Assembly (NCBI GenBank): GCA_030710605.1
Contig: CP092879.1
Span: forward strand, 23,943,605-24,007,604
DNA: 64,000 bases
Source of the DNA: Cordylochernes scorpioides
Taxonomy: Eukaryota; Arthropoda; Arachnida; Pseudoscorpiones; Chernetidae
Direction of reading: 5' to 3'
The notes beneath the pieces were generated by a model that saw nothing but the letters and a program-made list of their open reading frames with translations, did no database searches and was not told the DNA's origin. Below, piece by piece: positions 1-64,000 of the stretch; positions within the stretch are counted from its first letter, which is position 1, and each line of letters starts with the position of its first letter. The position numbers and the translations under genes are program-made.

Positions 1-970
1 CGTGTGTGATATCTATTAATCTGTTAGTCAGATTATGAATTTTAATATATTCTATGAGTTTGATAAATTTATTATTATTTAGTTTAAATAATGTTTTAAT
101 AAATTTATCGACGAAGTTGTTAGTGTACATTTGTTTTGGGTCCAGTAATTCTTCAAATTCAATGTAACCTAATTTATTTGTAGTTTTACCTCTAGTTTTA
201 TTAGGTTTAGTTTTAAATTCATTTTTATATTTGCAACTGATTTCATAAGTTGAAATTTCTTCTGTTTGTGGTTTGTATGTGTAGTTTAATTCGTCGTTAA
301 GTCCATAAGGGAATAATGTGTTGTGTTTATAAATGTAGTTGTTTTCTAATAATAGTCGTTGTTTTTTGTTTTGACATATGTCTAGTATTTCTATCTTAAA
401 GTTGTTAAAAGTATGTAATTGATTGTGTTCTTTCATATATATATTACCAATTGATTTTTTAGCGTGGTTTCTATGTAGGTTTATTCGTATATTTAATGGG
501 TTACAAGTTTGTCCTATATATGATAGTTGACAAATTTGGCATGTTAATTTATAAATAGTATTCACTAATTTACAACTAGTTGTTTGAAAAGTGTCATGGT
601 TCTTAAGAGAGGGACAAGTTTGACAATTTTTTCTTAGGCAATTCTTAGCGAGTTTAAATTAACATAAAAGAGGTGCTAACACTAATATGTTTGTAGTTTT
701 TTTTAGTTTTTTTAGTTTGTTATTCTTATGAATTTTTAAAATATATTTTACTTAATTGTTTTTGTGGTGATAAAATTTGTAATAAATTGAATAATTAATC
801 TATAAATATATAGATATTACTGTTTGTTATCTGTTATATTTTTAAGAATAACTAATAAAAAAAACATCTTTAAACTAACAAAAACACTGAAAAAAACAAA
901 AGTTCTGAAATTATTTTTTTTTTTCTAGAATTACTTTTATAATTTAATTTTTAATAATCAAACAATGAAA
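1..970 (-). mobile_element. Inverted 5' part of a Penelope-like element
   Basis: Read on the minus strand, this segment matches the 5' region and first ~190 codons of the plus-strand element at 1155-2122 almost base for base, e.g. 1-40 is the reverse complement of 2083-2122. It is therefore a second copy placed head-to-head with the first, and it continues off the left edge. Inverted partial copies at the 5' side are common in Penelope-like elements. The encoded GIY-YIG part is open in this copy as far as it can be followed. Confidence 0.9.
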
Positions 971-1039
971 GTTTGCTCCTTAAATTTTTTAAAATTAGAA
1001 TCACTGTTATAATTTTGTTATATAGTTTCTACACTATAT
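971..1039 (+). repeat. 69-bp direct repeat, left copy
   Basis: An exact 69-bp match to 5267-5335 on the same strand. It lies in the loop between the two inverted Penelope-like copies; the partner lies just beyond the 3' region of the plus-strand copy. It may be a pseudo-LTR remnant or an unusually long target-site duplication; the sequence alone does not decide. Confidence 0.85.
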
Positions 1040-1557
1040 TAATTCATATGAGCTTGCTCTATGATATATTTTTTTTATATATAACATAATATACAAATTA
1101 AATTATATTAGATATTCTAATATAAATAAATCTTCATACAAATTTTAATTATCTTTCATTGTTTGATTATTAAAAATTAAATTATAAAAGTAATTCTAGA
1201 AAAAAAAAATAATTTCAGAACTTTTGTTTTTTTCAGTGTTTTTGTTAGTTTAAAGATGTTTTTTTTATTAGTTATTCTTAAAAATATAACAGATAACAAA
1301 CAGTAATATCTATATATTTATAGATTAATTATTCAATTTATTACAAATTTTATCACCACAAAAACAATTAAGTAAAATATATTTTAAAAATTCATAAGAA
1401 TAACAAACTAAAAAAACTAAAAAAAACTACAAACATATTAGTGTTAGCACCTCTTTTATGTTAATTTAAACTCGCTAAGAATTGCCTAAGAAAAAATTGT
1501 CAAACTTGTCCCTCTCTTAAGAACCATGACACTTTTCAAACAACTAGTTGTAAATTA

Positions 1558-3939
1558 GTGAATACTATTTATAAATTAACATGCCAAATTTGTCAACTAT
1601 CATATATAGGACAAACTTGTAACCCATTAAATATACGAATAAACCTACATAGAAACCACGCTAAAAAATCAATTGGTAATATATATATGAAAGAACACAA
1701 TCAATTACATACTTTTAACAACTTTAAGATAGAAATACTAGACATATGTCAAAACAAAAAACAACGACTATTATTAGAAAACAACTACATTTATAAACAC
1801 AACACATTATTCCCTTATGGACTTAACGACGAATTAAACTACACATACAAACCACAAACAGAAGAAATTTCAACTTATGAAATCAGTTGCAAATATAAAA
1901 ATGAATTTAAAACTAAACCTAATAAAACTAGAGGTAAAACTACAAATAAATTAGGTTACATTGAATTTGAAGAATTACTGGACCCAAAACAAATGTACAC
2001 TAACAACTTCGTCGATAAATTTATTAAAACATTATTTAAACTAAATAATAATAAATTTATCAAACTCATAGAATATATTAAAATTCATAATCTGACTAAC
2101 AGATTAATAGATATCACACACGACATCTTTAAATACAGAAAAATTAAACAAAATACTAATAACATTAATATTATCATTAAATTTAATAACAATTTATTTA
2201 ATCATATTAAATTTAATGATATTTTTAATAACCAAATCATCAATAATCTTTTCCCTATAAAAAATTTAAATTTTAAAACAATCTGGAGATACAATAAAAA
2301 TATAGGTAATTTAGTTTGCAATTATAACCAATTTATTAATAATTTGGCAAATTTTAAAAAAATTAAATGTAATTGCAACAACTATATTGATAAATATAAG
2401 TACTCAGGTCATATATTAACTAGCAACTTTTCTTTTTTAAATCCAGAATATCAAGAAATTTTAAATAAAGGGTATAAATATATACCTCAAATTAAACACA
2501 ATTATAATAATACAATTAAATCTATATTAAAAGATATAGATATTTTCATAAATAAAACTAGTATAAAATACAGTATTCCAGAATTTACTTTTCTGGAATG
2601 GAAACATAATATTAAAAAGGAAATTTTAAATTATTATAATAATACACTTAAATACACAAAACCCAATTCAGACATTCCTTCTTTCAAAGAAAATATAATT
2701 AATTTACAGAAGGACTATATTATCACTCCTATAGATAAATGTCCCAATAATTTATCTTTAATTTGTAAAAATCTATACCACGATATACTAAAAAAGGAAA
2801 TTGATAATAATCATAAATACACTTTTGCTAGAACTACAGGCACAAAAATCAAAAAAGACATCAAAAATGTTGAAAATTCACTAAAAATTTATAATAACCA
2901 CAAAAATCCAAACATACCAAAGTTCTATATAATTCCTAAACTACACAAAAAACCTATTTCTTTCAGAACAATCACATCTGGTATAAATTCAGTCATAAAA
3001 AATATTGATATACAATTAGCCTCAACACTACAATTTATTATAAATAAATTAACTAATAAATATAATTATAAATTTATCGACTCAAATAAAAAAATCATTA
3101 ATTATTTAATGAACAATTGGACAAATATTGAAACAGTACACACATTTGACTTTGAGGACCTATATTCTAAAATAAATTTAAGAGATCTAAATAATAAAAT
3201 AACCAATTTATTTAATGAATTAATTAATGACAAAACTTTCTACATTAAAATTATTCATAACAAATATAAAACATTTAAATTAGATCTTAAAACAGCAAAA
3301 ACTCTACTGGAAACATTTTTAAATTTTAACTATATAGAATTTAAAAATAAAATATATATTCAATCAGAAGGCGTTCCCATGGGTACTTCTTCTAGTCCGT
3401 TACTAGCAAATTTAATATTGTTCTGGTACGAAAGAGAATACTTTCTACAAAATAATATTAATTGGCAAATATTCCGATATGTAGATGACATAATAATATT
3501 TAATAATCCACTGTTTAAAAAATTAATACCTGAAATATATCCTAAATACTTGAAACTTAAGAACAATGAAAAAATTTATAGAAACAAAAAAGTTAACTTT
3601 TTAGACTTGAATATAGACCTTACAAATAGTGCTGTTAGAGTTTATAATAAAAAGAGTAATTATAATTTCAATATTATAAAATACTGTAATATGAATTCTA
3701 ATATATCATTAAATTGCTGTAAAGGTATATATTATGGTCAGTTTCTAAGATTTTATAGAATAAATAATATATTAGATAATTTCATAGAAGATGTTAAAAA
3801 TTTAAACATGGAATTTATTAAAAACAAATTTAGTATCAAACAAGTAAAATATTTCAACAGTATATCAATTATAAAATATTTAAAAAAAAATAAATGGAAA
3901 TATCCATTTATGAAATCAACTTTCTATAATTTCTCTTAA
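1558..3939 (+). CDS. Penelope-like protein: GIY-YIG endonuclease then reverse transcriptase
   Basis: The product would nick target DNA with a GIY-YIG nuclease and prime reverse transcription. The N-terminus shows TIYKLTC, a C-x2-C pair, YIGQT (residues ~16-20) and a following R..H. The RT follows: PKLHKKP near 460, motif A FDFEDLY near 528, motif B GVPMGT near 604 and motif C YVDD near 640. Nuclease before RT is the permuted order of the Naiad/Chlamys group; classical Penelope has it at the C-terminus. The frame begins with GTG at 1558 but is open back to 1465, where a TAA at 1462 closes it; this upstream part has a further C-x6-C-x2-C pattern and no ATG, so the true start, an intron or a 5' mutation is unresolved. 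The frame is otherwise intact. Confidence 0.9.
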   Translation: MNTIYKLTCQICQLSYIGQTCNPLNIRINLHRNHAKKSIGNIYMKEHNQLHTFNNFKIEILDICQNKKQRLLLENNYIYKHNTLFPYGLNDELNYTYKPQTEEISTYEISCKYKNEFKTKPNKTRGKTTNKLGYIEFEELLDPKQMYTNNFVDKFIKTLFKLNNNKFIKLIEYIKIHNLTNRLIDITHDIFKYRKIKQNTNNINIIIKFNNNLFNHIKFNDIFNNQIINNLFPIKNLNFKTIWRYNKNIGNLVCNYNQFINNLANFKKIKCNCNNYIDKYKYSGHILTSNFSFLNPEYQEILNKGYKYIPQIKHNYNNTIKSILKDIDIFINKTSIKYSIPEFTFLEWKHNIKKEILNYYNNTLKYTKPNSDIPSFKENIINLQKDYIITPIDKCPNNLSLICKNLYHDILKKEIDNNHKYTFARTTGTKIKKDIKNVENSLKIYNNHKNPNIPKFYIIPKLHKKPISFRTITSGINSVIKNIDIQLASTLQFIINKLTNKYNYKFIDSNKKIINYLMNNWTNIETVHTFDFEDLYSKINLRDLNNKITNLFNELINDKTFYIKIIHNKYKTFKLDLKTAKTLLETFLNFNYIEFKNKIYIQSEGVPMGTSSSPLLANLILFWYEREYFLQNNINWQIFRYVDDIIIFNNPLFKKLIPEIYPKYLKLKNNEKIYRNKKVNFLDLNIDLTNSAVRVYNKKSNYNFNIIKYCNMNSNISLNCCKGIYYGQFLRFYRINNILDNFIEDVKNLNMEFIKNKFSIKQVKYFNSISIIKYLKKNKWKYPFMKSTFYNFS

Positions 3940-4484
3940 TATTAACTAAAACAAATTTATAATCTTTAACAGTTAATTAAACTTTTATTAAATAACTGAT
4001 TAAAAGATTTTTTCACAAGATTTTTAAAGTTTTAAAGTATATATTTCATTTTTGATTAATCTCCAATTTCTGGGGAGGAAAATGGAAGTTAAATAAAGAT
4101 GAATTTGCACAATTAATAGCTTTATTAAACTCTTATAATTTGCCTTTTTAAAGGAATATTAAAAGATGATTAAGTGTTAAATCAGTTATTTTGATATAAC
4201 TATCTGTAAAGATTATAAAACTTAGCTTTCTTCCTTTAACTATTTTTCCTATCTTCTTTAATTTTCTTGTTGTTCAAAAAAATTCTGAAGAAATGGTCTA
4301 AATTTGAAATGTGGGGGGACATTCCCCTCCCGCGACATGTGCAAGCCAGAAATAGATATACACAATGGAGGACGCAGCGGTCAAGGTAGGTTTACAGTTT
4401 GAATTTGTTAACACTGGTATCTGTTATATGTTCATTTAAATATTTCACTGAAACAACTTAATATTAACACATAAAATACGGTTT
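3940..4484. other. 3' region of the Penelope-like element, no gene
   Basis: AT-rich non-coding sequence after the stop codon. A short GC-rich patch at about 4315-4390 stands out; it contains an ATG in good context at 4365 followed after seven codons by GTAGGT. Confidence 0.5.
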
Positions 4485-4569
4485 AAAAGAGATCTATGAC
4501 ATAATAAAGGAGGGGTTGAAATGTCGCTGAAATTTTATCTGATGATCCCCGTTTCAGCAGATCTCTTTT
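4485..4569 (+). ncRNA. Nested, pseudoknotted inverted repeats with hammerhead-like core pieces
   Basis: Perfect outer stem of 11 bp: 4485-4495 pairs with 4559-4569. Inside, GGGG (4512-4515) can pair with CCCC (4547-4550) and GCTGAAA (4526-4532) with TTTCAGC (4552-4558), in a crossing order. GAAA (4518-4521), a TGTC that resembles a decayed CGTC cleavage site (4522-4525), and CTGATGA (4539-4545) lie inside. These are hammerhead core strings, but stem I is not in a standard position. The call is of a structured RNA; ribozyme identity is inference. Confidence 0.45.
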
Positions 4570-5266
4570 TCCAATTTATTTCAATTTAAAGTTTTTTGTG
4601 TATGTCTGGTCTACCATTAGGGTTTCAAAACATAATATCCAAACTTATAACAAATGTTAATTCATACTATAGATATATTACTAAATACAACTATTTATAA
4701 TCATATTATAAAATAAAAAAACCTTTAAAAATCTTTAAAAAAAAAAAAAAAAAGGATAAAACATAAAATCATAAAAAAAATATATATATATACTAACAAT
4801 TTTATCTACCTTCTTTATAAAACTCTTTTTTTTTTTTTCCCTTATTATTAGTTTGATTAAAAGTGCATGGTTCTGTCTTTCTCTCTTTTTTCTAACTATT
4901 ATATATATTATCTCTTCGATTATTCTATATATAGGATTAGAGTATGTCTGAATGACGTGTAAAAGCCGATGTAATAGACGTTACTTTGTTAATTTTTTTT
5001 ATTGTTATTAATTATAAATATATAATTAACTTGAGGATGTAAAAGAAGTAATGGATTTTTTTTTTTTTTTTTTTTTTCTCTCTCTATCTACAAATTAATA
5101 ACATTTTACAAATTTTATAATTTGTATTTAAATGATCATAATAGTGAAGATAATTTTAATACAAAACTGGACTATAAAATTAAATAACTATTTATTATTA
5201 TAATTAATTTAGATTTAGCTTGCTAATCTAATCAAATCTAACTGATATAAGTTATCATTATTATCA

Positions 5267-5327
5267 GTTTGCTCCTTAAATTTTTTAAAATTAGAATCAC
5301 TGTTATAATTTTGTTATATAGTTTCTA

Positions 5328-5335
<8 letters not shown>
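5267..5335 (+). repeat. 69-bp direct repeat, right copy
   Basis: Identical to 971-1039. It runs directly into a TA dinucleotide tract (to about 5361). Confidence 0.85.
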
Positions 5336-5363
<28 letters not shown>

Positions 5364-5379
5364 GTATCTCGTATGTATC

Positions 5380-5770
5380 ATAAGAGACACTTCTCCCTTC
5401 AAATGTACATCTCGAGTTTGGCACTATTGAATCCCCCTAATAATAAATTTACTAGTGATGATAAAGAATTAGCTGCAACCCCAGTTTTGGAAAATCCAGA
5501 CAAATAACCAACAACCTGTATATCATACACACACAAAAGCCTTTATTAGGGACTTGCTCTATACAGATTCTCCCAATTGGGTAAGGTAATAATCATCTTG
5601 TGCTATTTACATCGGTAGTGAAATAGAAATTGAACTGGCTTTACTCTTGGTCTCAAGGTCATTCCCAACAACCTGTAAACCATGGTGTCAGGCTATTGCA
5701 CTAATCGATACAGGGGTTGCTTCTATTCCCTAATATCCTATGGTGCCGTAGCTCTCGACTAAATGTTTGG
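5380..5770. repeat. Dispersed repeat shared with 32535-32715
   Basis: The stretch with ACTAGTGATGATAAAGAAT, CCAGTTTTGG and CAACCTGTATA recurs in the same order at 32535-32715, and a shorter relic lies near 33620-33690. No open frame or terminal repeats are recognised. Confidence 0.55.
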
Positions 5771-5859
5771 TACCTAGAGACTTCCTTAGAAATCAAGAAA
5801 TTGTTATGTAAGTCAAAATTGATTAAATACGTTGTTCATGTGAAATAATAAGAGGTTTA

Positions 5860-5935
5860 TTTGATATCTGTTCCCCTAGATGGCGATCTGCCATCTAAAA
5901 AGCTCATGTGAGAGGTAGGATATGCACTTTTTTGT
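5860..5935. repeat. End fragment of repeat family B
   Basis: Contains the 'GTTCC..CTAGATGGC..TCTGCC' block and the following 'CTCATGTGAG..AGGATATG' block that mark one end of family B copies at 19430-19490 and 26620-26700. Confidence 0.5.
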
Positions 5936-5984
5936 GTTTAGTGTAATAGATATATTTAAAACCTTTATTTAAGCTTCTGAAAGA

Positions 5985-7610
5985 AGTGCTATTTTGGAAT
6001 TAAATCTAGGATTTATAATTTATTGTGCAACTTATTCATAATTTTATATCAATAGTATTTCTTTGTGTCTTGAATTATAAGCATAGCAGAAACGCTTTGA
6101 CATTCTTTCGGAAATTCGATTTCAAATTTGGGCAATATATGGGATTTGGTGAATAACGACTATTCAAAAATCATTCAGAATATTCCGTGAAGTTGAATTT
6201 GGCGTAGCAAATTTAGAGCACATTTGATAATTAAAAAACAAAACTTTCATACATAAATATTGTTAAAACTTCCTATTGCTGGGCCATTAATTCCAAATCT
6301 GAGAACTTGCGCTTGGAGGATAGAAAGTAATCATTTGAAAATTCATCTTTTTAATCGAATCTTTTTTACCTTATTGTTAAACTCAGAAATAACCATAATT
6401 GTTATTGGAAAAAAAAGTATTCTGCGCAAAAAAAGCGAATTATAGAAGACTCCAATTATATTTTTTGTTTTTATTTAATTTATTTTAATTTATTAATTTT
6501 TATATATTTATTTTTATTTATTCTAATTTTTTATTTATATTTATTCATATACTTGTTGTGTTTCTCGATGCTAAGCATCTTCTTAGAAGTGCTGTTTGCA
6601 GCAATCGTGCTGGCCGCCGCGTGCATAGCGGGCTTACTTTCAAAAATTAAATCGTTGAAAGAGGAATTGGCGATGGAAAGGGAAAGAAACGCCTCTTTCC
6701 AAACAAAGCTTGATAACGGGTTTGAAGAGATGACTAATTTGAGTCATAAAATAACTGATTCAGTCAAAATTTCAAACGCAGCTGTAAAGGAAAACAAGAG
6801 ACTGAAGGCAAAAATTCTTACTGTAGCGTGGAAAGTAAACAGAATGGAATCTCGTGAGCGAATCACTAAGACAAAGTTGAAACTTTTGAAACACAAAATT
6901 ACAAAAGAAGAAAAGGTTGCCTTCTGGAAGCGGACAATCCCCGGCTTGTTTTCCCTAAAGGATATGAAGAAATATCTAATTAAATGGACTAATTTCTTCA
7001 GAGTTCTTCTCTGTTCTAAGAAGATGGCGGAAGGTTCGAAGGGGACGGCGAATGATATGAAGGAAGTAAAGATCTACGGATTCGACGGGATCTTCGACAG
7101 AATAAAAAAAAAAGACTGACTTTTTCAAAATTTGATCGTGGAGATATTTTCTAATTGGATGGAAAATAAATGAGGAACTGAGTTGTTATTTCTTATTTAT
7201 TATGAACCGCTATTTTATATTTTGAACTCTCTTAAAGAAAGTTGATAAAATTTAAAATATGATTTACTCATAAAAAGAAGATTGATATATAATTATGGTG
7301 AATATTATCTTTAATAGGTCGTGTTACAAGCTTACTAGTTTACTAAGCCTAATCTCACTTTAGATGTTTACATTCTATTATAGGTCTAGACAATTATATA
7401 GGATAGTTTTATGTTTCAAATAGTTATAGTAATTTTTGTTTCTATTTCCCTAGGTTAGTTTATTATATTAATAAGCTTGTACTGAATTCTTCTCCTTTAG
7501 TGTCTATCTCATTGTTTACCTTGGTTGACCTAATGTAAACAAACAACATAATTGGGCAATTTTCAGATTACTTTTATAAACATGATATTGATAAATAACC
7601 TAACGGGTGA
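5985..7610 (+). repeat. Tandem gene-bearing unit, copy 1
   Basis: Homologous upstream, coding and downstream sequence recurs at 8030-9397 (continued at 16680-16738 and 17598-17830) and at 20330-21960. The shared order is: 'CTTTGACA..TTTTCG' block, T-rich TTTATTTA tract, open frame, then a downstream block ending near 'TTGGTTGACC..ATGT'. This looks like local segmental duplication of a whole gene rather than transposition, since flanking non-coding sequence is included. Confidence 0.75.
6568..7119 (+). CDS. Unrecognised single-pass membrane/coiled-coil protein, copy 1
   Basis: A 183-residue frame starting at the ATG that aligns with the start of the two paralogs (the frame is open a little further upstream). 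Residues ~4-24 are strongly hydrophobic (signal anchor or signal peptide); ~25-110 are rich in K, E, L and N with heptad-like spacing, so probably coiled coil. A central block MESRERITKTKLK..LKHKITK is nearly identical in all copies, and the end has a GFDGI.DRIKKK motif. The protein diverges from copy 2 at roughly half its positions while length and frame are kept, which suggests past selection. The ATG follows a long TTTATTTA tract. No known family is recognised; function is not assigned. Confidence 0.65.
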   Translation: MLSIFLEVLFAAIVLAAACIAGLLSKIKSLKEELAMERERNASFQTKLDNGFEEMTNLSHKITDSVKISNAAVKENKRLKAKILTVAWKVNRMESRERITKTKLKLLKHKITKEEKVAFWKRTIPGLFSLKDMKKYLIKWTNFFRVLLCSKKMAEGSKGTANDMKEVKIYGFDGIFDRIKKKD

Positions 7611-7619
7611 ATTTTTCTT

Positions 7620-7990
7620 ACATAGTTGGACGAGTTGGGTTGATTCAACCCACTTGTGTAACTTTAGGAAATAAGCGCTAAATTATGATTTAAATCAATA
7701 TTTAAAAAATATTTAAATTCGAAATTATTATAGACGCGTATGAATCTTTTAAAAATAAAACAATATCTACTGCCCTTACTGCAATGGAAATAACGGGAAC
7801 CAGGCCCTCCCATTAATTTTTCCATTGCAGTAAGGGCAGTAGAAATTGTTTCATTTTGAAAAGAATCATACGCGTCTATAATAGTTTCGTATTTTGATAA
7901 CAGATGGCGCGCTAGTGCATCTTAATATAAATATAGATATGTTGAATTTCTCCATATTCAGAAAATATATTTATTAAAAATAAAAAGACA
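7620..7990. repeat. Palindromic family A repeat, decayed
   Basis: Two inverted arms carry the family's CTACTGCCCTTACTGCAATG block (7768-7790 and its complement at 7832-7852), with GCGCGCTAGTGCATC near 7908. The ribozyme-like part is deleted in this copy. It separates gene units 1 and 2. Confidence 0.7.
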
Positions 7991-8029
7991 TATCCTGGCC
8001 AGGCTCACATCAGCCTTTCTAGATAGCCT

Positions 8030-9397
8030 TCTCTGCCATGAAATCTAGCATTTATAATTTAAAAACCTTATTGTGCAACTTCTTCAAACTTTTATATAAA
8101 AATGTATTTAAGAGTATTTCTTTGTTTCTTGAATCAAAGAATTATAGGCAGAGCTGAAAATCTTTGACACTTTTTCGAAAACCCGATTTTAAATTTGGAC
8201 AATATAAGGTCTTTGAGGCACAATGATTATTCAAAATTCATTCGAAATATTCCGTGAAAGTTGAATTAGCCATATCAAATTTTAGCACATTAAAAAATTA
8301 AAACGCAGAAAACCTTCATACATAAATATTGTTAAAACTCCCTATTTTGGTGGAAAATTAATTACAAATTTGAGAATTTGCGCTTGGAGAATAGAAAGTA
8401 AACATTTGAAAAATAATCTTTCTAATCGATTCTTATTACCTCATTGTTCAACTTAGGAATAATTGTTATCAGAAAGTTACCAAGCTCAAAGAAAGCGAAT
8501 TTCAAAAGCATTCAAATATTTTTAATTTTAATTTTTATTTATTCATATTTATTTTATTTAATTTTATTTATTTATTTATATTTTTATTTATTTATTTATT
8601 TTCGATGCTGGGCATCTTCTTGGAGGTGCTGTTCGCAGCACTCGTCTTGGCCGCCGCGTTCATTGCGGCGTTACTTTCAAGGATTGAATCTTTGAAGAAA
8701 GATTTGGCGATAGAGAAAGTAAAGAACGCTTCCTTTCAAAAGAAGTTTGATATAGGGTTGCAGAAAATCAATCATTTGAGTGAAAAATTTACTGAATCAG
8801 TCGAAAATTCCATCGCTCTTATTAAAGAAAACAAGAAATTGAAGAAAAAAATTATTGGTGTTGAATGGAGAATGAACCGAATCGAATCTCGTGAGCGAAT
8901 CACTAAGACAAAGTTGAATATTTTGAAGCACAAAATTACAAAACAAGAAAAGGTTACAAGCTGGAAACGAGCGTTACTAGGCTTAGATATTTTGATGAAA
9001 ATCAAAGAGTACATTATCATTTGGACCACCTACTTCAGGGGCGTACTTTCCTTTAAGACTCTGCCGGAGAAAGGGAATGTTTCCAAGAAAGTAGAGGACT
9101 ATGGATTCTACGGGATCGTCGAGAGAATTAAAAAAAGACTGACTTTTGCAACATTTGATCGTTAAGGTGAAATTTACGAATTGGATGGAAAATAAATAAG
9201 GAACTGAGTTGTTATCTTTTATTTATTCTGAACCGCTATTTTGTATTTTGAACTTTCGGAAAGAAAGTGGAAATAATTTAAAATATGATTTACTCCTAAT
9301 AAGAAAATTGATATGAGATTATAGTAAATATTATCCTTAATAGGTCGTGTTACAAGCTTACTGATTTTATTAAGCCTAATCTCACTTTATATATATA
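8030..9397 (+). repeat. Tandem gene-bearing unit, copy 2 (interrupted)
   Basis: Homologous to 5985-7610 and 20330-21960. Its downstream part is cut at 9397 by the gypsy/LTR cluster, resumes at about 16694, is cut again by the family A insert at 16739, and resumes at 17598-17830. Confidence 0.75.
8605..9165 (+). CDS. Unrecognised single-pass membrane/coiled-coil protein, copy 2
   Basis: An intact 186-residue frame from an ATG preceded by a long TTTATTTA tract. Residues ~4-25 form a hydrophobic, Ala/Leu-rich segment; ~26-110 are charged and probably coiled coil; the conserved RIESRERITKTKLNILK block lies near 96-112. A second hydrophobic stretch (about 132-146, YIIIWTTYF) may be a second membrane contact or a buried helix. 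Closest to copy 3 (about nine residues in ten the same by eye) and clearly diverged from copy 1. The C-terminus is basic. No known domain is recognised. It could be a genuine multi-copy host gene or cargo of an unknown element; the surrounding duplication favours the former. Confidence 0.7.
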   Translation: MLGIFLEVLFAALVLAAAFIAALLSRIESLKKDLAIEKVKNASFQKKFDIGLQKINHLSEKFTESVENSIALIKENKKLKKKIIGVEWRMNRIESRERITKTKLNILKHKITKQEKVTSWKRALLGLDILMKIKEYIIIWTTYFRGVLSFKTLPEKGNVSKKVEDYGFYGIVERIKKRLTFATFDR

Positions 9398-9407
9398 TAT
9401 ATATATA
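9398..9407. repeat. TA tract used as insertion target
   Basis: Part of an alternating TA tract (about 9388-9408); the same kind of tract flanks the other side of the gypsy element and the solo LTR. Confidence 0.6.
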
Positions 9408-10051
9408 TGTAGTAAGGTAGTCGATCCTGTAGGATGACTGTAGTGTGTTGGTCAAATGCAGTCGTTGTGACCTCAATGTTAGAGTGGGTTCAGGCGTGAA
9501 TGTATTGCACCAAAGAACGAGACATGGTAGATGTCACCACGGAGATGGCAAAAAGTGAGTGTAGCCGGCGCCGGTAGGGGAGAGCTCCGTCTAGAGGCGT
9601 CTCAAAGTATCGTCCCAAAGCCGACTAACTGTTTTCATAAAAAAAAGGGGGCTGTGGGGGCCAGCTGGATGCAGCACCCCGCCGCCGTCAAGAATTATAA
9701 ACAGACGGCCGCCATAAATTACCAGGACGACCGCGCGCGCCAGGTCGGCATTGCGGGGGAATCTAGAGAGGACCAGATGTACATTCCTGGGGTGTTGTCC
9801 TTTTTGGTCTTCCCATATGAATGTAGTTATCGAGAATCTTCAATAAAACACTAACTTTGAGAGACTTTCTGAGCCATCGTTGGACCAGTAAATCGACACA
9901 CCACAGGGCATACCCGACTTGTTTTTCGGACCTCTTTCCTCCTTCTGGCATCGGCTGTCACTCACTCGAAATTTTATTTGTCACCTTGGCAATTACATTA
10001 TACATTTATACAATACATGGAGACATAGATGTATTGGGATATATTACAACA
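9408..10051 (-). repeat. Gypsy LTR (3' LTR of the element)
   Basis: TG..CA-bounded; nearly identical to 15553-16196. On the coding strand it begins TGTTGTAATATATCCC. Confidence 0.93.
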
Positions 10052-11170
10052 GTTTATGCCCCGGTTGATGAAAATTAGGTTATGGTGATTATAGATGAAA
10101 TCATAAGATAATTAAAATTGGGGAAAATAATTTGTATACAAATTGGTTTAATATATTAAGGGGGTGTACAATTATAACATTGGGTATGTTATCCTTAATA
10201 ATAATGATTAATAATAAAAGAGAAATGTTAACAAATAATAATGTTAAGCCCAACGTATAAAAATATATGAAAAAGGATTTTAAAAATGTAAATATATAAA
10301 TGTAAATTTGGGTGAATATATACAGCATTGAATGTTGGAATTAATATTTGAAAGTGCATTGAATTATAGGGTCTAGATAGGTGGACATAGAATAGATTCT
10401 GGTACTGCGATGCAATGCGACGTTATGGGATCGTAGGCATTGGTTCATCTACAGTATGCTGAAGGTATTCGACATGGGCTGTCCTATCAGACGGATTTGG
10501 GAATAGGTGGTGGAAACTTTGGTCGAGAAAAAGAGTGATAGAAAGTGTGGCAGAGAGAGAGTCGTTCTGTCGCAAAAAAAAAATAAAATAAAAATAACGA
10601 TTTGGCCGCGGTAAGGCAGTGAAAGTGTGGTGATTGAATAATAATAATAAAAAATTGCCCGAATGTGAGAAAAAAAAAAGAAAAAGGGGCGTTGATGCTC
10701 GAACCGGGCCGTGAATGAAAGAAAAAAAAAACTCATCTAACTAGCTGCTCAAGTTCGACTGTTGGGAAGGTTACAGCGAAGAAGCGTTTGTAGTTAAGAT
10801 GGAATAAATGTGAGAAATCAATGTTTCAGCGGATAGTAACGACCTCTCTGAGAAGGTATGGGCTGTGATGCCATGAGAATTTTGTGGGTAATGCTCTCGA
10901 TTCATTTTCTAAAATTTTAACTTAAAAATCTAAAAATAGGATTTAAATATTGAAGTTGAGAAAAAAAAAATAAAATTAAAAATTGTGGGTGATTAATGTT
11001 TGTACAATAGTATAAAAATAAAAAGACAAAAGTTAAAAATAACAAAAGACTTGAGATATAATTAAAATAAGTAAATAATAAATATGCGGAATATTAAAAA
11101 GTAGTATAGATGATATAGGTGTGTTGTTTATAAAGTTATGATTTTAACGAAACATAGGTCAATTAGGGTG
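10052..11170. other. Gypsy region between integrase and 3' LTR, no gene
   Basis: AT-rich, low-complexity sequence with A/T runs. No envelope-like frame with a plausible signal or membrane anchor is seen. Confidence 0.6.
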
Positions 11171-12010
11171 TTAAAAATCTTTAAAAGTGTCTGGTGTTAA
11201 ATGTAGGAACGGTTCACTAGATCTGGGGGGAATGTGGCGGTTAGTTGAATTGTCGAAAAGGTCTGGAGGGAAGTGGTTGTATGGAGATAGATTGGTAGGT
11301 TTTCTATTATTTTTATTTGGAAGGGAATATTTTTGGGGTGGTGCGATATAAAGGACCTCTTCAGTGTAATATTTTAATTTGTTCACATGTACTGTGTCGT
11401 TGTCTCTGTTTAAGGGCTGATTGGCTCTATTTATACGAACAACGTTGGGAGAAATTATTTCTAATATACTCGTAGTATATGGACCTGTAAAGTAGGGAAG
11501 TAATTTACCGCTGTTCGGGTGATGGCAGGCCTTGACTAAAACTATATCTCCGACTTCAAATTGGGGCGTTCTATGTTTGCTGTCGTATTTTATTTTTTCC
11601 TTGGCGTGCCTATCGAGTGTGCGTTTAATGGCTATTTTCCTAGCTTCTTCGACAGGAGGATAGGGATCGATGTGGGAACTTAACTCTGTTGGAATTATAT
11701 TATACATAAGAAACGAAGGGGGGGACCCAGTGATTGTGTGGGGTGTTTGGTTATATTTATCTGTTACGGTTTTTATTAATTTGATCCAGGATACTTTGGG
11801 GTTTTCTAGATGGAGGATTCTAAGCTTGCCTGTGAGTGTCGCATTTAGACGTTCACAGAGGCCGTTGGCCTGCGGGTTGTTACTAGTTGTGAGAAGGGGT
11901 TGTATACCATGTCTTAGTAAAAATTTCCTAAACTTGGGTGAGGTAAACGCAGGTGCTCTATCCGAAAGGAGGCATTTGGGTGTATTGCTCTGCATTACAT
12001 TTTTAAACAC
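11171..12010 (-). CDS. Gypsy integrase, C-terminal part
   Basis: A retroelement integrase fragment of about 280 residues. It has LSDRAPAF (second catalytic Asp), then TTSNNPQANGLCERLN with the catalytic Glu, followed by an HxxPH-type stretch typical of gypsy integrases and a C-terminal basic/SH3-like part (FEVGDIVLV). The first catalytic Asp lies upstream in another frame (12010-12215), so the gene is broken here. No chromodomain is evident. Confidence 0.85.
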   Translation of the reverse strand: MFKNVMQSNTPKCLLSDRAPAFTSPKFRKFLLRHGIQPLLTTSNNPQANGLCERLNATLTGKLRILHLENPKVSWIKLIKTVTDKYNQTPHTITGSPPSFLMYNIIPTELSSHIDPYPPVEEARKIAIKRTLDRHAKEKIKYDSKHRTPQFEVGDIVLVKACHHPNSGKLLPYFTGPYTTSILEIISPNVVRINRANQPLNRDNDTVHVNKLKYYTEEVLYIAPPQKYSLPNKNNRKPTNLSPYNHFPPDLFDNSTNRHIPPRSSEPFLHLTPDTFKDF

Positions 12011-12214
12011 TGTAAGTATGTAAGTGTGCTGGTTGACTTAGAGGGGAAGGTCCATGCGTAACTGCTTAGATGGTCGACGATCACATGGAGATAAGTTTTC
12101 GAACTGCCATATTTGAAAATCCGGCAATGGTGTCTATAGATAATGTGTCGAAGGGATGTGAAACGGGAGGAAGTTGTCCTAGTGTACCGTAATTGGGACC
12201 TTTGGGTCTTTTAA

Positions 12215-12967
12215 TTAATTGGCATGTGGGACAAGAGACCTAACATATTTGACAATCGAGTGTGTCATTCCACGCCAAGTGTATTGGGTGGAAATGATTC
12301 TCGTCATCTGTGAAACACCAGGGTGATTATATTCTACATGTACCTTATTTATTAGTGTGTGTTGGAGCGAGGGAGGAACGATGACTTTCGTCACGCCTTT
12401 TCGAGTTAGAGTGTGAAGGCCTTCTGGATTTATGGTGGCGTTTGGATAGGGAAGCTCAAGGGGTTGTTTTTCCTTTATTTGTGCAGCGCTGAGGAATCCA
12501 CAGAAAGGATTGCGCGATAGAAGGTCCGCCTCATGCTGTTTCGATCCTTTTATGTAACGGATCTCGTACTCGTATGTGGACATCTTTAGACTCCACCGAA
12601 ATAGTCGTCCAGTTGGATTTTTTATGGTCTTAAGCCACTGTAAGGCATGGTGGTCGGTGAAAATGGTGAATTTAACGCCGGTTAAATACACACGGAATTT
12701 GTCCACACATTCAATGATGGCGAGACATTCCAGTTCGGAAATCGTGTAATTTTTCTCGTGTGGCCTAAGCGCGCGGCTGTAAAATTGTACTGGATATAGA
12801 GTCCCATCTGGGTATTGTTGTTTGAGAACACCGGCTATGCCTAAAAGTGAGGCGTCACAATAAAGTTGGCACGGCAGTCCTTCTTTAAAAAGATGTAAGA
12901 TTGGTTGTGAGGTCAGACTCTCTTTGAGAGCTTCGAAAGAGTTTGGCATTGATTGTCCCAGTTCCAT
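12215..12967 (-). CDS. Gypsy RNase H and integrase zinc-finger segment
   Basis: About 250 residues. It shows the gypsy RNase H signature (LYCDASLLGIAGVL, TISELECLAIIE, FTDHHALQWL, HEADLLSRNP) and then the start of the integrase HHCC region (H..NHPG). The frame is lost at both ends, so it is separated from RT upstream and from the integrase core downstream. Confidence 0.85.
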   Translation of the reverse strand: MELGQSMPNSFEALKESLTSQPILHLFKEGLPCQLYCDASLLGIAGVLKQQYPDGTLYPVQFYSRALRPHEKNYTISELECLAIIECVDKFRVYLTGVKFTIFTDHHALQWLKTIKNPTGRLFRWSLKMSTYEYEIRYIKGSKQHEADLLSRNPFCGFLSAAQIKEKQPLELPYPNATINPEGLHTLTRKGVTKVIVPPSLQHTLINKVHVEYNHPGVSQMTRIISTQYTWRGMTHSIVKYVRSLVPHAN

Positions 12968-13117
12968 GTGGTGTCCTTCTTAAGTAACTTATTAAGGGGG
13001 TTTCCGAGTTGCGCATAATTAGGTATAAATTTATTGTACACATTAATGACACCTAAAAACGATTGGAGTGTTTTTAGATTAGTTGGAACCTTAATAGCGT
13101 TGATTACATCAAGATTT

Positions 13118-14491
13118 TTAATTTGGGGCGTGTATATAGGTGCCCGATTTCATCGTATATCCTAAAAATTCAATTTGGGTCTTGAAAAATTCGCATTTAT
13201 TATAATTTAATTTAATATTTTCTTCCTGGCACACTAAGAATAATTTTTGTATATGTTGAGCATGCTCTTCTATGGTATTAGAGAATATAACAAAGTCATC
13301 AAAATAATGGGCTATGAAATCTAACTCATACTTTTGTATTACTTGACTTAGAGCACGTTCATATATTTGTGGTGAATTTTTCAGACCGAAAGGTAATCGA
13401 GAAAACTGGTACTGCCCTTCGAGAGTTACAAAGGCTAAAAGATTTCGGGAACTAGGTTCGATTTCAACTTGCCAGAATGCTGAACTTATGTCTACATTTG
13501 TAAAAATTTTGGCGTGTGCTAACTTATCCAAAACCGTTTCTATTAAGGGGAGAGGGTGTACATCGGGACAAATTATCTCGTTTAATTTACGGAAATCTAC
13601 GCAAAATCTTTTCGTTTTATCCTTTTTAGTTACAAGGGTGACTGGGCTAGCATAAGGAGAAAAAGAAGGTTCTATTATGCCGAATTTAAGCATTTGGTTG
13701 ACCTGCTCTTGTATTTCTCGTTGATCAACTAGAGAAGCACGATAAGGTCTCAAAGCAATAATTTTATCGGATAAAGTATGAATCTTAACTGGGGGTATCT
13801 TCAATTTAGGTACATCAAATTTGTTACTAGAAAAAATATGAGAATATCTATTGATTATATCTAAAAAGCTTAAAGGGATGTTGGAATTTGAACAAGATTG
13901 GGATGCGGGTATCTGACATACATTAGTAGTATAATTAGGAATGCAATCATTAAAAACGTTATTTTGTGGCATATCAACATGTTTTTTAGGCGAGGCGAAG
14001 TCACAATTAGAAATGGTTTCATGTGAAGGAGACATATAGCTAAGACCATGCCTAGAAGTGTCCGACACATGCATCGATGGGTTGTGCTGATAGGTGGCAA
14101 GGTTAGCCATTTTGCTGGAATTTTCAAGGCTTTTACCATAGTTGCATGAGTCGTTCACAAGCGAAAAATGGTACACGGTAGGTGGCAGGGGAGCTTCGTT
14201 TTGGAAGACCAAAAAGTTACATAAATCTATTTTCAATTTGAAATTGCTTAATGTATTAAGAGATAATATGCCAAATGGTAATTTGGAATCTATAACATAA
14301 AATTTTGTTAATTTAGTTAAACAGCCTATAGTGACATTTAAATATGAAAATCCCATTGTTGAAATGTCATTGGAAACAGAACTAAGAGTAACATTGTCAT
14401 CATATATTTTAAAAGTACAACCTAAATTGTTTTCAAGAAAGGTAAGTATTGTTATATTAATTATATTGACCGAAGCCCCTGTATCTGCCAA
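13118..14491 (-). CDS. Gypsy protease and reverse transcriptase segment
   Basis: About 457 residues. A retropepsin active site (ADTGAS) is at the very start; the frame opens just downstream of the gag stop and has no ATG, so expression would need a recoding event or it is damaged. RT motifs follow: RFCVDFRKLN, FTNVDISSAFWQ, FSRLPFGLKNSPQIYE and the polymerase site YFDDFVIF. The frame ends at 13118 just after the RT thumb begins; RNase H continues in a different frame. Confidence 0.9.
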   Translation of the reverse strand: MADTGASVNIINITILTFLENNLGCTFKIYDDNVTLSSVSNDISTMGFSYLNVTIGCLTKLTKFYVIDSKLPFGILSLNTLSNFKLKIDLCNFLVFQNEAPLPPTVYHFSLVNDSCNYGKSLENSSKMANLATYQHNPSMHVSDTSRHGLSYMSPSHETISNCDFASPKKHVDMPQNNVFNDCIPNYTTNVCQIPASQSCSNSNIPLSFLDIINRYSHIFSSNKFDVPKLKIPPVKIHTLSDKIIALRPYRASLVDQREIQEQVNQMLKFGIIEPSFSPYASPVTLVTKKDKTKRFCVDFRKLNEIICPDVHPLPLIETVLDKLAHAKIFTNVDISSAFWQVEIEPSSRNLLAFVTLEGQYQFSRLPFGLKNSPQIYERALSQVIQKYELDFIAHYFDDFVIFSNTIEEHAQHIQKLFLVCQEENIKLNYNKCEFFKTQIEFLGYTMKSGTYIHAPN

Positions 14492-14537
14492 GAACGGTAA
14501 ACAAAATTTTCTGCATAGTCCCAGTTTAAATATTAAA

Positions 14538-15509
14538 TTATGGAGGACAACGAAAATTACCTCCTATTTCCTCGCTTCGGGGAGTGGTCTGAACTGTGGT
14601 ATCAGATGGCGGGGCTGACCGTGCTGGCTGTGACCTGGCGGTGGAGAGAGATGTCCTCGGCTGACGCCCCGTAGTTTCTTGGTAAAACACATTGTTTCGA
14701 CCAGATGGTTGTCGGCGCGGACACTGGGCGTTCCAGTGATTTCCCCGACAGTAGTGGCATGGTGACGGGGGTTGCGATGGCACACTTGAATCTGCATGGC
14801 GAGGCAGTCTAGGAGTGCTGAAGAAACGCGGCGGCATGTTATAGGGCCGGCTTGGTTGTTCCCTGGCCAAAGTAATATGGCCATCGTGCCTCGAAGAGGT
14901 GGGTTCTGGTGTTGGGCGCGCTGGCGCGGGTACACTCGAACCCTTTATTCTGGCCATTAAATCGTGCCAGTCTTTCAATGTGTTTGGCGACACGGTTCGC
15001 ACCAAACGCTGGTCAGCTGTGGGAAGGCCTTCAGTCAGGGATTCGAGAATGATGTCGGTAGGCAGGTTCAGTTGTAGGCCCATTGCGGTTTTTTCCTTAT
15101 AATAGCCTTGTAGGGTGGTTTGAGGAGTTAGCTTCAATGCTAAAAATTTGGAAAATGAAACTTCTACTGTGCCAGGGTACAGGTCTATTAGGACTTGTCT
15201 GGCCTGGTCGTAGGACTTATTGGCTAAGTCAAGTTGGCGAAAAAAGGTAAGGGGCTCACCTGAGAGTTGTGCCGGAAGTTTTTGGAGGCGCTTCGTCCCT
15301 GTCAGGTAGGCGCGGTCGGCGATGTCGTCGTATTGCTGGAAGAAATTGGCAGCGGGGTACGTTCCATCGTACCGGGGTAGGTCGCTATCTCTTTGGCCGG
15401 GGTTTACGATGTCGCGAAGAGCTGCTGCTAACTGCGCTACGATGTCGGTCACGATTGAAGGCGTGGTATTTCCCTCCGAGGTGGCGTCACTCCTTGCCTG
15501 GTTCTCCAT
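14538..15509 (-). CDS. Gypsy Gag with CCHC zinc knuckle
   Basis: An intact 323-residue frame from an ATG about 45 bp inside the 5' LTR. Residues ~40-175 resemble a retrotransposon capsid (R.DG.YPAANFFQQYDDI, LPAQLSGEPLTFF). Residues ~180-250 are Pro/Arg-rich. A single zinc knuckle, C-x2-C-x4-H-x4-C (CHYCRGNHWNAQC), sits near 252-264. The base composition is clearly more GC-rich than the surrounding DNA. Confidence 0.88.
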   Translation of the reverse strand: MENQARSDATSEGNTTPSIVTDIVAQLAAALRDIVNPGQRDSDLPRYDGTYPAANFFQQYDDIADRAYLTGTKRLQKLPAQLSGEPLTFFRQLDLANKSYDQARQVLIDLYPGTVEVSFSKFLALKLTPQTTLQGYYKEKTAMGLQLNLPTDIILESLTEGLPTADQRLVRTVSPNTLKDWHDLMARIKGSSVPAPARPTPEPTSSRHDGHITLAREQPSRPYNMPPRFFSTPRLPRHADSSVPSQPPSPCHYCRGNHWNAQCPRRQPSGRNNVFYQETTGRQPRTSLSTARSQPARSAPPSDTTVQTTPRSEEIGGNFRCPP

Positions 15510-15552
15510 CTACGGATGTCTTGTCTTTGGTAGGTAATCCTGTCGGCTTCGC

Positions 15553-16196
15553 TGTGGTAGGGTAGTCGATCCTGTAGGATGACTGTAGTGTGTTGGTCAA
15601 ATGCAGTCGTTGTGACCTCAATGTTAGAGTGGGTTCAGGCGTGAATGTATTGCACCAAAGAACGAGACATGGTAGATGTCACCACGGAGATGGCAAAAAG
15701 TGAGTGTAGCCGGCGCCGGTAGGGGAGAGCTCCGTCTAGAGGCGTCTCAAAGTATCGTCCCAAAGCCGACTAACTGTTTTCATAAAAAAAAGGGGGCTGT
15801 GGGGGCCAGCTGGATGCAGCACCCCGCCGCCGTCAAGAATTATAAACAGACGGCCGCCATAAATTACCAGGACGACCGCGCGCGCCAGGTCGGCATTGCG
15901 GGGGAATCTAGAGAGGACCAGATGTACATTCCTGGGGTGTTGTCCTTTTTGGTCTTCCCATATGAATGTAGTTATCGAGAATCTTCAATAAAACACTAAC
16001 TTTGAGAGACTTTCTGAGCCATCGCTGGACCAATAAATCGACACACCACAGGGCATACCCGACTTGTTTTTCGGACCTCTTTCGTCCTTCTGGCATCGGC
16101 TGTCACTCACTCGAAATTTTATTTGTCACCTTGGCAATTACATTATACATTTATACAATACATGGAGACATAGATGTATTGGGATATATTACAACA
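15553..16196 (-). repeat. Gypsy LTR (5' LTR of the element)
   Basis: TG..CA-bounded; pairs with 9408-10051. It is followed on the plus strand by a TA tract (16195-16217). Confidence 0.93.
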
Positions 16197-16216
16197 TATA
16201 TATATATATATATATA

Positions 16217-16679
16217 TGTTGTAATATATTCCAATACATCTGTGTCTCCATGTATTGTATGAATGTATAATGATTGCCAAAGTGTGACAAATAAAATTTC
16301 GAGTGAGCGTCAGCCGATGCCAGAAGGGTCCCTTTAGCTTCCTGGTAATTTACGACCGTCTGCATTTTTGTCTCGACGGCAGCAGGGTGCGACATTCCAG
16401 TCTGGGCCCCTACAGCCCCCCCCCCCCTTTTTTTTATGAAAACAGTTAGTCGGCTTGGGGACGAGACTGGCAGACGTCTCTAGACAGTTCTCCCCTAAAC
16501 TGGTGTCGGCTACACTCACTCTTTCGGCCATCTCTATGGTGCCATCCAATATGCCTCGTCCTTTTGTGTAATCTCAATTCCACGCCTGAAACCACTCTAA
16601 TCATTGTGGCCACCACGACTGCAAACCAACATGCCACACTACATTCATCCAACAGATACAACAACTATACATCACTACA
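16217..16679 (+). mobile_element. Inverted, diverged solo LTR of the same gypsy family
   Basis: The sequence starts TGTTGTAATATATTCC and ends ATCACTACA, i.e. the reverse complement of the neighbouring LTR with many substitutions and deletions (463 versus 644 bp). It is flanked by TA tracts on both sides. No internal gypsy region is attached, so it is a solo LTR, older than the full element and in the opposite orientation. Confidence 0.85.
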
Positions 16680-16860
16680 TATATATATATATAGATGTTT
16701 ACATTCTATATATATATTATAGGTCTAGACAATTATATTACGATGCACTAGCGCGCCATCTGTTATCAAATTACAAAACTATTTTAGAGGCGTAATATTC
16801 TTTTTTTAAATAAAACAATTTCTACTGTCCTTACTGCAATGGAAAAATTAAAGGGAGGGC

Positions 16861-16919
16861 CTGGCTCATCAGTGGTGAACCCTCCCAGCGGTTTCGCCAG
16901 TTTAATCTACCATACCGCT
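16861..16919 (-). ncRNA. Family A hammerhead-like motif (strand order 3-2-1), minus copy
   Basis: Same arrangement as 17440-17498: AGCGGT (16919-16914), cleavage position A, TGGT (16912-16909), CTGGC-GAAA-CCGCT, ACCA (16876-16873), CTGATGA (16872-16866), GCCAG (16865-16861). Confidence 0.55.
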
Positions 16920-17407
16920 GTTATATTGCATTTTTGGAACTTCCTTTTATAGGTGACTGTTGTAAGACTCTTGGAATGGGTATTTTAGAAGAACTATGGA
17001 CATAAGCTTTTAGGACAGCAGAATTAAATATAATTATAAATATATAATATGCTTCGAGCAATCGCTCTTCCGCAAATATCAAATTGTGTCTTTTATTTGA
17101 AAAATTATATTACGATGCACTAGCGCGCCATCTGTTATCAAATTGCAAAACTATTTTAGAGGCGTAATATTCTTTTTTTTTTTAAAGAATATTACGCCTC
17201 TAAAATAGTTTTGTAATTTGATAACAGATGGCGCGCTAGTGCATCGTAATATAATTGTTCAAATAAAAGACACAATTTGATATTTGCGGAAGAGCGATTG
17301 CTCGAAGCATATTATATATTTATAATTATATTTAATTCTGCTGTCTTAAAAGCTTATGTCCATAGTTCTTCTAAAATACCCATTCCAAGAGTCTTACAAC
17401 AGTCACC

Positions 17408-17415
17408 TATAAAAG
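17408..17415 (+). promoter_or_regulatory. TATA-like box of family A element
   Basis: TATAAAAG, 32 nt before the first base of the ribozyme-like motif; a TATAAAAG also precedes the diverged copy at 35071 (at 35029-35036). Confidence 0.45.
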
Positions 17416-17439
17416 GAAGTTCCAAAAATGCAATATAAC

Positions 17440-17498
17440 AGCGGTATGGTAGATTAAACTGGCGAAACCGCTGGGAGAGTTCACCACTGATGAGCCAG
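17440..17498 (+). ncRNA. Family A hammerhead-like motif (strand order 3-2-1), plus copy
   Basis: Stem III AGCGGT (17440-17445) with ACCGCT (17467-17472); cleavage position A17446; stem I TGGT (17447-17450) with ACCA (17483-17486); stem II CTGGC (17459-17463) with GCCAG (17494-17498); core GAAA (17464-17467) and CTGATGA (17487-17493). All hammerhead core residues are present but the three core strands occur in reverse cyclic order. Confidence 0.55.
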
Positions 17499-17832
17499 GC
17501 CCTCCCTTTAATTTTTCCATTGCAGTAAGGACAGTAGAAATTGTTTTATTTAAAAAAAGAATATTACGCCTCTAAAATAGTTTTGTAATTTGATAACTAG
17601 ACAATTATATAGGATATTTAGCCTTATGTTTTAAATGGTTATAGTAATCTTTGTTTCTATTTCCCTAGGTTAGTTTAGTATATTAGTAAGCTTGTACTGA
17701 ATTCTTCTCCTTTAGTGTCTATCTCATTGTTTACCTTGGTTGACCAAATGTGAACAAACAACGTTATTGGGTAATTTTCACATAACTTTTACAAACATGA
17801 TATTAAGAAATAACATTATGAATTTAATTATA

Positions 17833-19172
17833 CAAGCTTGTGTCAATAGGTAATGCCCAATCATCCCAAGCAAAATATAAAAATAATTTATTATCATTAA
17901 ATACATGTTTTCTGGTAAATAAAATACTCAGTTTTCATATCTGTAATCAGAAATGATTTATCTTTTGTATTTTCTAAGATATGGAGCCTAATGTGAACAC
18001 AAGATTCCGACAACGTTCGGTGACCAAATTTACCTCTCCGACCGAGTTTACGAGTTGACCTCTTTAAGTCCGGTTACATTTCAGCCACAACAATTCACTC
18101 AAAACTTCAGCCAGTATATTGAAACGAAACATTGGATAAAAGCACTATACAGAGATGGGTTCAGCGCTTCCAGAAAGGTAATTTTGATCTTCATGACAAA
18201 GAGAGGCTAGGTACCTTCAACTGTCACAACAGACTAAAATTCATCTCTTGTTGAGGAAATTGTCAAGAATAACTGGACAATAACGACATATTAATTGATA
18301 AAAAAAATCTCAATCTCTAAAGGAAATGTCAATAAACTATTTTCAGATCTTGACTACCGGAAATTGTGCTCAAATTGGGTACCAAATCTTCTAACACGAG
18401 AAAAGATGCAAACTCAGATATATATTTGCTTAGAATTCATCGAATCTTACAAAGTACCAACTTCTGAAGCCCTTTAAAGAAGTCATAACGTGTGATGAGA
18501 CTTGGGTTTATCATTATAACCCTTCTTCAAAGCGTCAATCTTCTTTAATGCAAAGGACCCATAAAATTACTCCAATCAAGAAAAAAGCAAGGCTTTCGTT
18601 TCCAAGGACAAAATAATGATAACAGTATTTTTAGACCAAGTTGGGCTCATATTCAGGGAGAAGCTTAAAAAAATACTTCCATCAACAAGGAAAGATATTG
18701 TAATTCATTAGAAAAGCTAAAAAGATCCATTGAAACAAAAGGCCAGGCCTAAAGGACTTTCAAATCAAATTTCAATAGGACAATACAAGACCTTACACCG
18801 CGCATCAGGCATTGGCTCAAATTTACAGATATGGGTGGACTTTGATACCTCACCCAGCTTACAGTCCTGAACTAGCTCCTTCCGATTTCTACCTGTTTGG
18901 TAAATTAAAGAATTCTATACGCGGTATAACATAAGAAAATGATTAAATGTTACTCCATGAGGTTAGAGGGTGGTTCAGAAAGCAAAATGTAGCATTTTAA
19001 CAAAGTTGTGAGTTGAAAAGAACACGGGACCAAATGTGTACAGAGGGAAGGTGGATATATTGAATGATATATAGCTAATAGTTAGGCATTCATGTATACA
19101 AATTTTCATCTTTATGATTTGTCATATAAAAATATTATTGATGATTGTGCATTACTTATTGACCAAACCTTG
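17833..19172 (+). mobile_element. Mariner element, inactivated
   Basis: Terminal inverted repeats of about 30 bp (CAAGCTTGTGTCAATAGGTA at the left; CAAGGTTTGGTCAATAAGTA reading in from the right) are flanked by TA at 17831-17832 and 19173-19174. The interior carries a decayed mariner transposase. Confidence 0.85.
18040..19070 (+). pseudogene. Mariner transposase pseudogene
   Basis: Only fragments are open. LCSNWVPNLL (near 18370) corresponds to the mariner KVCARWVPRLL block; the stretch near 18500 reads like the D-E-T-W-V first catalytic motif in a shifted frame, and HPAYSPELAPSDFYLFG-like sequence is seen near 18850. Many stops and frameshifts. Confidence 0.8.
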
Positions 19173-19189
19173 TATATGTAAAGCCATTT

Positions 19190-19490
19190 TGAAGTTTCAA
19201 AATGTATTTACTTTACTGCGTATTTTAAAATATTATTTATTATTTTGATATTTCTCAGGAAGCCTCTGGGACCAAATTTTGGTCGTTGAGGTACAGTCTG
19301 CACCACGCTGACGAGGACCAACAGCCCGAAACGCGTTCGTGGTTGACTTTTCTTGATTTATCAAAAATTTGTATTGGGTAAATATCACGGAGCAAGTTAA
19401 ATAAACGTTTAGTTTATTTTTGTTCCACTAGATGGCACTCTGCCTTCAAGAAATGCTAATGTGAGCTTGGTCAAGATATTCCTTTTTTGT
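19190..19490 (+). mobile_element. Family B repeat with hammerhead
   Basis: Shares blocks with 26345-26700, 27220-27720 and 42780-42960: 'TTGAGGTACAG', the hammerhead core, 'TTTCTTGATTTATCAA', and the end block 'TTCCACTAGATGGCACTCTGCC'. Confidence 0.65.
19296..19347 (+). ncRNA. Type I hammerhead ribozyme, family B
   Basis: Stem I ACCACG (19302-19307) with CGTGGT (19338-19343), extended outside an internal loop by GTC/GAC; core CTGACGA (19308-19314); stem II is weak here (GG with CC) because the GGGC arm of the 42.8-kb copy reads GGAC; GAAA (19328-19331); palindromic stem III ACGCGT (19331-19336); cleavage position T19337. The order and core fit the canonical type I hammerhead with a minimal stem III, a form thought to act better as a dimer. 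Confidence 0.65.
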
Positions 19491-19869
19491 TATTAATATA
19501 TATGTTTTTAAATAAGGTATATATTTTGGATTTGATAAGACTTTTATTTTATTTAATATTTTGATGGACTAATCGTCCATTTCGTACTAGGTACATTGCT
19601 TTGAACGCAGAGCGAGTCGCGCGCTTCAGGTGAGCCACGGAGTCTTTGAGAACTTCTGGGACAACCTTGTATGTCTCCTTTTATGCCTCTATATCTTTAA
19701 ATATATTGTTCTTCAAGTAAATAGGTTGCGTTTTACTAACCTATATATGTTACCTTGTGTTTTTCAATACAATAAACACTTCATAAAATATTGACAATTG
19801 GTCCACGAAATATTGGATTAAAACCTCTTATTAAATCCACTTATAATTCTTATTTTAAAAATATATTAT
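19491..19869. other. Non-coding; contains one arm of a distant inverted repeat
   Basis: 19645-19757 is homologous, in inverted orientation, to 22022-22125, so the pair flanks gene unit 3. The arm includes a TATAAAA-like string on its minus strand. No gene seen. Confidence 0.5.
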
Positions 19870-20260
19870 GATGCATTAGAGCGCCATCTGTTTTGAAAAT
19901 ACGAAACTATTATAGACGCGTATGATTCTTTTAAAAATTAAACAATTTCTACTACCCTAAATGCAATGGAAAAATATTGGGAGGGCCTGACTCATCAATG
20001 GTGAACCTTCTCAGCGGTTTCGCCAAATATAGATATCAAAATACGAAACTATTATAGACGCGTATGATTCTTTTCAAAATTAAACAATTTACACTGTCCT
20101 TACTGCAATAGAAAAATTAATGGGAACCAGGCCCTCCCATTAATTTTTCCATTGCAGTAAGGGCAGTAGAAATTGTTTTATATTGAAAAGAATCATACGC
20201 GTCTATAATAGTTTTGTATTTTGATAACAAATGGCGCGCTAGTGCATCTTAATATAAATA
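19870..20260. repeat. Family A palindromic repeat, partial
   Basis: Contains GCGCCATCTG, the CTACTG..TGCAATGG block in both orientations, and a minus-strand hammerhead-like remnant at 19988-20024 in which strand 3 is missing but CTGGC/GCCAG has become TTGGC/GTCAG, still able to pair. Confidence 0.65.
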
Positions 20261-20329
20261 TAGATATGTTGGATTTTCTATATTCAGAAAATATATTTAT
20301 TAAAAATAAAAAGACATATCCTGGCCAGG

Positions 20330-21960
20330 CTCACATCAGCCTTTCTAGATAGCCCACTCTGCCATGAAATCTAGCATTTATAATTTAAAAACCTTATTGT
20401 GCAACTTCTTCAAACTTTTATATAAAAATGTATTGAAGAGTATTTCTTTGTTTCTTGAATCAAAGAATTATAGGCAGAGCTGAAAATCTTTGACACTTTT
20501 TCCAAAAGCCGATTTCAAATTTGGACAATATAAGGTCTTTGAGGCATAATGATTATTCAAAATTCATTTCAAATATTCCGTGAAAGTTGAATTAGCCATA
20601 TCAAATTTAGAGCACATTTAAAAATTAAAACACAGAAAACTTTCATTCATAAATATTGTTAAAACCTCCTATTGGTGGGCCATTAATTCCAAATTTGACA
20701 ATTTGCGCTTGGAGAATAGAAAGTAAACATTTGAAAAATAATCTTTCTAATCGATTCTTATTACCTCATTGTTCAACTTAGGAATAATTGTTATCAGAAA
20801 GTTACCAAGCTCAAAGAAAGCGAATTCAAAAGCATTCAAATATTTTTAATTTTAATTTTTATTTATTTTATTTATTTATATTTATTTATTTATATTTATT
20901 TTATTTATTTATTTATTTATTTATATTTTTTCATTTAGTTAGTTTCGATGCTGGGCATCTTCTTGGAGGTGCTGTGCGCGGCACTCGTGCTGGCCGCCGC
21001 GTTCATTGCGGCGCTACTTTCAAGGATTGAATCTTTGAAGAAAGATTTGGCAATAGAGAAAGAAAAGAACGCTGACTTTCAAAAGAAATTTGATATAGGG
21101 TTGATGAAGATCAATCATTTGAGTGAAAAATTCACTGATTCAGTCGAAAATTCCATCGCTCTTATTAAAGAAAACAAAAAATTGAAGAAAAAAAATTATT
21201 AGTGTTGAATGGAGAATGGACCGAATCGAATCTCGTGAGCGAATCACTAAGACAAAGTTGAACATTTTGAAGCACAAAATTACAAAACAAGAAAAGGTTA
21301 CAAGCTGGAAACGAGCGTTACTCGGCTTAGATAATTTGATGAAAATCAAAGAGTACATTATCATTTGGACCACCTACTTCGGGGGCGTACTTTCCTTTAA
21401 GACTTTGCCGGAGAAAGGGAATGTTTTCAAGAAAGTAAAGGACTACGGATTCGACGGGATCGTGGATAGAATTAAAAAAAGACTGACTTCTGCACCATTT
21501 GATCGTGAAGGTGAAATTTACGAATTGGATGGAAAATAAAAGAGGAACTGAGTTGTTATCTTTTATTTATTCTGAATCGCTATTTGATATTTTTAACTCT
21601 CGGAAATAAAGTGGATAGAATTTAAAATATGATTTATTCCTATTAATAAGATTGAAATGGGATTATGGTAAATATTATCTTTAATAGGTCTTGGTACTAA
21701 GCCTAATCTCACTTTGAATGTTTACTATTTATGGGTATAGTAATTATATAGGATATTTCAGTTTTATGTTTCAAATGGTTATAGCAATCTTTGTTTCTAT
21801 TTCCCTATGTTAGTTTAGTATATTAATAAGCTTGTACTGAATTCTTCTACTTTAGTGTCTATCTCATTGTTTACATTGGTTGACCAAATGTAAACAAACA
21901 ACGTCATTGGGTAGAATTCTACACCACTTTTATATATAAGATATTGATAAACAAATATTT
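20330..21960 (+). repeat. Tandem gene-bearing unit, copy 3
   Basis: Homologous to 5985-7610 and 8030-9397 from the upstream 'TTATAGGCAGAGCTGAAAATC' block to the downstream 'TTGACCAAATGTAAAC' block. Much closer to unit 2 than to unit 1. Confidence 0.75.
20948..21539 (+). pseudogene. Membrane/coiled-coil protein family, copy 3, frameshifted
   Basis: It begins at an ATG aligned with copy 2 and runs 84 residues with the same membrane segment and coiled coil, then meets a stop at 21200-21202 just after an A-run that is one base longer than in copy 2. The remainder (MDRIESRERITK onward) is open in another frame to 21539, past the end of copy 2. Apart from this one base the copy is intact, so a sequencing error in a homopolymer or a very recent mutation are both possible. 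Confidence 0.7.
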
Positions 21961-22568
21961 CAAATTAAAAACGACATTTTGAAATATCGAAATGTATTTG
22001 CTTACTGACATTTATAATAATAGGTAACAGATATACGTTACGAAAACGCAACGAGTTTACTTCAAGAACAACATATTTAAAGATATAGAGGTATAAAAGG
22101 AGAAATACAAGATTGTCCCAATAGTTTGTAAACACTTTCAAAAATTGTAAATAGTAATATTATTCGCCGTTATGTATAATGTCTTTGTATTATGTTTAAA
22201 GTAATTGTATTATGTATTATGATGTATTCGCCGAGTAATAAGAAAAATAACGTTTTGAGAAAAACACTAAACTTTTGGTTCAACCTTATAATTAAGTATA
22301 AAGTAAAGAAAATATGAAAGAGAATTCTAAACTTACAAGCTAAATAATCAGATATATCTATATTAATAAAATGGAAATTTCATAAGTGTTGTTAACTAAA
22401 AACTTTCGTTACAATGCATCAATTTCAACCAAATTTTCAACATTTATGTAAAACGAGATGGAGCAGGTTTTGCTTAACATCAAAATATATTTCCTAACAT
22501 TAACATGAGTAACTTCGCTGTTATCGATTAAATACAAAAAAAAATCAACAGAGTTAATTTTATTTATA
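21961..22568. other. Non-coding AT-rich stretch
   Basis: Includes the inverted-repeat arm 22022-22125 noted above with TATAAAAGGAG, and CAACAGAGTTAATTTT at 22547, repeated beyond the mariner at 23898. No gene seen. Confidence 0.5.
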
Positions 22569-22669
22569 TACGAGGGCCATCCGATAAATAAGTTTCCCTA
22601 TTTTTAAAAAAATAAACCACATTATTTACAATTATGCAGTCATTTTATTTTCATTATACAACTCATAGA

Positions 22670-22957
22670 CTACTTCTCTACATAATCACCATTTCTGTCC
22701 AAACATTTTTGGTACTGTTGTAGCAATTTTTTGATACCACTGTTATACCAAGCCGTGTCCTGTCTTCGTAGCCAGTGGTTCGCTTCCGCCTGCACTTCGT
22801 CATCATTCGCAAAGTGCTTGCCTCCAAGGTGCAACTTGAGTGCTGGAAAAAGATGGAAGTCGCTTGGAGTAGGTCCCGGAGAATAAGGTGGATGTTTGAA
22901 AGTTCGAGTTGCGTGAGGGCGAGCATTGTCATGGACGAGTAACACTTTCCGAGACAA
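22670..22957 (-). pseudogene. Mariner transposase, C-terminal part
   Basis: Carries HDNARPH (second catalytic Asp) and PSDFHLFP (third Asp, D34D type), with YSPGPTPSD where mariners usually read YSPDLAPSD. It ends near the left terminal repeat. It is separated from the N-terminal part by broken frames at 22958-23165. Confidence 0.88.
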
Positions 22958-23165
22958 AAGTCCAGGACGTTTCCGTTTTATTGCAGCTCTGATTTTAGTG
23001 AGGACTTCGCAGTACCTCGCAGCGTTAACCGTAGTGTTAGGGGCAGGTAGTCAACCAATAAAACATCCTTACAGTCCCAAAAGACGATAGCCATAACTTT
23101 GCCTGGAGAGATTGTGACCTTCGCCTTTTTGGTGCACTTTCCTCAGGCTTCTTCCACACCATTCT

Positions 23166-23747
23166 TTATCGTTTTGTTTCTGGAGTTGAATTATGCACCC
23201 AGCTTTCATCTCCAGTGACAATACGGGAAAACAGTTGATCTCCATCTCTTCGATGCATTTCCAGGAAAGATCGGGCTGCCTCCATCTGTTGTTGCTTGTG
23301 ATTTTCCGAGAGCAAACGCGGGACCCATCTTGCGCAGACTTTGTGAAAATTCAAAACATCTGACATGATTTTTCCAATCGAAGAGCGTCCAATTTCGATT
23401 CCAGGAGGCAGTCGAATCATTATTTCGTCAATGGTGACGCGGCGATCTGCTTCCACCACATTCCGAACAGCAGCAACGGCTGCATTGACCATAGCAGTAA
23501 CGGGCCTGCCGCTTCGCTCGTCATCATGCACGTTTTGCCGTCCTTCCAAGAACCATGAACGCCATCGGCGAATCATTTGGATGCTCATACCTCCTTCACC
23601 ATACACTGACACTAAATTGCGATGAATATTGACCGCAGTTTCATTTTTCGCCGTGAAAAAACGAATTACAGAACGGAGTTCGCAAGTGGACACGTTCACT
23701 AGTGGTAGCTCCATGGAAACTGAAGCGCTACGGACTTGCGCGTACAA
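23166..23747 (-). pseudogene. Mariner transposase, N-terminal part
   Basis: About 190 residues: helix-turn-helix region with RWRSWFLEGR..DDERSGRP, the KVCARWVPRLL linker and the first catalytic motif TGDESWVH. The frame is lost right after the NSTPETKR stretch. With the C-terminal piece it makes up most of a SETMAR-like mariner transposase. Confidence 0.9.
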
Positions 23748-23919
23748 GTAGCGTGATTTTGAAGGTCACACGCTTCCAACGCATCCTAGTGACCATTTCT
23801 TACACTACTAACTAATTTTTACAACGTTTTGTTCGCAGAAAAAATAATAGCGAAACTTATTTATTGGATAGCCCTCGTATAAATACAAAATTAAATTTCA
23901 ACAGAGTTAATTTTTTTAC

Positions 23920-25640
23920 ATATGATATAAAAAGCCAACAATGAAGAATGAATGTAAGATAAAAAAAACAACAATAAAGAGTAAATGTAATATAAAAAGC
24001 CAACAATGAAGAATGAATGTAAGATAAAAAGCCAACAATGAAGAGTAAATGTAATATAAAAGGCCAACAATGAAGAATAAATGTAAGATAAAAAGCCAAC
24101 AATGAAGAGTAAATATAATATAAAAAGCCAACAATGAAGAGTGAATGTAAGAGAAAAAGCCAACAATGAAGAGTAAATGTAATATAAAAAGCCAACAATG
24201 AAGAGTGAATGTAATATAAAAAGCCAACAATGAAGAATGAATGTAAGATAAAAAGCCAACAATGAAGAATGAATGTAAGATAAAAAAAACAACAATAAAG
24301 AGTAAATGTAATATAAAAAGCCAACAATGAAGAATGAATGTAAGATAAAAAGCCAACAATGAAGAGTAAATGTAATATAAAAGGCCAACAATGAAGAATA
24401 AATGTAAGATAAAAAGCCAACAATGAAGAGTAAATATAATATAAAAAGCCAACAATGAAGAGTGAATGTAAGAGAAAAAGCCAACAATGAAGAGTAAATG
24501 TAATATAAAAAGCCAACAATGAAGAGTGAATGTAATATAAAAAGCCAACAATGAAGAATGAATGTAAGATAAAAAGCCAACAATGAAGAGTGAATGTAAT
24601 ATAAAAAGCCAACAATGAAGAATGAATGTAAGATAAAAAGCCAACAATGAAGAGTGAATGTAAGATAAAAAGCCAACAATGAAGAGTAAATGTAATATAA
24701 AAAGCCAACAATTAAGAATGAATGTAAGATAAAAAGCCAACAATGAAGAGTAAATATAATATAAAAAGCCAACAATTAAGAATAAATGTAAGATAAAAAG
24801 CCAACAATGAAGAGTAAATATAATATAAAAAGCCAACAATGAAGAGTGAATGTAAGATAAAAAGCCAACAATGCAGAGTAAATGTAATATAAAAAGCCAA
24901 CAGAGTGAATGTAAGATAAAAAGCCAACAATGAAGAGTGAATGTAATATAAAAAGCCAACAATGAAGAGTGAATGTAAGAGAAAAAGCCAACAATGAAGA
25001 GTAAATGTAATATAAAAAGCCAACAATGAAGAGTGAATGTAATATAAAAGCCAACAATGAAGAATGAATGTAAGATAAAAAGCCAACAATGAAGAGTGAA
25101 TGTAATATAAAAAGCCAACAATGAAGAATGAATGTAAGATAAAAAGCCAACAATGAAGAGTGAATGTAAGATAAAAAGCCAACAATGAAGAGTAAATGTA
25201 ATATAAAAAGCCAACAATGAAGAATGAATGTAAGATAAAAAGCCAACAATGAAGAGTAAATATAATATAAAAAGCCAACAATTAAGAATAAATGTAAGAT
25301 AAAAAGCCAACAATGAAGAGTAAATATAATATAAAAAGCCAACAATGAAGAGTGAATGTAAGATAAAAAGCCAACAATGCAGAGTAAATGTAATATAAAA
25401 AGCCAACAGAGTGAATGTAAGATAAAAAGCCAACAATGAAGAGTGAATGTAATATAAAAAGCCAACAATGAAGAATGAATGTAAGATAAAAAGCCAACAA
25501 TGAAGAGTAAATATAATATAAAAAGCCAACAATGAAGAGTAAATATAATATAAAAAGCCAACAATGAAGAGTAAATATAATACAAAAAGCCAACAATGAA
25601 GAGTAAATATAATATAAAAAGCCAACAATGAAGAGTAAAT
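23920..25640. repeat. Minisatellite of about 54 units of 32 bp
   Basis: The unit reads roughly AAAGCCAACAATGAAGAGTA plus ATGTAATATAA, with two main variants (GAATGAATGTAAGAT and GAGTAAATGTAATAT). A higher-order repeat of 320 bp (ten units) is visible from the rare AACAACAATAAAG variant at about 23957 and again 320 bp later. Because 32 is not a multiple of three, long minus-strand open frames are artefacts of the array. It abuts a Helitron 5' end at 25640. Confidence 0.93.
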
Positions 25641-26246
25641 CTCTATATATATAAAAATGAATGTTTGTATGTTTGTTTGTATGTCCGGTATACAATTTCG
25701 CAGTAGTTCACTAATTCAAACCAAAATTTCCATTCATAGGTAAAAAAGTACGGGGAAGACGAGATATATATAAATAAATTATTAAAACTATATATTTTTA
25801 CTCAGAAAATGATGATGACGATATTGCTGTATCATGTTTGATTATCAGATACAAAATTATATCGGGAAAAATTCCAAAAAGCAGAGACCACGGGTGAAAC
25901 CAGTTCATTATTTTGTACGCAGGAACAAAATTCTAACAGAAAAACATTCATTCGAGCAGAAAACAAAAGCCAGATCATCTTTCTATAAAAATATCGCTTC
26001 TCAGACACAAAGTTTGGAGCGGGACGTTTCACAAGAGTGACATCCACGGCGCCAATTTATAATTGTAACGAATAGTATTTGAATAAAAACATTTAATCGG
26101 GTAAAACCCGGGCGTTGCCCGGGTCATTCGGCTATATTATATAAATATATAATGTAATGAATATTATTATCATCATTATCAATAATATTCGTTAGGCAAA
26201 CTTTCACTCGGATAAAACCCGGGCGAAGCCGGGTACACATCCGCTA

Positions 26247-26247
<1 letters not shown>
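25640..26247 (+). mobile_element. Non-autonomous Helitron, composite with two 3' ends
   Basis: The 5' end is TCTCTATATATATA after A. One 3' end is the hairpin ACCCGGGCGTTGCCCGGGT followed by CATTCGGCTA (to 26133); a second, different 3' end is CCCGGGCGAAGCCGGGT..CCGCTAG (to 26247) followed by T. Insertion between A and T fits Helitrons. The interior matches the reverse-oriented copies at 41709-42193, 60747-61454 and 62983-63456. Confidence 0.8.

Positions 26248-26248
<1 letters not shown>

Positions 26249-26321
<73 letters not shown>
26249..26321. repeat. (AT)n microsatellite
   Basis: Uninterrupted alternating AT of about 73 bp right after the Helitron 3' end. Confidence 0.95.
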
Positions 26322-26325
<4 letters not shown>

Positions 26326-26344
26326 TAACAATAGAAAAAAAAAA

Positions 26345-26710
26345 TCAGGTGTTGATATTAAAAAGGCAGAAGGCAGAGCGCCATCTGGTGGAACAGAAAT
26401 CAACTAAACATTGATTTATCCTGTTCCCTGAAATTTGGCCACCCAAATTCCTTTGATAAATCAAAAAAAGCAATCCACGAAAGCATTTTGCGCAGAACGC
26501 TTTCAGCGTGGAGCAGGCTGTAGCACTGCGACCAAAAATATTATTGGTCCCAGTGGCTTCTTGAGAAACCAAGATATTGGTTTAGCCAAATATCAGGGAA
26601 CAGGCTAAATCAATGTTTAGTTGATTACTGTTCCACCAGATGGCGCTCTGCCTTCTGAAAAGCCTATGTGTTCCTGGTCAGGATATGTCTACCTCGTTGT
26701 CCAATATATA
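26345..26710. mobile_element. Palindromic family B element
   Basis: Inverted arms of about 60 bp: GGCAGAGCGCCATCTGGTGG (26364 onward) and its complement ending near 26653, each followed by the ATCAACTAAACATTGATTTA block. On the minus strand the centre (26485-26520) aligns with the family B hammerhead region, but the core has decayed (CTGAAAG). Confidence 0.65.
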
Positions 26711-26779
26711 TATATTAAAAACAAAAACGGAATATTCTGGCCGATCATATGAGCAATTTTGATGACGAAGCGCCATCTA

Positions 26780-27130
26780 GTAGAAAAAAATAAACTAAAG
26801 CAGTTTTCGTATATTTTTCTCATTTTTTCATATATTTATATGAAAAATAATTTCTACTACCCTTACTGCAATGGAAAAAAATTAAAGGGAGGGCCTGGCT
26901 CATCAGTGGTGAACACTTTCAGCGGTTTCGCGAGTTTAATCTACTACTTTAATGGTATATTAAACTGGCGAAACCGCTGGGAGGGTTCACCACTGATGAG
27001 CCAGTCCCTCCCTTTAATTTTTTTCATTGCAGTAAGGGCAGTAGAAATTGTTTAATTTTCAAAAGAATAATACGCGTCTATAATAGTTTCGAATATTCAT
27101 AACAGATGGCGCGCTATGCATCATATTATA
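26780..27130. mobile_element. Palindromic family A element
   Basis: Inverted arms with the CTACTGCCCTTACTGCAATGG block at both ends and hammerhead-like sequence on each strand (minus 26896-26940; plus 26963-27005). The centre, which would hold strand 3, is shortened, so neither motif is complete. Ends with GCGCGCTATGCATC. Confidence 0.65.
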
Positions 27131-27219
27131 TGAAAAATAGTAAAAATAGATACTTGGTCAAGTGTTTATATTGACACCAAAAAAAAAAAAAGGCAAATCA
27201 TTACCGCTTACATAAGCAT

Positions 27220-27720
27220 TTTATAAGGGAGAGAGGTATCTATTAGCATGAAAATCCACTAAATGTTGAATTAACTTGTTTCGTGATATTTGCCAATTTA
27301 TTCTTTTGATATATCAAGAAAAGCGAATCATGTACGCGTTTAGTGTTGTTATCCCTCGTAAGCGTGGTGCAGGTACGGGAAATTGCTGTTTTGTTTTTAA
27401 TATCAACACATGACCATTTTAATATATTTCTTATTTTTCCACCTATACAGCATATTATCGTATCCTCGTATTAATGCATATTTGAACTTAATTGTCTATT
27501 TCTTGATTTCATAGGAACCTTCTAGAGCCATTTTTTTCCATAGAGGTACAGCCTGTATCGTCCTGACGAGGCCCAACAACCCGAATCACGTATGTGGTTG
27601 GCTTTTTTCTCGACTTATCAAGAAATTGGTTTGGTTAAGTGTCAGGGAACAAGATATATCAGTGTTTAATGCTATCTAAATTGATCATATGAGCTGTCAG
27701 GATATGATATTCATGTTTTA
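27220..27720 (+). mobile_element. Family B element, decayed
   Basis: Contains GAGGTACAGCCTG, CTGACGAGGCCCAACAACCC (27563-27582) then GAAT instead of GAAA, followed by TATGTGGTTGGC. The hammerhead is recognisable but the conserved A15.1 is lost. Confidence 0.6.
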
Positions 27721-28590
27721 AATGTGTATATATATTTTGCCGGGAGAAATTTGATCTATAAAAATATAGGGCGTCTCTCCCGTCAAATAAACGCCAAAAT
27801 TAAATGCTATCTATTGACCGTCTCAACAAACTATCGGACTCGGGTCGGTGAAAAAGCCCCACACCAGCTTTGGTAAACTGAGAAGTGTTCACCCAGAAAC
27901 CACGTGTTAAATAAAGGAGCAGCTCAAAACTATTTTTTCAACGAACATGCCGTTTTTAATTGTCACTTAATATGCACTTTTTCATATTTTAACCATTCTG
28001 TAGAGATTTATTTTACATATATTATTTATTTATTTATTTATTTTATTGATTTATTTTAACACACAAAACGTGATATTCCGGCTAGGGATAATTGGGTCGA
28101 TTTACATATTTTTAAAACAGAAACAGTTATAAACATATTATACAAGAAAAGGTAATCAAAAGTAAAAATAGAGAAACAATAATATATATTAGGAACCTGA
28201 GCCTTTCAGGTTAGAAAGATAATCACAAATATATTTACAAAGATAGTTAAATCTATGATAATTCTCTCTGCTATTTACAAATTGATATAGATCTACAACA
28301 TTGTCTGTTTTCTAGCGGTGAAGAAGAATTATTTATTAATATTAACCTTTTGAAAATATAGATAAGACACAATTTGGATTATAGATTATAAACACAAGGT
28401 AATAAGACCAAATCCAAATAAATAAATAGTGGGTGACTATAGTGATCTGTGACTAGTGTGTTATTTTTTTCGAAATTTTTTTCTAACCGCTCCCTCTCCT
28501 GAATGGCCTGAGAGAGAGATATGTCTTGGTCCGTGGGGTGGTAGACTGTATGGATAATTCAGTCATGGCTTGGATCTCTTCTGCAGGAGC
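27721..28590. other. Non-coding; one family C fragment
   Basis: 28370-28450 has the family C end block 'TAATAAGACCAAATCCAAATAAATAAATAGTG' in part. Short TTTA repeats lie near 28020-28060. No gene seen. Confidence 0.5.
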
Positions 28591-28592
28591 CG

Positions 28593-29961
28593 CTAATGGC
28601 TCAGTATTGGTCGAGGAAGGCTCTGGTCGTGATGGCATTTGGCTGGTGCTCGGCGCCGGAACAGGAAGCTAGGGGGCTGGAGTCTCGTGGGGACGGACAG
28701 GGAAGTTCGCCCCAGGCGAAGTCGCGGCAGGGCTGGAGGGTGTTGAGGGGTCTGCTTGATGGGCACAGATAATTCCGCAGCTGGTGTTGAGAGGGCGGAG
28801 TTGTTGGAGGGCATGGGCTTGGATGAGGGAGGCCTCGACACCAGGCCCTGCCTTCTTTTCCTTGATGTTTTCGGCTCCAGATTTTTTTGTAGGGCTCGTT
28901 GGGGGGATAGACTTGAGGATGAGGTCTTCCTGCTGAGCATTGGATGCCCTTGATGGAGGTGGGGCTGTCTCCACAGCAGCAGTAGGTGAGGTCTGTGGTC
29001 AGCTGGTGTAGGTGCTGCAGCCGGCATGGTATTCAAGGCGGAGGGTGGCTTGGTCCAACCTTATGTGCGGGCAACAGGAGCATCCACAGGGAGCACAAAC
29101 TTGTCCTCCTGGATATCTGTCTTACGATGACAGTTTGCGCGTTTGTGTCCCTGCCTATGGCACAGGGAACACTTGATGCCATAGGTCACATAGAAGTGTG
29201 TGACCACTCCCTTGGACTCGACATCTAGCCGGGCAGGGATATGGGAGATCTTCACCCCAACGCTCGCGCGAGAGCATCAGCCCAGACGAGTCTTCGAGTT
29301 GCATCATCTTCTGGATGATGGACGTGACCTATCCGTAAGGCCGTAGAGCAGTGACGAGGTCAGCATCCTCCACGAAGAACAGCACATTGCCGAGCATTAT
29401 TCGCTCGGCTCTTTTTCTCAGAGGGAAGGCCTGTAGCGTGGCATCCTCGATGTCGAGGCCTTCTTCTATCAGCTTGTCGGCGAGGTTCACGCTGGAGAGG
29501 CCGACCAGGATGTGCCCCTCCATCTTCATCAGCTGGTAGACGAGGCCCTTGCCCAGCTTGGTTTCTAGTGCCCGGAAGTACTGCTCCTGGGCGCAGTCTG
29601 GGCAGAACTCCAGGAAGACACATTGGTCCGCCTGCCCTGCTGCCGACCTGGCTCGGAAGGTAGCCTGATTCTGCCTGGTGGTCTGGCATTTATGCACCTT
29701 ACTGGGTCTAAGCGTGGCTCGTGGCCTGCTGCTGTTGGAAGGGATTTTTGGCCCCCGAGTTGGCGTGGTAAGATTCATGTGGCCTCTTTTTACAGGTGCC
29801 CACTGTGGTGAGTTTACGAGAACCTCGTCTTCTTGTTCCGCGCAGTTAGCCCAGTTGCGGCGCGAATATGCATTCTTGCCGTCGGCCGCGGGCTCAAAAT
29901 TTGCATTCTTGTTATTGTTTAAACCAGAATTACTTTCAGCCAATTCTGAAACTTTTGCCAA
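28593..29961 (-). pseudogene. Gag/ORF1-like retrotransposon protein with zinc knuckle, broken
   Basis: The best frame (29329-29961, 210 residues) ends in a conserved-looking block (GHILVGLSSVNLADKL, ..LGNVLFFVEDADLV). A second frame (29061-29255) has C-x2-C-x4-H-x4-C (CSLCHRQGHKRANC), a nucleocapsid-type knuckle. Downstream on the minus strand is a Ser/Pro-rich tail in yet another frame. Frames change at about 29330 and 29060, so it is not intact. The architecture fits ORF1 of a non-LTR retrotransposon or a Gag; I cannot say which family. The region is far more GC-rich than its surroundings. Confidence 0.6.
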
Positions 29962-31222
29962 TATTTCGGCGGAGACTTGAAATTATTGGATGGGGTTTGT
30001 TCGGATTTGCAGCCCGTTTTCTTCGCTTTCAGTCAACACCCTAAAGGGGTTAGTGATCTTCATTACCTCCATCCCAGCCGCAGAAAACGCATTGCTTGCG
30101 CGCCACACGGCCGCACGGGCCGAGAGAGTGTGTGTACACGAGAAAATTCATATCAGATAGGAAATAGTGGTACAGTAATAGACACTACAGTAGAATCAAT
30201 TAGCAACGAAAGCATGAAAATGCACATGAATTGTGTTGTACAGTTCTATGTTAATTTGTGGGATAGAGCTCCATGCCTGTTGTACCTATTCAGTCAAATT
30301 AACATCAGTACATATACTGGTTGAGGTGGAGCTGTCGCCCAATATTATCCAATATATGCTGAATGGGAGAAAGATCTAGTGATCTTGAAGGCCAAGGGAA
30401 CTTGTCGACATTCTGTAGAATACGTTGGGGAAACAGCATTTGAATGTTTTTAATTAGATTTGAGTCAAGGATGCTCTAAGGTTGTTACCAGCACCACGTG
30501 GAGGATCGCTGCCACGAAAGAAAAAAAATGAAGAACTGTTCTTCTGCCATTTTGTTTCCAATTTAAAATAATAAAAAAGGTCACAGATTTTCTAAAGAAA
30601 TGATGATGGTAGTCTCATAATACATACAGCTCATTGATATCGAGCGAGGTGGTGTGATAGAGCTATGAGATGGTGGATTTATTTTCACAATATTAAAGTA
30701 TTTTTTTTAAGAGAAAGACTGTTCATGTAGCTGACAAAGGTTGTCACAGGAAGCTCTGGCTCAGGAAAACTTCAAAGGGGTTCTAATACAACTTATTTAA
30801 TTTATGGAAATTTCATGGAAAGTGTTTTGTTTGAGCAGCTAAAACCAATGGCGTTGGTTTTTTTTTTTTTTTCGAATTCAAACTCTTGGAAATGTTCTAA
30901 AAATCCTATAATAGCATAAAAGTACCCGCATTACTTAAACATAATTATATGAATAAATTTTAATAATTTCAGATGTAGACAAAACAAAACTGATACTTTT
31001 TAGAAGTGCAATCAAACTGATATCTACTTGTGACCGCTCACTCCAACTTATCCTGATATAGCTAAAGAATTTTGTGATAAATACCTTCTTTTTATATAAA
31101 ATAAAATAATAAAAATATAGTAAATTTAAGTTTTTAACAATTTAAAAATAAAAATTGGAAAGAATAATCACTTAGCAACGTGAATTAAAGACCATTGTTT
31201 CACAATTAGCTCAGCTATCGAG
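29962..31222. other. Non-coding, nothing recognised
   Basis: Mostly AT-rich with short GC-rich patches next to the ORF1-like remnant (30000-30130). No repeats with clear ends and no supported frame. Confidence 0.4.
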
Positions 31223-31603
31223 ATGGGAAACTGCATAAAGCGATCCAAGCGAGTGCCATACCAAAGGCCACCAAACGTCGACGAAATATTGCGCAAATAT
31301 TTCGAGGAAGAACTACGATTCCTGGGATCCAGACAGGACCCAGAGCCCCGGCGACCTACACGGGTGACATTTGGAGCCCGACTCCTGGTCCGAACCTTCG
31401 ACGCGGACGAGGCGGCCAACGTGAACTGCGGCCATTACACCATGGCGGAAGACTCCCTCTTTACCCCTGGGCAGGAATTCGATGTCCCGGCGTGTCCACC
31501 ACCGTCCCCAAGGAGGAGATTCTGGAGCCGACGCCAGACCTCTACTGGAGTTCCAGTTAGACTTGAGATGGCCGCCCTCAAGCTGGGCAAGGTCTACGTG
31601 TAA
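31223..31603 (+). CDS. Hypothetical protein beginning MGNC, GC-rich open frame
   Basis: A 126-residue frame from ATG in acceptable context (GAGATGG) to TAA. It is strikingly GC-rich compared with flanking DNA, which argues for real coding sequence or a recent insertion. Seen features: MGNCIKR at the start, the form of an N-myristoylation/palmitoylation signal; an acidic-basic helix (DEILRKYFEEELRFL); RVTF followed by LLVRTF, which resembles an RVxF phosphatase-docking motif; a C-terminal half rich in P, R and S. No family is recognised. It might be a single-exon gene, one exon of a longer gene, or retroelement debris. It is followed at once by a minisatellite. Confidence 0.45.
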   Translation: MGNCIKRSKRVPYQRPPNVDEILRKYFEEELRFLGSRQDPEPRRPTRVTFGARLLVRTFDADEAANVNCGHYTMAEDSLFTPGQEFDVPACPPPSPRRRFWSRRQTSTGVPVRLEMAALKLGKVYV

Positions 31604-31679
31604 TTGGTAGACCTGTACCTCCGCCCTCCCCTTCACTACCATTGCCCTCGTCAACTACAACCATCCTACTATTGGCCCC

Positions 31680-32020
31680 TCCCTTTGTCTCCAACATCCT
31701 CGGGCTCTCCTTACCACCTCCTTGACCTTCTCATGCCACCTCCTTGGCCTTTCCTTGCCACCTCCTTGGCCTCCCCATGCCACCTCCTTGGCCTCCCCAT
31801 GCCACCTCCTTGGCTCCTCCCTTTGTCTCCAACTTTCTCGACCTCCCCATGCCACCTCCTTGGCCTCCCTATGCCACCTCCTTGGCCTCCCCATGCCACC
31901 TCCTTGTCCTCTCCATGCCACCTCCTTGGCCTTCCCTTGCCACCTCCTTGTCCTCCCCATGCCACCTCCTTGGCTTCCCCATGCCACCTCCTTGGCCTCC
32001 CCATGCCACCAACATCTCGG
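31680..32020. repeat. 22-bp minisatellite
   Basis: Tandem CTTGGCCTCCCCATGCCACC plus TC, about 14 imperfect units, strongly pyrimidine-biased on the plus strand. Proline-rich frames across it are products of the repeat. Confidence 0.9.
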
Positions 32021-32159
32021 CCTCTCCTTTCAATCAATATGTTATGAATTGAATAAAATTGAATATTGGGGAAAATTTCATTTGAAATGTTTCCTAAAAA
32101 CATATTTCACAGGGTCCTTTAACAACCATTGATTCTATACTAAAACAAAAATGTATATT

Positions 32160-32310
32160 ATTAGATCAGTCTAATTCAATAGTAGAGAGGTATGGGAGAT
32201 TAAACTGACAAAATTAATATATGGTTCACCACTGATGAGCCAGGCCTCTCCACAATTTTTTTTTCATTTCAGAAAAGGCAGTAGATGGCTGTTTTATTCA
32301 TAAAAATAGC
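32160..32310 (+). repeat. Family A fragment
   Basis: Has GATTAAACTGACAAAATTAA, GGTTCACCACTGATGAGCCA and the GGCAGTAGA end block, but the GAAAC part and strand 3 are lost. Confidence 0.6.
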
Positions 32311-32534
32311 AATTGCGCTAATACGTAGTTTAAAATATCATGTAGACATCTTGTTTGATTTCCATAATCGTGATGCACTAATTTTCCGCTAATAGGGAAG
32401 TCAAGTTTATGCTGCCTAAGGAATCAGCAGAACTCAAGACTTCGATTTTAGGAGTTTATAATTTCTTTCACACAAACACACAGTATAAATAGTTAAATAA
32501 CTCTAATTGTACTTCAAAAACCAATTAATATGCA

Positions 32535-32715
32535 CCAAAAGAGACAACTCTTCCTTTAAATGAGTATCATAATGATGACACTGTGCATCACCCTAGTAAA
32601 AAACCTTACTAGTGATGATAAAGAATGAGAAACCAGTTTTGGCGATTTCAGACCAAAAGCCAACCTGTATACCATGGTTTCGGACTTTGGCCCTTATCAG
32701 TACAGGGACGCTTCG
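32535..32715. repeat. Dispersed repeat shared with 5380-5770
   Basis: Same order of blocks (AAAGAGACA..CTTCC.TT, TTACTAGTGATGATAAAGAA, CCAGTTTTGG, CAACCTGTATACCATGG) as at 5380-5700. Confidence 0.55.
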
Positions 32716-32741
32716 CTCTCTCTCTCTATATATATATTTAA

Positions 32742-33421
32742 TTAGCGGTTGTACTCGGCTTCGCCCGGGGTTTTACCCAAGTAAAGGTTTGTCTAACGAA
32801 CATTTGCTGAAACAATTCTCTATAAACTTTAAAAAAAAAAAAAGATATATTTTGATAATTTGAAACTCGTAAATTTGAATCTCTCGATAAAGTAAACATT
32901 TTTTCCCGGTCCCTGTGCGCCGTGTCATCCTGAATTTTGTCTTTCCTAATTTTCTACATTACAAAATCATCGTTTTATCTAGTGAACATTTTTTCCCGGT
33001 CCCTTGAAAAATACTCGATGAGTTGAATAAAATCAATATTAATTGGTTCCCTCGGTAATTGGAAGTTAAAGGAATAGTATCTTCGCCTTGGAATTGTATC
33101 ATTATTCTTGTCTCAAATAAATTGCCGTGTCATCCTGAGATAATCTTACTTTTGATAAATAATCTTTAAGATAATAAACTTAGTGATAATAAAACTTATA
33201 GATAAAAAACTTGTTATCATCGTCGCAATGGTGGCGCTGCTTGCGAGTTAAATCTACAAATCTGCAAATAACTCTAAGGATATTCAAGATATTCAATAAA
33301 TTATTTTTCAAAAACCTTCCCGGGGATATACCTAATAATATCCCAAAATTACACGGCGATTGGATTATGGTTTTTGAATCTATAGAGTACAGACAGACAT
33401 TCAATTTTATATACATATAGA
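32742..33421 (-). mobile_element. Non-autonomous Helitron, minus orientation
   Basis: On the minus strand it starts TCTATATGTATATAAAATTG after A and ends with a GC-rich hairpin region and CTAA followed by T. 3' hairpin: CCCCGGGCGAAGCCGAG. No coding capacity. Confidence 0.7.
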
Positions 33422-33699
33422 TTACTAGACGAATGACTCGGCTTCGCCCTGGAATTCCCCCGAGTGCAATTTCCTTCATACTGAAATAGTTGGCAGATTT
33501 TCCACCCAACCTCCGAGGTACCCGCCCCAGCGTGTTAACTCTTATATATAGTGGTGCATCCTCTGTAGGTCTATTACACTATTTGGCTAAAAAGGATAGG
33601 GATTGAAATTGCTTGAGAAGAGTGACCGTGATTGACCAAGCCTAGCCAGCAGCCTGTAATCTAATGTTTTCAGACCCCAATCAAACATTCCTAGATGTT

Positions 33700-33995
33700 T
33701 TTTTGAAAAATAATAAAAAAAAACTAATATTAATATAAATAATAATAATCTGCAACTGTCCTTGAATATTCTATTCTAGAGATTTTACCTTTCAAATATA
33801 TACAAATATATACGTATATAGAAAGAATTATGAAAATAATATACCACTCAAACCACACCAACCAACTCAAATATTAATATAAATAATAATATCTGCAACT
33901 GTCCTTGAATATTCTAATTCTAGAGATTTTACCTTTCAAATATATACAAATATATACGTATATAGAAAGAATTATGAAAATAATATACCACTCAA
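33700..33995. repeat. Tandem duplication of about 150 bp
   Basis: 'CTGCAACTGTCCTTGAATATTCTA..TACCACTCAAAC' occurs twice in direct order (from about 33752 and 33894) between the Helitron 3' end and the helicase frame. Confidence 0.8.
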
Positions 33996-34873
33996 ACAAA
34001 CAAAAAAAAGAATAAAATAGCATTAAAAAAAATGCATGACAACACAGAAGAATACACAAAATTTGAAGTCTTATTTTCTGGAGCCAAAACATAAAGATTT
34101 CTTCCTGAGCCAACTCTAGAGCAGGCAACATACAATTGCCCATGCGATAAACAGGGTTGCTCCAAGTCAATGCCAGCAATTTTGAGGGACTGACCTTGAG
34201 CCTTGTTAATCGACATGGCAAAAGAAACTCGAATGGGGAACTGCAATCTTTTAAAATGCAAAGGAGAATGTTTATCATCATGAATCAGAGGAATCCGGGG
34301 AATAAAAACCTCTTCATTTTGAAAACAACCAGTAAAAATGGTTGCCTCTACCACATGAGGCCACAATCTTTTAACACAGAGACGGGTACCATTGCAAAGG
34401 CGGGGTGCATCAATATTTCTCAATAAAATAATGGGAACACCAACTCTAAGTTCTAAGTGATGTGGTGGCATCCCAGAAGGTTCTAAAGAATTTAAAAACT
34501 CTGTAGTATATTCCACGCAATCCTCAGCATCAATGGTGGAATCCACAGAAGTATATAAAATGCTTTGCCCTGGTATTTCTTTCAAAAGCTGAGCATTTAT
34601 GGCATCAACTACACAATTCCTTGGAGCCAAAATTGCCCGCTCACAAAGCCAAGGATAGTAATTCGCCCTTCCCCGGTTAAACATCTCCCCAATGTTAGGA
34701 AAAACACTATTCTTTAGGCCAGAGAGGGAGTCACACACACACACAACAGTGTTAACCAATTCATTTGAAAAATTAACATTACCATCCGTATCATTAAGTT
34801 GGCCACTTCCAAGTTGAAGCAAAAATTGTGAAAATAACAGTGAGTTAGGATCTCCTGAATTGACAGCCCGCAT
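33992..34873 (-). pseudogene. Helitron PIF1-type helicase, C-terminal portion
   Basis: About 290 residues from the C-terminal half of a Helitron RepHel helicase. Recognisable blocks: AILAPRN..VDAIN, PPHHLELRVGVPIILLRNID with LCNGTRL, FAMSINKAQGQS (motif V region) and LYVACSRVG (motif VI), the usual order in PIF1-like helicases. Walker A/B and the HUH nuclease are absent, so the fragment cannot act alone. The C-terminal tail is hydrophobic and probably non-native. Beyond about 34873 the frame starts near the break with the next repeat. Confidence 0.85.
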
Positions 34874-34894
34874 ATTTGTTGAAAGACCAGTTAG

Positions 34895-35200
34895 ACTGGC
34901 CTTGTCTTTATAGTTTGCTGAAGAGCATTGCTCGATGCAAATATTTGAATGTAATGCTAATGTCCTATAAGCTCATGTCCATAGTTTACTTGAAAACCTT
35001 TTCTAAGATTCCATCCTTTAGTGTAGCATATAAAAGCAGAATGATCCAATACAGTATTAGAGCTCTGAGAAGCGGTCTGGTGGATTGAATTGGCGAAACC
35101 GCTGAGAGGGTTCACCACTGATGAGTCAAGCCCTCCCAATATATTTTTTCATCGCAGTAAGGACAGTAGAAGTTTGTATTATATATAAAAGAAACATTCG
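34895..35200 (+). mobile_element. Family A element, single (non-palindromic) copy
   Basis: Aligns to 17300-17560 from 'TAAGCTCATGTCCATAGTT' through the CATTGCAGTAAGGACAGTAGA-like block (35152-35172). It has a TATAAAAG box at 35029-35036 and the best-preserved hammerhead-like motif of the family. Confidence 0.7.
35071..35129 (+). ncRNA. Family A hammerhead-like motif, best copy (strand order 3-2-1)
   Basis: Stem III AGCGGT (35071-35076) with ACCGCT (35098-35103); cleavage triplet GTC with C35077; stem I TGGTGGA (35078-35084) with TTCACCA (35111-35117), 7 bp including one G-T; stem II TTGGC (35090-35094) with GTCAA (35125-35129); GAAA 35095-35098; CTGATGA 35118-35124. Base 10.1 is G and 11.1 is C, as in hammerheads. 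The order of core strands (III3'-I3', II3'-III5', I5'-II5') makes three crossing helices, unlike types I, II and III. Confidence 0.6.
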
Positions 35201-35608
35201 CGCTTTTAAATCCTTTTATTTTATATGTATTTTATAGACTAGTTCAATCCTACTAACAATAAAAATGTACAAAATTTCCGTCTACTAGGTGGTGGCTATA
35301 TACTAGAGAATTTGTATATTTCCTTGCAAATAATGGAAAATAGGAACAGACGTTTCGCTGATGTAATGAACAGCAGAAGTTCCATTACAAAGGGGTCAGG
35401 AATGGATTATTTTCTATATTCCTTCCAAATTTTGTAATATTTTAAATATAATTCTAGGCCACGTACATGTTTAAAATTTCATTATACTCAATCAATGTTA
35501 GATGGAGCAAGTGTACAAAATATCAGGGTTCTAGATGGCCGTGATGTGTTCTGGAATAGATTATAGAATTTGTTTATTTATCAAAAGGAGAAAATAGGCG
35601 CAACCATT
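35201..35608. other. Non-coding, nothing recognised
   Basis: AT-rich; no repeat ends or frames supported. Confidence 0.4.
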
Positions 35609-35644
35609 TGTGGTGTTGTTGTTTCTTATCCCCTTGTGTAAAGA

Positions 35645-35908
35645 TTATACGAATTCCATGAGTTCATGCTCCTCGAGCTGTTTTATGATGAGCAGCGGCC
35701 TTTCCCAAAGGTCCTGTTTAGTTCATCTAATGCAAGCCAAAATGTGTTCTGGAGCTGCAGGTACCAAACTACATTTTGGGCAAGTGGGATAAATTTTGTT
35801 ATTATTTTCTATCTTCAATGGCTTGAGATGGCCTGTTCTAAATCTTGTTAGTGTTGTTTGATGCTGTCTATTTCTGATGTTCAGAGCTCCTCCTGGGTTC
35901 ACTCCACT
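35645..35908 (-). pseudogene. Jockey-like ORF2, C-terminal end
   Basis: Encodes the last ~85 residues: SGVNPGGALNIRNRQHQTTL, a CCHC-type knuckle (CPKCSLVPAAPEHILAC) and a terminal ..EFV. Continues from the part at 37859-39390. Confidence 0.85.
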
Positions 35909-35921
35909 GTACCAACTGTGC

Positions 35922-36576
35922 GTGGGGAAAGAAATATTCCCACCCTCACCATTCACCCTTGAGGATAGGGGAGTGGAGAGGCGTCTCTGCGTGTTTGCCT
36001 TGCGCCGGAGTACCACTGGTTGATCCTCAGTGAAGCTGTAAGCTGGTGATCCGCCCTTGGTTAGCTGGTCGCGGGGCGCACGAGCCTTGAAACTCTTCGG
36101 TCTTCGCTTTGTGTGTGCGCCATTGGGAGCGTCCTTGTCGTGCGTGAAAATTGCACCAGGGCTAGGCCTGGTGATGAAAAACCAAGGGGTACACACAGTA
36201 GTAACACCCCCCCGCCTTCGCGAGGTTCCCTGCGTAAACCTCAGAGGTCCTTGATTCGACGACAGATTCAGGGAGTACTGGGAACTAAGGGTTCGAGGGC
36301 CAAAGGGGGGGGAGTCCTATTGGAGCGTAGGACGGGTTTAACTAAGTCCGAACGAGAGGGCTCGGTCAGTAACCTTGCCATGAACTCTCGAAGACGCCTG
36401 TGGGTTTGATTGGTCGACCCCTGGAGCCAGACCATATTGGCGGGCGCGAGGGGCCAAACAATGGCCGCTCGGTGCATGGAGAATGCATCATTCCCTTTTG
36501 GCTGTGTGACTTGGATGTCAGCAATGGTTTACGGTTTATGGACCTTTGAGGTCTGCGAAACTATTGCTTCTAGTCT
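35922..36576 (+). mobile_element. Non-LTR element X, 3' fragment (first insertion)
   Basis: Bounded on both sides by GTACCAACTGTGC (35909-35921 and 36577-36589). Its last ~490 bp match 37413-37845 (TTCGAGGGCCAAAGGGGG, TCCTATTGGAGCGTAGGACG, GGCGGGCGCGAGGGGCCAAA). GC-rich and non-coding, i.e. a 3' UTR piece. Confidence 0.75.
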
Positions 36577-36589
36577 GTACCAACTGTGC

Positions 36590-37845
36590 ATCGGTAGTGG
36601 GCCGACAAACACTGAAACTAAGGCACGATGAGCTGGTGTATTCGGCAGAACTGGTCGCGATCAGAGAGGCTCTGATCTGGTTCTCGGATTGCATGTCCGC
36701 CCTCATCTCCATTTGCTTGGAGAAGGGACAGATGGCGCATGAAGTAGCGGATCTGCTAAGTGAAATGGATAGGCCCCCCAAATTATACTGGGTAAAGGGG
36801 CACTCTCTAATTGAGGGCAATGAATTGGCTGAAGAACTGGTAAAAGAGGGATGCTGGTCTGGAAGGGATGTGGTGACCCCAATTCCAAAGAAAGAGGTTT
36901 TCATGCGTATCCGGGCGCATATTAATGAATTATGGAAGGATAGATGGGTGGAAGCAACAAACGGTCGGGAATCCTTTAAATGGATTAAAGTTCCAAAAAG
37001 GAACAGTCGAATCCTCTCACACAAATTGAACAGGATGATCACGGGACACGGCCCGTTTCCTATTAGTTTGGCGCGGTTTGGAATTAAAGCAGACGACAAA
37101 TGCGTATGTGGGAGCCTTGGGGCAAACGCCAAACATTTTATAGTGGACTGCCCAAGGGTCCCAAGAGGGGAGGAGGAGAGTTGAAGATTTAAAGGAGTAA
37201 TCGAACTGGAGCTCCTGAAATCCCACTGGAAGTTATTGGAAAGAGCTCACGATGTCGCTAGTGAGCTCTTCCTCAACTGTTAGATGCCGCAGTTGACTAC
37301 AGTGGATAGCTTGCCGATGATCTGGCGGAGAGTGCTAGTAAGGCTGTAAGGAAAGGAGAGAGTGTGTTAGCCGATGACCTAGTGGAGTACTGGTATGGCT
37401 GAAAGGATGGGGTTTAGAAACTCTTGGGTCTTCGCTCTGTGTGTGCGCTATTGGGAGCGTCCTTGCCATGCGCGCCATGGAAAACCAAGGGGTACACACA
37501 GTAGTGCCACCCTCCCGCCTCCGCGTGGGTTCCCCGCGTCAACCTAGGAACCTCAGAGGTCCTGATTCGACGGCAGATTCAGGAGTACTGTGACCAAAGG
37601 GTACAAGGGCCAAAGGGGGGGGGGGAGTCCTATTGGAGCGTAGGACGGATTAGACCAAGTCTGAACGGGAGGGCTAGGACAGCAACCTTGCCATGAACTC
37701 TCGGAGACGCCTGTGGGTTGACTGGTCGCGCCCACGTAGCCAGACCATAATGGCGGGCGCGAGGGGCCAAACAATGGCTGCTCGGTGCATGGAATGCAGG
37801 CTTATGGACCTTCGAGGTCTGGGTAGCCATTACTGCTCCAGGGAT
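36590..37845 (+). mobile_element. Non-LTR element X, RNase H end plus 3' UTR (second insertion)
   Basis: Bounded by GTACCAACTGTGC at 36577-36589 and 37846-37858. Starts inside RNase H coding and ends with the same 3' UTR as the first fragment, so both are 5'-truncated copies of one element family, in the same orientation. Confidence 0.75.
36591..37184 (+). pseudogene. Element X RNase H and C-terminal zinc motif
   Basis: About 198 residues. RNase H blocks: SAELVAIREALIWFSD, then YWVKGHSLIEGNELAEEL. The C-terminal C-x1-C..H..C pattern (CVCGSLGANAKHFIVDC) is the knuckle common at the end of I/R1/Jockey-group ORF2 proteins. EN and RT are missing by 5' truncation. The frame runs back across the duplicated target site into the first fragment by chance. 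Confidence 0.8.
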
Positions 37846-37858
37846 GTACCAACTGTGC

Positions 37859-39390
37859 TTAGGTGGGATCTTCCAGTTCTTGTTTATTTTGGCTACTGTT
37901 TCTATTTCTTTAAAAGTAAGTTTATTTTTCTGTAGCAAGGGTTCTTTTGTGCCTTTTTTTGCTAGCACATCAGCAGCTTCATTGTCTTCAATGCCAACGT
38001 GTGAGGGTATCCATTGAAGGTGAATTTTTGAGGTTTTTGGAGATAACCAATTATGTTCCTGCTTACTTTGTCTCTGAGTTCCCCTGTGTGACTCAAGTGT
38101 TGTATGGCACTTCTACTATCAGTAAGAATCCAGATATCTTGATAATTAGTATTTCTAAAGGATTTTAAGGCTTCATAAATGGCTATAAGTTCTGATCTGA
38201 AGACTGAGCAAAAATCTGGGTTTCTTCTGTTTATTTTGTCAATGCCATTTGTGGTTTTGATGAGACAGCCACTGCCAGTGTGTCCTAGCTCGTCTCTGCT
38301 ACCATCAGTATAGATAGTTATTGCATTTTTAGGAATGTTATTAATTATTTCTAATGATAATTGTTTTAAGTATTCTGGATTTTGATATTGTTTGTTGGTG
38401 GGTTCATTTAAAGTGGCATTAAAAATAACATTTTGTAGTGGTTTGCATGGAGAAATTTTTTCTGCTAAATAATTTTTTTCCACTTTATATTTTAAAAATC
38501 CATTTCTTTTGGCCAGGTGGAGAGGGTCTTCTTTTTTGAGTCTTATATTGGATTCCCAATTAAGTATGTATTTGGAAGTTCTGTGTTTGTTTCCATAACT
38601 TTTGATTTTGTTTATATATTTTGACAGATTGTAGCTTCTTCTATCCTTTAAGGGCATAATGTCTGCCTCGTAAAGTACAATATCATTAGGGCAGGTATTT
38701 CGAAGACCTGTAATAATTCTAGCTGCACTTAGTTGTATCCTTTCCAGTGATTTTAGATTTGTTTCAGATGCTGTACCATAGATTTGATATCCATATTCCA
38801 GGATAGGTCTAATTAGAGATGTGTAAGTTAATTTTAGTGTGGTTGCATCGGCTCCCCACTCTCTTCCTGAAATATATTTCAGGATTTTTAGTCGGTCTCT
38901 TCCTTTTCTAATAACTTCTTCAATATGTTTACTGGAGTCAATTTCTGGATCCAGGGTGTAGCCGAGATATTTAGGATGTTTATTATATTGTAATTGTTGT
39001 TCTTTCAGAATAATTTTTGGTCTTATTTTGTATAGTTTTTTATCGGTAGTAAAAAGACAGGTTTCAGATTTTTGGGGGTTAAATTCTAATTTATGTTTAT
39101 TAGCAAATTTTTCTAGGTGGAAAAGAGTCTTGTGCAAATCTCTTTCAGCTTTTTTCCAGTTAGTATTGCTGCTCCATAGAATAATGTCATCAGCGAAAAG
39201 TCCAATATTGGTTTTATGTGAATTTTTTTCTTCTATGCCTGCAATAAATAGGGTGAAGAGAGTTGGGCTAAGGACTGATCCTTGTGGTAATCCTTGTTAC
39301 AATTTGAAGGTTTTAGATAGAGTGCCATTATATTTGACCCTGATGTATCTATTTTTGAGGAAATCATTTATCCAAGTGATAGTGGTGTAA
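37859..39390 (-). pseudogene. Jockey-like ORF2, RT to RNase H part
   Basis: From the RT (LPQGSVLSPTLFTLF, FADDIILW) through the thumb to RNase H (ITIYTDGSRDELGHTGSG, FRSELIAIYEALKS, LTDSRSAIQHL). An in-frame TAA at about 39296 replaces a Tyr codon of the intact copy, and the frame shifts near 38035. Elsewhere it is nearly identical to the intact copy at 45-49 kb, so it is a fairly young pseudogene. Confidence 0.88.
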
Positions 39391-39800
39391 TGTGATGGAT
39401 TTGTGGTGTAATGAGCGGCTGGCCCTTCTCTCTAAAGGAAACTTTGGATATTAGATGCTGTCCTAAATTCTACTATGTTCAAAGTAGCAACAGCATATGA
39501 GAGGAGTTTAAACAACTACAAATATTTATCGCAATGAGTTTCTTTTTATTTTAAAATGCTAGCTTTCACAAGTGATAATTGCTCTTCAACAAGCTTAATT
39601 AAAAACGTCGACTATTTCTTACAAGAAATGTTTACAAATATATACATGCAGCATGAATATTCACAGATGAAATTTAAACTAGAATTGTGATAGCTATTTA
39701 CATTTTTGCATATAAAAAGAAACTCATGATAAATATTTAAGTTTTTCATAATATCATCTTGAATATAAGAGGAGTATAATAACTGTAGTGTTGTAGCTAG
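39391..39800. other. Intergenic, downstream of the SMARCAD1-like gene
   Basis: AT-rich; no features recognised. Confidence 0.4.
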
Positions 39801-39823
39801 AGGAGGTGCTGAGAGAGATGAAC

Positions 39824-39829
39824 TTTATT
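39824..39829 (-). terminator. SMARCAD1: Poly(A) signal AATAAA of the SMARCAD1-like gene
   Basis: AATAAA on the minus strand, 43 nt beyond the stop codon at 39872. Cleavage is expected some 15-25 nt further on. Confidence 0.75.
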
Positions 39830-39871
39830 TAAAATAATAATTTACAGGGAATTGTAGTGTGTGTGGTGTGG

Positions 39872-39939
39872 TCATGTGAGCTGTAGGGCTGTCTTCAGGA
39901 GCCGTTTGACGTTGGCTGCAGAGTCTTCATCCTCCTCTC
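39872..39939 (-). CDS. SMARCAD1: SMARCAD1-like, last exon
   Basis: Acceptor CCAG before 39939, then coding for EEDEDSAANVKRLLKTALQLT and TGA. The acidic stretch followed by LLKT matches the C-terminal end of the family, and the phase fits the exon at 44548-44651. It lies 4.6 kb from the previous exon. Confidence 0.85.
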
Positions 39940-40049
39940 CTGGACACCATCATTGTTACATCTCTCTGGGTACTTAGCTGTGGAACACAGTTTAGTGCAC
40001 CATCTATATATAAGTAATTAAACTATTTAGTGTCATTTTTTTTTCAAAG

Positions 40050-40320
40050 ACACCACCTACTGTCCTTACTGCAATAGGAACAGGACCTAGCTCATCTCAT
40101 TGGCTAAGCCTTCTAGCAATTTTGCCAGTTTAATCAACCATACACAGAAAAGAATAGTCCAATACAATAGTATATACATGCATACTTGCAATATTGAAGT
40201 GTTATGGTTGGTTAAACCAGAGAAACTGCTGGAAGGGCTTACATCACTGTTGAGCTAAGCCCTCCTAATATTTTTCAATGCATTAAGGACAGTAGGAAGA
40301 GTGTTTTATTTGAAAAAAAA
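40050..40320. repeat. Family A palindromic repeat in intron
   Basis: Arms with CTACTGTCCTTACTGCAAT and the complement near 40265-40290. The plus-strand copy (40206-40258) keeps GAGAAACTGCTGG and CACTGTTGAGC in the family order but with core changes, so it is inactive. Confidence 0.6.
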
Positions 40321-41708
40321 AAAAAAACTGAATAGTCTTTATATACATACAATTGTAAATAGATAGTATATCAAGGTTTCTAATAGAAATAAAAAGGGAG
40401 GACAGAGATAACATCCTTGAATGATAATTTCACACCAGTATGATTCAATTCCCTCATTTTTCCTTAACCACCTCTAGTTTAATCATATGGAATTAGATGC
40501 ACTTTTACACATTCATTATAGAAATAGTATATTTCTATTATAATATTTTTAGCAAAAAAAAAAGCATTTTTAAAAAATTCTTTTGAAATTTGTGATGGGA
40601 ATTTGGCTTGTGTCTTTAAGGTAAACATGGGGTGTTGTTCCTTGTTGAGAAATATAAATATATTCTTTTCTGATGATGTTTGGGGCTATGGAAAAAGACC
40701 AACTTGAAATGTTTTTACAAATATATTCCAGTAGGTAATCTTGGTATTTGGCTTTGGTATCATGAAAAGCTAATTTACGAGTGATTATCCAGTCTATAGA
40801 ACAGAAAATTTTGCAAATAAGGTTTTGAGCCAAGGTTGAAAAACAAAAAGGTTTGGTGTTGGAAGCAGTTATCTCAAATTTGGTCTGTATTGTTGTTTGA
40901 GTAATCAATGACCATAATCAGCCAAACAGCATGCAGTATTTGCAGAGGCAGCGAACAATAAAATCCCATGTTAACTATAAGATCGTGGGTTAAATTCTTG
41001 GAAATTGACTTTTTTTTTTAAATAATTAAAAAAAAAAAATTGTCATTCTCTTTGTATTAAAAAAAAAAAATCAGTTGAATTTATAAATTCAACAGCAGCA
41101 TAGTTCAATTTTATGGCATCAACACTTGAATGTTGTGTGGGACTGGCTAATGCTCTAGTGAAAGGGATAATCTTGACATTTGAAAAATGGAGGGATGAAA
41201 ATATACAAACCTTTATTTTCTTGCCTTAATCTATTCTTTGCCTTCTTTTTTGTGTCCACTACTTAACAGAAAATTATTGAGCTAATGGGGAAAGTAAAAT
41301 AGAAGAACTAAAAATCACAAATTGAAATAGTGGTCCAAACTGAGAAAAAAAAGCATATATATATATAGTATAGTATTGAGAATTTTAAGATTAATACTTT
41401 TTTTTTTATTTAATTTAAACGTGTGAGGTTTGTTTTGCTTTTTTAATTTTTTTTGTAATAAATAATTTAGATTTACATTTTTAAAAAAAGGCAACACCAG
41501 CAAAAGCATCAGCAGTTACGCGTCATAGGCTGGGTGAAAAAAGGAATAAGTGAAGAGAAAGTTTTAAAGAGAAGACCAAAGACAGAATCATGATAATAAT
41601 TTTCAAAATATAAAATAAAGCTAATTAGAGAGAGAGATTTTTTTGCTCTATTTTCTCTCTTGATGAAAGAATATAGATTTTTGTGATTTTTTTTTTTTTA
41701 TAAGCTTA
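40321..41708. other. Intron sequence, nothing recognised
   Basis: AT-rich with A and T runs; a few short frames without support. Confidence 0.4.
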
Positions 41709-42193
41709 CTAGCCGAATGACCCGGGCAACGCCCGGGTTTTACCCTATTAAATGTACCCTATTCAAATACTATTCGTTACAATTATAAATTGGTGCCGTG
41801 GATGTCACTTTTGTGAAACGTCCCGCTCCAAACTTTGTGTCTGAGAAGCGATATTTTTATAGAAAGATGATCTGGCTTTTGTTTTCTGCTCGAATGAATG
41901 TTTTTCTGTTAGAATTTTGTTCCTGTATTGTTCCGTGGTCTCTGCTTTTTGGAATTTTTCCCAATATAATTTTGTATCTGATAATCAAACATGATACAGC
42001 AATATCGTCATCATCATTTTCTGACTAAAAATATATAGTTTTAATAATTGATTTATATATTTTTTAAAATAGCCTATCGTCTTCCCCGTATTCTTTTACC
42101 TATGTATGGAAATTTTGGTTTGAATTAGTGAACTATTGCGAATTTGTATACCGGACATAGACAGACAAACATTCATTTTTATATATATAGAGA
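41709..42193 (-). mobile_element. Non-autonomous Helitron
   Basis: Minus strand: starts TCTCTATATATATAAAAATG after A, ends ACCCGGGCGTTGCCCGGGTC, ATTCGGCTAG, followed by T. 485 bp; same family as 25640-26133. Both ends are preserved. Confidence 0.9.
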
Positions 42194-42416
42194 TTTTACT
42201 TTTCCTCTTTTTTCCAAATATGAACTTTTGTGAACAAAGACAATTTAACAGGCATCAAAACTAAAAGCTGTGGTGTATAGGAGCTTTATGAAACAAACCA
42301 TACAAGTTTCTGATAGTGTTGCAGGGATCTTTCTCAATGCTATTCAAGTAGAGCCAACATTTCAGGAGGTTTGAGCTCAAACAATAATGTGACATACACT
42401 CCCCAGGATCTATGTT

Positions 42417-42535
42417 TTAGATGCACTAAACAGGACCTTTGGGAGAGGCCGCTGCTCATCATAAAACAGCTCGAGGAGCATGAACTCATGGAATTCGTGT
42501 AATCTTTACACAAGGGGATAAGAAACAACAACAAC
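42417..42535 (+). mobile_element. Strongly 5'-truncated Jockey-like insertion
   Basis: The last ~119 bp of the 45-49 kb element, including the final codons and (CAA)n tail, flanked by AGGATCTATGTT at 42405-42416 and 42536-42547. Confidence 0.9.
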
Positions 42536-42639
42536 AGGATCTATGTTATTTTCTTATATTGCATAATCCATAATAGATATAGTTTGAAATTGAAAAAAAA
42601 AAAGTTCCGATTTAAAAAAAAAGAAAAGTCATCTCCTTA

Positions 42640-43030
42640 TTGTGCAAATGAAAGGAGATGCCTTTTTCTTTTTATAATTTATGCACCTTATCCCAGTACA
42701 ATATCACATTTTTTTTTTTTTTTCACATTGTTTCGCGTTCTCCGCGCAATTCTGGCCTTAACTACGAGTTTCATGATTTTTCAGGATGCCTGAATGACCA
42801 GTTTTTTTGTCGTTGAGGTACAGCTTGCACCACGCTGACGAGGGCCAACAGCCCGAAACACATATGTGGTTAGCTTTTCTTGATTAATCAAGAATGGGTA
42901 TTTGGCCAATTTTGGAATAATTAAAAATCAACGAATAGTTGATATTTATTCCAATAAATAGTGCAAGCCTTTCAGTTGCACGATAAGGAGATGCCTTTTT
43001 CTTTTTATATATGTCAACATTTATTTGTGC
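42640..43030 (+). mobile_element. Family B element
   Basis: Includes GAGGTACAGCTTGCACCACG, the hammerhead, TTTTCTTGATTAATCAAG and the GGAATAATT..AATCAACGAATAGTTGA block also seen at 52440-52540. The AAGGAGATGCCTTTTTCTTT string occurs at both sides (42650, 42984), suggesting a duplication or paired ends. Confidence 0.6.
42821..42876 (+). ncRNA. Type I hammerhead ribozyme, family B (best stem II)
   Basis: Stem I ACCACG (42829-42834) with TGTGGT (42865-42870); CTGACGA (42835-42841); stem II GGGC-CAACA-GCCC (42842-42854); GAAA (42855-42858); stem III ACACAT is a CpG-decayed form of ACGCGT in the 19.3-kb copy; cleavage position A42864. Canonical strand order. Confidence 0.65.
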
Positions 43031-44100
43031 CTTTAGTTTCCTCAATATTTGATTAATCTGGATCAAGTTTAAACCACAGAAAATTCAAATTAACTGAATA
43101 CTGGACTATTTAAACTTTTTTCAAGTAAGAAAATGATGATGAATTTTGCTGAATCGTGTTTGGTGGGAAGAAACAATTGAACAATCACTCAAGCAGAACC
43201 AGGGTGAAGTCGGGTCATATATAGTGTTGTGGGTATTGCCCTAAAAAAAAAAATATTTACAACCTCCGTTAACAGATGGTGTGCTTCATTATCTCGGGTC
43301 AAACAAAGTGCGGCACGAGCAGCTGTTGTTGTGAAAACTAGAAGTGATAGAACGTGTTTTGGGATCCAAGAGATGCAGAGGGGAGCCGGCTGGTGATCCA
43401 CGGCGGAAGATGTGGTGTTGTCGCATTAGGAACCAAGGGGCAACATGAGAAAATATATATAAGAAAGGTTCAAAGGCCACTTTCTCTCTCTCTTTTCCAC
43501 TTAAACTACCAGTAAAAAAATCTTAATATTAACAATTATGGATGAAGATGCAGTTTAAAATATAAGCCATTCCAAGCCTATTTAAACCTACTAATTTTCA
43601 TTTTTGGTGATAGAAAAATGATGACAATGATATATTAATGCATTTTTTACCATTCTGATAAGATACCATTGTTTAAAACAATGTTGGGCAAACTTTCACC
43701 TGGAACTGGGCACATTTGCTAGTAGTGGTTATTAAAATGTTAATTTATAATACAAAGTTGGTAAATTATAGGGGGAAAAAAACTATGATCTTTTGACACT
43801 ACATCTTTGTTTAGGATGTCCAAAAAAATATATAGCGTCTAATAAAAAAATGGAGACTTCATTAATGGGGCAAAAAATTAATATAATAGAGGATATTCAA
43901 TATTATTTGAGAGTTCTGCTATTACCATGAAGTTAGTCCAGGTTGAAAAGCCTCAGTGCCACACCCCACCAGCTTAGGTCAGAATGTGTTCTAAATATAC
44001 CTTTGGACAAGAGCTAATAAATAAAAACTAACCCCAAATGCTATGGCATCTGTTACCAAGGTCCACATTTAGTTAGAAACATGCTGAAAGCTATATGATA
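43031..44100. other. Intron sequence, no gene
   Basis: Mostly AT-rich. 43260-43490 is more GC-rich on the minus strand with short frames, but no family is recognised. Confidence 0.4.
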
Positions 44101-44102
44101 TT

Positions 44103-44345
44103 AGCCGAATGACCCGGGCAACGCCCGTGTTTTACCCGATTGAATGTTTTTATTCAAATACTATTTGTTACAATTATAAATTGGCGCCTTAAATAAATGC
44201 ATATATTATTTAATAACTATAGCCTATGTGCTTTATCTGTCTATGTACTGTTGGCTTCCGTAGGCGTCTCTTACTGGGTAAAAGAGAGGATTCCATTTAG
44301 TTATTAACTAATATATGCATTTATTTAAGGAGCGACCCGCTCCAA
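44103..44345 (-). mobile_element. Helitron fragment interrupted by a MITE
   Basis: 44103-44187 matches the 3' end of the Helitron family (CCGAATGACCCGGGCAACGC). At GGCGCC it is cut by an inverted-repeat element (44187-44330). Confidence 0.75.
44187..44330. mobile_element. MITE with 33-bp inverted ends
   Basis: CCTTAAATAAATGCATATAT at the left pairs with its complement ending at 44330; a ~75-bp centre without a frame. Confidence 0.75.
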
Positions 44346-44547
44346 CACAATAGTTACAAAAACAACAAAGCGAGTGGGGGGGGGGGGGGCAAAGGTGGCG
44401 TGTTCGTAGCCAACCAATAGGAGAGCGCCATTCCAAAAAAAAGCAAACGGTGACAGAGATGAAAAAGAATTGATGACGCTCTTAACTGTATATAGAATAT
44501 AACAAAAAGAGCACGGTGAAAAATGGATGAGGAAAACAATGCGTTAC

Positions 44548-44651
44548 CTTCTTTGGTGATATGCTTCTCCAGGCGCAGTTTTTCCTGGGCACAGGAGTAC
44601 ATGCCTTCCTCAATGGTCCCCTTTGCAATAAGCCTGATGATGGTGACATCT
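44548..44651 (-). CDS. SMARCAD1: SMARCAD1-like, penultimate exon
   Basis: 104 bp, acceptor CCAG, donor GTAACG. Codes for DVTIIRLIAKGTIEEGMYSC..KLRLEKHITKEG, the segment after helicase motif VI in this family. It joins in phase with 49193-49408 and 39872-39939. Confidence 0.92.
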
Positions 44652-45012
44652 CTGGACACCCACCACTAGGTCTCAACTTTATATTGGAGGTTTTCATATC
44701 CAAAATGGGTGGTAATTTTTCCCAATTAGCTGATGTATGCTATCTCTCTAAAGGACACTTTAGCTCTGCAACTAGGCGTTGTACTTTAGAGAGAAGTTCG
44801 ACTGTACAACTTGTGTTTCTCTAACATACAGCACAATAAACAAAAGATACTTGAGTACATTTAAGGGGGTCATAGAAATTGACATGTTTAATTATGTTAA
44901 TAATGACTAGCAAGAGATAACTAAAAGCAATGTAACATCAAATTGTGAAATTACTTAACAGTTTCGTAGTGGTGATCATTGCTAAACATTTAGCCATTAT
45001 GAAGTGACAGGT

Positions 45013-48000
45013 TAGGAACGGCCTCAAACTACAGGCAAAGTCAGACTTTCACCAAAGTGTGCCTGGATCATGGTGCCATGATCAACGAAAGCTGCACCCC
45101 TACACCCCATTCCATGAGATCAGATGTTGATTTGCATGCTGCATCGCCCGTCGCGCAGAATAAACAGGGGCGCGTTCAGGACTTAGGTAGAGGGTTCTGT
45201 CCGATAAGTATAATACAGTCTCCACAAACTTCTAACTTTGCAGCTTCCAAGCAATTGAGAATTTTGCAGTGCAACATAAATGGATTGTGCTCAACAGCAA
45301 CAAAAATAAAATTAGAAGAAATAATGGAAATAGCTGAAAAACAAAAGATACAAATTATAGCCCTACAGGAAACCAAATTAAATGAAAAATACAATCTCAA
45401 ATACAAAAACTACAATATCCTCAGAAAAGACAGAAATAAAGAAGGGGGTGGCCTTGCATTTTTAATCAAGAATTTATACTATGAAGACATAGCCATTAAT
45501 ATTCCAAATACATCAGACCTCGAAGCCCAAGGTATCAAAGTCTACCTCAGTCAAAACAAAACCATCAACATATTCAATATGTATCACCCACCAAACAATA
45601 AACTTATTGATGATGGAACAATGGCTCAATTTCTTACAGACAACACAATTATTGTAGGTGACCTTAATGCCAAACATCAACTATGGGGATGTTCCATGCC
45701 AAACCCAAGAGGCAAAATACTTTCAAACTTATTTGACGACAATGCCTTCATGTGCTTAAATGATGGGAATCCTACCCACCATTCTTACAGCTATAATACT
45801 GCACAAGCACTTGATATAAGTTTCTCCAGTCCTGACATTTTCCACAAATGCAAATGGCAAATATTAAAAAGTATTGGAAGTGATCATTTGCCTATTTTGA
45901 TAGAAATTAGCACCAAGACCAAAACAAGCTCAATTAAAGAAAAATTCTGGAACTTCAAAAAGGCTAATTGGAATCTTTACCAGCAAAACACCAATGAAGA
46001 CTTTAGAAAAGCACCCACTAGAATAAAATATCTGGAACAAAATTGGATATCTTTCAAAAACACCATTATTAAAGCAGCCAAAGTTTCAATACCAAGAGGT
46101 AATATTAAGAAATGGATTCCAAATTATACACACCAGGCAAAAGATATTCAAACACTTATAACTAAAAGAAATGAACTACAAAAAAAGTGCACCCAAAACC
46201 AAACAAATTGTAGAACTGAACTGAACATTGTGAATGCAAAAATAAAAAGGTTATATGTAAATATGAAAAGGGAAAAATGGAAACAAACTTGTGAAAACCT
46301 GAACCCAAGAAACCCAAATACAAAACTTTGGCATTTGGCAAAACAAATTGACAGATCCCAGTCACAAACTGAAAACACAAATATGATTAAGAATACAGAT
46401 GGTACCCCAGCAACTAATGATAAAAATGCTGCTAATCTTTTAGGTAATTCATATCAAATAAGTAGTAAAATCAAATTTGAAATAAAAGATAAGAAAGTTG
46501 AAAAAAAGGCCCGAAAGATTATTCATGACTGTAAAAATATCACCAGCACTCATAATATTTTCCATGAAAAAATCAATATGAAAGAGCTAGATTATGCATT
46601 AGAAAACACTGACCTAAACAAGACTCCTGGGCCAGATGGAATTCATGGCCAAATGATATCAAACTTGGGCAAAAATGGCAAAGAAAGACTTCTTGATATT
46701 TTCAATAACTCCTGGAAAACTGGAAAATTGCCTCAAGACTGGAAAACTGCAACAATAATTCCTATTAAAAAACTTGACAAATCTGCTGATGACCCAAAAA
46801 ACTACCGACCTATCTCCCTCACAAGTATTTGCTGCAAATTAATGGAAAAAATTATACTCAGACGACTCACTTACCACCTCGACACAAAAAATCTTTTACC
46901 AGAAGAACAATATGGATTTAGGAAAGGACATGGGACAATAGACCAACTCTTATTTTTCACACAAAAGGTAAAAGATGCACAAAACAGAAAACCAACTAAC
47001 CACACCATAGCTGCTTTTTTAGACCTTACTCAAGCTTTTGATAAAGTATGGAAAAACAAGTTAATTACAAAATTATACAAGCATTTCAAAATTGATGGAA
47101 AAGCTATCACTTGGATAAATGATTTCCTTAAAAATAGATACATCAGGGTCAAATATAATGGAACTCTATCTAAAACCTTCAAATTGTACCAAGGATTACC
47201 ACAAGGATCAGTCCTTAGCCCAACTCTCTTCACCCTATTTATTGCAGGAATAGAAGAAAAAATTTCACATAAAACCAATATTGGACTTTTCGCTGATGAC
47301 ATTATTCTATGGAGCAGTAACACTAACTGGAAAAAAGCTGAAAGGGATTTGAACAAGACTCTTCTCCACCTAGAAAAATTTGCTAATAAACATAAATTAG
47401 AATTTAACCCCCAAAAATCTGAAACCTGTCTTTTTACTACCGATAAGAAACTATACAAAATAAGGCCAAAAATTATTCTGAAAGAACAACAATTACAATA
47501 TAATAAACATCCTAAATATCTTGGCTACACCCTGGATCCTGAAATTAACTCCAGTAAACATATTGAAGAAGTTATTAGAAAAGGAAGAGACCGACTAAAA
47601 ATCCTGAAATATATTTCAGGAAGAGAGTGGGGAGCCGATGCAACCACACTAAAATTAACTTACGCATCTCTAATTAGACCTATCCTGGAATATGGATATC
47701 AAATCTATGGTACAGCATCTGAAACAAATCTAAAATCACTGGAAAGGATACAACTAAGTGCAGCTAGAATTATTACAGGTCTTCGAAATACCTGCCCTAA
47801 TGATATTGTACTTTACGAGGCAGACATTATGCCCTTAAAGGATAGAAGAAGCTACAATCTGCCAAAATATATAAACAAAATCAAGAGTTATGGAAACAAA
47901 CACAGAACTTCCAATTACATACTTAATTGGGAATCCAATCTAAGACTCAAAAAAGAAGGCCCTCTCAACCTGGCCAAAAGAAATGGATTTTTAAAATATA

Positions 48001-48955
48001 AAGTAGAAAAAAATTATTTAGCAGAAAAAATTTCTCCATGCAAACCACTACAAAATGTTATTTTTAATGCCTCTTTAAATGAACCCACCAACAAACAATG
48101 CCAAAATCCAGAATACTTAAAACAATTATCATTAGAAATAATTAATAACATTCCTAAAAATGCAATAACTATTTATACCGATGGTAGCAGAGACGAGCTA
48201 GGACACACTGGCAGTGGCTGTCTCATCAAAACCACAAATGGCATTGAGAAAATGAACAGAAGAAACCCAGATTTTTGCTCAGTCTTTAGATCAGAACTTA
48301 TAGCCATCTATGAAGCCTTAAAATCCATCAGAAATACTAATTATCAAGATATCTGGATTCTTACTGATAGTAGAAGTGCCATACAACACTTGAGTCACAC
48401 AGGGGAACTCAGAGACAAAGTAAGCAGGAACATAATTGGCTATCTCCAAAAACTCTCAAAAACCTCAAAAATTCACCTTCAATGGATACCCTCACATGTT
48501 GGAATTGAAGGCAATGAAGCTGCTGATGTGCTAGCGAAAAAAGGCACAAAAGAACCCTTGCCACAGAAAAATAAACTTACTTTTAAAGAAATAGAGACAG
48601 TAGCCAAAACAAAAATAAACAAGAACTGGAGGATCCCACCTAAGCACAGTTGGTACAGTGGAGTGAACCCAGGAGGAGCTCTGAACATCAGAAATAGACA
48701 GCATCAAACAACACTAACAAGATTTAGAACAGGCCATCTCAAGCCATTGAAGATAGAAAATAATAACAAAATCTACCCCACTTGCCCAAAATGTAGCTTG
48801 GCACCTGCAGCTCCAGAACACATTTTGGCTTGCATTAGATGCACTAAACAGGACCTTTGGGAGAGGCCGCTGCTCATCATAAAACAGCTCGAGGAGCATG
48901 AACTCATGGAATTCGTGTAATCTTTACACAAGGGGATAAGAAACAACAACAACAA
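45013..48955 (+). mobile_element. Intact Jockey/I-type non-LTR retrotransposon
   Basis: Full-length insertion in a SMARCAD1-like intron, opposite to the gene. Perfect 13-bp target duplication ATGAAGTGACAGG (44999-45012 region and 48958-48970). It ends in a short (CAA)n tail rather than poly(A). 5' UTR is only ~65 bp and a single long ORF fills it; there is no separate ORF1. Confidence 0.93.
45057..48920 (+). CDS. Retrotransposon polyprotein: AP endonuclease, reverse transcriptase, RNase H
   Basis: One uninterrupted frame of 1287 codons; the first ATG in frame is at 45078, eight codons in. An apurinic-type endonuclease occupies ~65-290 (LQCNINGL, ALQETKL, GDLNAKHQLWG, SDHLPI). RT spans ~500-790 (PGPDGIHG, YRPISLTS, FLDLTQAFDKVW, LPQGSVLSPTLF, FADDIILW). 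RNase H lies ~1030-1165 (IYTDGSRDELG, SELIAIYEAL, TDSRSAI, WIPSHVGIEGNEAAD). A CCHC knuckle closes it (CPKCSLAPAAPEHILAC). The product would nick DNA and copy its own RNA by target-primed reverse transcription. All catalytic motifs look intact and the copy is very close to the 35.6-39.4 kb pseudogene, so recent or current activity is plausible. Confidence 0.93.
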   Translation: MCLDHGAMINESCTPTPHSMRSDVDLHAASPVAQNKQGRVQDLGRGFCPISIIQSPQTSNFAASKQLRILQCNINGLCSTATKIKLEEIMEIAEKQKIQIIALQETKLNEKYNLKYKNYNILRKDRNKEGGGLAFLIKNLYYEDIAINIPNTSDLEAQGIKVYLSQNKTINIFNMYHPPNNKLIDDGTMAQFLTDNTIIVGDLNAKHQLWGCSMPNPRGKILSNLFDDNAFMCLNDGNPTHHSYSYNTAQALDISFSSPDIFHKCKWQILKSIGSDHLPILIEISTKTKTSSIKEKFWNFKKANWNLYQQNTNEDFRKAPTRIKYLEQNWISFKNTIIKAAKVSIPRGNIKKWIPNYTHQAKDIQTLITKRNELQKKCTQNQTNCRTELNIVNAKIKRLYVNMKREKWKQTCENLNPRNPNTKLWHLAKQIDRSQSQTENTNMIKNTDGTPATNDKNAANLLGNSYQISSKIKFEIKDKKVEKKARKIIHDCKNITSTHNIFHEKINMKELDYALENTDLNKTPGPDGIHGQMISNLGKNGKERLLDIFNNSWKTGKLPQDWKTATIIPIKKLDKSADDPKNYRPISLTSICCKLMEKIILRRLTYHLDTKNLLPEEQYGFRKGHGTIDQLLFFTQKVKDAQNRKPTNHTIAAFLDLTQAFDKVWKNKLITKLYKHFKIDGKAITWINDFLKNRYIRVKYNGTLSKTFKLYQGLPQGSVLSPTLFTLFIAGIEEKISHKTNIGLFADDIILWSSNTNWKKAERDLNKTLLHLEKFANKHKLEFNPQKSETCLFTTDKKLYKIRPKIILKEQQLQYNKHPKYLGYTLDPEINSSKHIEEVIRKGRDRLKILKYISGREWGADATTLKLTYASLIRPILEYGYQIYGTASETNLKSLERIQLSAARIITGLRNTCPNDIVLYEADIMPLKDRRSYNLPKYINKIKSYGNKHRTSNYILNWESNLRLKKEGPLNLAKRNGFLKYKVEKNYLAEKISPCKPLQNVIFNASLNEPTNKQCQNPEYLKQLSLEIINNIPKNAITIYTDGSRDELGHTGSGCLIKTTNGIEKMNRRNPDFCSVFRSELIAIYEALKSIRNTNYQDIWILTDSRSAIQHLSHTGELRDKVSRNIIGYLQKLSKTSKIHLQWIPSHVGIEGNEAADVLAKKGTKEPLPQKNKLTFKEIETVAKTKINKNWRIPPKHSWYSGVNPGGALNIRNRQHQTTLTRFRTGHLKPLKIENNNKIYPTCPKCSLAPAAPEHILACIRCTKQDLWERPLLIIKQLEEHELMEFV

Positions 48956-49192
48956 CAATGAAGTGACAGGAGAGATTCCAAAGAAGAAAACTCCCATCAC
49001 TGCTAGATTCTCATGTGGCCACATGCTATGCCAAAACATCAGTTATGTGGTCATCATTGCTACCTTATCAGCAGTGTCAACCCATATAGAACATAATACC
49101 AATTAAAACTAAGTTACCAACTTTGGGACAAACACAAACCCCCCACTTTTAAACTGGAATACCCAACATCACCAAATAAAGAGTCCACTTAC

Positions 49193-49408
49193 TTGGTCTG
49201 CCCCACCCGATGGCAGCGGTCCTCGGCCTGCTTGTCATTGTAGGGGTTGAAGTCAATGTCGTGGATGATGACATTGTTGGCGGCCGTGAGGTTGATGCCC
49301 AGCCCGCCGGCCTTGGTGCTCAGGAGGAACACAAACATCTCCTCATCCTCACTGAACTGGTCAATCAGGTCCTGCCTGTCACACCATAGGTTGTTGTCCA
49401 TCAACTTC
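49193..49408 (-). CDS. SMARCAD1: SMARCAD1-like exon, helicase motifs V-VI
   Basis: 216 bp; acceptor TTTAG, donor GTAAGT. Codes for [40 protein letters not shown] and GQTK, the C-terminal RecA-like lobe signature. Confidence 0.96.
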
Positions 49409-49613
49409 CTAAATGTAGGACAGTATTGAGAATGACAAATCTATTCTAGATTTCACTTAGAAAGGTTGCACACAGCCTTCCATTATATTTCATTTAAAAC
49501 CTAAGTCAACAAAAGTAGTAGTGTGGACATTGGGATCCATTTCAAACTGATTTCCCCTCAACATACTGTGACCCTAGGCAGAGAGAACTCTGTGAACAAC
49601 TGCAGTTTCTAAC

Positions 49614-49924
49614 CTGTCAGCCACGGGGGTGGAGCCATCCAGTCGCAGCCAGCGATAGTCTCGCAGATCCATGTACACCTCTAAGATGTCCAGCATCATG
49701 GTGAACTGGGAGAACACCAGCACCTTTTCTCCCCGGGACTTGATATGGGGCAGCAGGTCGTCTAGGGCCTTCATCTTGCCAGAGTCAACCAGAAGGTCCG
49801 GGGGTAACCGGTGGGGACCCAGGAACTCTGGACTCTTGCAGCACAGCTGGTATAGCTGGAAGTCCGACATATAAGACATGTCCTCCTTCACTGCCAGTTG
49901 GTCGCACTGTTGGTAGTTGGGGTC
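49614..49924 (-). CDS. SMARCAD1: SMARCAD1-like exon, start of C-terminal helicase lobe
   Basis: 311 bp; acceptor GGCAG, donor GTTAGA. Codes for SDFQLYQLC, LLVDSGKMKALDDLL, KVLVFSQFTMMLDILEVYMD and WLRLDGSTPVADR. Confidence 0.96.
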
Positions 49925-50694
49925 CTGCCAGCCACATCACCTGGGTGAATATGGTCAAAGCTCGGGACTTGTTATAATGATGGTTAAAGCTTGGGACCTT
50001 ATGTTACAACAAAGTTGCTGTCATAAAGGAGGCAGTTACAAGGTTCCACTGTATTGTGAGACAAAATTGACTTTGAATCTGGTTAAACTTATAAGTACAC
50101 CCATTACTACCACTTGTCTACTAGAGGCAATTCAATTTGCCAAATATTTGAACCACATTTGAATACATGCAATTACTGGTAATGTTGGACTTCAGGGGCA
50201 GTAAATATTTTGTCTCAAAGTTGCTTTCCTTGCAGGAATAAACTCCAGTTGAGGAACTTGTCCAGGCAATCATAAACCAAGAAAAAGGCCAAGGATAATT
50301 GGACAAGTAAGAATGGCAGGCTGGAATTAATTGGAAATATGCATCCCGTGGGATCAGCAACAGAGCAATGACCTGCAGAAGGATGCCCAACATCCTGTTT
50401 GCACACAGGAACACATTCACTGTGGCCAACACCTTGCATCTATCCCTTAAAGGCCTTTTTGGGTATCAACTCTGTATCCATATGCTATGATGATGCTTTG
50501 CCCCTGGTGATCTTTTAGAACCTTCAGTACAAGAAATCTGATCAAAATTTTCACCCAACAGTATATCTCCTTCCCGTGGGAGGATAGCTCGGTCTGCCCT
50601 CACACTACCCTGGTTTAATTGAAATTGTAGTAGCATTTATAACCAGTAATAATAAGCAAATTAAAATCAGTAAAGAAGGGAAGAAGAAAGCTAC
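49925..50694. other. Intron
   Basis: No repeats or frames supported. Confidence 0.5.
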
Positions 50695-50937
50695 CTTGAG
50701 AATGACTTTGGACATAACATCAATGGCCTCATCAGTGTAATGTCTACGGAAGAGTAAGGGGTGGTTGGCAGCTTTGCGGAGTTTCATCAGGCTGCCTTGG
50801 TGGGAATCATGGTTTTGGTCTGTGGAATTGTACTCTGCGGAGAGTTTGGTAACCAGCTCCGTGTAGTACTGCTGCTGGCTATCTGAGAGAGGTACGTGTA
50901 GGACTTCTTCTTTCTTGGTGGGCAGCTGCTGCAGCAC
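50695..50937 (-). CDS. SMARCAD1: SMARCAD1-like exon, inter-lobe region
   Basis: 243 bp (81 codons, phase 0); acceptor ACCAG, donor GTAGCT. Codes for VLQQLPTKKEEVLHVPLSDS..YYTELV and MKLRKAANHPLLFRRHYTDE. Confidence 0.95.
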
Positions 50938-50996
50938 CTGGTGATACAAACAGACACTTCACCCTCTCATCTCTTCACACTCCAGGGAACCTGTAC

Positions 50997-51101
50997 CTCA
51001 CTTTTGAGCCTCCTCAGTACAAAAGGCTTCATTATCTTCTTGGCCTGGTTTATCCTCTTCTGCTCATAGCTGCTCTTGGACTCTTCTTGGCTGGCCTTTT
51101 G
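50997..51101 (-). CDS. SMARCAD1: SMARCAD1-like exon, KPFVLRR region
   Basis: 105 bp (35 codons); acceptor TTTCAG, donor GTACAG. Codes for SYEQKRINQAKKIMKPFVLR and RLKSE, a Snf2-family hallmark before the second lobe. Confidence 0.95.
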
Positions 51102-51533
51102 CTGAAACCCAAACATTCAAATGTCTACCTTGCTAATTGAGAGCATTTAAGCTAAGACTTGGAAGTGAAAAAAAGTTCACCTTTAGAAAATTTCTCAGCA
51201 AAGTTAGGTCACCAGTGAAATGATCAACTTCTATTTAGTATCTTTTCTCCCCAATTAATCATCATTGTTCAGGCTAATTTACCAAAGCTTTTATTATTTC
51301 TACTTCTCCCAAAAACACCTCCTAAATGTTTCCCTACACACTAGATAAAAATTCTAAAAGAGAATCCCAAGGTACCAAAACAACACTATTTTATATTTGT
51401 AGCTGCAGATTGCTAGCACCTATACTATGTAGTGTACTCACTCCAGTCCGAAATACTCCACTAAGTATAGTTGCTAAAGCTTCTACCAAAATATCACACG
51501 TGAAATACTTATTTGGCCTTGTGATTCTAATCT

Positions 51534-51676
51534 GTTGTTGTTGTTTCTTATCCCCTTGTGTAAAGATTCACGAATCCCATGAGTTCATGATCTCATGGAA
51601 TGGAGTATAGGGGTGCAGCTTTCGTTGATCATGGCACCATGATCCAGGCACACTTTGGTGAAAGTCTGACTTTGCA
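51534..51676 (-). mobile_element. Internally deleted Jockey-like mini-element
   Basis: 143 bp holding the first ~105 bp and last ~40 bp of the 45-49 kb element fused together, with the (CAA)n tail, flanked by TGATTCTAATCT at 51522-51533 and 51677-51688. It lies in an intron, same strand as the gene. The duplication shows that it moved as such or was formed during insertion. Confidence 0.9.
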
Positions 51677-51722
51677 TGATTCTAATCTAACATCCAAATT
51701 GTACCAAATCATTCTAACAGAG

Positions 51723-51924
51723 ATAGAACAACTATAATCTACCTATAAAAGAAGAAACACAAGTAGGGGAGAAAAGCTTATTTTATACGAGGATGATCGT
51801 ACAAGCTTTCAGGCAAGAAGTCCTTCAATGGGTACCTTGCTGAACGCCTCATGCCTGAAAGCTTTGTACTGTTGTCCTCATATAAAAGAAGCAGCTCTTC
51901 TCCCTGATTTGTGTTTCTTCTTCT
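51723..51924. mobile_element. Palindromic repeat with 12-bp target duplication
   Basis: Flanked by ATTCTAACAGAG (51711-51722, 51925-51936). The arms of about 75 bp (TATAAAAGAAGAAACACAAG .. CAAGCTTTCAGGC) are inverted around a ~40-bp centre, each with a TATAAAAG-like string. No complete ribozyme motif found. Confidence 0.7.
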
Positions 51925-51999
51925 ATTCTAACAGAGTTAGGAAATTTTAGACAGAGAAAGAGAAACATGTAGTATTCAAGGAGAGACAGTGAGAGTTAC

Positions 52000-52275
52000 C
52001 CCGGGGGCTGAGGAGAACATGAGCTTGATCTGGTCCACCCTGTTGGAGAAGAGCTGGGCATGATGAAGATGAGGAGAGAGAGCAGCTCCACCAGGTTGTT
52101 CTGCAGTGGGGTGCCCGTCAGCAGCAGCTTGTGGGTGCTGTTGATGCGGATCAGGCTCTGGTACCTCTGAGACTTCATGTTCTTCAGCATGTGGCCCTCG
52201 TCAAACACCACGTAGTAGAAGTGGAGCTTCTTGAAGAAGTGCCGGTCCTCTGGGCTGCTGCTCACTATGTTGTAT
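52000..52275 (-). CDS. SMARCAD1: SMARCAD1-like exon, helicase motifs II-III, one base short
   Basis: 276 bp; acceptor TGCAG, donor GTAACT. Codes for [29 protein letters not shown] (Walker B DEGH) and [19 protein letters not shown]. After IMP (near 52054) the frame slips: the expected [18 protein letters not shown] is present one frame over. The phases of both neighbours require 277 bp, so one base is missing inside the exon. Confidence 0.93.
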
Positions 52276-52434
52276 CTGCATCACAGAATTGGCACCTCAG
52301 AGATGATTCCAATATTTAGCAATTAGCATCCAAAAATCAAACAACAAAATTAAATGCTACTTTTTATTAGTCTAATCTTTACAACAGTCCTCTCTGCACC
52401 AAAAGGGTCACAGCTTGAAATCCATATGTATAAT

Positions 52435-52670
52435 TGCCTTTTCTTGATTATTCAAGAAAGGGTATTTGGCTGATATTTTGGAATAATTAAATATCAACAA
52501 TTAGTTAATATTTATTCCAACAGATGGTGCAAGCCATCAGCAACTTTCAGTCAATCAGAAAATTAATTTAGCGAAACCGCTGTGAGGGTTCACCACTGAT
52601 GAGCCAAGCCTCTGATTTCAATAACTTATCATTGCAGTAAGGTCTGTAGAGATAATATTTGATGCTAGTA
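52435..52670 (+). repeat. Family B and family A fragments
   Basis: 52440-52540 is a family B end (TTTTCTTGATTATTCAAGAA, ATCAACAATTAGTTAATATT). 52565-52605 has family A GCGAAACCGCTGTGAGGGTT and CACCACTGATGAGCCAAG, without strand 3. Confidence 0.65.
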
Positions 52671-53340
52671 TAAAAAAGTAAACACATTGTCAGAAAATTT
52701 TAATTGTGATACAAATTTTATTTTATTATATATTGGAAGAACACTTTAAAGTCTAAATATAAATTTTATATAATATAAATGACCACACACAAACAGACTT
52801 AATGGCATTGTGTGCCAACCCAACAGATGAAATACCTACTGGCAATTATCCAGGTATGACACATTTTTGGCCAATCTGACCTGCTCAGCCTAAAGAGCTT
52901 TCCTCACATAAAAAAAAAAGTTATCTTTTGTAAGAAAAAGTTTTTAATGAGAAACTAAAAGCATATTAACAATCAAGTTGTTGCCCCCAGAGTGATGGGA
53001 TAAACAATACATTAAACATTTTCTACCAAATCTAACTGGTGTCCACACAATTATTTTCAAAATAACACAGAAGTGAAAAAAAAAGAACATGTCAATAAAT
53101 TTCCGTAGAAAAAAATAGAAATGGTCAAGACAGTTAGGAGTATATTGAAAGTAATATATTTTAAAGATGGGAATGGTTGATTGAACAAGTGGGGTTGAAG
53201 GGATGTAGGCTAATTAAATCAAGGAAGTGACAGTGGAGTGGGCTCTTTGGAGGTCCTTCAAACTTCTCAATGGAGCTTTCTGAGATGGTAATGTAGAGTT
53301 GGTTTAGGTATGGCCCTTTCAGTTTGGTATTATTTGACAC
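52671..53340. other. Intron sequence, nothing recognised
   Basis: AT-rich, no supported features. Confidence 0.4.
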
Positions 53341-53360
53341 CACATCTAGTGAACTATTGT

Positions 53361-53412
53361 ACTTTTGTCTGAAGATGGTAACAACGCTGTTACCGAAACA
53401 TCACACACTATT
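53361..53412 (+). ncRNA. Penelope-type hammerhead, family C, decayed site
   Basis: CTGAAGA (53369-53375), one T, stem II GGTAAC-AACGCT-GTTACC (53377-53394), GAAAC (53395-53399), then ATC where intact copies have GTC. The minimal stem III (AC/GT) matches hammerheads known from Penelope-like elements. Stem I is short (TTTGT with ACACA). Confidence 0.6.
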
Positions 53413-54780
53413 CACATTAAAATGTTTATATTTTAAAAATGAACAGAGAGAGGTATATAACTTAGTTCTAACTTCCATATATGAGTAAAATATAATGCTA
53501 CCTTGTCCAAAAATTATTTGTTGTTTTGAATGTTCAAATATTTAATAATTGATGAATACACACAGCTTGGCTTCAAGTTAAAATTGCAGATATGGTTCAT
53601 TTCATTGAACTGGGGGGAAGGGGGGTAGACATTGCACTAAAACAAGTTCACTTGGGGAGGAATTGTGGAGAGAGTCTTAATTAGTTCGTTAAAAGAAGTT
53701 TTTCAACAAAAGTAAGTTAATATCCCCATCACCATTATTCAACTTGCAATGCTGTTAAGGGACAATATCTTGGAGCTATATAATAGCTTATAAGCTACAA
53801 TATAGTGGAACCTCAGAGGAATCAGTGACTTCCAGTGTGAAATTTAAAAAGGAAAATAACAGAACTAACAATGAGAGAGGAATCACACACTGAAGAAGAG
53901 GAATTTCATGTTCATACAAGTAATACAATTCTTGGGCATCTTTGCCCTTCTACAGGAGAACATATATAAAAACACCGCCTTATGCCAAACTATTACAAAT
54001 CTATATATACATATGGTAAACTTCTTTATAGTGCTATATCATTATATATTTAGGGAAGTGAAGAAGGCAATTGGAGAACCCAGACAAGAACAAAACTGAA
54101 CATCAAGCAGGAACATTTTGACTAAGTAATACTTCAGTAATAAAGTCAGTTTGAATTGACCCGATAGTAACTACAGTACAATTTGGGAATAAGAATAAAC
54201 TCACAGTAGATGTAGGCCAGAGAGAGGTGTGGTTTGCTCTAGTGAGTAGATGCCAAAAAGTGGGAATTATTAGGAACTCTGGTGTCATCTATGTAGGTAC
54301 TTCTCCATATAGCTAGCTAGCTACAGGGGTTTATAAAAACTCCTTTATTCCATGCAGCTTGTGCAGTGTTATAGCGGTTACACACAGAATATTTTATATT
54401 AGGGGAAAAAATGGTTAGCACTAAGGTAACTTTACTGTACCTTTAGAAAATATGATAGCATGGTAAATTGGCTGTAAGAGGTGAGTTATTAAAAACAAGA
54501 TGGCATAAAACTGTTGAGAAATTTTTATGAATGATGAGAATTTTTAAAAAGAAATAAACCTACATAACAAAATTTGTAAAAAAAAAAACAGAGAGAGATG
54601 TAGTAACATTCATTTCTGAAGATTGAATTGAGTTTTTCTGAGTGCTTATTTTAAATGGAAGACCAATTTTTTTCAATTAGTAAATGGAAGATAAAAAGGT
54701 ACAATTTGGATTATAGGTAATAAGACCAAAGCCATAAAAAGAGCAGACATTTTGGTAATAGTATTGTTACCTTCATACAT
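53413..54780. other. Intron sequence, nothing recognised
   Basis: AT-rich; the stretch 54700-54780 belongs to the next family C element (GGTAATAAGACCAAAGCCAT). Confidence 0.4.
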
Positions 54781-54790
54781 CTCATTTATA

Positions 54791-54840
54791 CTTTTTCTGA
54801 TAATGGTAACAATGTTGTTACCGAAACGTCACGCACAATG
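54791..54840 (+). ncRNA. Penelope-type hammerhead, family C, core mutated
   Basis: CTGATAA (one core change), T, GGTAAC-AATGTT-GTTACC, GAAACGTC (54823-54830). The cleavage triplet is intact. Confidence 0.55.
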
Positions 54841-54879
54841 TTTTTGGATTTGGCCTTATGCCTGAAGATAAAAAATGAA

Positions 54880-54960
54880 TGGCTTGTGTGGTGAACCTTC
54901 TGAGCCAATTTAATCCATCAGAAAGGTTCACTACTGATGAGCCAAGTCCTCCCACACAAC
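54880..54960 (+). repeat. Family A fragment
   Basis: GGTGAACCTTCTGAGCCAAT followed by the oppositely oriented GGTTCACTACTGATGAGCCA block. Confidence 0.55.
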
Positions 54961-55089
54961 TCCAGTTCACTAATTGTACTTCTCTTATTTTAAATAAACA
55001 AATACTGTTGATAATTCCATCCTCAGCAGTAGTATTATTAATTTCTAGTGGTGTTAGAAGACCACAGGAAAGGGTTATTTATTACTTAC

Positions 55090-56075
55090 GTGGTAAGCAT
55101 AATGTCCAGTTCTTCCACATTATTGCTATTGAAAGAGCATCTTATATCCTTCCGCTGCTCTTGGGAGCCATAGTAACAAAGGAGTTTAGCTGTTGGCAAC
55201 CACGTTTCAAGTTCCCGTATCCAATTGTCCAGGGTGGAGGAGGGCACCACTATGAGGTGAGGGCCTTTGTTCAGAAGCCGGAGGTGGGCGAGGAAAGCAA
55301 TGGCCTGGACAGTCTTCCCCAGGCCCATCTCATCTGCCAGGATGCCGTTGATCTTCTGTTCATGGAGGAGGGCCAGCCAGTTGAGCCCCACCATCTGGTA
55401 TGGCTTGAGGTGTAGAGAGGGGTTGAGGGAGGAGGGCTGGGTCACAATGGTCTGGTGGTTGGAGAGGTTGGCGACCTTCTGCCCGATGCGCTGGCTGATC
55501 TCGTGGCAGTTGTTCATCAGCTGCCCCACCACTTGCCTGGTCTGCAGGAGCTCCCGGATGTTCTTCAGGAGGTCTGTTTTTAGGCCTTTCACTGAGTCAA
55601 ACTTGTTGGAAAGCTCTCTCCAGCTGGAATAGGGTCTGTTGTCCACTATTAGCTCTGCCTTCTTCCGGCTGCAGCCCTGGATGGCCTGCAGTTCAGCCTG
55701 AGTGGAAGTCTGAACAAACTTGAGGATGTGGTCTTTCCCAGTGTCGCTGATATGCACATCACTGTCATCACTGTCTAAGTCGTCATTCTCTGCGAGGTAG
55801 TCTACCTCATCATCACTGCCCACATACACCTTCTTCCGCTTGGCTGCAGAGTTGTTATTGTGGTGCTGCTGCTGGGCCAAGGGCCTCTGTGGCTGGACTA
55901 CATCTTCCTCATCAGAGGAGGATAGAGCCCTCTTCCTCTTGCTGTGAGCAAATTTCTCCAGGTGGGCTGAGAGTCCATTGAGCTTCTTAGCCTTGGTGGT
56001 GCCTGACATCTCTGTTAGCATGTCGTTGGCCTTCTCAAGATCCCAGTTGCTCTTGGTAAGGACACTTTGGAGAAC
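55090..56075 (-). CDS. SMARCAD1: SMARCAD1-like exon, CUE to helicase motif I
   Basis: 986 bp; acceptor TTCAG, donor GTAAGT. It starts with the second half of a CUE domain (VLQSVLTKSNWDLEKANDML), then a basic and acidic linker (SSSDEEDVV, KRKKVYVGSDDEVD), a helix-hairpin-like stretch (ELQAIQGCSRKKAELIVDNR), and the ATPase lobe: LKPYQMVGLNWL, DEMGLGKTVQAIAFLAHL (Walker A), LIVVPSSTLDNWIRELE and CYYGSQEQRK. Confidence 0.96.
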
Positions 56076-56759
56076 CTGAATGACAAAAAATATCAAAGTG
56101 AAAAAATGAACAGCAAAGTGTTGCAAGCATTCATGGAAGGTTTTAGTGTAGTCATCAGTAGCCATGTAAAAACACATTCTTTAAACAAGGAGCTCACTTA
56201 AATGGAAAATATATTGTAAAGGGAAAGAGAAAGGTTCAGAAGAGTGTGAATTGCTGAGACTTTATTTATATATATAAATTTAGACCACCTCTGTGTTATC
56301 AACTTTAAAAAATGACATGACTAATCCAAATAGATATATTGTCAATGGTATTGAAATAAAATGCTGTGTTGTGTGTGAAATGTTTTTCTGGGAGGAATGG
56401 AGGAGCACAAAATAAAAATTACACTCCTCATTTTTCTGATACACTTGTGCTACTACTTAACTCTGGTAATATATAAAATCTATCACTAGAGGAACACGCA
56501 CACTGAGTGGACCAATTGTAATCATCACCAGAATGAAGTACTCAGTACTCCCCCATGAAAAATAACCAATCCAGCCCTGACTACAATGTGTTTTAGAGCC
56601 AATCAGGAAAAGCTCTACTGTGTACTTAAGTCTGATGAAGATATCAGAACACCAAGTTTAGTTTACATATTTGGAATCAGTCCTTTGATGATGTGCCCCT
56701 TCTGGTCTTTGAGAACTTGGTTATAAAAACCTAAATTTTTGGTCCAAAGTGATTTTGTT

Positions 56760-56990
56760 ATATTGAGTTTCAAATGATAAATCACAATTTGGATTATAGA
56801 TAATAATACAAGAAAATAAGACCTATTCCAAATAATTTATTAGTACTATTTAAGAACTTGCGCTGTGATAGTTTTTCTCATTTATTCTTTTGTCTGATGA
56901 TGGTGAGAATGCTGTGGCCGAAACGTCACACACTAATAAATTATTTGGATTAGGTCTTATTACCTTGTATGAGTTTCAAATGTATAATGT
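56760..56990 (+). mobile_element. Family C element with hammerhead
   Basis: Bounded by 'ATCACAATTTGGATTATAGA' and 'TGGATTAGGTCTTATTACCTTG', which also bound copies near 53.4, 58.85, 60.5 and 63.8 kb in either orientation. Confidence 0.65.
56888..56937 (+). ncRNA. Penelope-type hammerhead, family C, intact core
   Basis: CTGATGA (56894-56900), T, a weakened stem II (GG..CC), GAAACGTC (56920-56927), then ACACAC. Core and cleavage triplet are as expected; stem II has drifted. Confidence 0.6.
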
Positions 56991-57158
56991 TTGAAAAAGA
57001 ATATAGGAGCTCTTCAAAAGGAATATTCAAGCCTAGAACAATGTCTGTGGGAGTGTTGGCTCTAGTGATAAAAATGGAGTGAATCATTGTGGAGGACACA
57101 AGGAAGTTTTTTGACCAATATCACCACCTTAGATCATGACATGAGAAGACTGACTCAC

Positions 57159-57306
57159 CAGGGTGTCTTCGCTGGGAAAGAGAAGAGCCATATTCCTGAG
57201 TATATGCTCTTTTTCTGACATTGAGAGGCACTTGGAACGGTCCTCTTGTGTTGGACTGACTATACGTTGCCTGGCAGCCCCAACTGGCTGGATAGGGGAG
57301 GACTCA
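57159..57306 (-). CDS. SMARCAD1: SMARCAD1-like exon with first half of CUE domain
   Basis: Donor GTGAGT after 57159. Codes for SEKEHILRNMALLFPSEDTL, which continues in phase into VLQSVLTK of the next exon to complete a CUE fold. The acceptor is uncertain: GTGCAG before 57306 is one choice, CTGCAG about 15 bp upstream is another. Confidence 0.75.
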
Positions 57307-57361
57307 CTGCACACACCACAGCTGCAGCTTCCTGGCAGTAATGTGGTCCTCACTGCCTTAC

Positions 57362-57411
57362 CTCATTGTAGAAGTCTGCGAGATTGGTGTCTCAGTTTCC
57401 GCAACTTCAAC
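57362..57411 (-). CDS. SMARCAD1: Possible upstream SMARCAD1-like mini-exon
   Basis: Open stretch VEVAETETPISQTSTM between a CTCTAG and a GTAAGG donor. It would fit the disordered N-terminal region, but there is no conserved motif and it is only ~50 bp. Confidence 0.3.
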
Positions 57412-57457
57412 TAGAGCTACAACACACATACAGGCTTGTAGGTCTGTGGAGCTAGGC

Positions 57458-57711
57458 CAACATTCTAAGCAATATCTATAGAGCAAAACTACTTTTGTCC
57501 ATTGGTCGAGCTATTCTCTAAGATTTTAAAATTTTAATATTCTATAAGAGGGAAAAAATACTTTAAAGAGGATAGGTATATATACAACATTCTAAGCAAT
57601 ATCTATAGAGCAAAACTACTTTTGTCCATTGGTCGAGCTATTCTCTAAGATTTTAAAATTTTTAATATTCTATAGGAGGGAAAAAATACTTTAAAGAGGA
57701 GAGGTATATAT
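57458..57711. repeat. Tandem duplication, 127-bp unit twice
   Basis: CATTCTAAGCAATATCTATA through AAAGAGGATAGGTATATATA occurs twice in direct succession with few differences. Confidence 0.9.
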
Positions 57712-60430
57712 AGTTTTGTGAAAAATTTTGTTGCATGTGAAAGGATTCATTTTTCTCACAATATGCTTCTGTTTGATTATAGTTAATCTAAAAGACATTA
57801 TATGAGGCTAATTTTTAGGTTTACTTTTATATATTCCTTTCATATATAATTTGATTCTACTAATTTCTCGTATCTCTTTGTAAGGAAAAAAGAGTGATTT
57901 CCTAGTAACCAAGTTTAACGACTTGCCTGCTGGCTTGGAACTCGCACAAAATTAAAGGTTAAAAATTCAAAGATTTTAATTGGGAATGTTAAGATAGGCC
58001 GTATACCCACTGCAATATTTTTGCACTGGCAATAAATCCTCATTGAAGGTGTAAACATTTAAATAATTCGGGATAAACAAGACTTATTGTTTATCTCCTT
58101 GTAAAAGGTGTTCAGGATCACACAGGATCTGTGCTGCAAAGCAACTCAGAAAAATGGGATGTTGTGGTAGTAGCTAAACATTTCAAAGCCCATCAGAATA
58201 AAGATAAAATCAAAGCAAATTAGTAAAAATTACCAAATATATTTTCCCTGGATGAACCAAGAAAAGTCAGCTGTGAATGTATTTCAGAGATTCTTCAAAG
58301 TCTGCACTTTGCTGGTAAGAGCTAATAGTTCAGATAGATATGTCAGGCTTTTTCTTTATTTGTCTCTTTAGAGGGGAGTGAAACATGATCTTTGTGACAT
58401 AACCCAGTCTCCAATGTGAGATCATCAGTGTTTCAGTTGGTTTATAGAGAAGGAGATGGCACAAAGTCTGCAGTATCAGCTGGAAGGCAGCTGATAAGAC
58501 ATAACAACTGTAGGGGGATGTGTTACTTCAGATGGTTACCATCTCTTGTGGAAACCATGGATCACAAATTGGTGGAACTCCCAATGTCTCTCTGTACGGC
58601 ATTAATTTACACTGTATCATAGAGAGACACTCAATGATTTATTTCATAAAAATATCTTTTAAACAAAGTTTGGGAAGAGAGTATAGACTATTAAATGAAA
58701 TAATCTAAAGGAAATGAAAGTTCATAGGACATGCACTCTGAAATCATTTATGGAGGAATACACCTTGAAGAATGAAGGGAGTCACAAACCAAGGAAGGAT
58801 TGGTTGAATAATTTAAGTGAATGGTAATACAAGGTAAATAAGACCAAATCTAAATAAATAAATAGTGTGGGCATATGATTTGGCCTTACCTCTTTGTGTT
58901 TCTAATTGTACCAAATCATTAAGTGAATGGTCTGGAATTAGAAGAGGTGAATTGCTCAGAACAGGGCAAAATGGCATTCCATGATTTTAAAAAATGTACA
59001 TAGGCAGATTTTTAAAACAAACAAGATCACAATCTACTATAATAGATATTTATATGTTCTCAAGCACTTTTCTGCTTCCCAACAACTTCAGTCAGATACA
59101 TGTCTCACTGAACCAAGTGTTGCATCAACTCACTAAGTGTTTATAACCAGCAGTGGAGTGCCATGTTTTAAGGTTAAAACAAATATTTAAACCAACTTGA
59201 AGCCAAGTTTCATTAATAAAGTACAAGTTGCCATTATCAGGTTTTAAGTTGAAGATATAAACCAATTAATAGTTTTGTTTTAAACATACTCAAAATAAAT
59301 AAATATTTCAGCATCGATTTGTTCATTGTTGATGTCCATCTACAATCCAAATCTCTATATTTTGCAAGCAAAATGGTTATAAAGAAATACTCAAACCCCA
59401 ATATAGGCTTCATGGATTTTCCTGTAAAAATTTACTGAAAAAACTATAATTTTCCTTAGAGGAATAATGAGGCAGGAATATTTACTATAAAGACATACAT
59501 TAGAGAAGTAGAAAAATGTAATTTAAATGCACATATGAGAACTTTCCCAAATCTAACAAAAAATTCCAAAAAAACAACAAAACTCCTAAAGTTACTTGAG
59601 GTCATATACAAAAAGAATATGGAGAAAATTGCATTTATTGAAAAGGAGTGTCTTTTGGTCACAACAAGGGCTAATAAGGTCGGGGTCAATCAGAAATTAT
59701 ATTTTCTCACCATTTCCCCTGACTTCCTGTGGCTATTTTTGTGTCTCAAATTTTCTATATTTGTTGGATGCACCATTTCTACATGCTGCTAATAAATATG
59801 TGAGCATGAAGAAATAAATATATTCAGAATTTAGGAAAGTTTGAGAAATTCCATGATATAATTTTAATAAATGGAAAACCAATTATATCTATAGTTCAGC
59901 TAAGGGCAGCACTGGTGGGGCTAATAAATAAAATTGAATGGTTGCAATTTGTTGGCACTTTAAGCATGACTGAACTGCATTCAGCTAGTAGGATTTGTAT
60001 AGGTTAGTTTTACCTCTATGTGTTTTGATCTAATAAAATATTAATGATATTAGAAGTATAATAAGAGAATTTGGCAGAACAATCTTCCATGATGGCTGAC
60101 CTCTGCATGACGATGATATTGTTTTGAATCCATTGTCATCCAGCAGAGTTAAGTGGGATCACAGAATTAACATGACAAAGGATTTTTTAGTTCTTTATTC
60201 AGAGAATCTTCCTACCTGTTTATAAATAAATATTTGTCTAAGGAATAATATATGTCTCCATTAATATTTGGCACAGAGGTATGATAAATATATAGTTGAA
60301 GCAAATGTAGGCACAACAAGCAAAGTTTCTTAAAATTATATGGTCTTTTGTGCCAATAGAATTGTGGTGTCAAACTTTCATATATTGCCAATCTTTAAAT
60401 AATATATATTTTGAATTCCATAAACTTAGT
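57712..60430. other. Non-coding, no gene recognised
   Basis: AT-rich. 58820-58915 is a family C end pair (GTAATA..AAGACCAAATCTAAATAAAT). A promoter or N-terminal exons of the SMARCAD1-like gene may lie here but could not be identified. Confidence 0.4.
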
Positions 60431-60439
60431 TCTTATATT

Positions 60440-60625
60440 CACAAGGTAATAAGACCAAATCCAAATAAATAAATAAATAATGTGTGACAATTCAGTAACA
60501 GCGTTGTTACCATCTTCAGTATTTCTAAAGATGGTAACAACGCTGTTGCCGAAACCTTACACACTATCTATTTAGAATTGGTCTTATTACCTTGTTTATA
60601 ATCTATAATCCAAGTTGTGCTTTAT
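60440..60625. mobile_element. Palindromic family C element
   Basis: Inverted arms: ends GGTAATAAGACCAAATCCAA / complement, centre with GGTAACAACGCTGTTA on both strands. Minus strand keeps CTGAAGA-T-GGTAAC but has GAATTGTC; plus strand keeps GCCGAAAC but has CTAAAGA. Each half is defective in a different part. Confidence 0.65.
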
Positions 60626-60746
60626 CATTAGTTCCTATATTATGTATATACACATTTGTCATTTGCATAGGGGCCCTTTTTATAGGAAGAAGGGAGAGCT
60701 TTTTTTCTGGCTTTCCAGACTATTGCCTCCCATCTTTATATAGAGA

Positions 60747-61454
60747 CTAGCCGAATGTCCACGGTCAACGCCCAGGTTTTACCCGATTAAATGTTTTTAT
60801 TCAAATACTATTTGTTACTATTATAAATTGGCGCCGTGGATGTTCTACTTGTGAAACGTCCCACTCCAAACTTTGTGTCAGAGAAGCGATATTTTTATAA
60901 AGAGATGATCTGGCTTTGTGTCTTCTGCTCGAATGAATGTTTTTCTGTTAGAATTTTGTTCCTGCACACTAAAAATGAACTGGCTTCACCCATGGTCTCA
61001 GCTTTTTGGAATTTTTCCCGATATAATTTTGTATCTGATAATCAAACATGATACAGCAATATTGTCATCATCATTTTCTGACTAAAAAAACAACTATTTT
61101 TGCCCAGAACCTGACAATTTTATTTTTTATTGGCTAAAAATCCGATAAATATCTTTTCCAGATTTTTCTCTATGTCCTGTCAAAACACGTTTTACATGTA
61201 CATTAGGTCAGCTGATATTACATCCCATCTTCACCGCTAGAGGCGCTGCTTGCGAGCGAAAAGGCAAATTTGCAACGCAATTTGCAAATAACTCGAAGAA
61301 TATTTGGGATAGAGACCTGAAATTTTCACTATAAGTTTTTCCAGATTCTACTCTATATACTGTTAAAATTTCAGTCAGATTAGTTACGTATTGTGGACGT
61401 GTATAGCCGACATAGATACCCACATACATACACTGACTTTTATATATATAGGGA
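60747..61454 (-). mobile_element. Non-autonomous Helitron, longer variant
   Basis: Minus strand: A then TCCCTATATATATAAAAGTC at the 5' end; 3' end CATTCGGCTAG followed by T, with the terminal hairpin partly decayed (CTGGGCGTTGACCGTGG). The 5' half differs from the 41.7-kb copy. Confidence 0.8.
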
Positions 61455-61683
61455 TTATAAAAATGACTATTACTAGTAGAAATTCCTAAAAATATATTTC
61501 TTAATTGGGTTTTACTCTTTCTTTTTGAAGCCCTGATAAGTTTGGGACTATCACTGATAGAGAATGCAACTTCATTGATATTTAGTGTTTTACATATTAA
61601 TTTATATATAATTTGAAAAGAGAAATGTATGCAAATATATATTTAACAGAGAAGCATACTTACTCTTCATTATTTTCTATATG

Positions 61684-61844
61684 CAGTTAAACCTGTCTAT
61701 AGCGCCCCCTCTAAATAGCGCCTTCCTTTCTATAGTGCCCGATTTTAAGCATTAAAATGTAAACATTTTACATTAAAAGTGGCCTGTCTATAGCACCCTA
61801 TTTTGGTGAGTCCCAAGAGGGGGTGCTATAGACTGGTTTAACTG
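61684..61844. mobile_element. Pogo/Tigger-like MITE
   Basis: 161 bp with inverted ends CAGTTAAACCTGTCTATAGC and, from the right, CAGTTAAACCAGTCTATAGC; no frame. The CAGTTAAACC start is typical of this group. Confidence 0.75.
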
Positions 61845-62279
61845 TATATTTTAAATTAAAATAATTATTTAAAATTTTATAAAACAAAAAATATACATAA
61901 TTAGTATATTTTAACAACATCAACAAGCAAAGTTAAGTTTCTTGCACCATTTTTAACCCTGGATTGTTGTTGATTTTGTTAACTTATAAGTCAGGGGATG
62001 AATGTTTATAATAATTGGTATCTGAGATAGAGAGATTTTCAAACAAAAAGCTTGTTAGGCTGTTAGTTTGCCTGCTATTTTTGTGCAGTTGTTTCCAACT
62101 CTAATAAATACTTCGGGCCTGTTTTGATTGGAGACTGTTCTATCCAATCATTTGCCTTCTGAGCTAAACACAGGATTTTACTGAATTTTAGTGGGTAAAC
62201 AAACCACTCATCCATACAATTAGGAGAATATCAAAGAATTGTTCTATGATTAGCATGAGTTCTCTTTTCTACAAAAATG

Positions 62280-62530
62280 CACCTTTTGCCTCAGTTTTTT
62301 TCTTTATATAATAATAATTTTTGGCAATGTGTTTCTGTTATGTATAATTAAATATAATCTCTACAGACTTTACTGCAATAATGAAAATTATTAAATGAGC
62401 CAAGTCCTATCATCTAAAAATTTGTATCATTGCAGCGTTAGAAATAATATTTAATTATAAATATAAGAAACACACACATTGCCAAAAAATTATTATTATA
62501 AATTTTAATGATAAGATGGCACAATTGAAA
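62280..62530. repeat. Old palindromic relic related to family A
   Basis: Inverted arms TTTTTGGCAATGTGTTTCT / complement, with CTACAGACTTTACTGCAAT and AATGAGCCAAGTCCT inside. Confidence 0.5.
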
Positions 62531-62982
62531 TTACAATTGTGATTTACTAATTATCTCTCTATATATATATATGTAGTATAAAAACCTCCCCTTTTACATG
62601 TACATTGTATTCAAAAATAATATATATGTATATATTGAATTTAATAAAGATTATATTTAATAAAAGGCAAAATAAATCTTTCATTAAATCCAATATATGC
62701 CTTTTTATTAACTAATGAATTAAATATGGATTGCTCTATTTTCAAAAAATATATATATGTAAAAATTATTTTGTTTTCATTATTCTACTCGCCTTAAGCA
62801 GGCATTACTTTTATCAAATTATGTTCTTTTATATATTCCTTTAGTTCAATTAAATTAATGATCAAAAATTTTTTTTTATTATCATACTTTCAAGATTTAA
62901 CCACGACTGCATTACATTACCATAATCCTCAACATGATCTAAATTCAAGCAGAAAATCTCATTCATCTTTATTTATAACATA

Positions 62983-63456
62983 CCCTATTAAATGTACCCT
63001 ATTCAAATACTATTCGTTACAATTATAAATTGGCGCCGTGGATGTCACTTTTGTGAAACGTCCCGCTCCAAACTTTGTGTCTGAGAAGCGATATTTTTAT
63101 AGAAAGATGATCTGGCTTTTGTTTTCTGCTCGAATGAATGTTTTTCTGTTAGAATTTTGTTCCTGTATACAAAATAATGAACTGGTTTCACCCGTGGTCT
63201 CTGCTTTTTGGAATTTTTCCCGATATAATTTTGTATCTGATAATCAAACATGATACAGCAATATCGTCATCATCATTTTCTGACTAAAAATATATAGTTT
63301 TAATAATTGATTTATATATTTTTTAAAATAGCCTATCGTCTTCCCCGTATTCCTTTACCTATGGATGGAAATTTTGGTTTGAATTAGTGAACTATTGCGA
63401 ATTTGTATACCGGACATACAGACAGACAGACAAACATATATTTTTATGTATATAGA
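62983..63456 (-). mobile_element. Non-autonomous Helitron, 3' end lost
   Basis: Nearly identical to 41750-42193 from ACCCTATTAAATG to the 5' TCTATATACATAAAAATA end; the terminal hairpin and CTAG are missing. Confidence 0.85.
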
Positions 63457-63779
63457 GCTATACAGTCCAAGGGATCAGAATTTTTGGTGTATTTAAAATC
63501 AATAGGCTGATTGACAAGTGAAAAATTGGTTGAATTAAATAGGTGTTGGATTATAGTCAGTTGAATTAAACAGGTTATACAGTAAATAAGTAAGCAACTA
63601 TCAAGCTAGCTTGATGGGGAAATGATGATGATAAGCCCATGAAACCAGTAGCTTCTGGTCCAAAAAATCCAAAGTATCATTCACAAAGACAGCTTTGAGT
63701 ATTTACACAAATGTAATATTCAATTCTAGTCATAGTCGAAACTTGGTCTCATATCTTTTTTTAAACTTTTCAAATTTAG

Positions 63780-63965
63780 TCGGGTTTCATTAATTTTTAA
63801 ATTCACAAGGTAACAACACTAATGCAATGTAACAGCAACAACCATGTTACCATCCTTTGACAAAAGTACTATCAATCCTATTGACAACGCTGTTACACCA
63901 AAACCACACACATAATTTACTTATTCAATAGAGGTTTCTATCTATAATCCAAATTGTACCTTAAC
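63780..63965. repeat. Palindromic family C relic
   Basis: Both orientations of GTAACA..GTTAC and CACACA blocks, heavily mutated; ends near CTATAATCCAAATTGTACCT. Confidence 0.5.
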
Positions 63966-64000
63966 ATAATTTATAGACTTCATCTGAGTCTAGCCATTTT

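Follow-up and report, generated by a model that had tools for sequence, protein, structure and literature searches.

Introduction

The closest described relative of the motif treated here is the type-SGC hammerhead, a non-circularly permuted form comprising the HRIMA-1 motif and its variants, which was shown to cleave in cis and of which the tested examples with intact sites cleaved in vitro (Eckert et al. 2023, PMC10085705). Its I-II linker is typically 3 nt long, and a gap of 0–44 nt separates stem III from a helix through which stems I and II interact (PMC10085705). Almost all motifs in that work were exclusive to metatranscriptomes; in the genomes of known organisms there was only a type-GCS candidate (PMC10085705).

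Two kinds of mobile elements are also relevant. Metazoan non-LTR retrozymes, in those parts of Cervera and de la Pena (2020, PMC7229834) on which we draw, have units of about 170–400 nt with type I hammerheads (order C-G-S), occur in tandems and at high copy number, carry target-site duplications of > 4 bp, coexist with Penelope-like elements and were shown as circular RNAs. Penelope-like elements, according to the sections of Frangieh et al. (2024, PMC11167929) used here, encode a GIY-YIG endonuclease domain along with reverse transcriptase; this applies also to the element PAc, which has tandem copies and hammerhead motifs, and in Anolis both strands of the target are extended by an enzyme of this kind.

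The locus considered here, positions 35071–35129, lies in a window of 64,000 nucleotides (the whole stretch of DNA that was analysed) from the pseudoscorpion Cordylochernes scorpioides. With the published type SGC (PMC10085705) it shares the S-G-C order, the conserved CUGANGA, GAAA, the cleavage site (UH) and stems I–III in core register, and the published stem I/II interaction helix corresponds to a fourth helix here, which joins the outer flanks of stems I and II; it differs in being part of a nuclear, repetitive animal element and in its I-II linker of 5 nt. Unit size, tandems, copy number, target-site duplications and the presence of Penelope-like elements recall the metazoan retrozymes as far as the cited parts go (PMC7229834), whereas the S-G-C form, knowledge from DNA instead of circular RNA, and head-to-head pairs which outnumber tandems in a 4.35-Mb listing set it apart from them. 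PAc, as described in the sections cited (PMC11167929), is similar in its tandem copies and hammerhead motifs, but it encodes reverse transcriptase and GIY-YIG endonuclease, in contrast to units of 367–371 bp with the S-G-C form. The first-pass annotation of the window had regarded the strand order as foreign to natural hammerheads; it had in fact been published as type SGC (PMC10085705). No earlier report of a genomic type-SGC element was among the open-access titles listed. Thus, the topology is known already, while the genomic, mobile and, judging from sequence, apparently active animal version appears to be new as far as was searched.

Results and Discussion

Layout of the motif

All core parts of a hammerhead are present at 35071–35129, in the order cleavage site, GAAA, CUGAUGA (S-G-C):

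35071–35077, plus strand: block S, 5' strand of stem III (AGCGGT, 35071–35076) and cleavage-site C (35077), from the letters and the published type-SGC register
35078–35084, plus strand: block S, stem I strand TGGTGGA, pairs with 35111–35117
35085–35089, plus strand: 5-nt linker TTGAA, from distal stem I to distal stem II
35090–35103, plus strand: block G, stem II strand TTGGC (35090–35094), GAAA (35095–35098) and 3' strand of stem III, ACCGCT (35098–35103)
35104–35110, plus strand: 5' strand of the fourth helix (the stem I/II interaction helix), GAGAGGG, 6/7 pairs with 35131–35137; two-sided change in subfamily C
35111–35129, plus strand: block C, stem I strand TTCACCA (35111–35117), CTGATGA (35118–35124) and stem II strand GTCAA (35125–35129)
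35131–35137, plus strand: 3' strand of the fourth helix, CCCTCCC, following a single G
34895–35199, plus strand: copy of the repeat unit which holds the motif, subfamily B, 88.9% identity to a natural B unit in locus L070

On re-reading, the letters, the coordinates and the stems of 6, 7 and 5 bp given in the first-pass annotation were all as it had described them: stem III is paired at 6/6 positions, stem I at 7/7 and stem II at 5/5, the latter two with one G-U each. The fourth helix has one mismatch in this copy (6/7 positions paired), while the main subfamily forms pair at all 7/7. In the register of the published type-SGC motif, the predicted cut falls after 35077. The copy at 34895–35199 contains TATAAAAG; its first T precedes by 49 nt the base which directly follows the predicted cut. 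Positions 35104–35110 had been taken for a tight 7-nt linker which the fold would have to span; since these bases form one strand of the interaction helix, which had been missed, such a tight span is not supported. The gap between stem III and the fourth helix is 0 nt in the 35071–35137 copy.

Occurrence in the window

A descriptor which allowed all six block orders detected three motifs in the window, all of them S-G-C (at 16862 on the minus strand and at 17441 and 35072 on the plus strand); the other five orders were absent. Sixty dinucleotide shuffles of the window, searched in the same way, yielded no S-G-C and one C-S-G motif, and 20 arbitrary 10-kb stretches (200 kb) contained six S-G-C motifs and none of other orders. 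The hammerhead-like arrangement at 35071–35129 is therefore real and not due to chance, as the first annotation had argued from the coincidence of core and stems. A profile made from the window copies gave 18 matches in the window at E ≤ 1, some of them partial and several in inverted head-to-head pairs. Copies and profile matches include:

17429–17558, plus strand: subfamily A copy which passes the S-G-C descriptor; right half of a head-to-head pair
16801–16930, minus strand: subfamily A copy which passes the S-G-C descriptor; left half, paired with 17429–17558
26935–27065, plus strand: head-to-head copy; BLAST homology begins 1 nt from the predicted cut
26834–26964, minus strand: head-to-head partner of 26935–27065; BLAST homology begins 2 nt from the predicted cut
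32175–32305, plus strand: decayed copy (profile match)
40037–40317, both strands: decayed head-to-head pair, 40037–40143 minus and 40188–40317 plus (profile matches)
52540–52668, plus strand: decayed copy, subfamily C-like (profile match)
19928–20189, inverted arrangement: partial copies (profile matches)
7746–7862, inverted arrangement: partial copies, mostly tail (profile matches)

Rfam at gathering scores gave no matches in the whole window, and a lax search of window positions 30000–40000 and 52000–61500 and of five family loci placed no hammerhead model on the element. Some other features of the window were observed. It contains a reverse-transcriptase reading frame whose best matches are proteins of Cordylochernes scorpioides. 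At 32648–32716, on the minus strand, there is a degenerate type I hammerhead of the canonical form which resembles Rfam HH9 (E 0.38; its 20.3 bits do not reach the gathering score of 52). Stretches similar to CTGATGATGGTGAGAATGCTGTGGCCGAAACGTC are repeated at 53369, 54797 and 56894 (plus) and at 60519 (minus); we take them to recall minimal Penelope-type hammerheads, but they had no Rfam hammerhead match, and the one at 60519 has lost GAAAC. Adjoining the motif copy, at 33992–34873 (minus strand), is a helicase fragment with a Pif1 2B domain, which is presumably Helitron-like.

Abundance in the genome

The assembly of Cordylochernes scorpioides (2.62 Gb) contains 131,607 places which match the 17-mer CACCACTGATGAGTCAA with up to 2 mismatches, compared with 763 for the reversed control, and 52,127 exact places for the GAAA-CUGAUGA half (pattern GCGAAACNNCTN{6,16}TTCACCACTGATGAG), compared with none for its reversed control. 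Among 43 of the latter places, which were the first part of one contig's listing and no random draw (L049–L088), 22 passed an intact-core rule, and 18 of these had also a fourth helix of 7/7 pairs, with G-U allowed. The other 21 failed, among them five places belonging to another repeat and L088, which was counted as not intact for the sole reason that a 2-nt insertion shifts the register. The different repeat (L049, L060, L062, L067, L073) has blocks G and C only and an unrelated, conserved upstream sequence. By extrapolation from 22/43, the number of core-intact copies of the exact GAAA-CUGAUGA pattern can be estimated as about 27,000; scaling up the 6 motifs per 200 kb of the arbitrary sample would yield about 79,000 copies, with a wide error. 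The reverse cyclic order of strands, which had been claimed for one locus, is conserved over a large family. A scan of IMG/VR for the family gave no match.

Architecture of the element

The element is a non-coding repeat of about 370 bp, and by its anatomy it is a retroelement. At L046, 2.4 head-to-tail copies of a 367-bp unit with 99% identity and intact cores are flanked by a 14-bp target-site duplication; L069 contains about two 371-bp units (99.4% identity, intact cores) with an inverted 136-nt piece and a 16-bp duplication. These two are the inserts in which target-site duplications were checked. L018 and L070 have one unit with 89 and 77 repeated bases, respectively, at spacings of 377 and 371. 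Two other candidates for tandems were dropped, namely L009, which consists of two separate inserts 378 bp apart, and a 376-bp pair in L070, where a B copy is joined to an A copy. The 5' truncation of copies is variable, as judged by BLAST. In the 4.35-Mb listing 13 close pairs (≤ 600 bp) were present, ten of them head-to-head, one converging and two on the same strand (L069, and the B and A copies of L070), while about 1.4 pairs in all would be expected by chance.

The insert 3' ends at L046:3677 and L018:2506 are at different points of the unit, which would be expected if circular or multimeric RNA were copied from internal starts. A rod-like circular fold of the unit was considered and is not supported, since the stability of the circle did not exceed that of shuffled sequence (z −0.2). 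Units end near ACAGATGGCGC (e.g., L069 at about 570–595 and the window at about 16.73 kb), and AGATGGCGC stretches, related to this tail, recur elsewhere in the window; the tail stretch may serve as a common signal for the 3' end. Units of A, B and C carry a conserved stretch similar to AAGCTTATGTCCATAGTT some 100 nt upstream of block S and a TATA-like box 39 or 49 nt from the cut, together a possible internal promoter. A tRNA search in L046 found none, and there is thus no sign of a tRNA-derived SINE at this locus.

The ribozyme unit (367–371 bp) is too short for, and does not encode, a reverse transcriptase with a GIY-YIG endonuclease. The genome does contain candidates for such a partner: of 17,015 candidates 150 were scored, and 146 of these matched the GIY-YIG endonuclease domain, with open frames of up to 828 codons. 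Where two of the 146 are neighbours at a distance of up to 8 kb, they are head-to-head (11/11 pairs). An enzyme which extends both target strands, as described for Anolis, would explain head-to-head pairs, and the ribozyme element is probably moved by Penelope-like enzymes.

Subfamilies and covariation of the stems

Among the 43 copies of alignment A1, which leans to one subfamily because loci L001–L028 had been chosen by exact CACCACTGATGAGTCAA, 84.8% of the cells pair, compared with 33–57% when the partners are slid by 1–3 columns. Three of five measures of covariation exceeded nearly all shuffles, i.e., two-sided changed cells (18 vs 10.1; 1/500 shuffles as high), a covariation score (0.130 vs 0.115; 2/500) and paired cells (84.8 vs 84.1%; 7/500). 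The other two showed no excess: pairs with two-sided change numbered 7 vs 6.6 in shuffles, and further pair types 26 vs 26.0. One stem I column pair, 16-52, is unpaired in 32/42 rows.

The signal is located in changes of stem I, stem II and the fourth helix at the level of subfamilies. As its outer pair, stem II has C-G in A and U-A in B and C; A and B share the fourth helix GGGAGGG/CCCTCCC, for which C has GAGAGGG/CCCTCTC; stem I has UGG/CCA in A and B and UAG/CUA in C (G-C to A-U). At the junction loci L089–L094 and L096, C-type arms had CACTA in 15/15 cases and, where both strands were present, GAGAGGG together with CCCTCTC in 13/14. A diverged copy, L095, does not fit the C pattern, and older C-like copies (L015 and L024, both picked through their CACCA string, and the window copy at 52.5 kb) have CACCA without the changed stem I pair of C. 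The compensatory changes are three events, not many independent ones, and none is in stem III. The first-pass annotation had named a lack of covariation in stems I and III as grounds for refutation; stem I shows covariation in the one subfamily change from G-C to A-U, while stem III shows no two-sided change among the A1 copies. The base at the cleavage site is C, and A in subfamily A.

Insertion ends at the predicted cut site

BLAST 5' ends were only suggestive by themselves, with 13/99 within −5 to +10 of the predicted cut (A 7/32, C 4/10, B 2/58) and 25/58 of the B ends between −113 and −18; therefore, head-to-head junctions were read instead. The junction pattern GGTTTCGCN{18,48}GCGAAACC had 850 matches, compared with 2 for the control. 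In the first set (50 of the 850 matches listed, 47 distinct) the longer arm ended 0–2 nt from the predicted cut in 23/47 junctions (p about 2e-10 for a uniform spread of the 44 junctions in −7 to +16). The second set, with one arm anchored on subfamily B, comprised 74 distinct junctions among 100 rows; among the matches listed, 24/74 ended at 0–2 and 14 of these exactly at 0 (p about 2e-6 and 1e-6, respectively, on 70 junctions in −7 to +16). Where the longer arm was B (57 in the second set), 14 ended at 0, two at 1 and seven at 2. The two sets are not independent, since eight places are common to both.

Ends at the cut site were seen in A, B and C. In the first set, 24/94 arms stopped 6–7 nt inside, where ATTAAT offers microhomology, and 13/94 extended 7–29 nt beyond the cut. 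B arms were found to pile up also 8 nt (7/57) and 11–13 nt (11/57) upstream of the cut site. At L094 a strand breaks off at the cut and continues on a different copy, in the manner of a template jump. The junction ends suggest a genomic footprint of self-cleavage in vivo, i.e., the inserted RNAs may have had 5' ends made by the ribozyme.

Possible explanations

A transcription start or another nuclease could perhaps also produce sharp ends at this site, the likeness to a hammerhead not being their cause. The spacing from the TATA-like box to the site, which is 39 nt in both A and C, would agree with this, as would the junctions which end elsewhere, amounting to half or more (24/47 in the first set and 50/74 in the second). 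Yet B ends at the same position of the core despite a spacing of 49 nt, and because the spacing differs (39, 49, 39), one fixed transcription start fails to explain the shared end position. In addition, three A arms make up another class of ends 13 nt upstream of the cut; these are separated by 26 nt from the box (counted from its first T), which is nearer to the usual distance between TATA and start. The shared end position is the site dictated by the hammerhead core in three subfamilies with differing local sequence. We regard such an origin of the ends as improbable. A foldback DNA element (MITE-like), with inverted hairpins acting at the DNA level, appears still far less probable; many copies are inverted pairs which look like terminal inverted repeats, but head-to-tail tandems, target-site duplications (14 and 16 bp) and 5' truncation to a variable extent fit reverse transcription, and there would be no need for intact CUGAUGA and GAAA in S-G-C register. 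This interpretation was dropped because of the tandems and the long target-site duplications.

The ribozyme might also be a relic, once active in the family, with the 35071–35129 copy and most others no longer cleaving or lacking transcription. The 21 of 43 places which fail the intact-core rule (including the five of another repeat and the register shift), the mismatch in the fourth helix of the 35071–35137 copy, and the many decayed or partial profile matches point in this direction. Recent activity is indicated, on the other hand, by the tandems of L046 and L069, with 99% identity, intact cores and clean target-site duplications, and by near-identical B copies (L050, L051, L056, L063, L068); we therefore think that a relic is unlikely.

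Considered together, the motif is in our opinion likely to be a type-SGC hammerhead ribozyme on a non-autonomous retroelement of about 370 nt of Cordylochernes scorpioides, the cut RNA being reinserted by a Penelope-like enzyme; cleavage chemistry, circular RNA and the Penelope-like partner are here inferred from genomic letters. Most simply, the S-G-C motif would fold in cis: stem III and the fourth helix would form two hairpins, and pairing of their loops through stems I and II would restore the core of the hammerhead, with the cut falling between C (A in subfamily A) and the U which opens stem I. Transcripts which start upstream or cross tandem units could then be cut at the predicted site, and the cut RNA, linear or possibly circular, could be used by a Penelope-like reverse transcriptase-endonuclease. 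Extension of both broken DNA ends by the enzyme would give rise to head-to-head and tandem copies with target-site duplications.

Experimental Section

Motif searches: The descriptor covered all six block orders, with stems of ≥ 4 bp, ≤ 1 G-U and a span of up to 110. The intact-core rule demanded stem III 6/6, stem I 4/4 beside the core and stem II 5/5, with G-U allowed.

Alignment: Loci L001–L028 were picked by the exact 17-mer mentioned above, and L029–L048 were placed at arbitrary round coordinates. From 58 matches scoring ≥ 60, 45 copies were selected, and 43 of them formed A1; L012 and L045 were omitted because of long insertions.

Conclusions

Type-SGC hammerheads have so far been orphan environmental sequences of unknown host and function. 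The animal host, the mobile element, its subfamilies and the test of activity which the genome itself provides would open their origin, folding and biology to direct testing. A very abundant candidate ribozyme can escape searches which consider only the three circular orders, those with the Rfam models tried among them. The element would also be a system in which junctions of RNA cleavage and reverse transcription could be counted by the hundred. It may represent a distinct class of arachnid retrozymes, in which the whole cycle (processing of tandems, circles of about 370 nt and Penelope-like reinsertion) would operate on a pseudoknotted hammerhead of topologically permuted form, present in tens of thousands of intact copies. 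Such a class would give the type-SGC ribozyme its first known home in a genome, and cleavage in vivo would be recorded by its insertions; we consider the chances that it exists to be evenly balanced.
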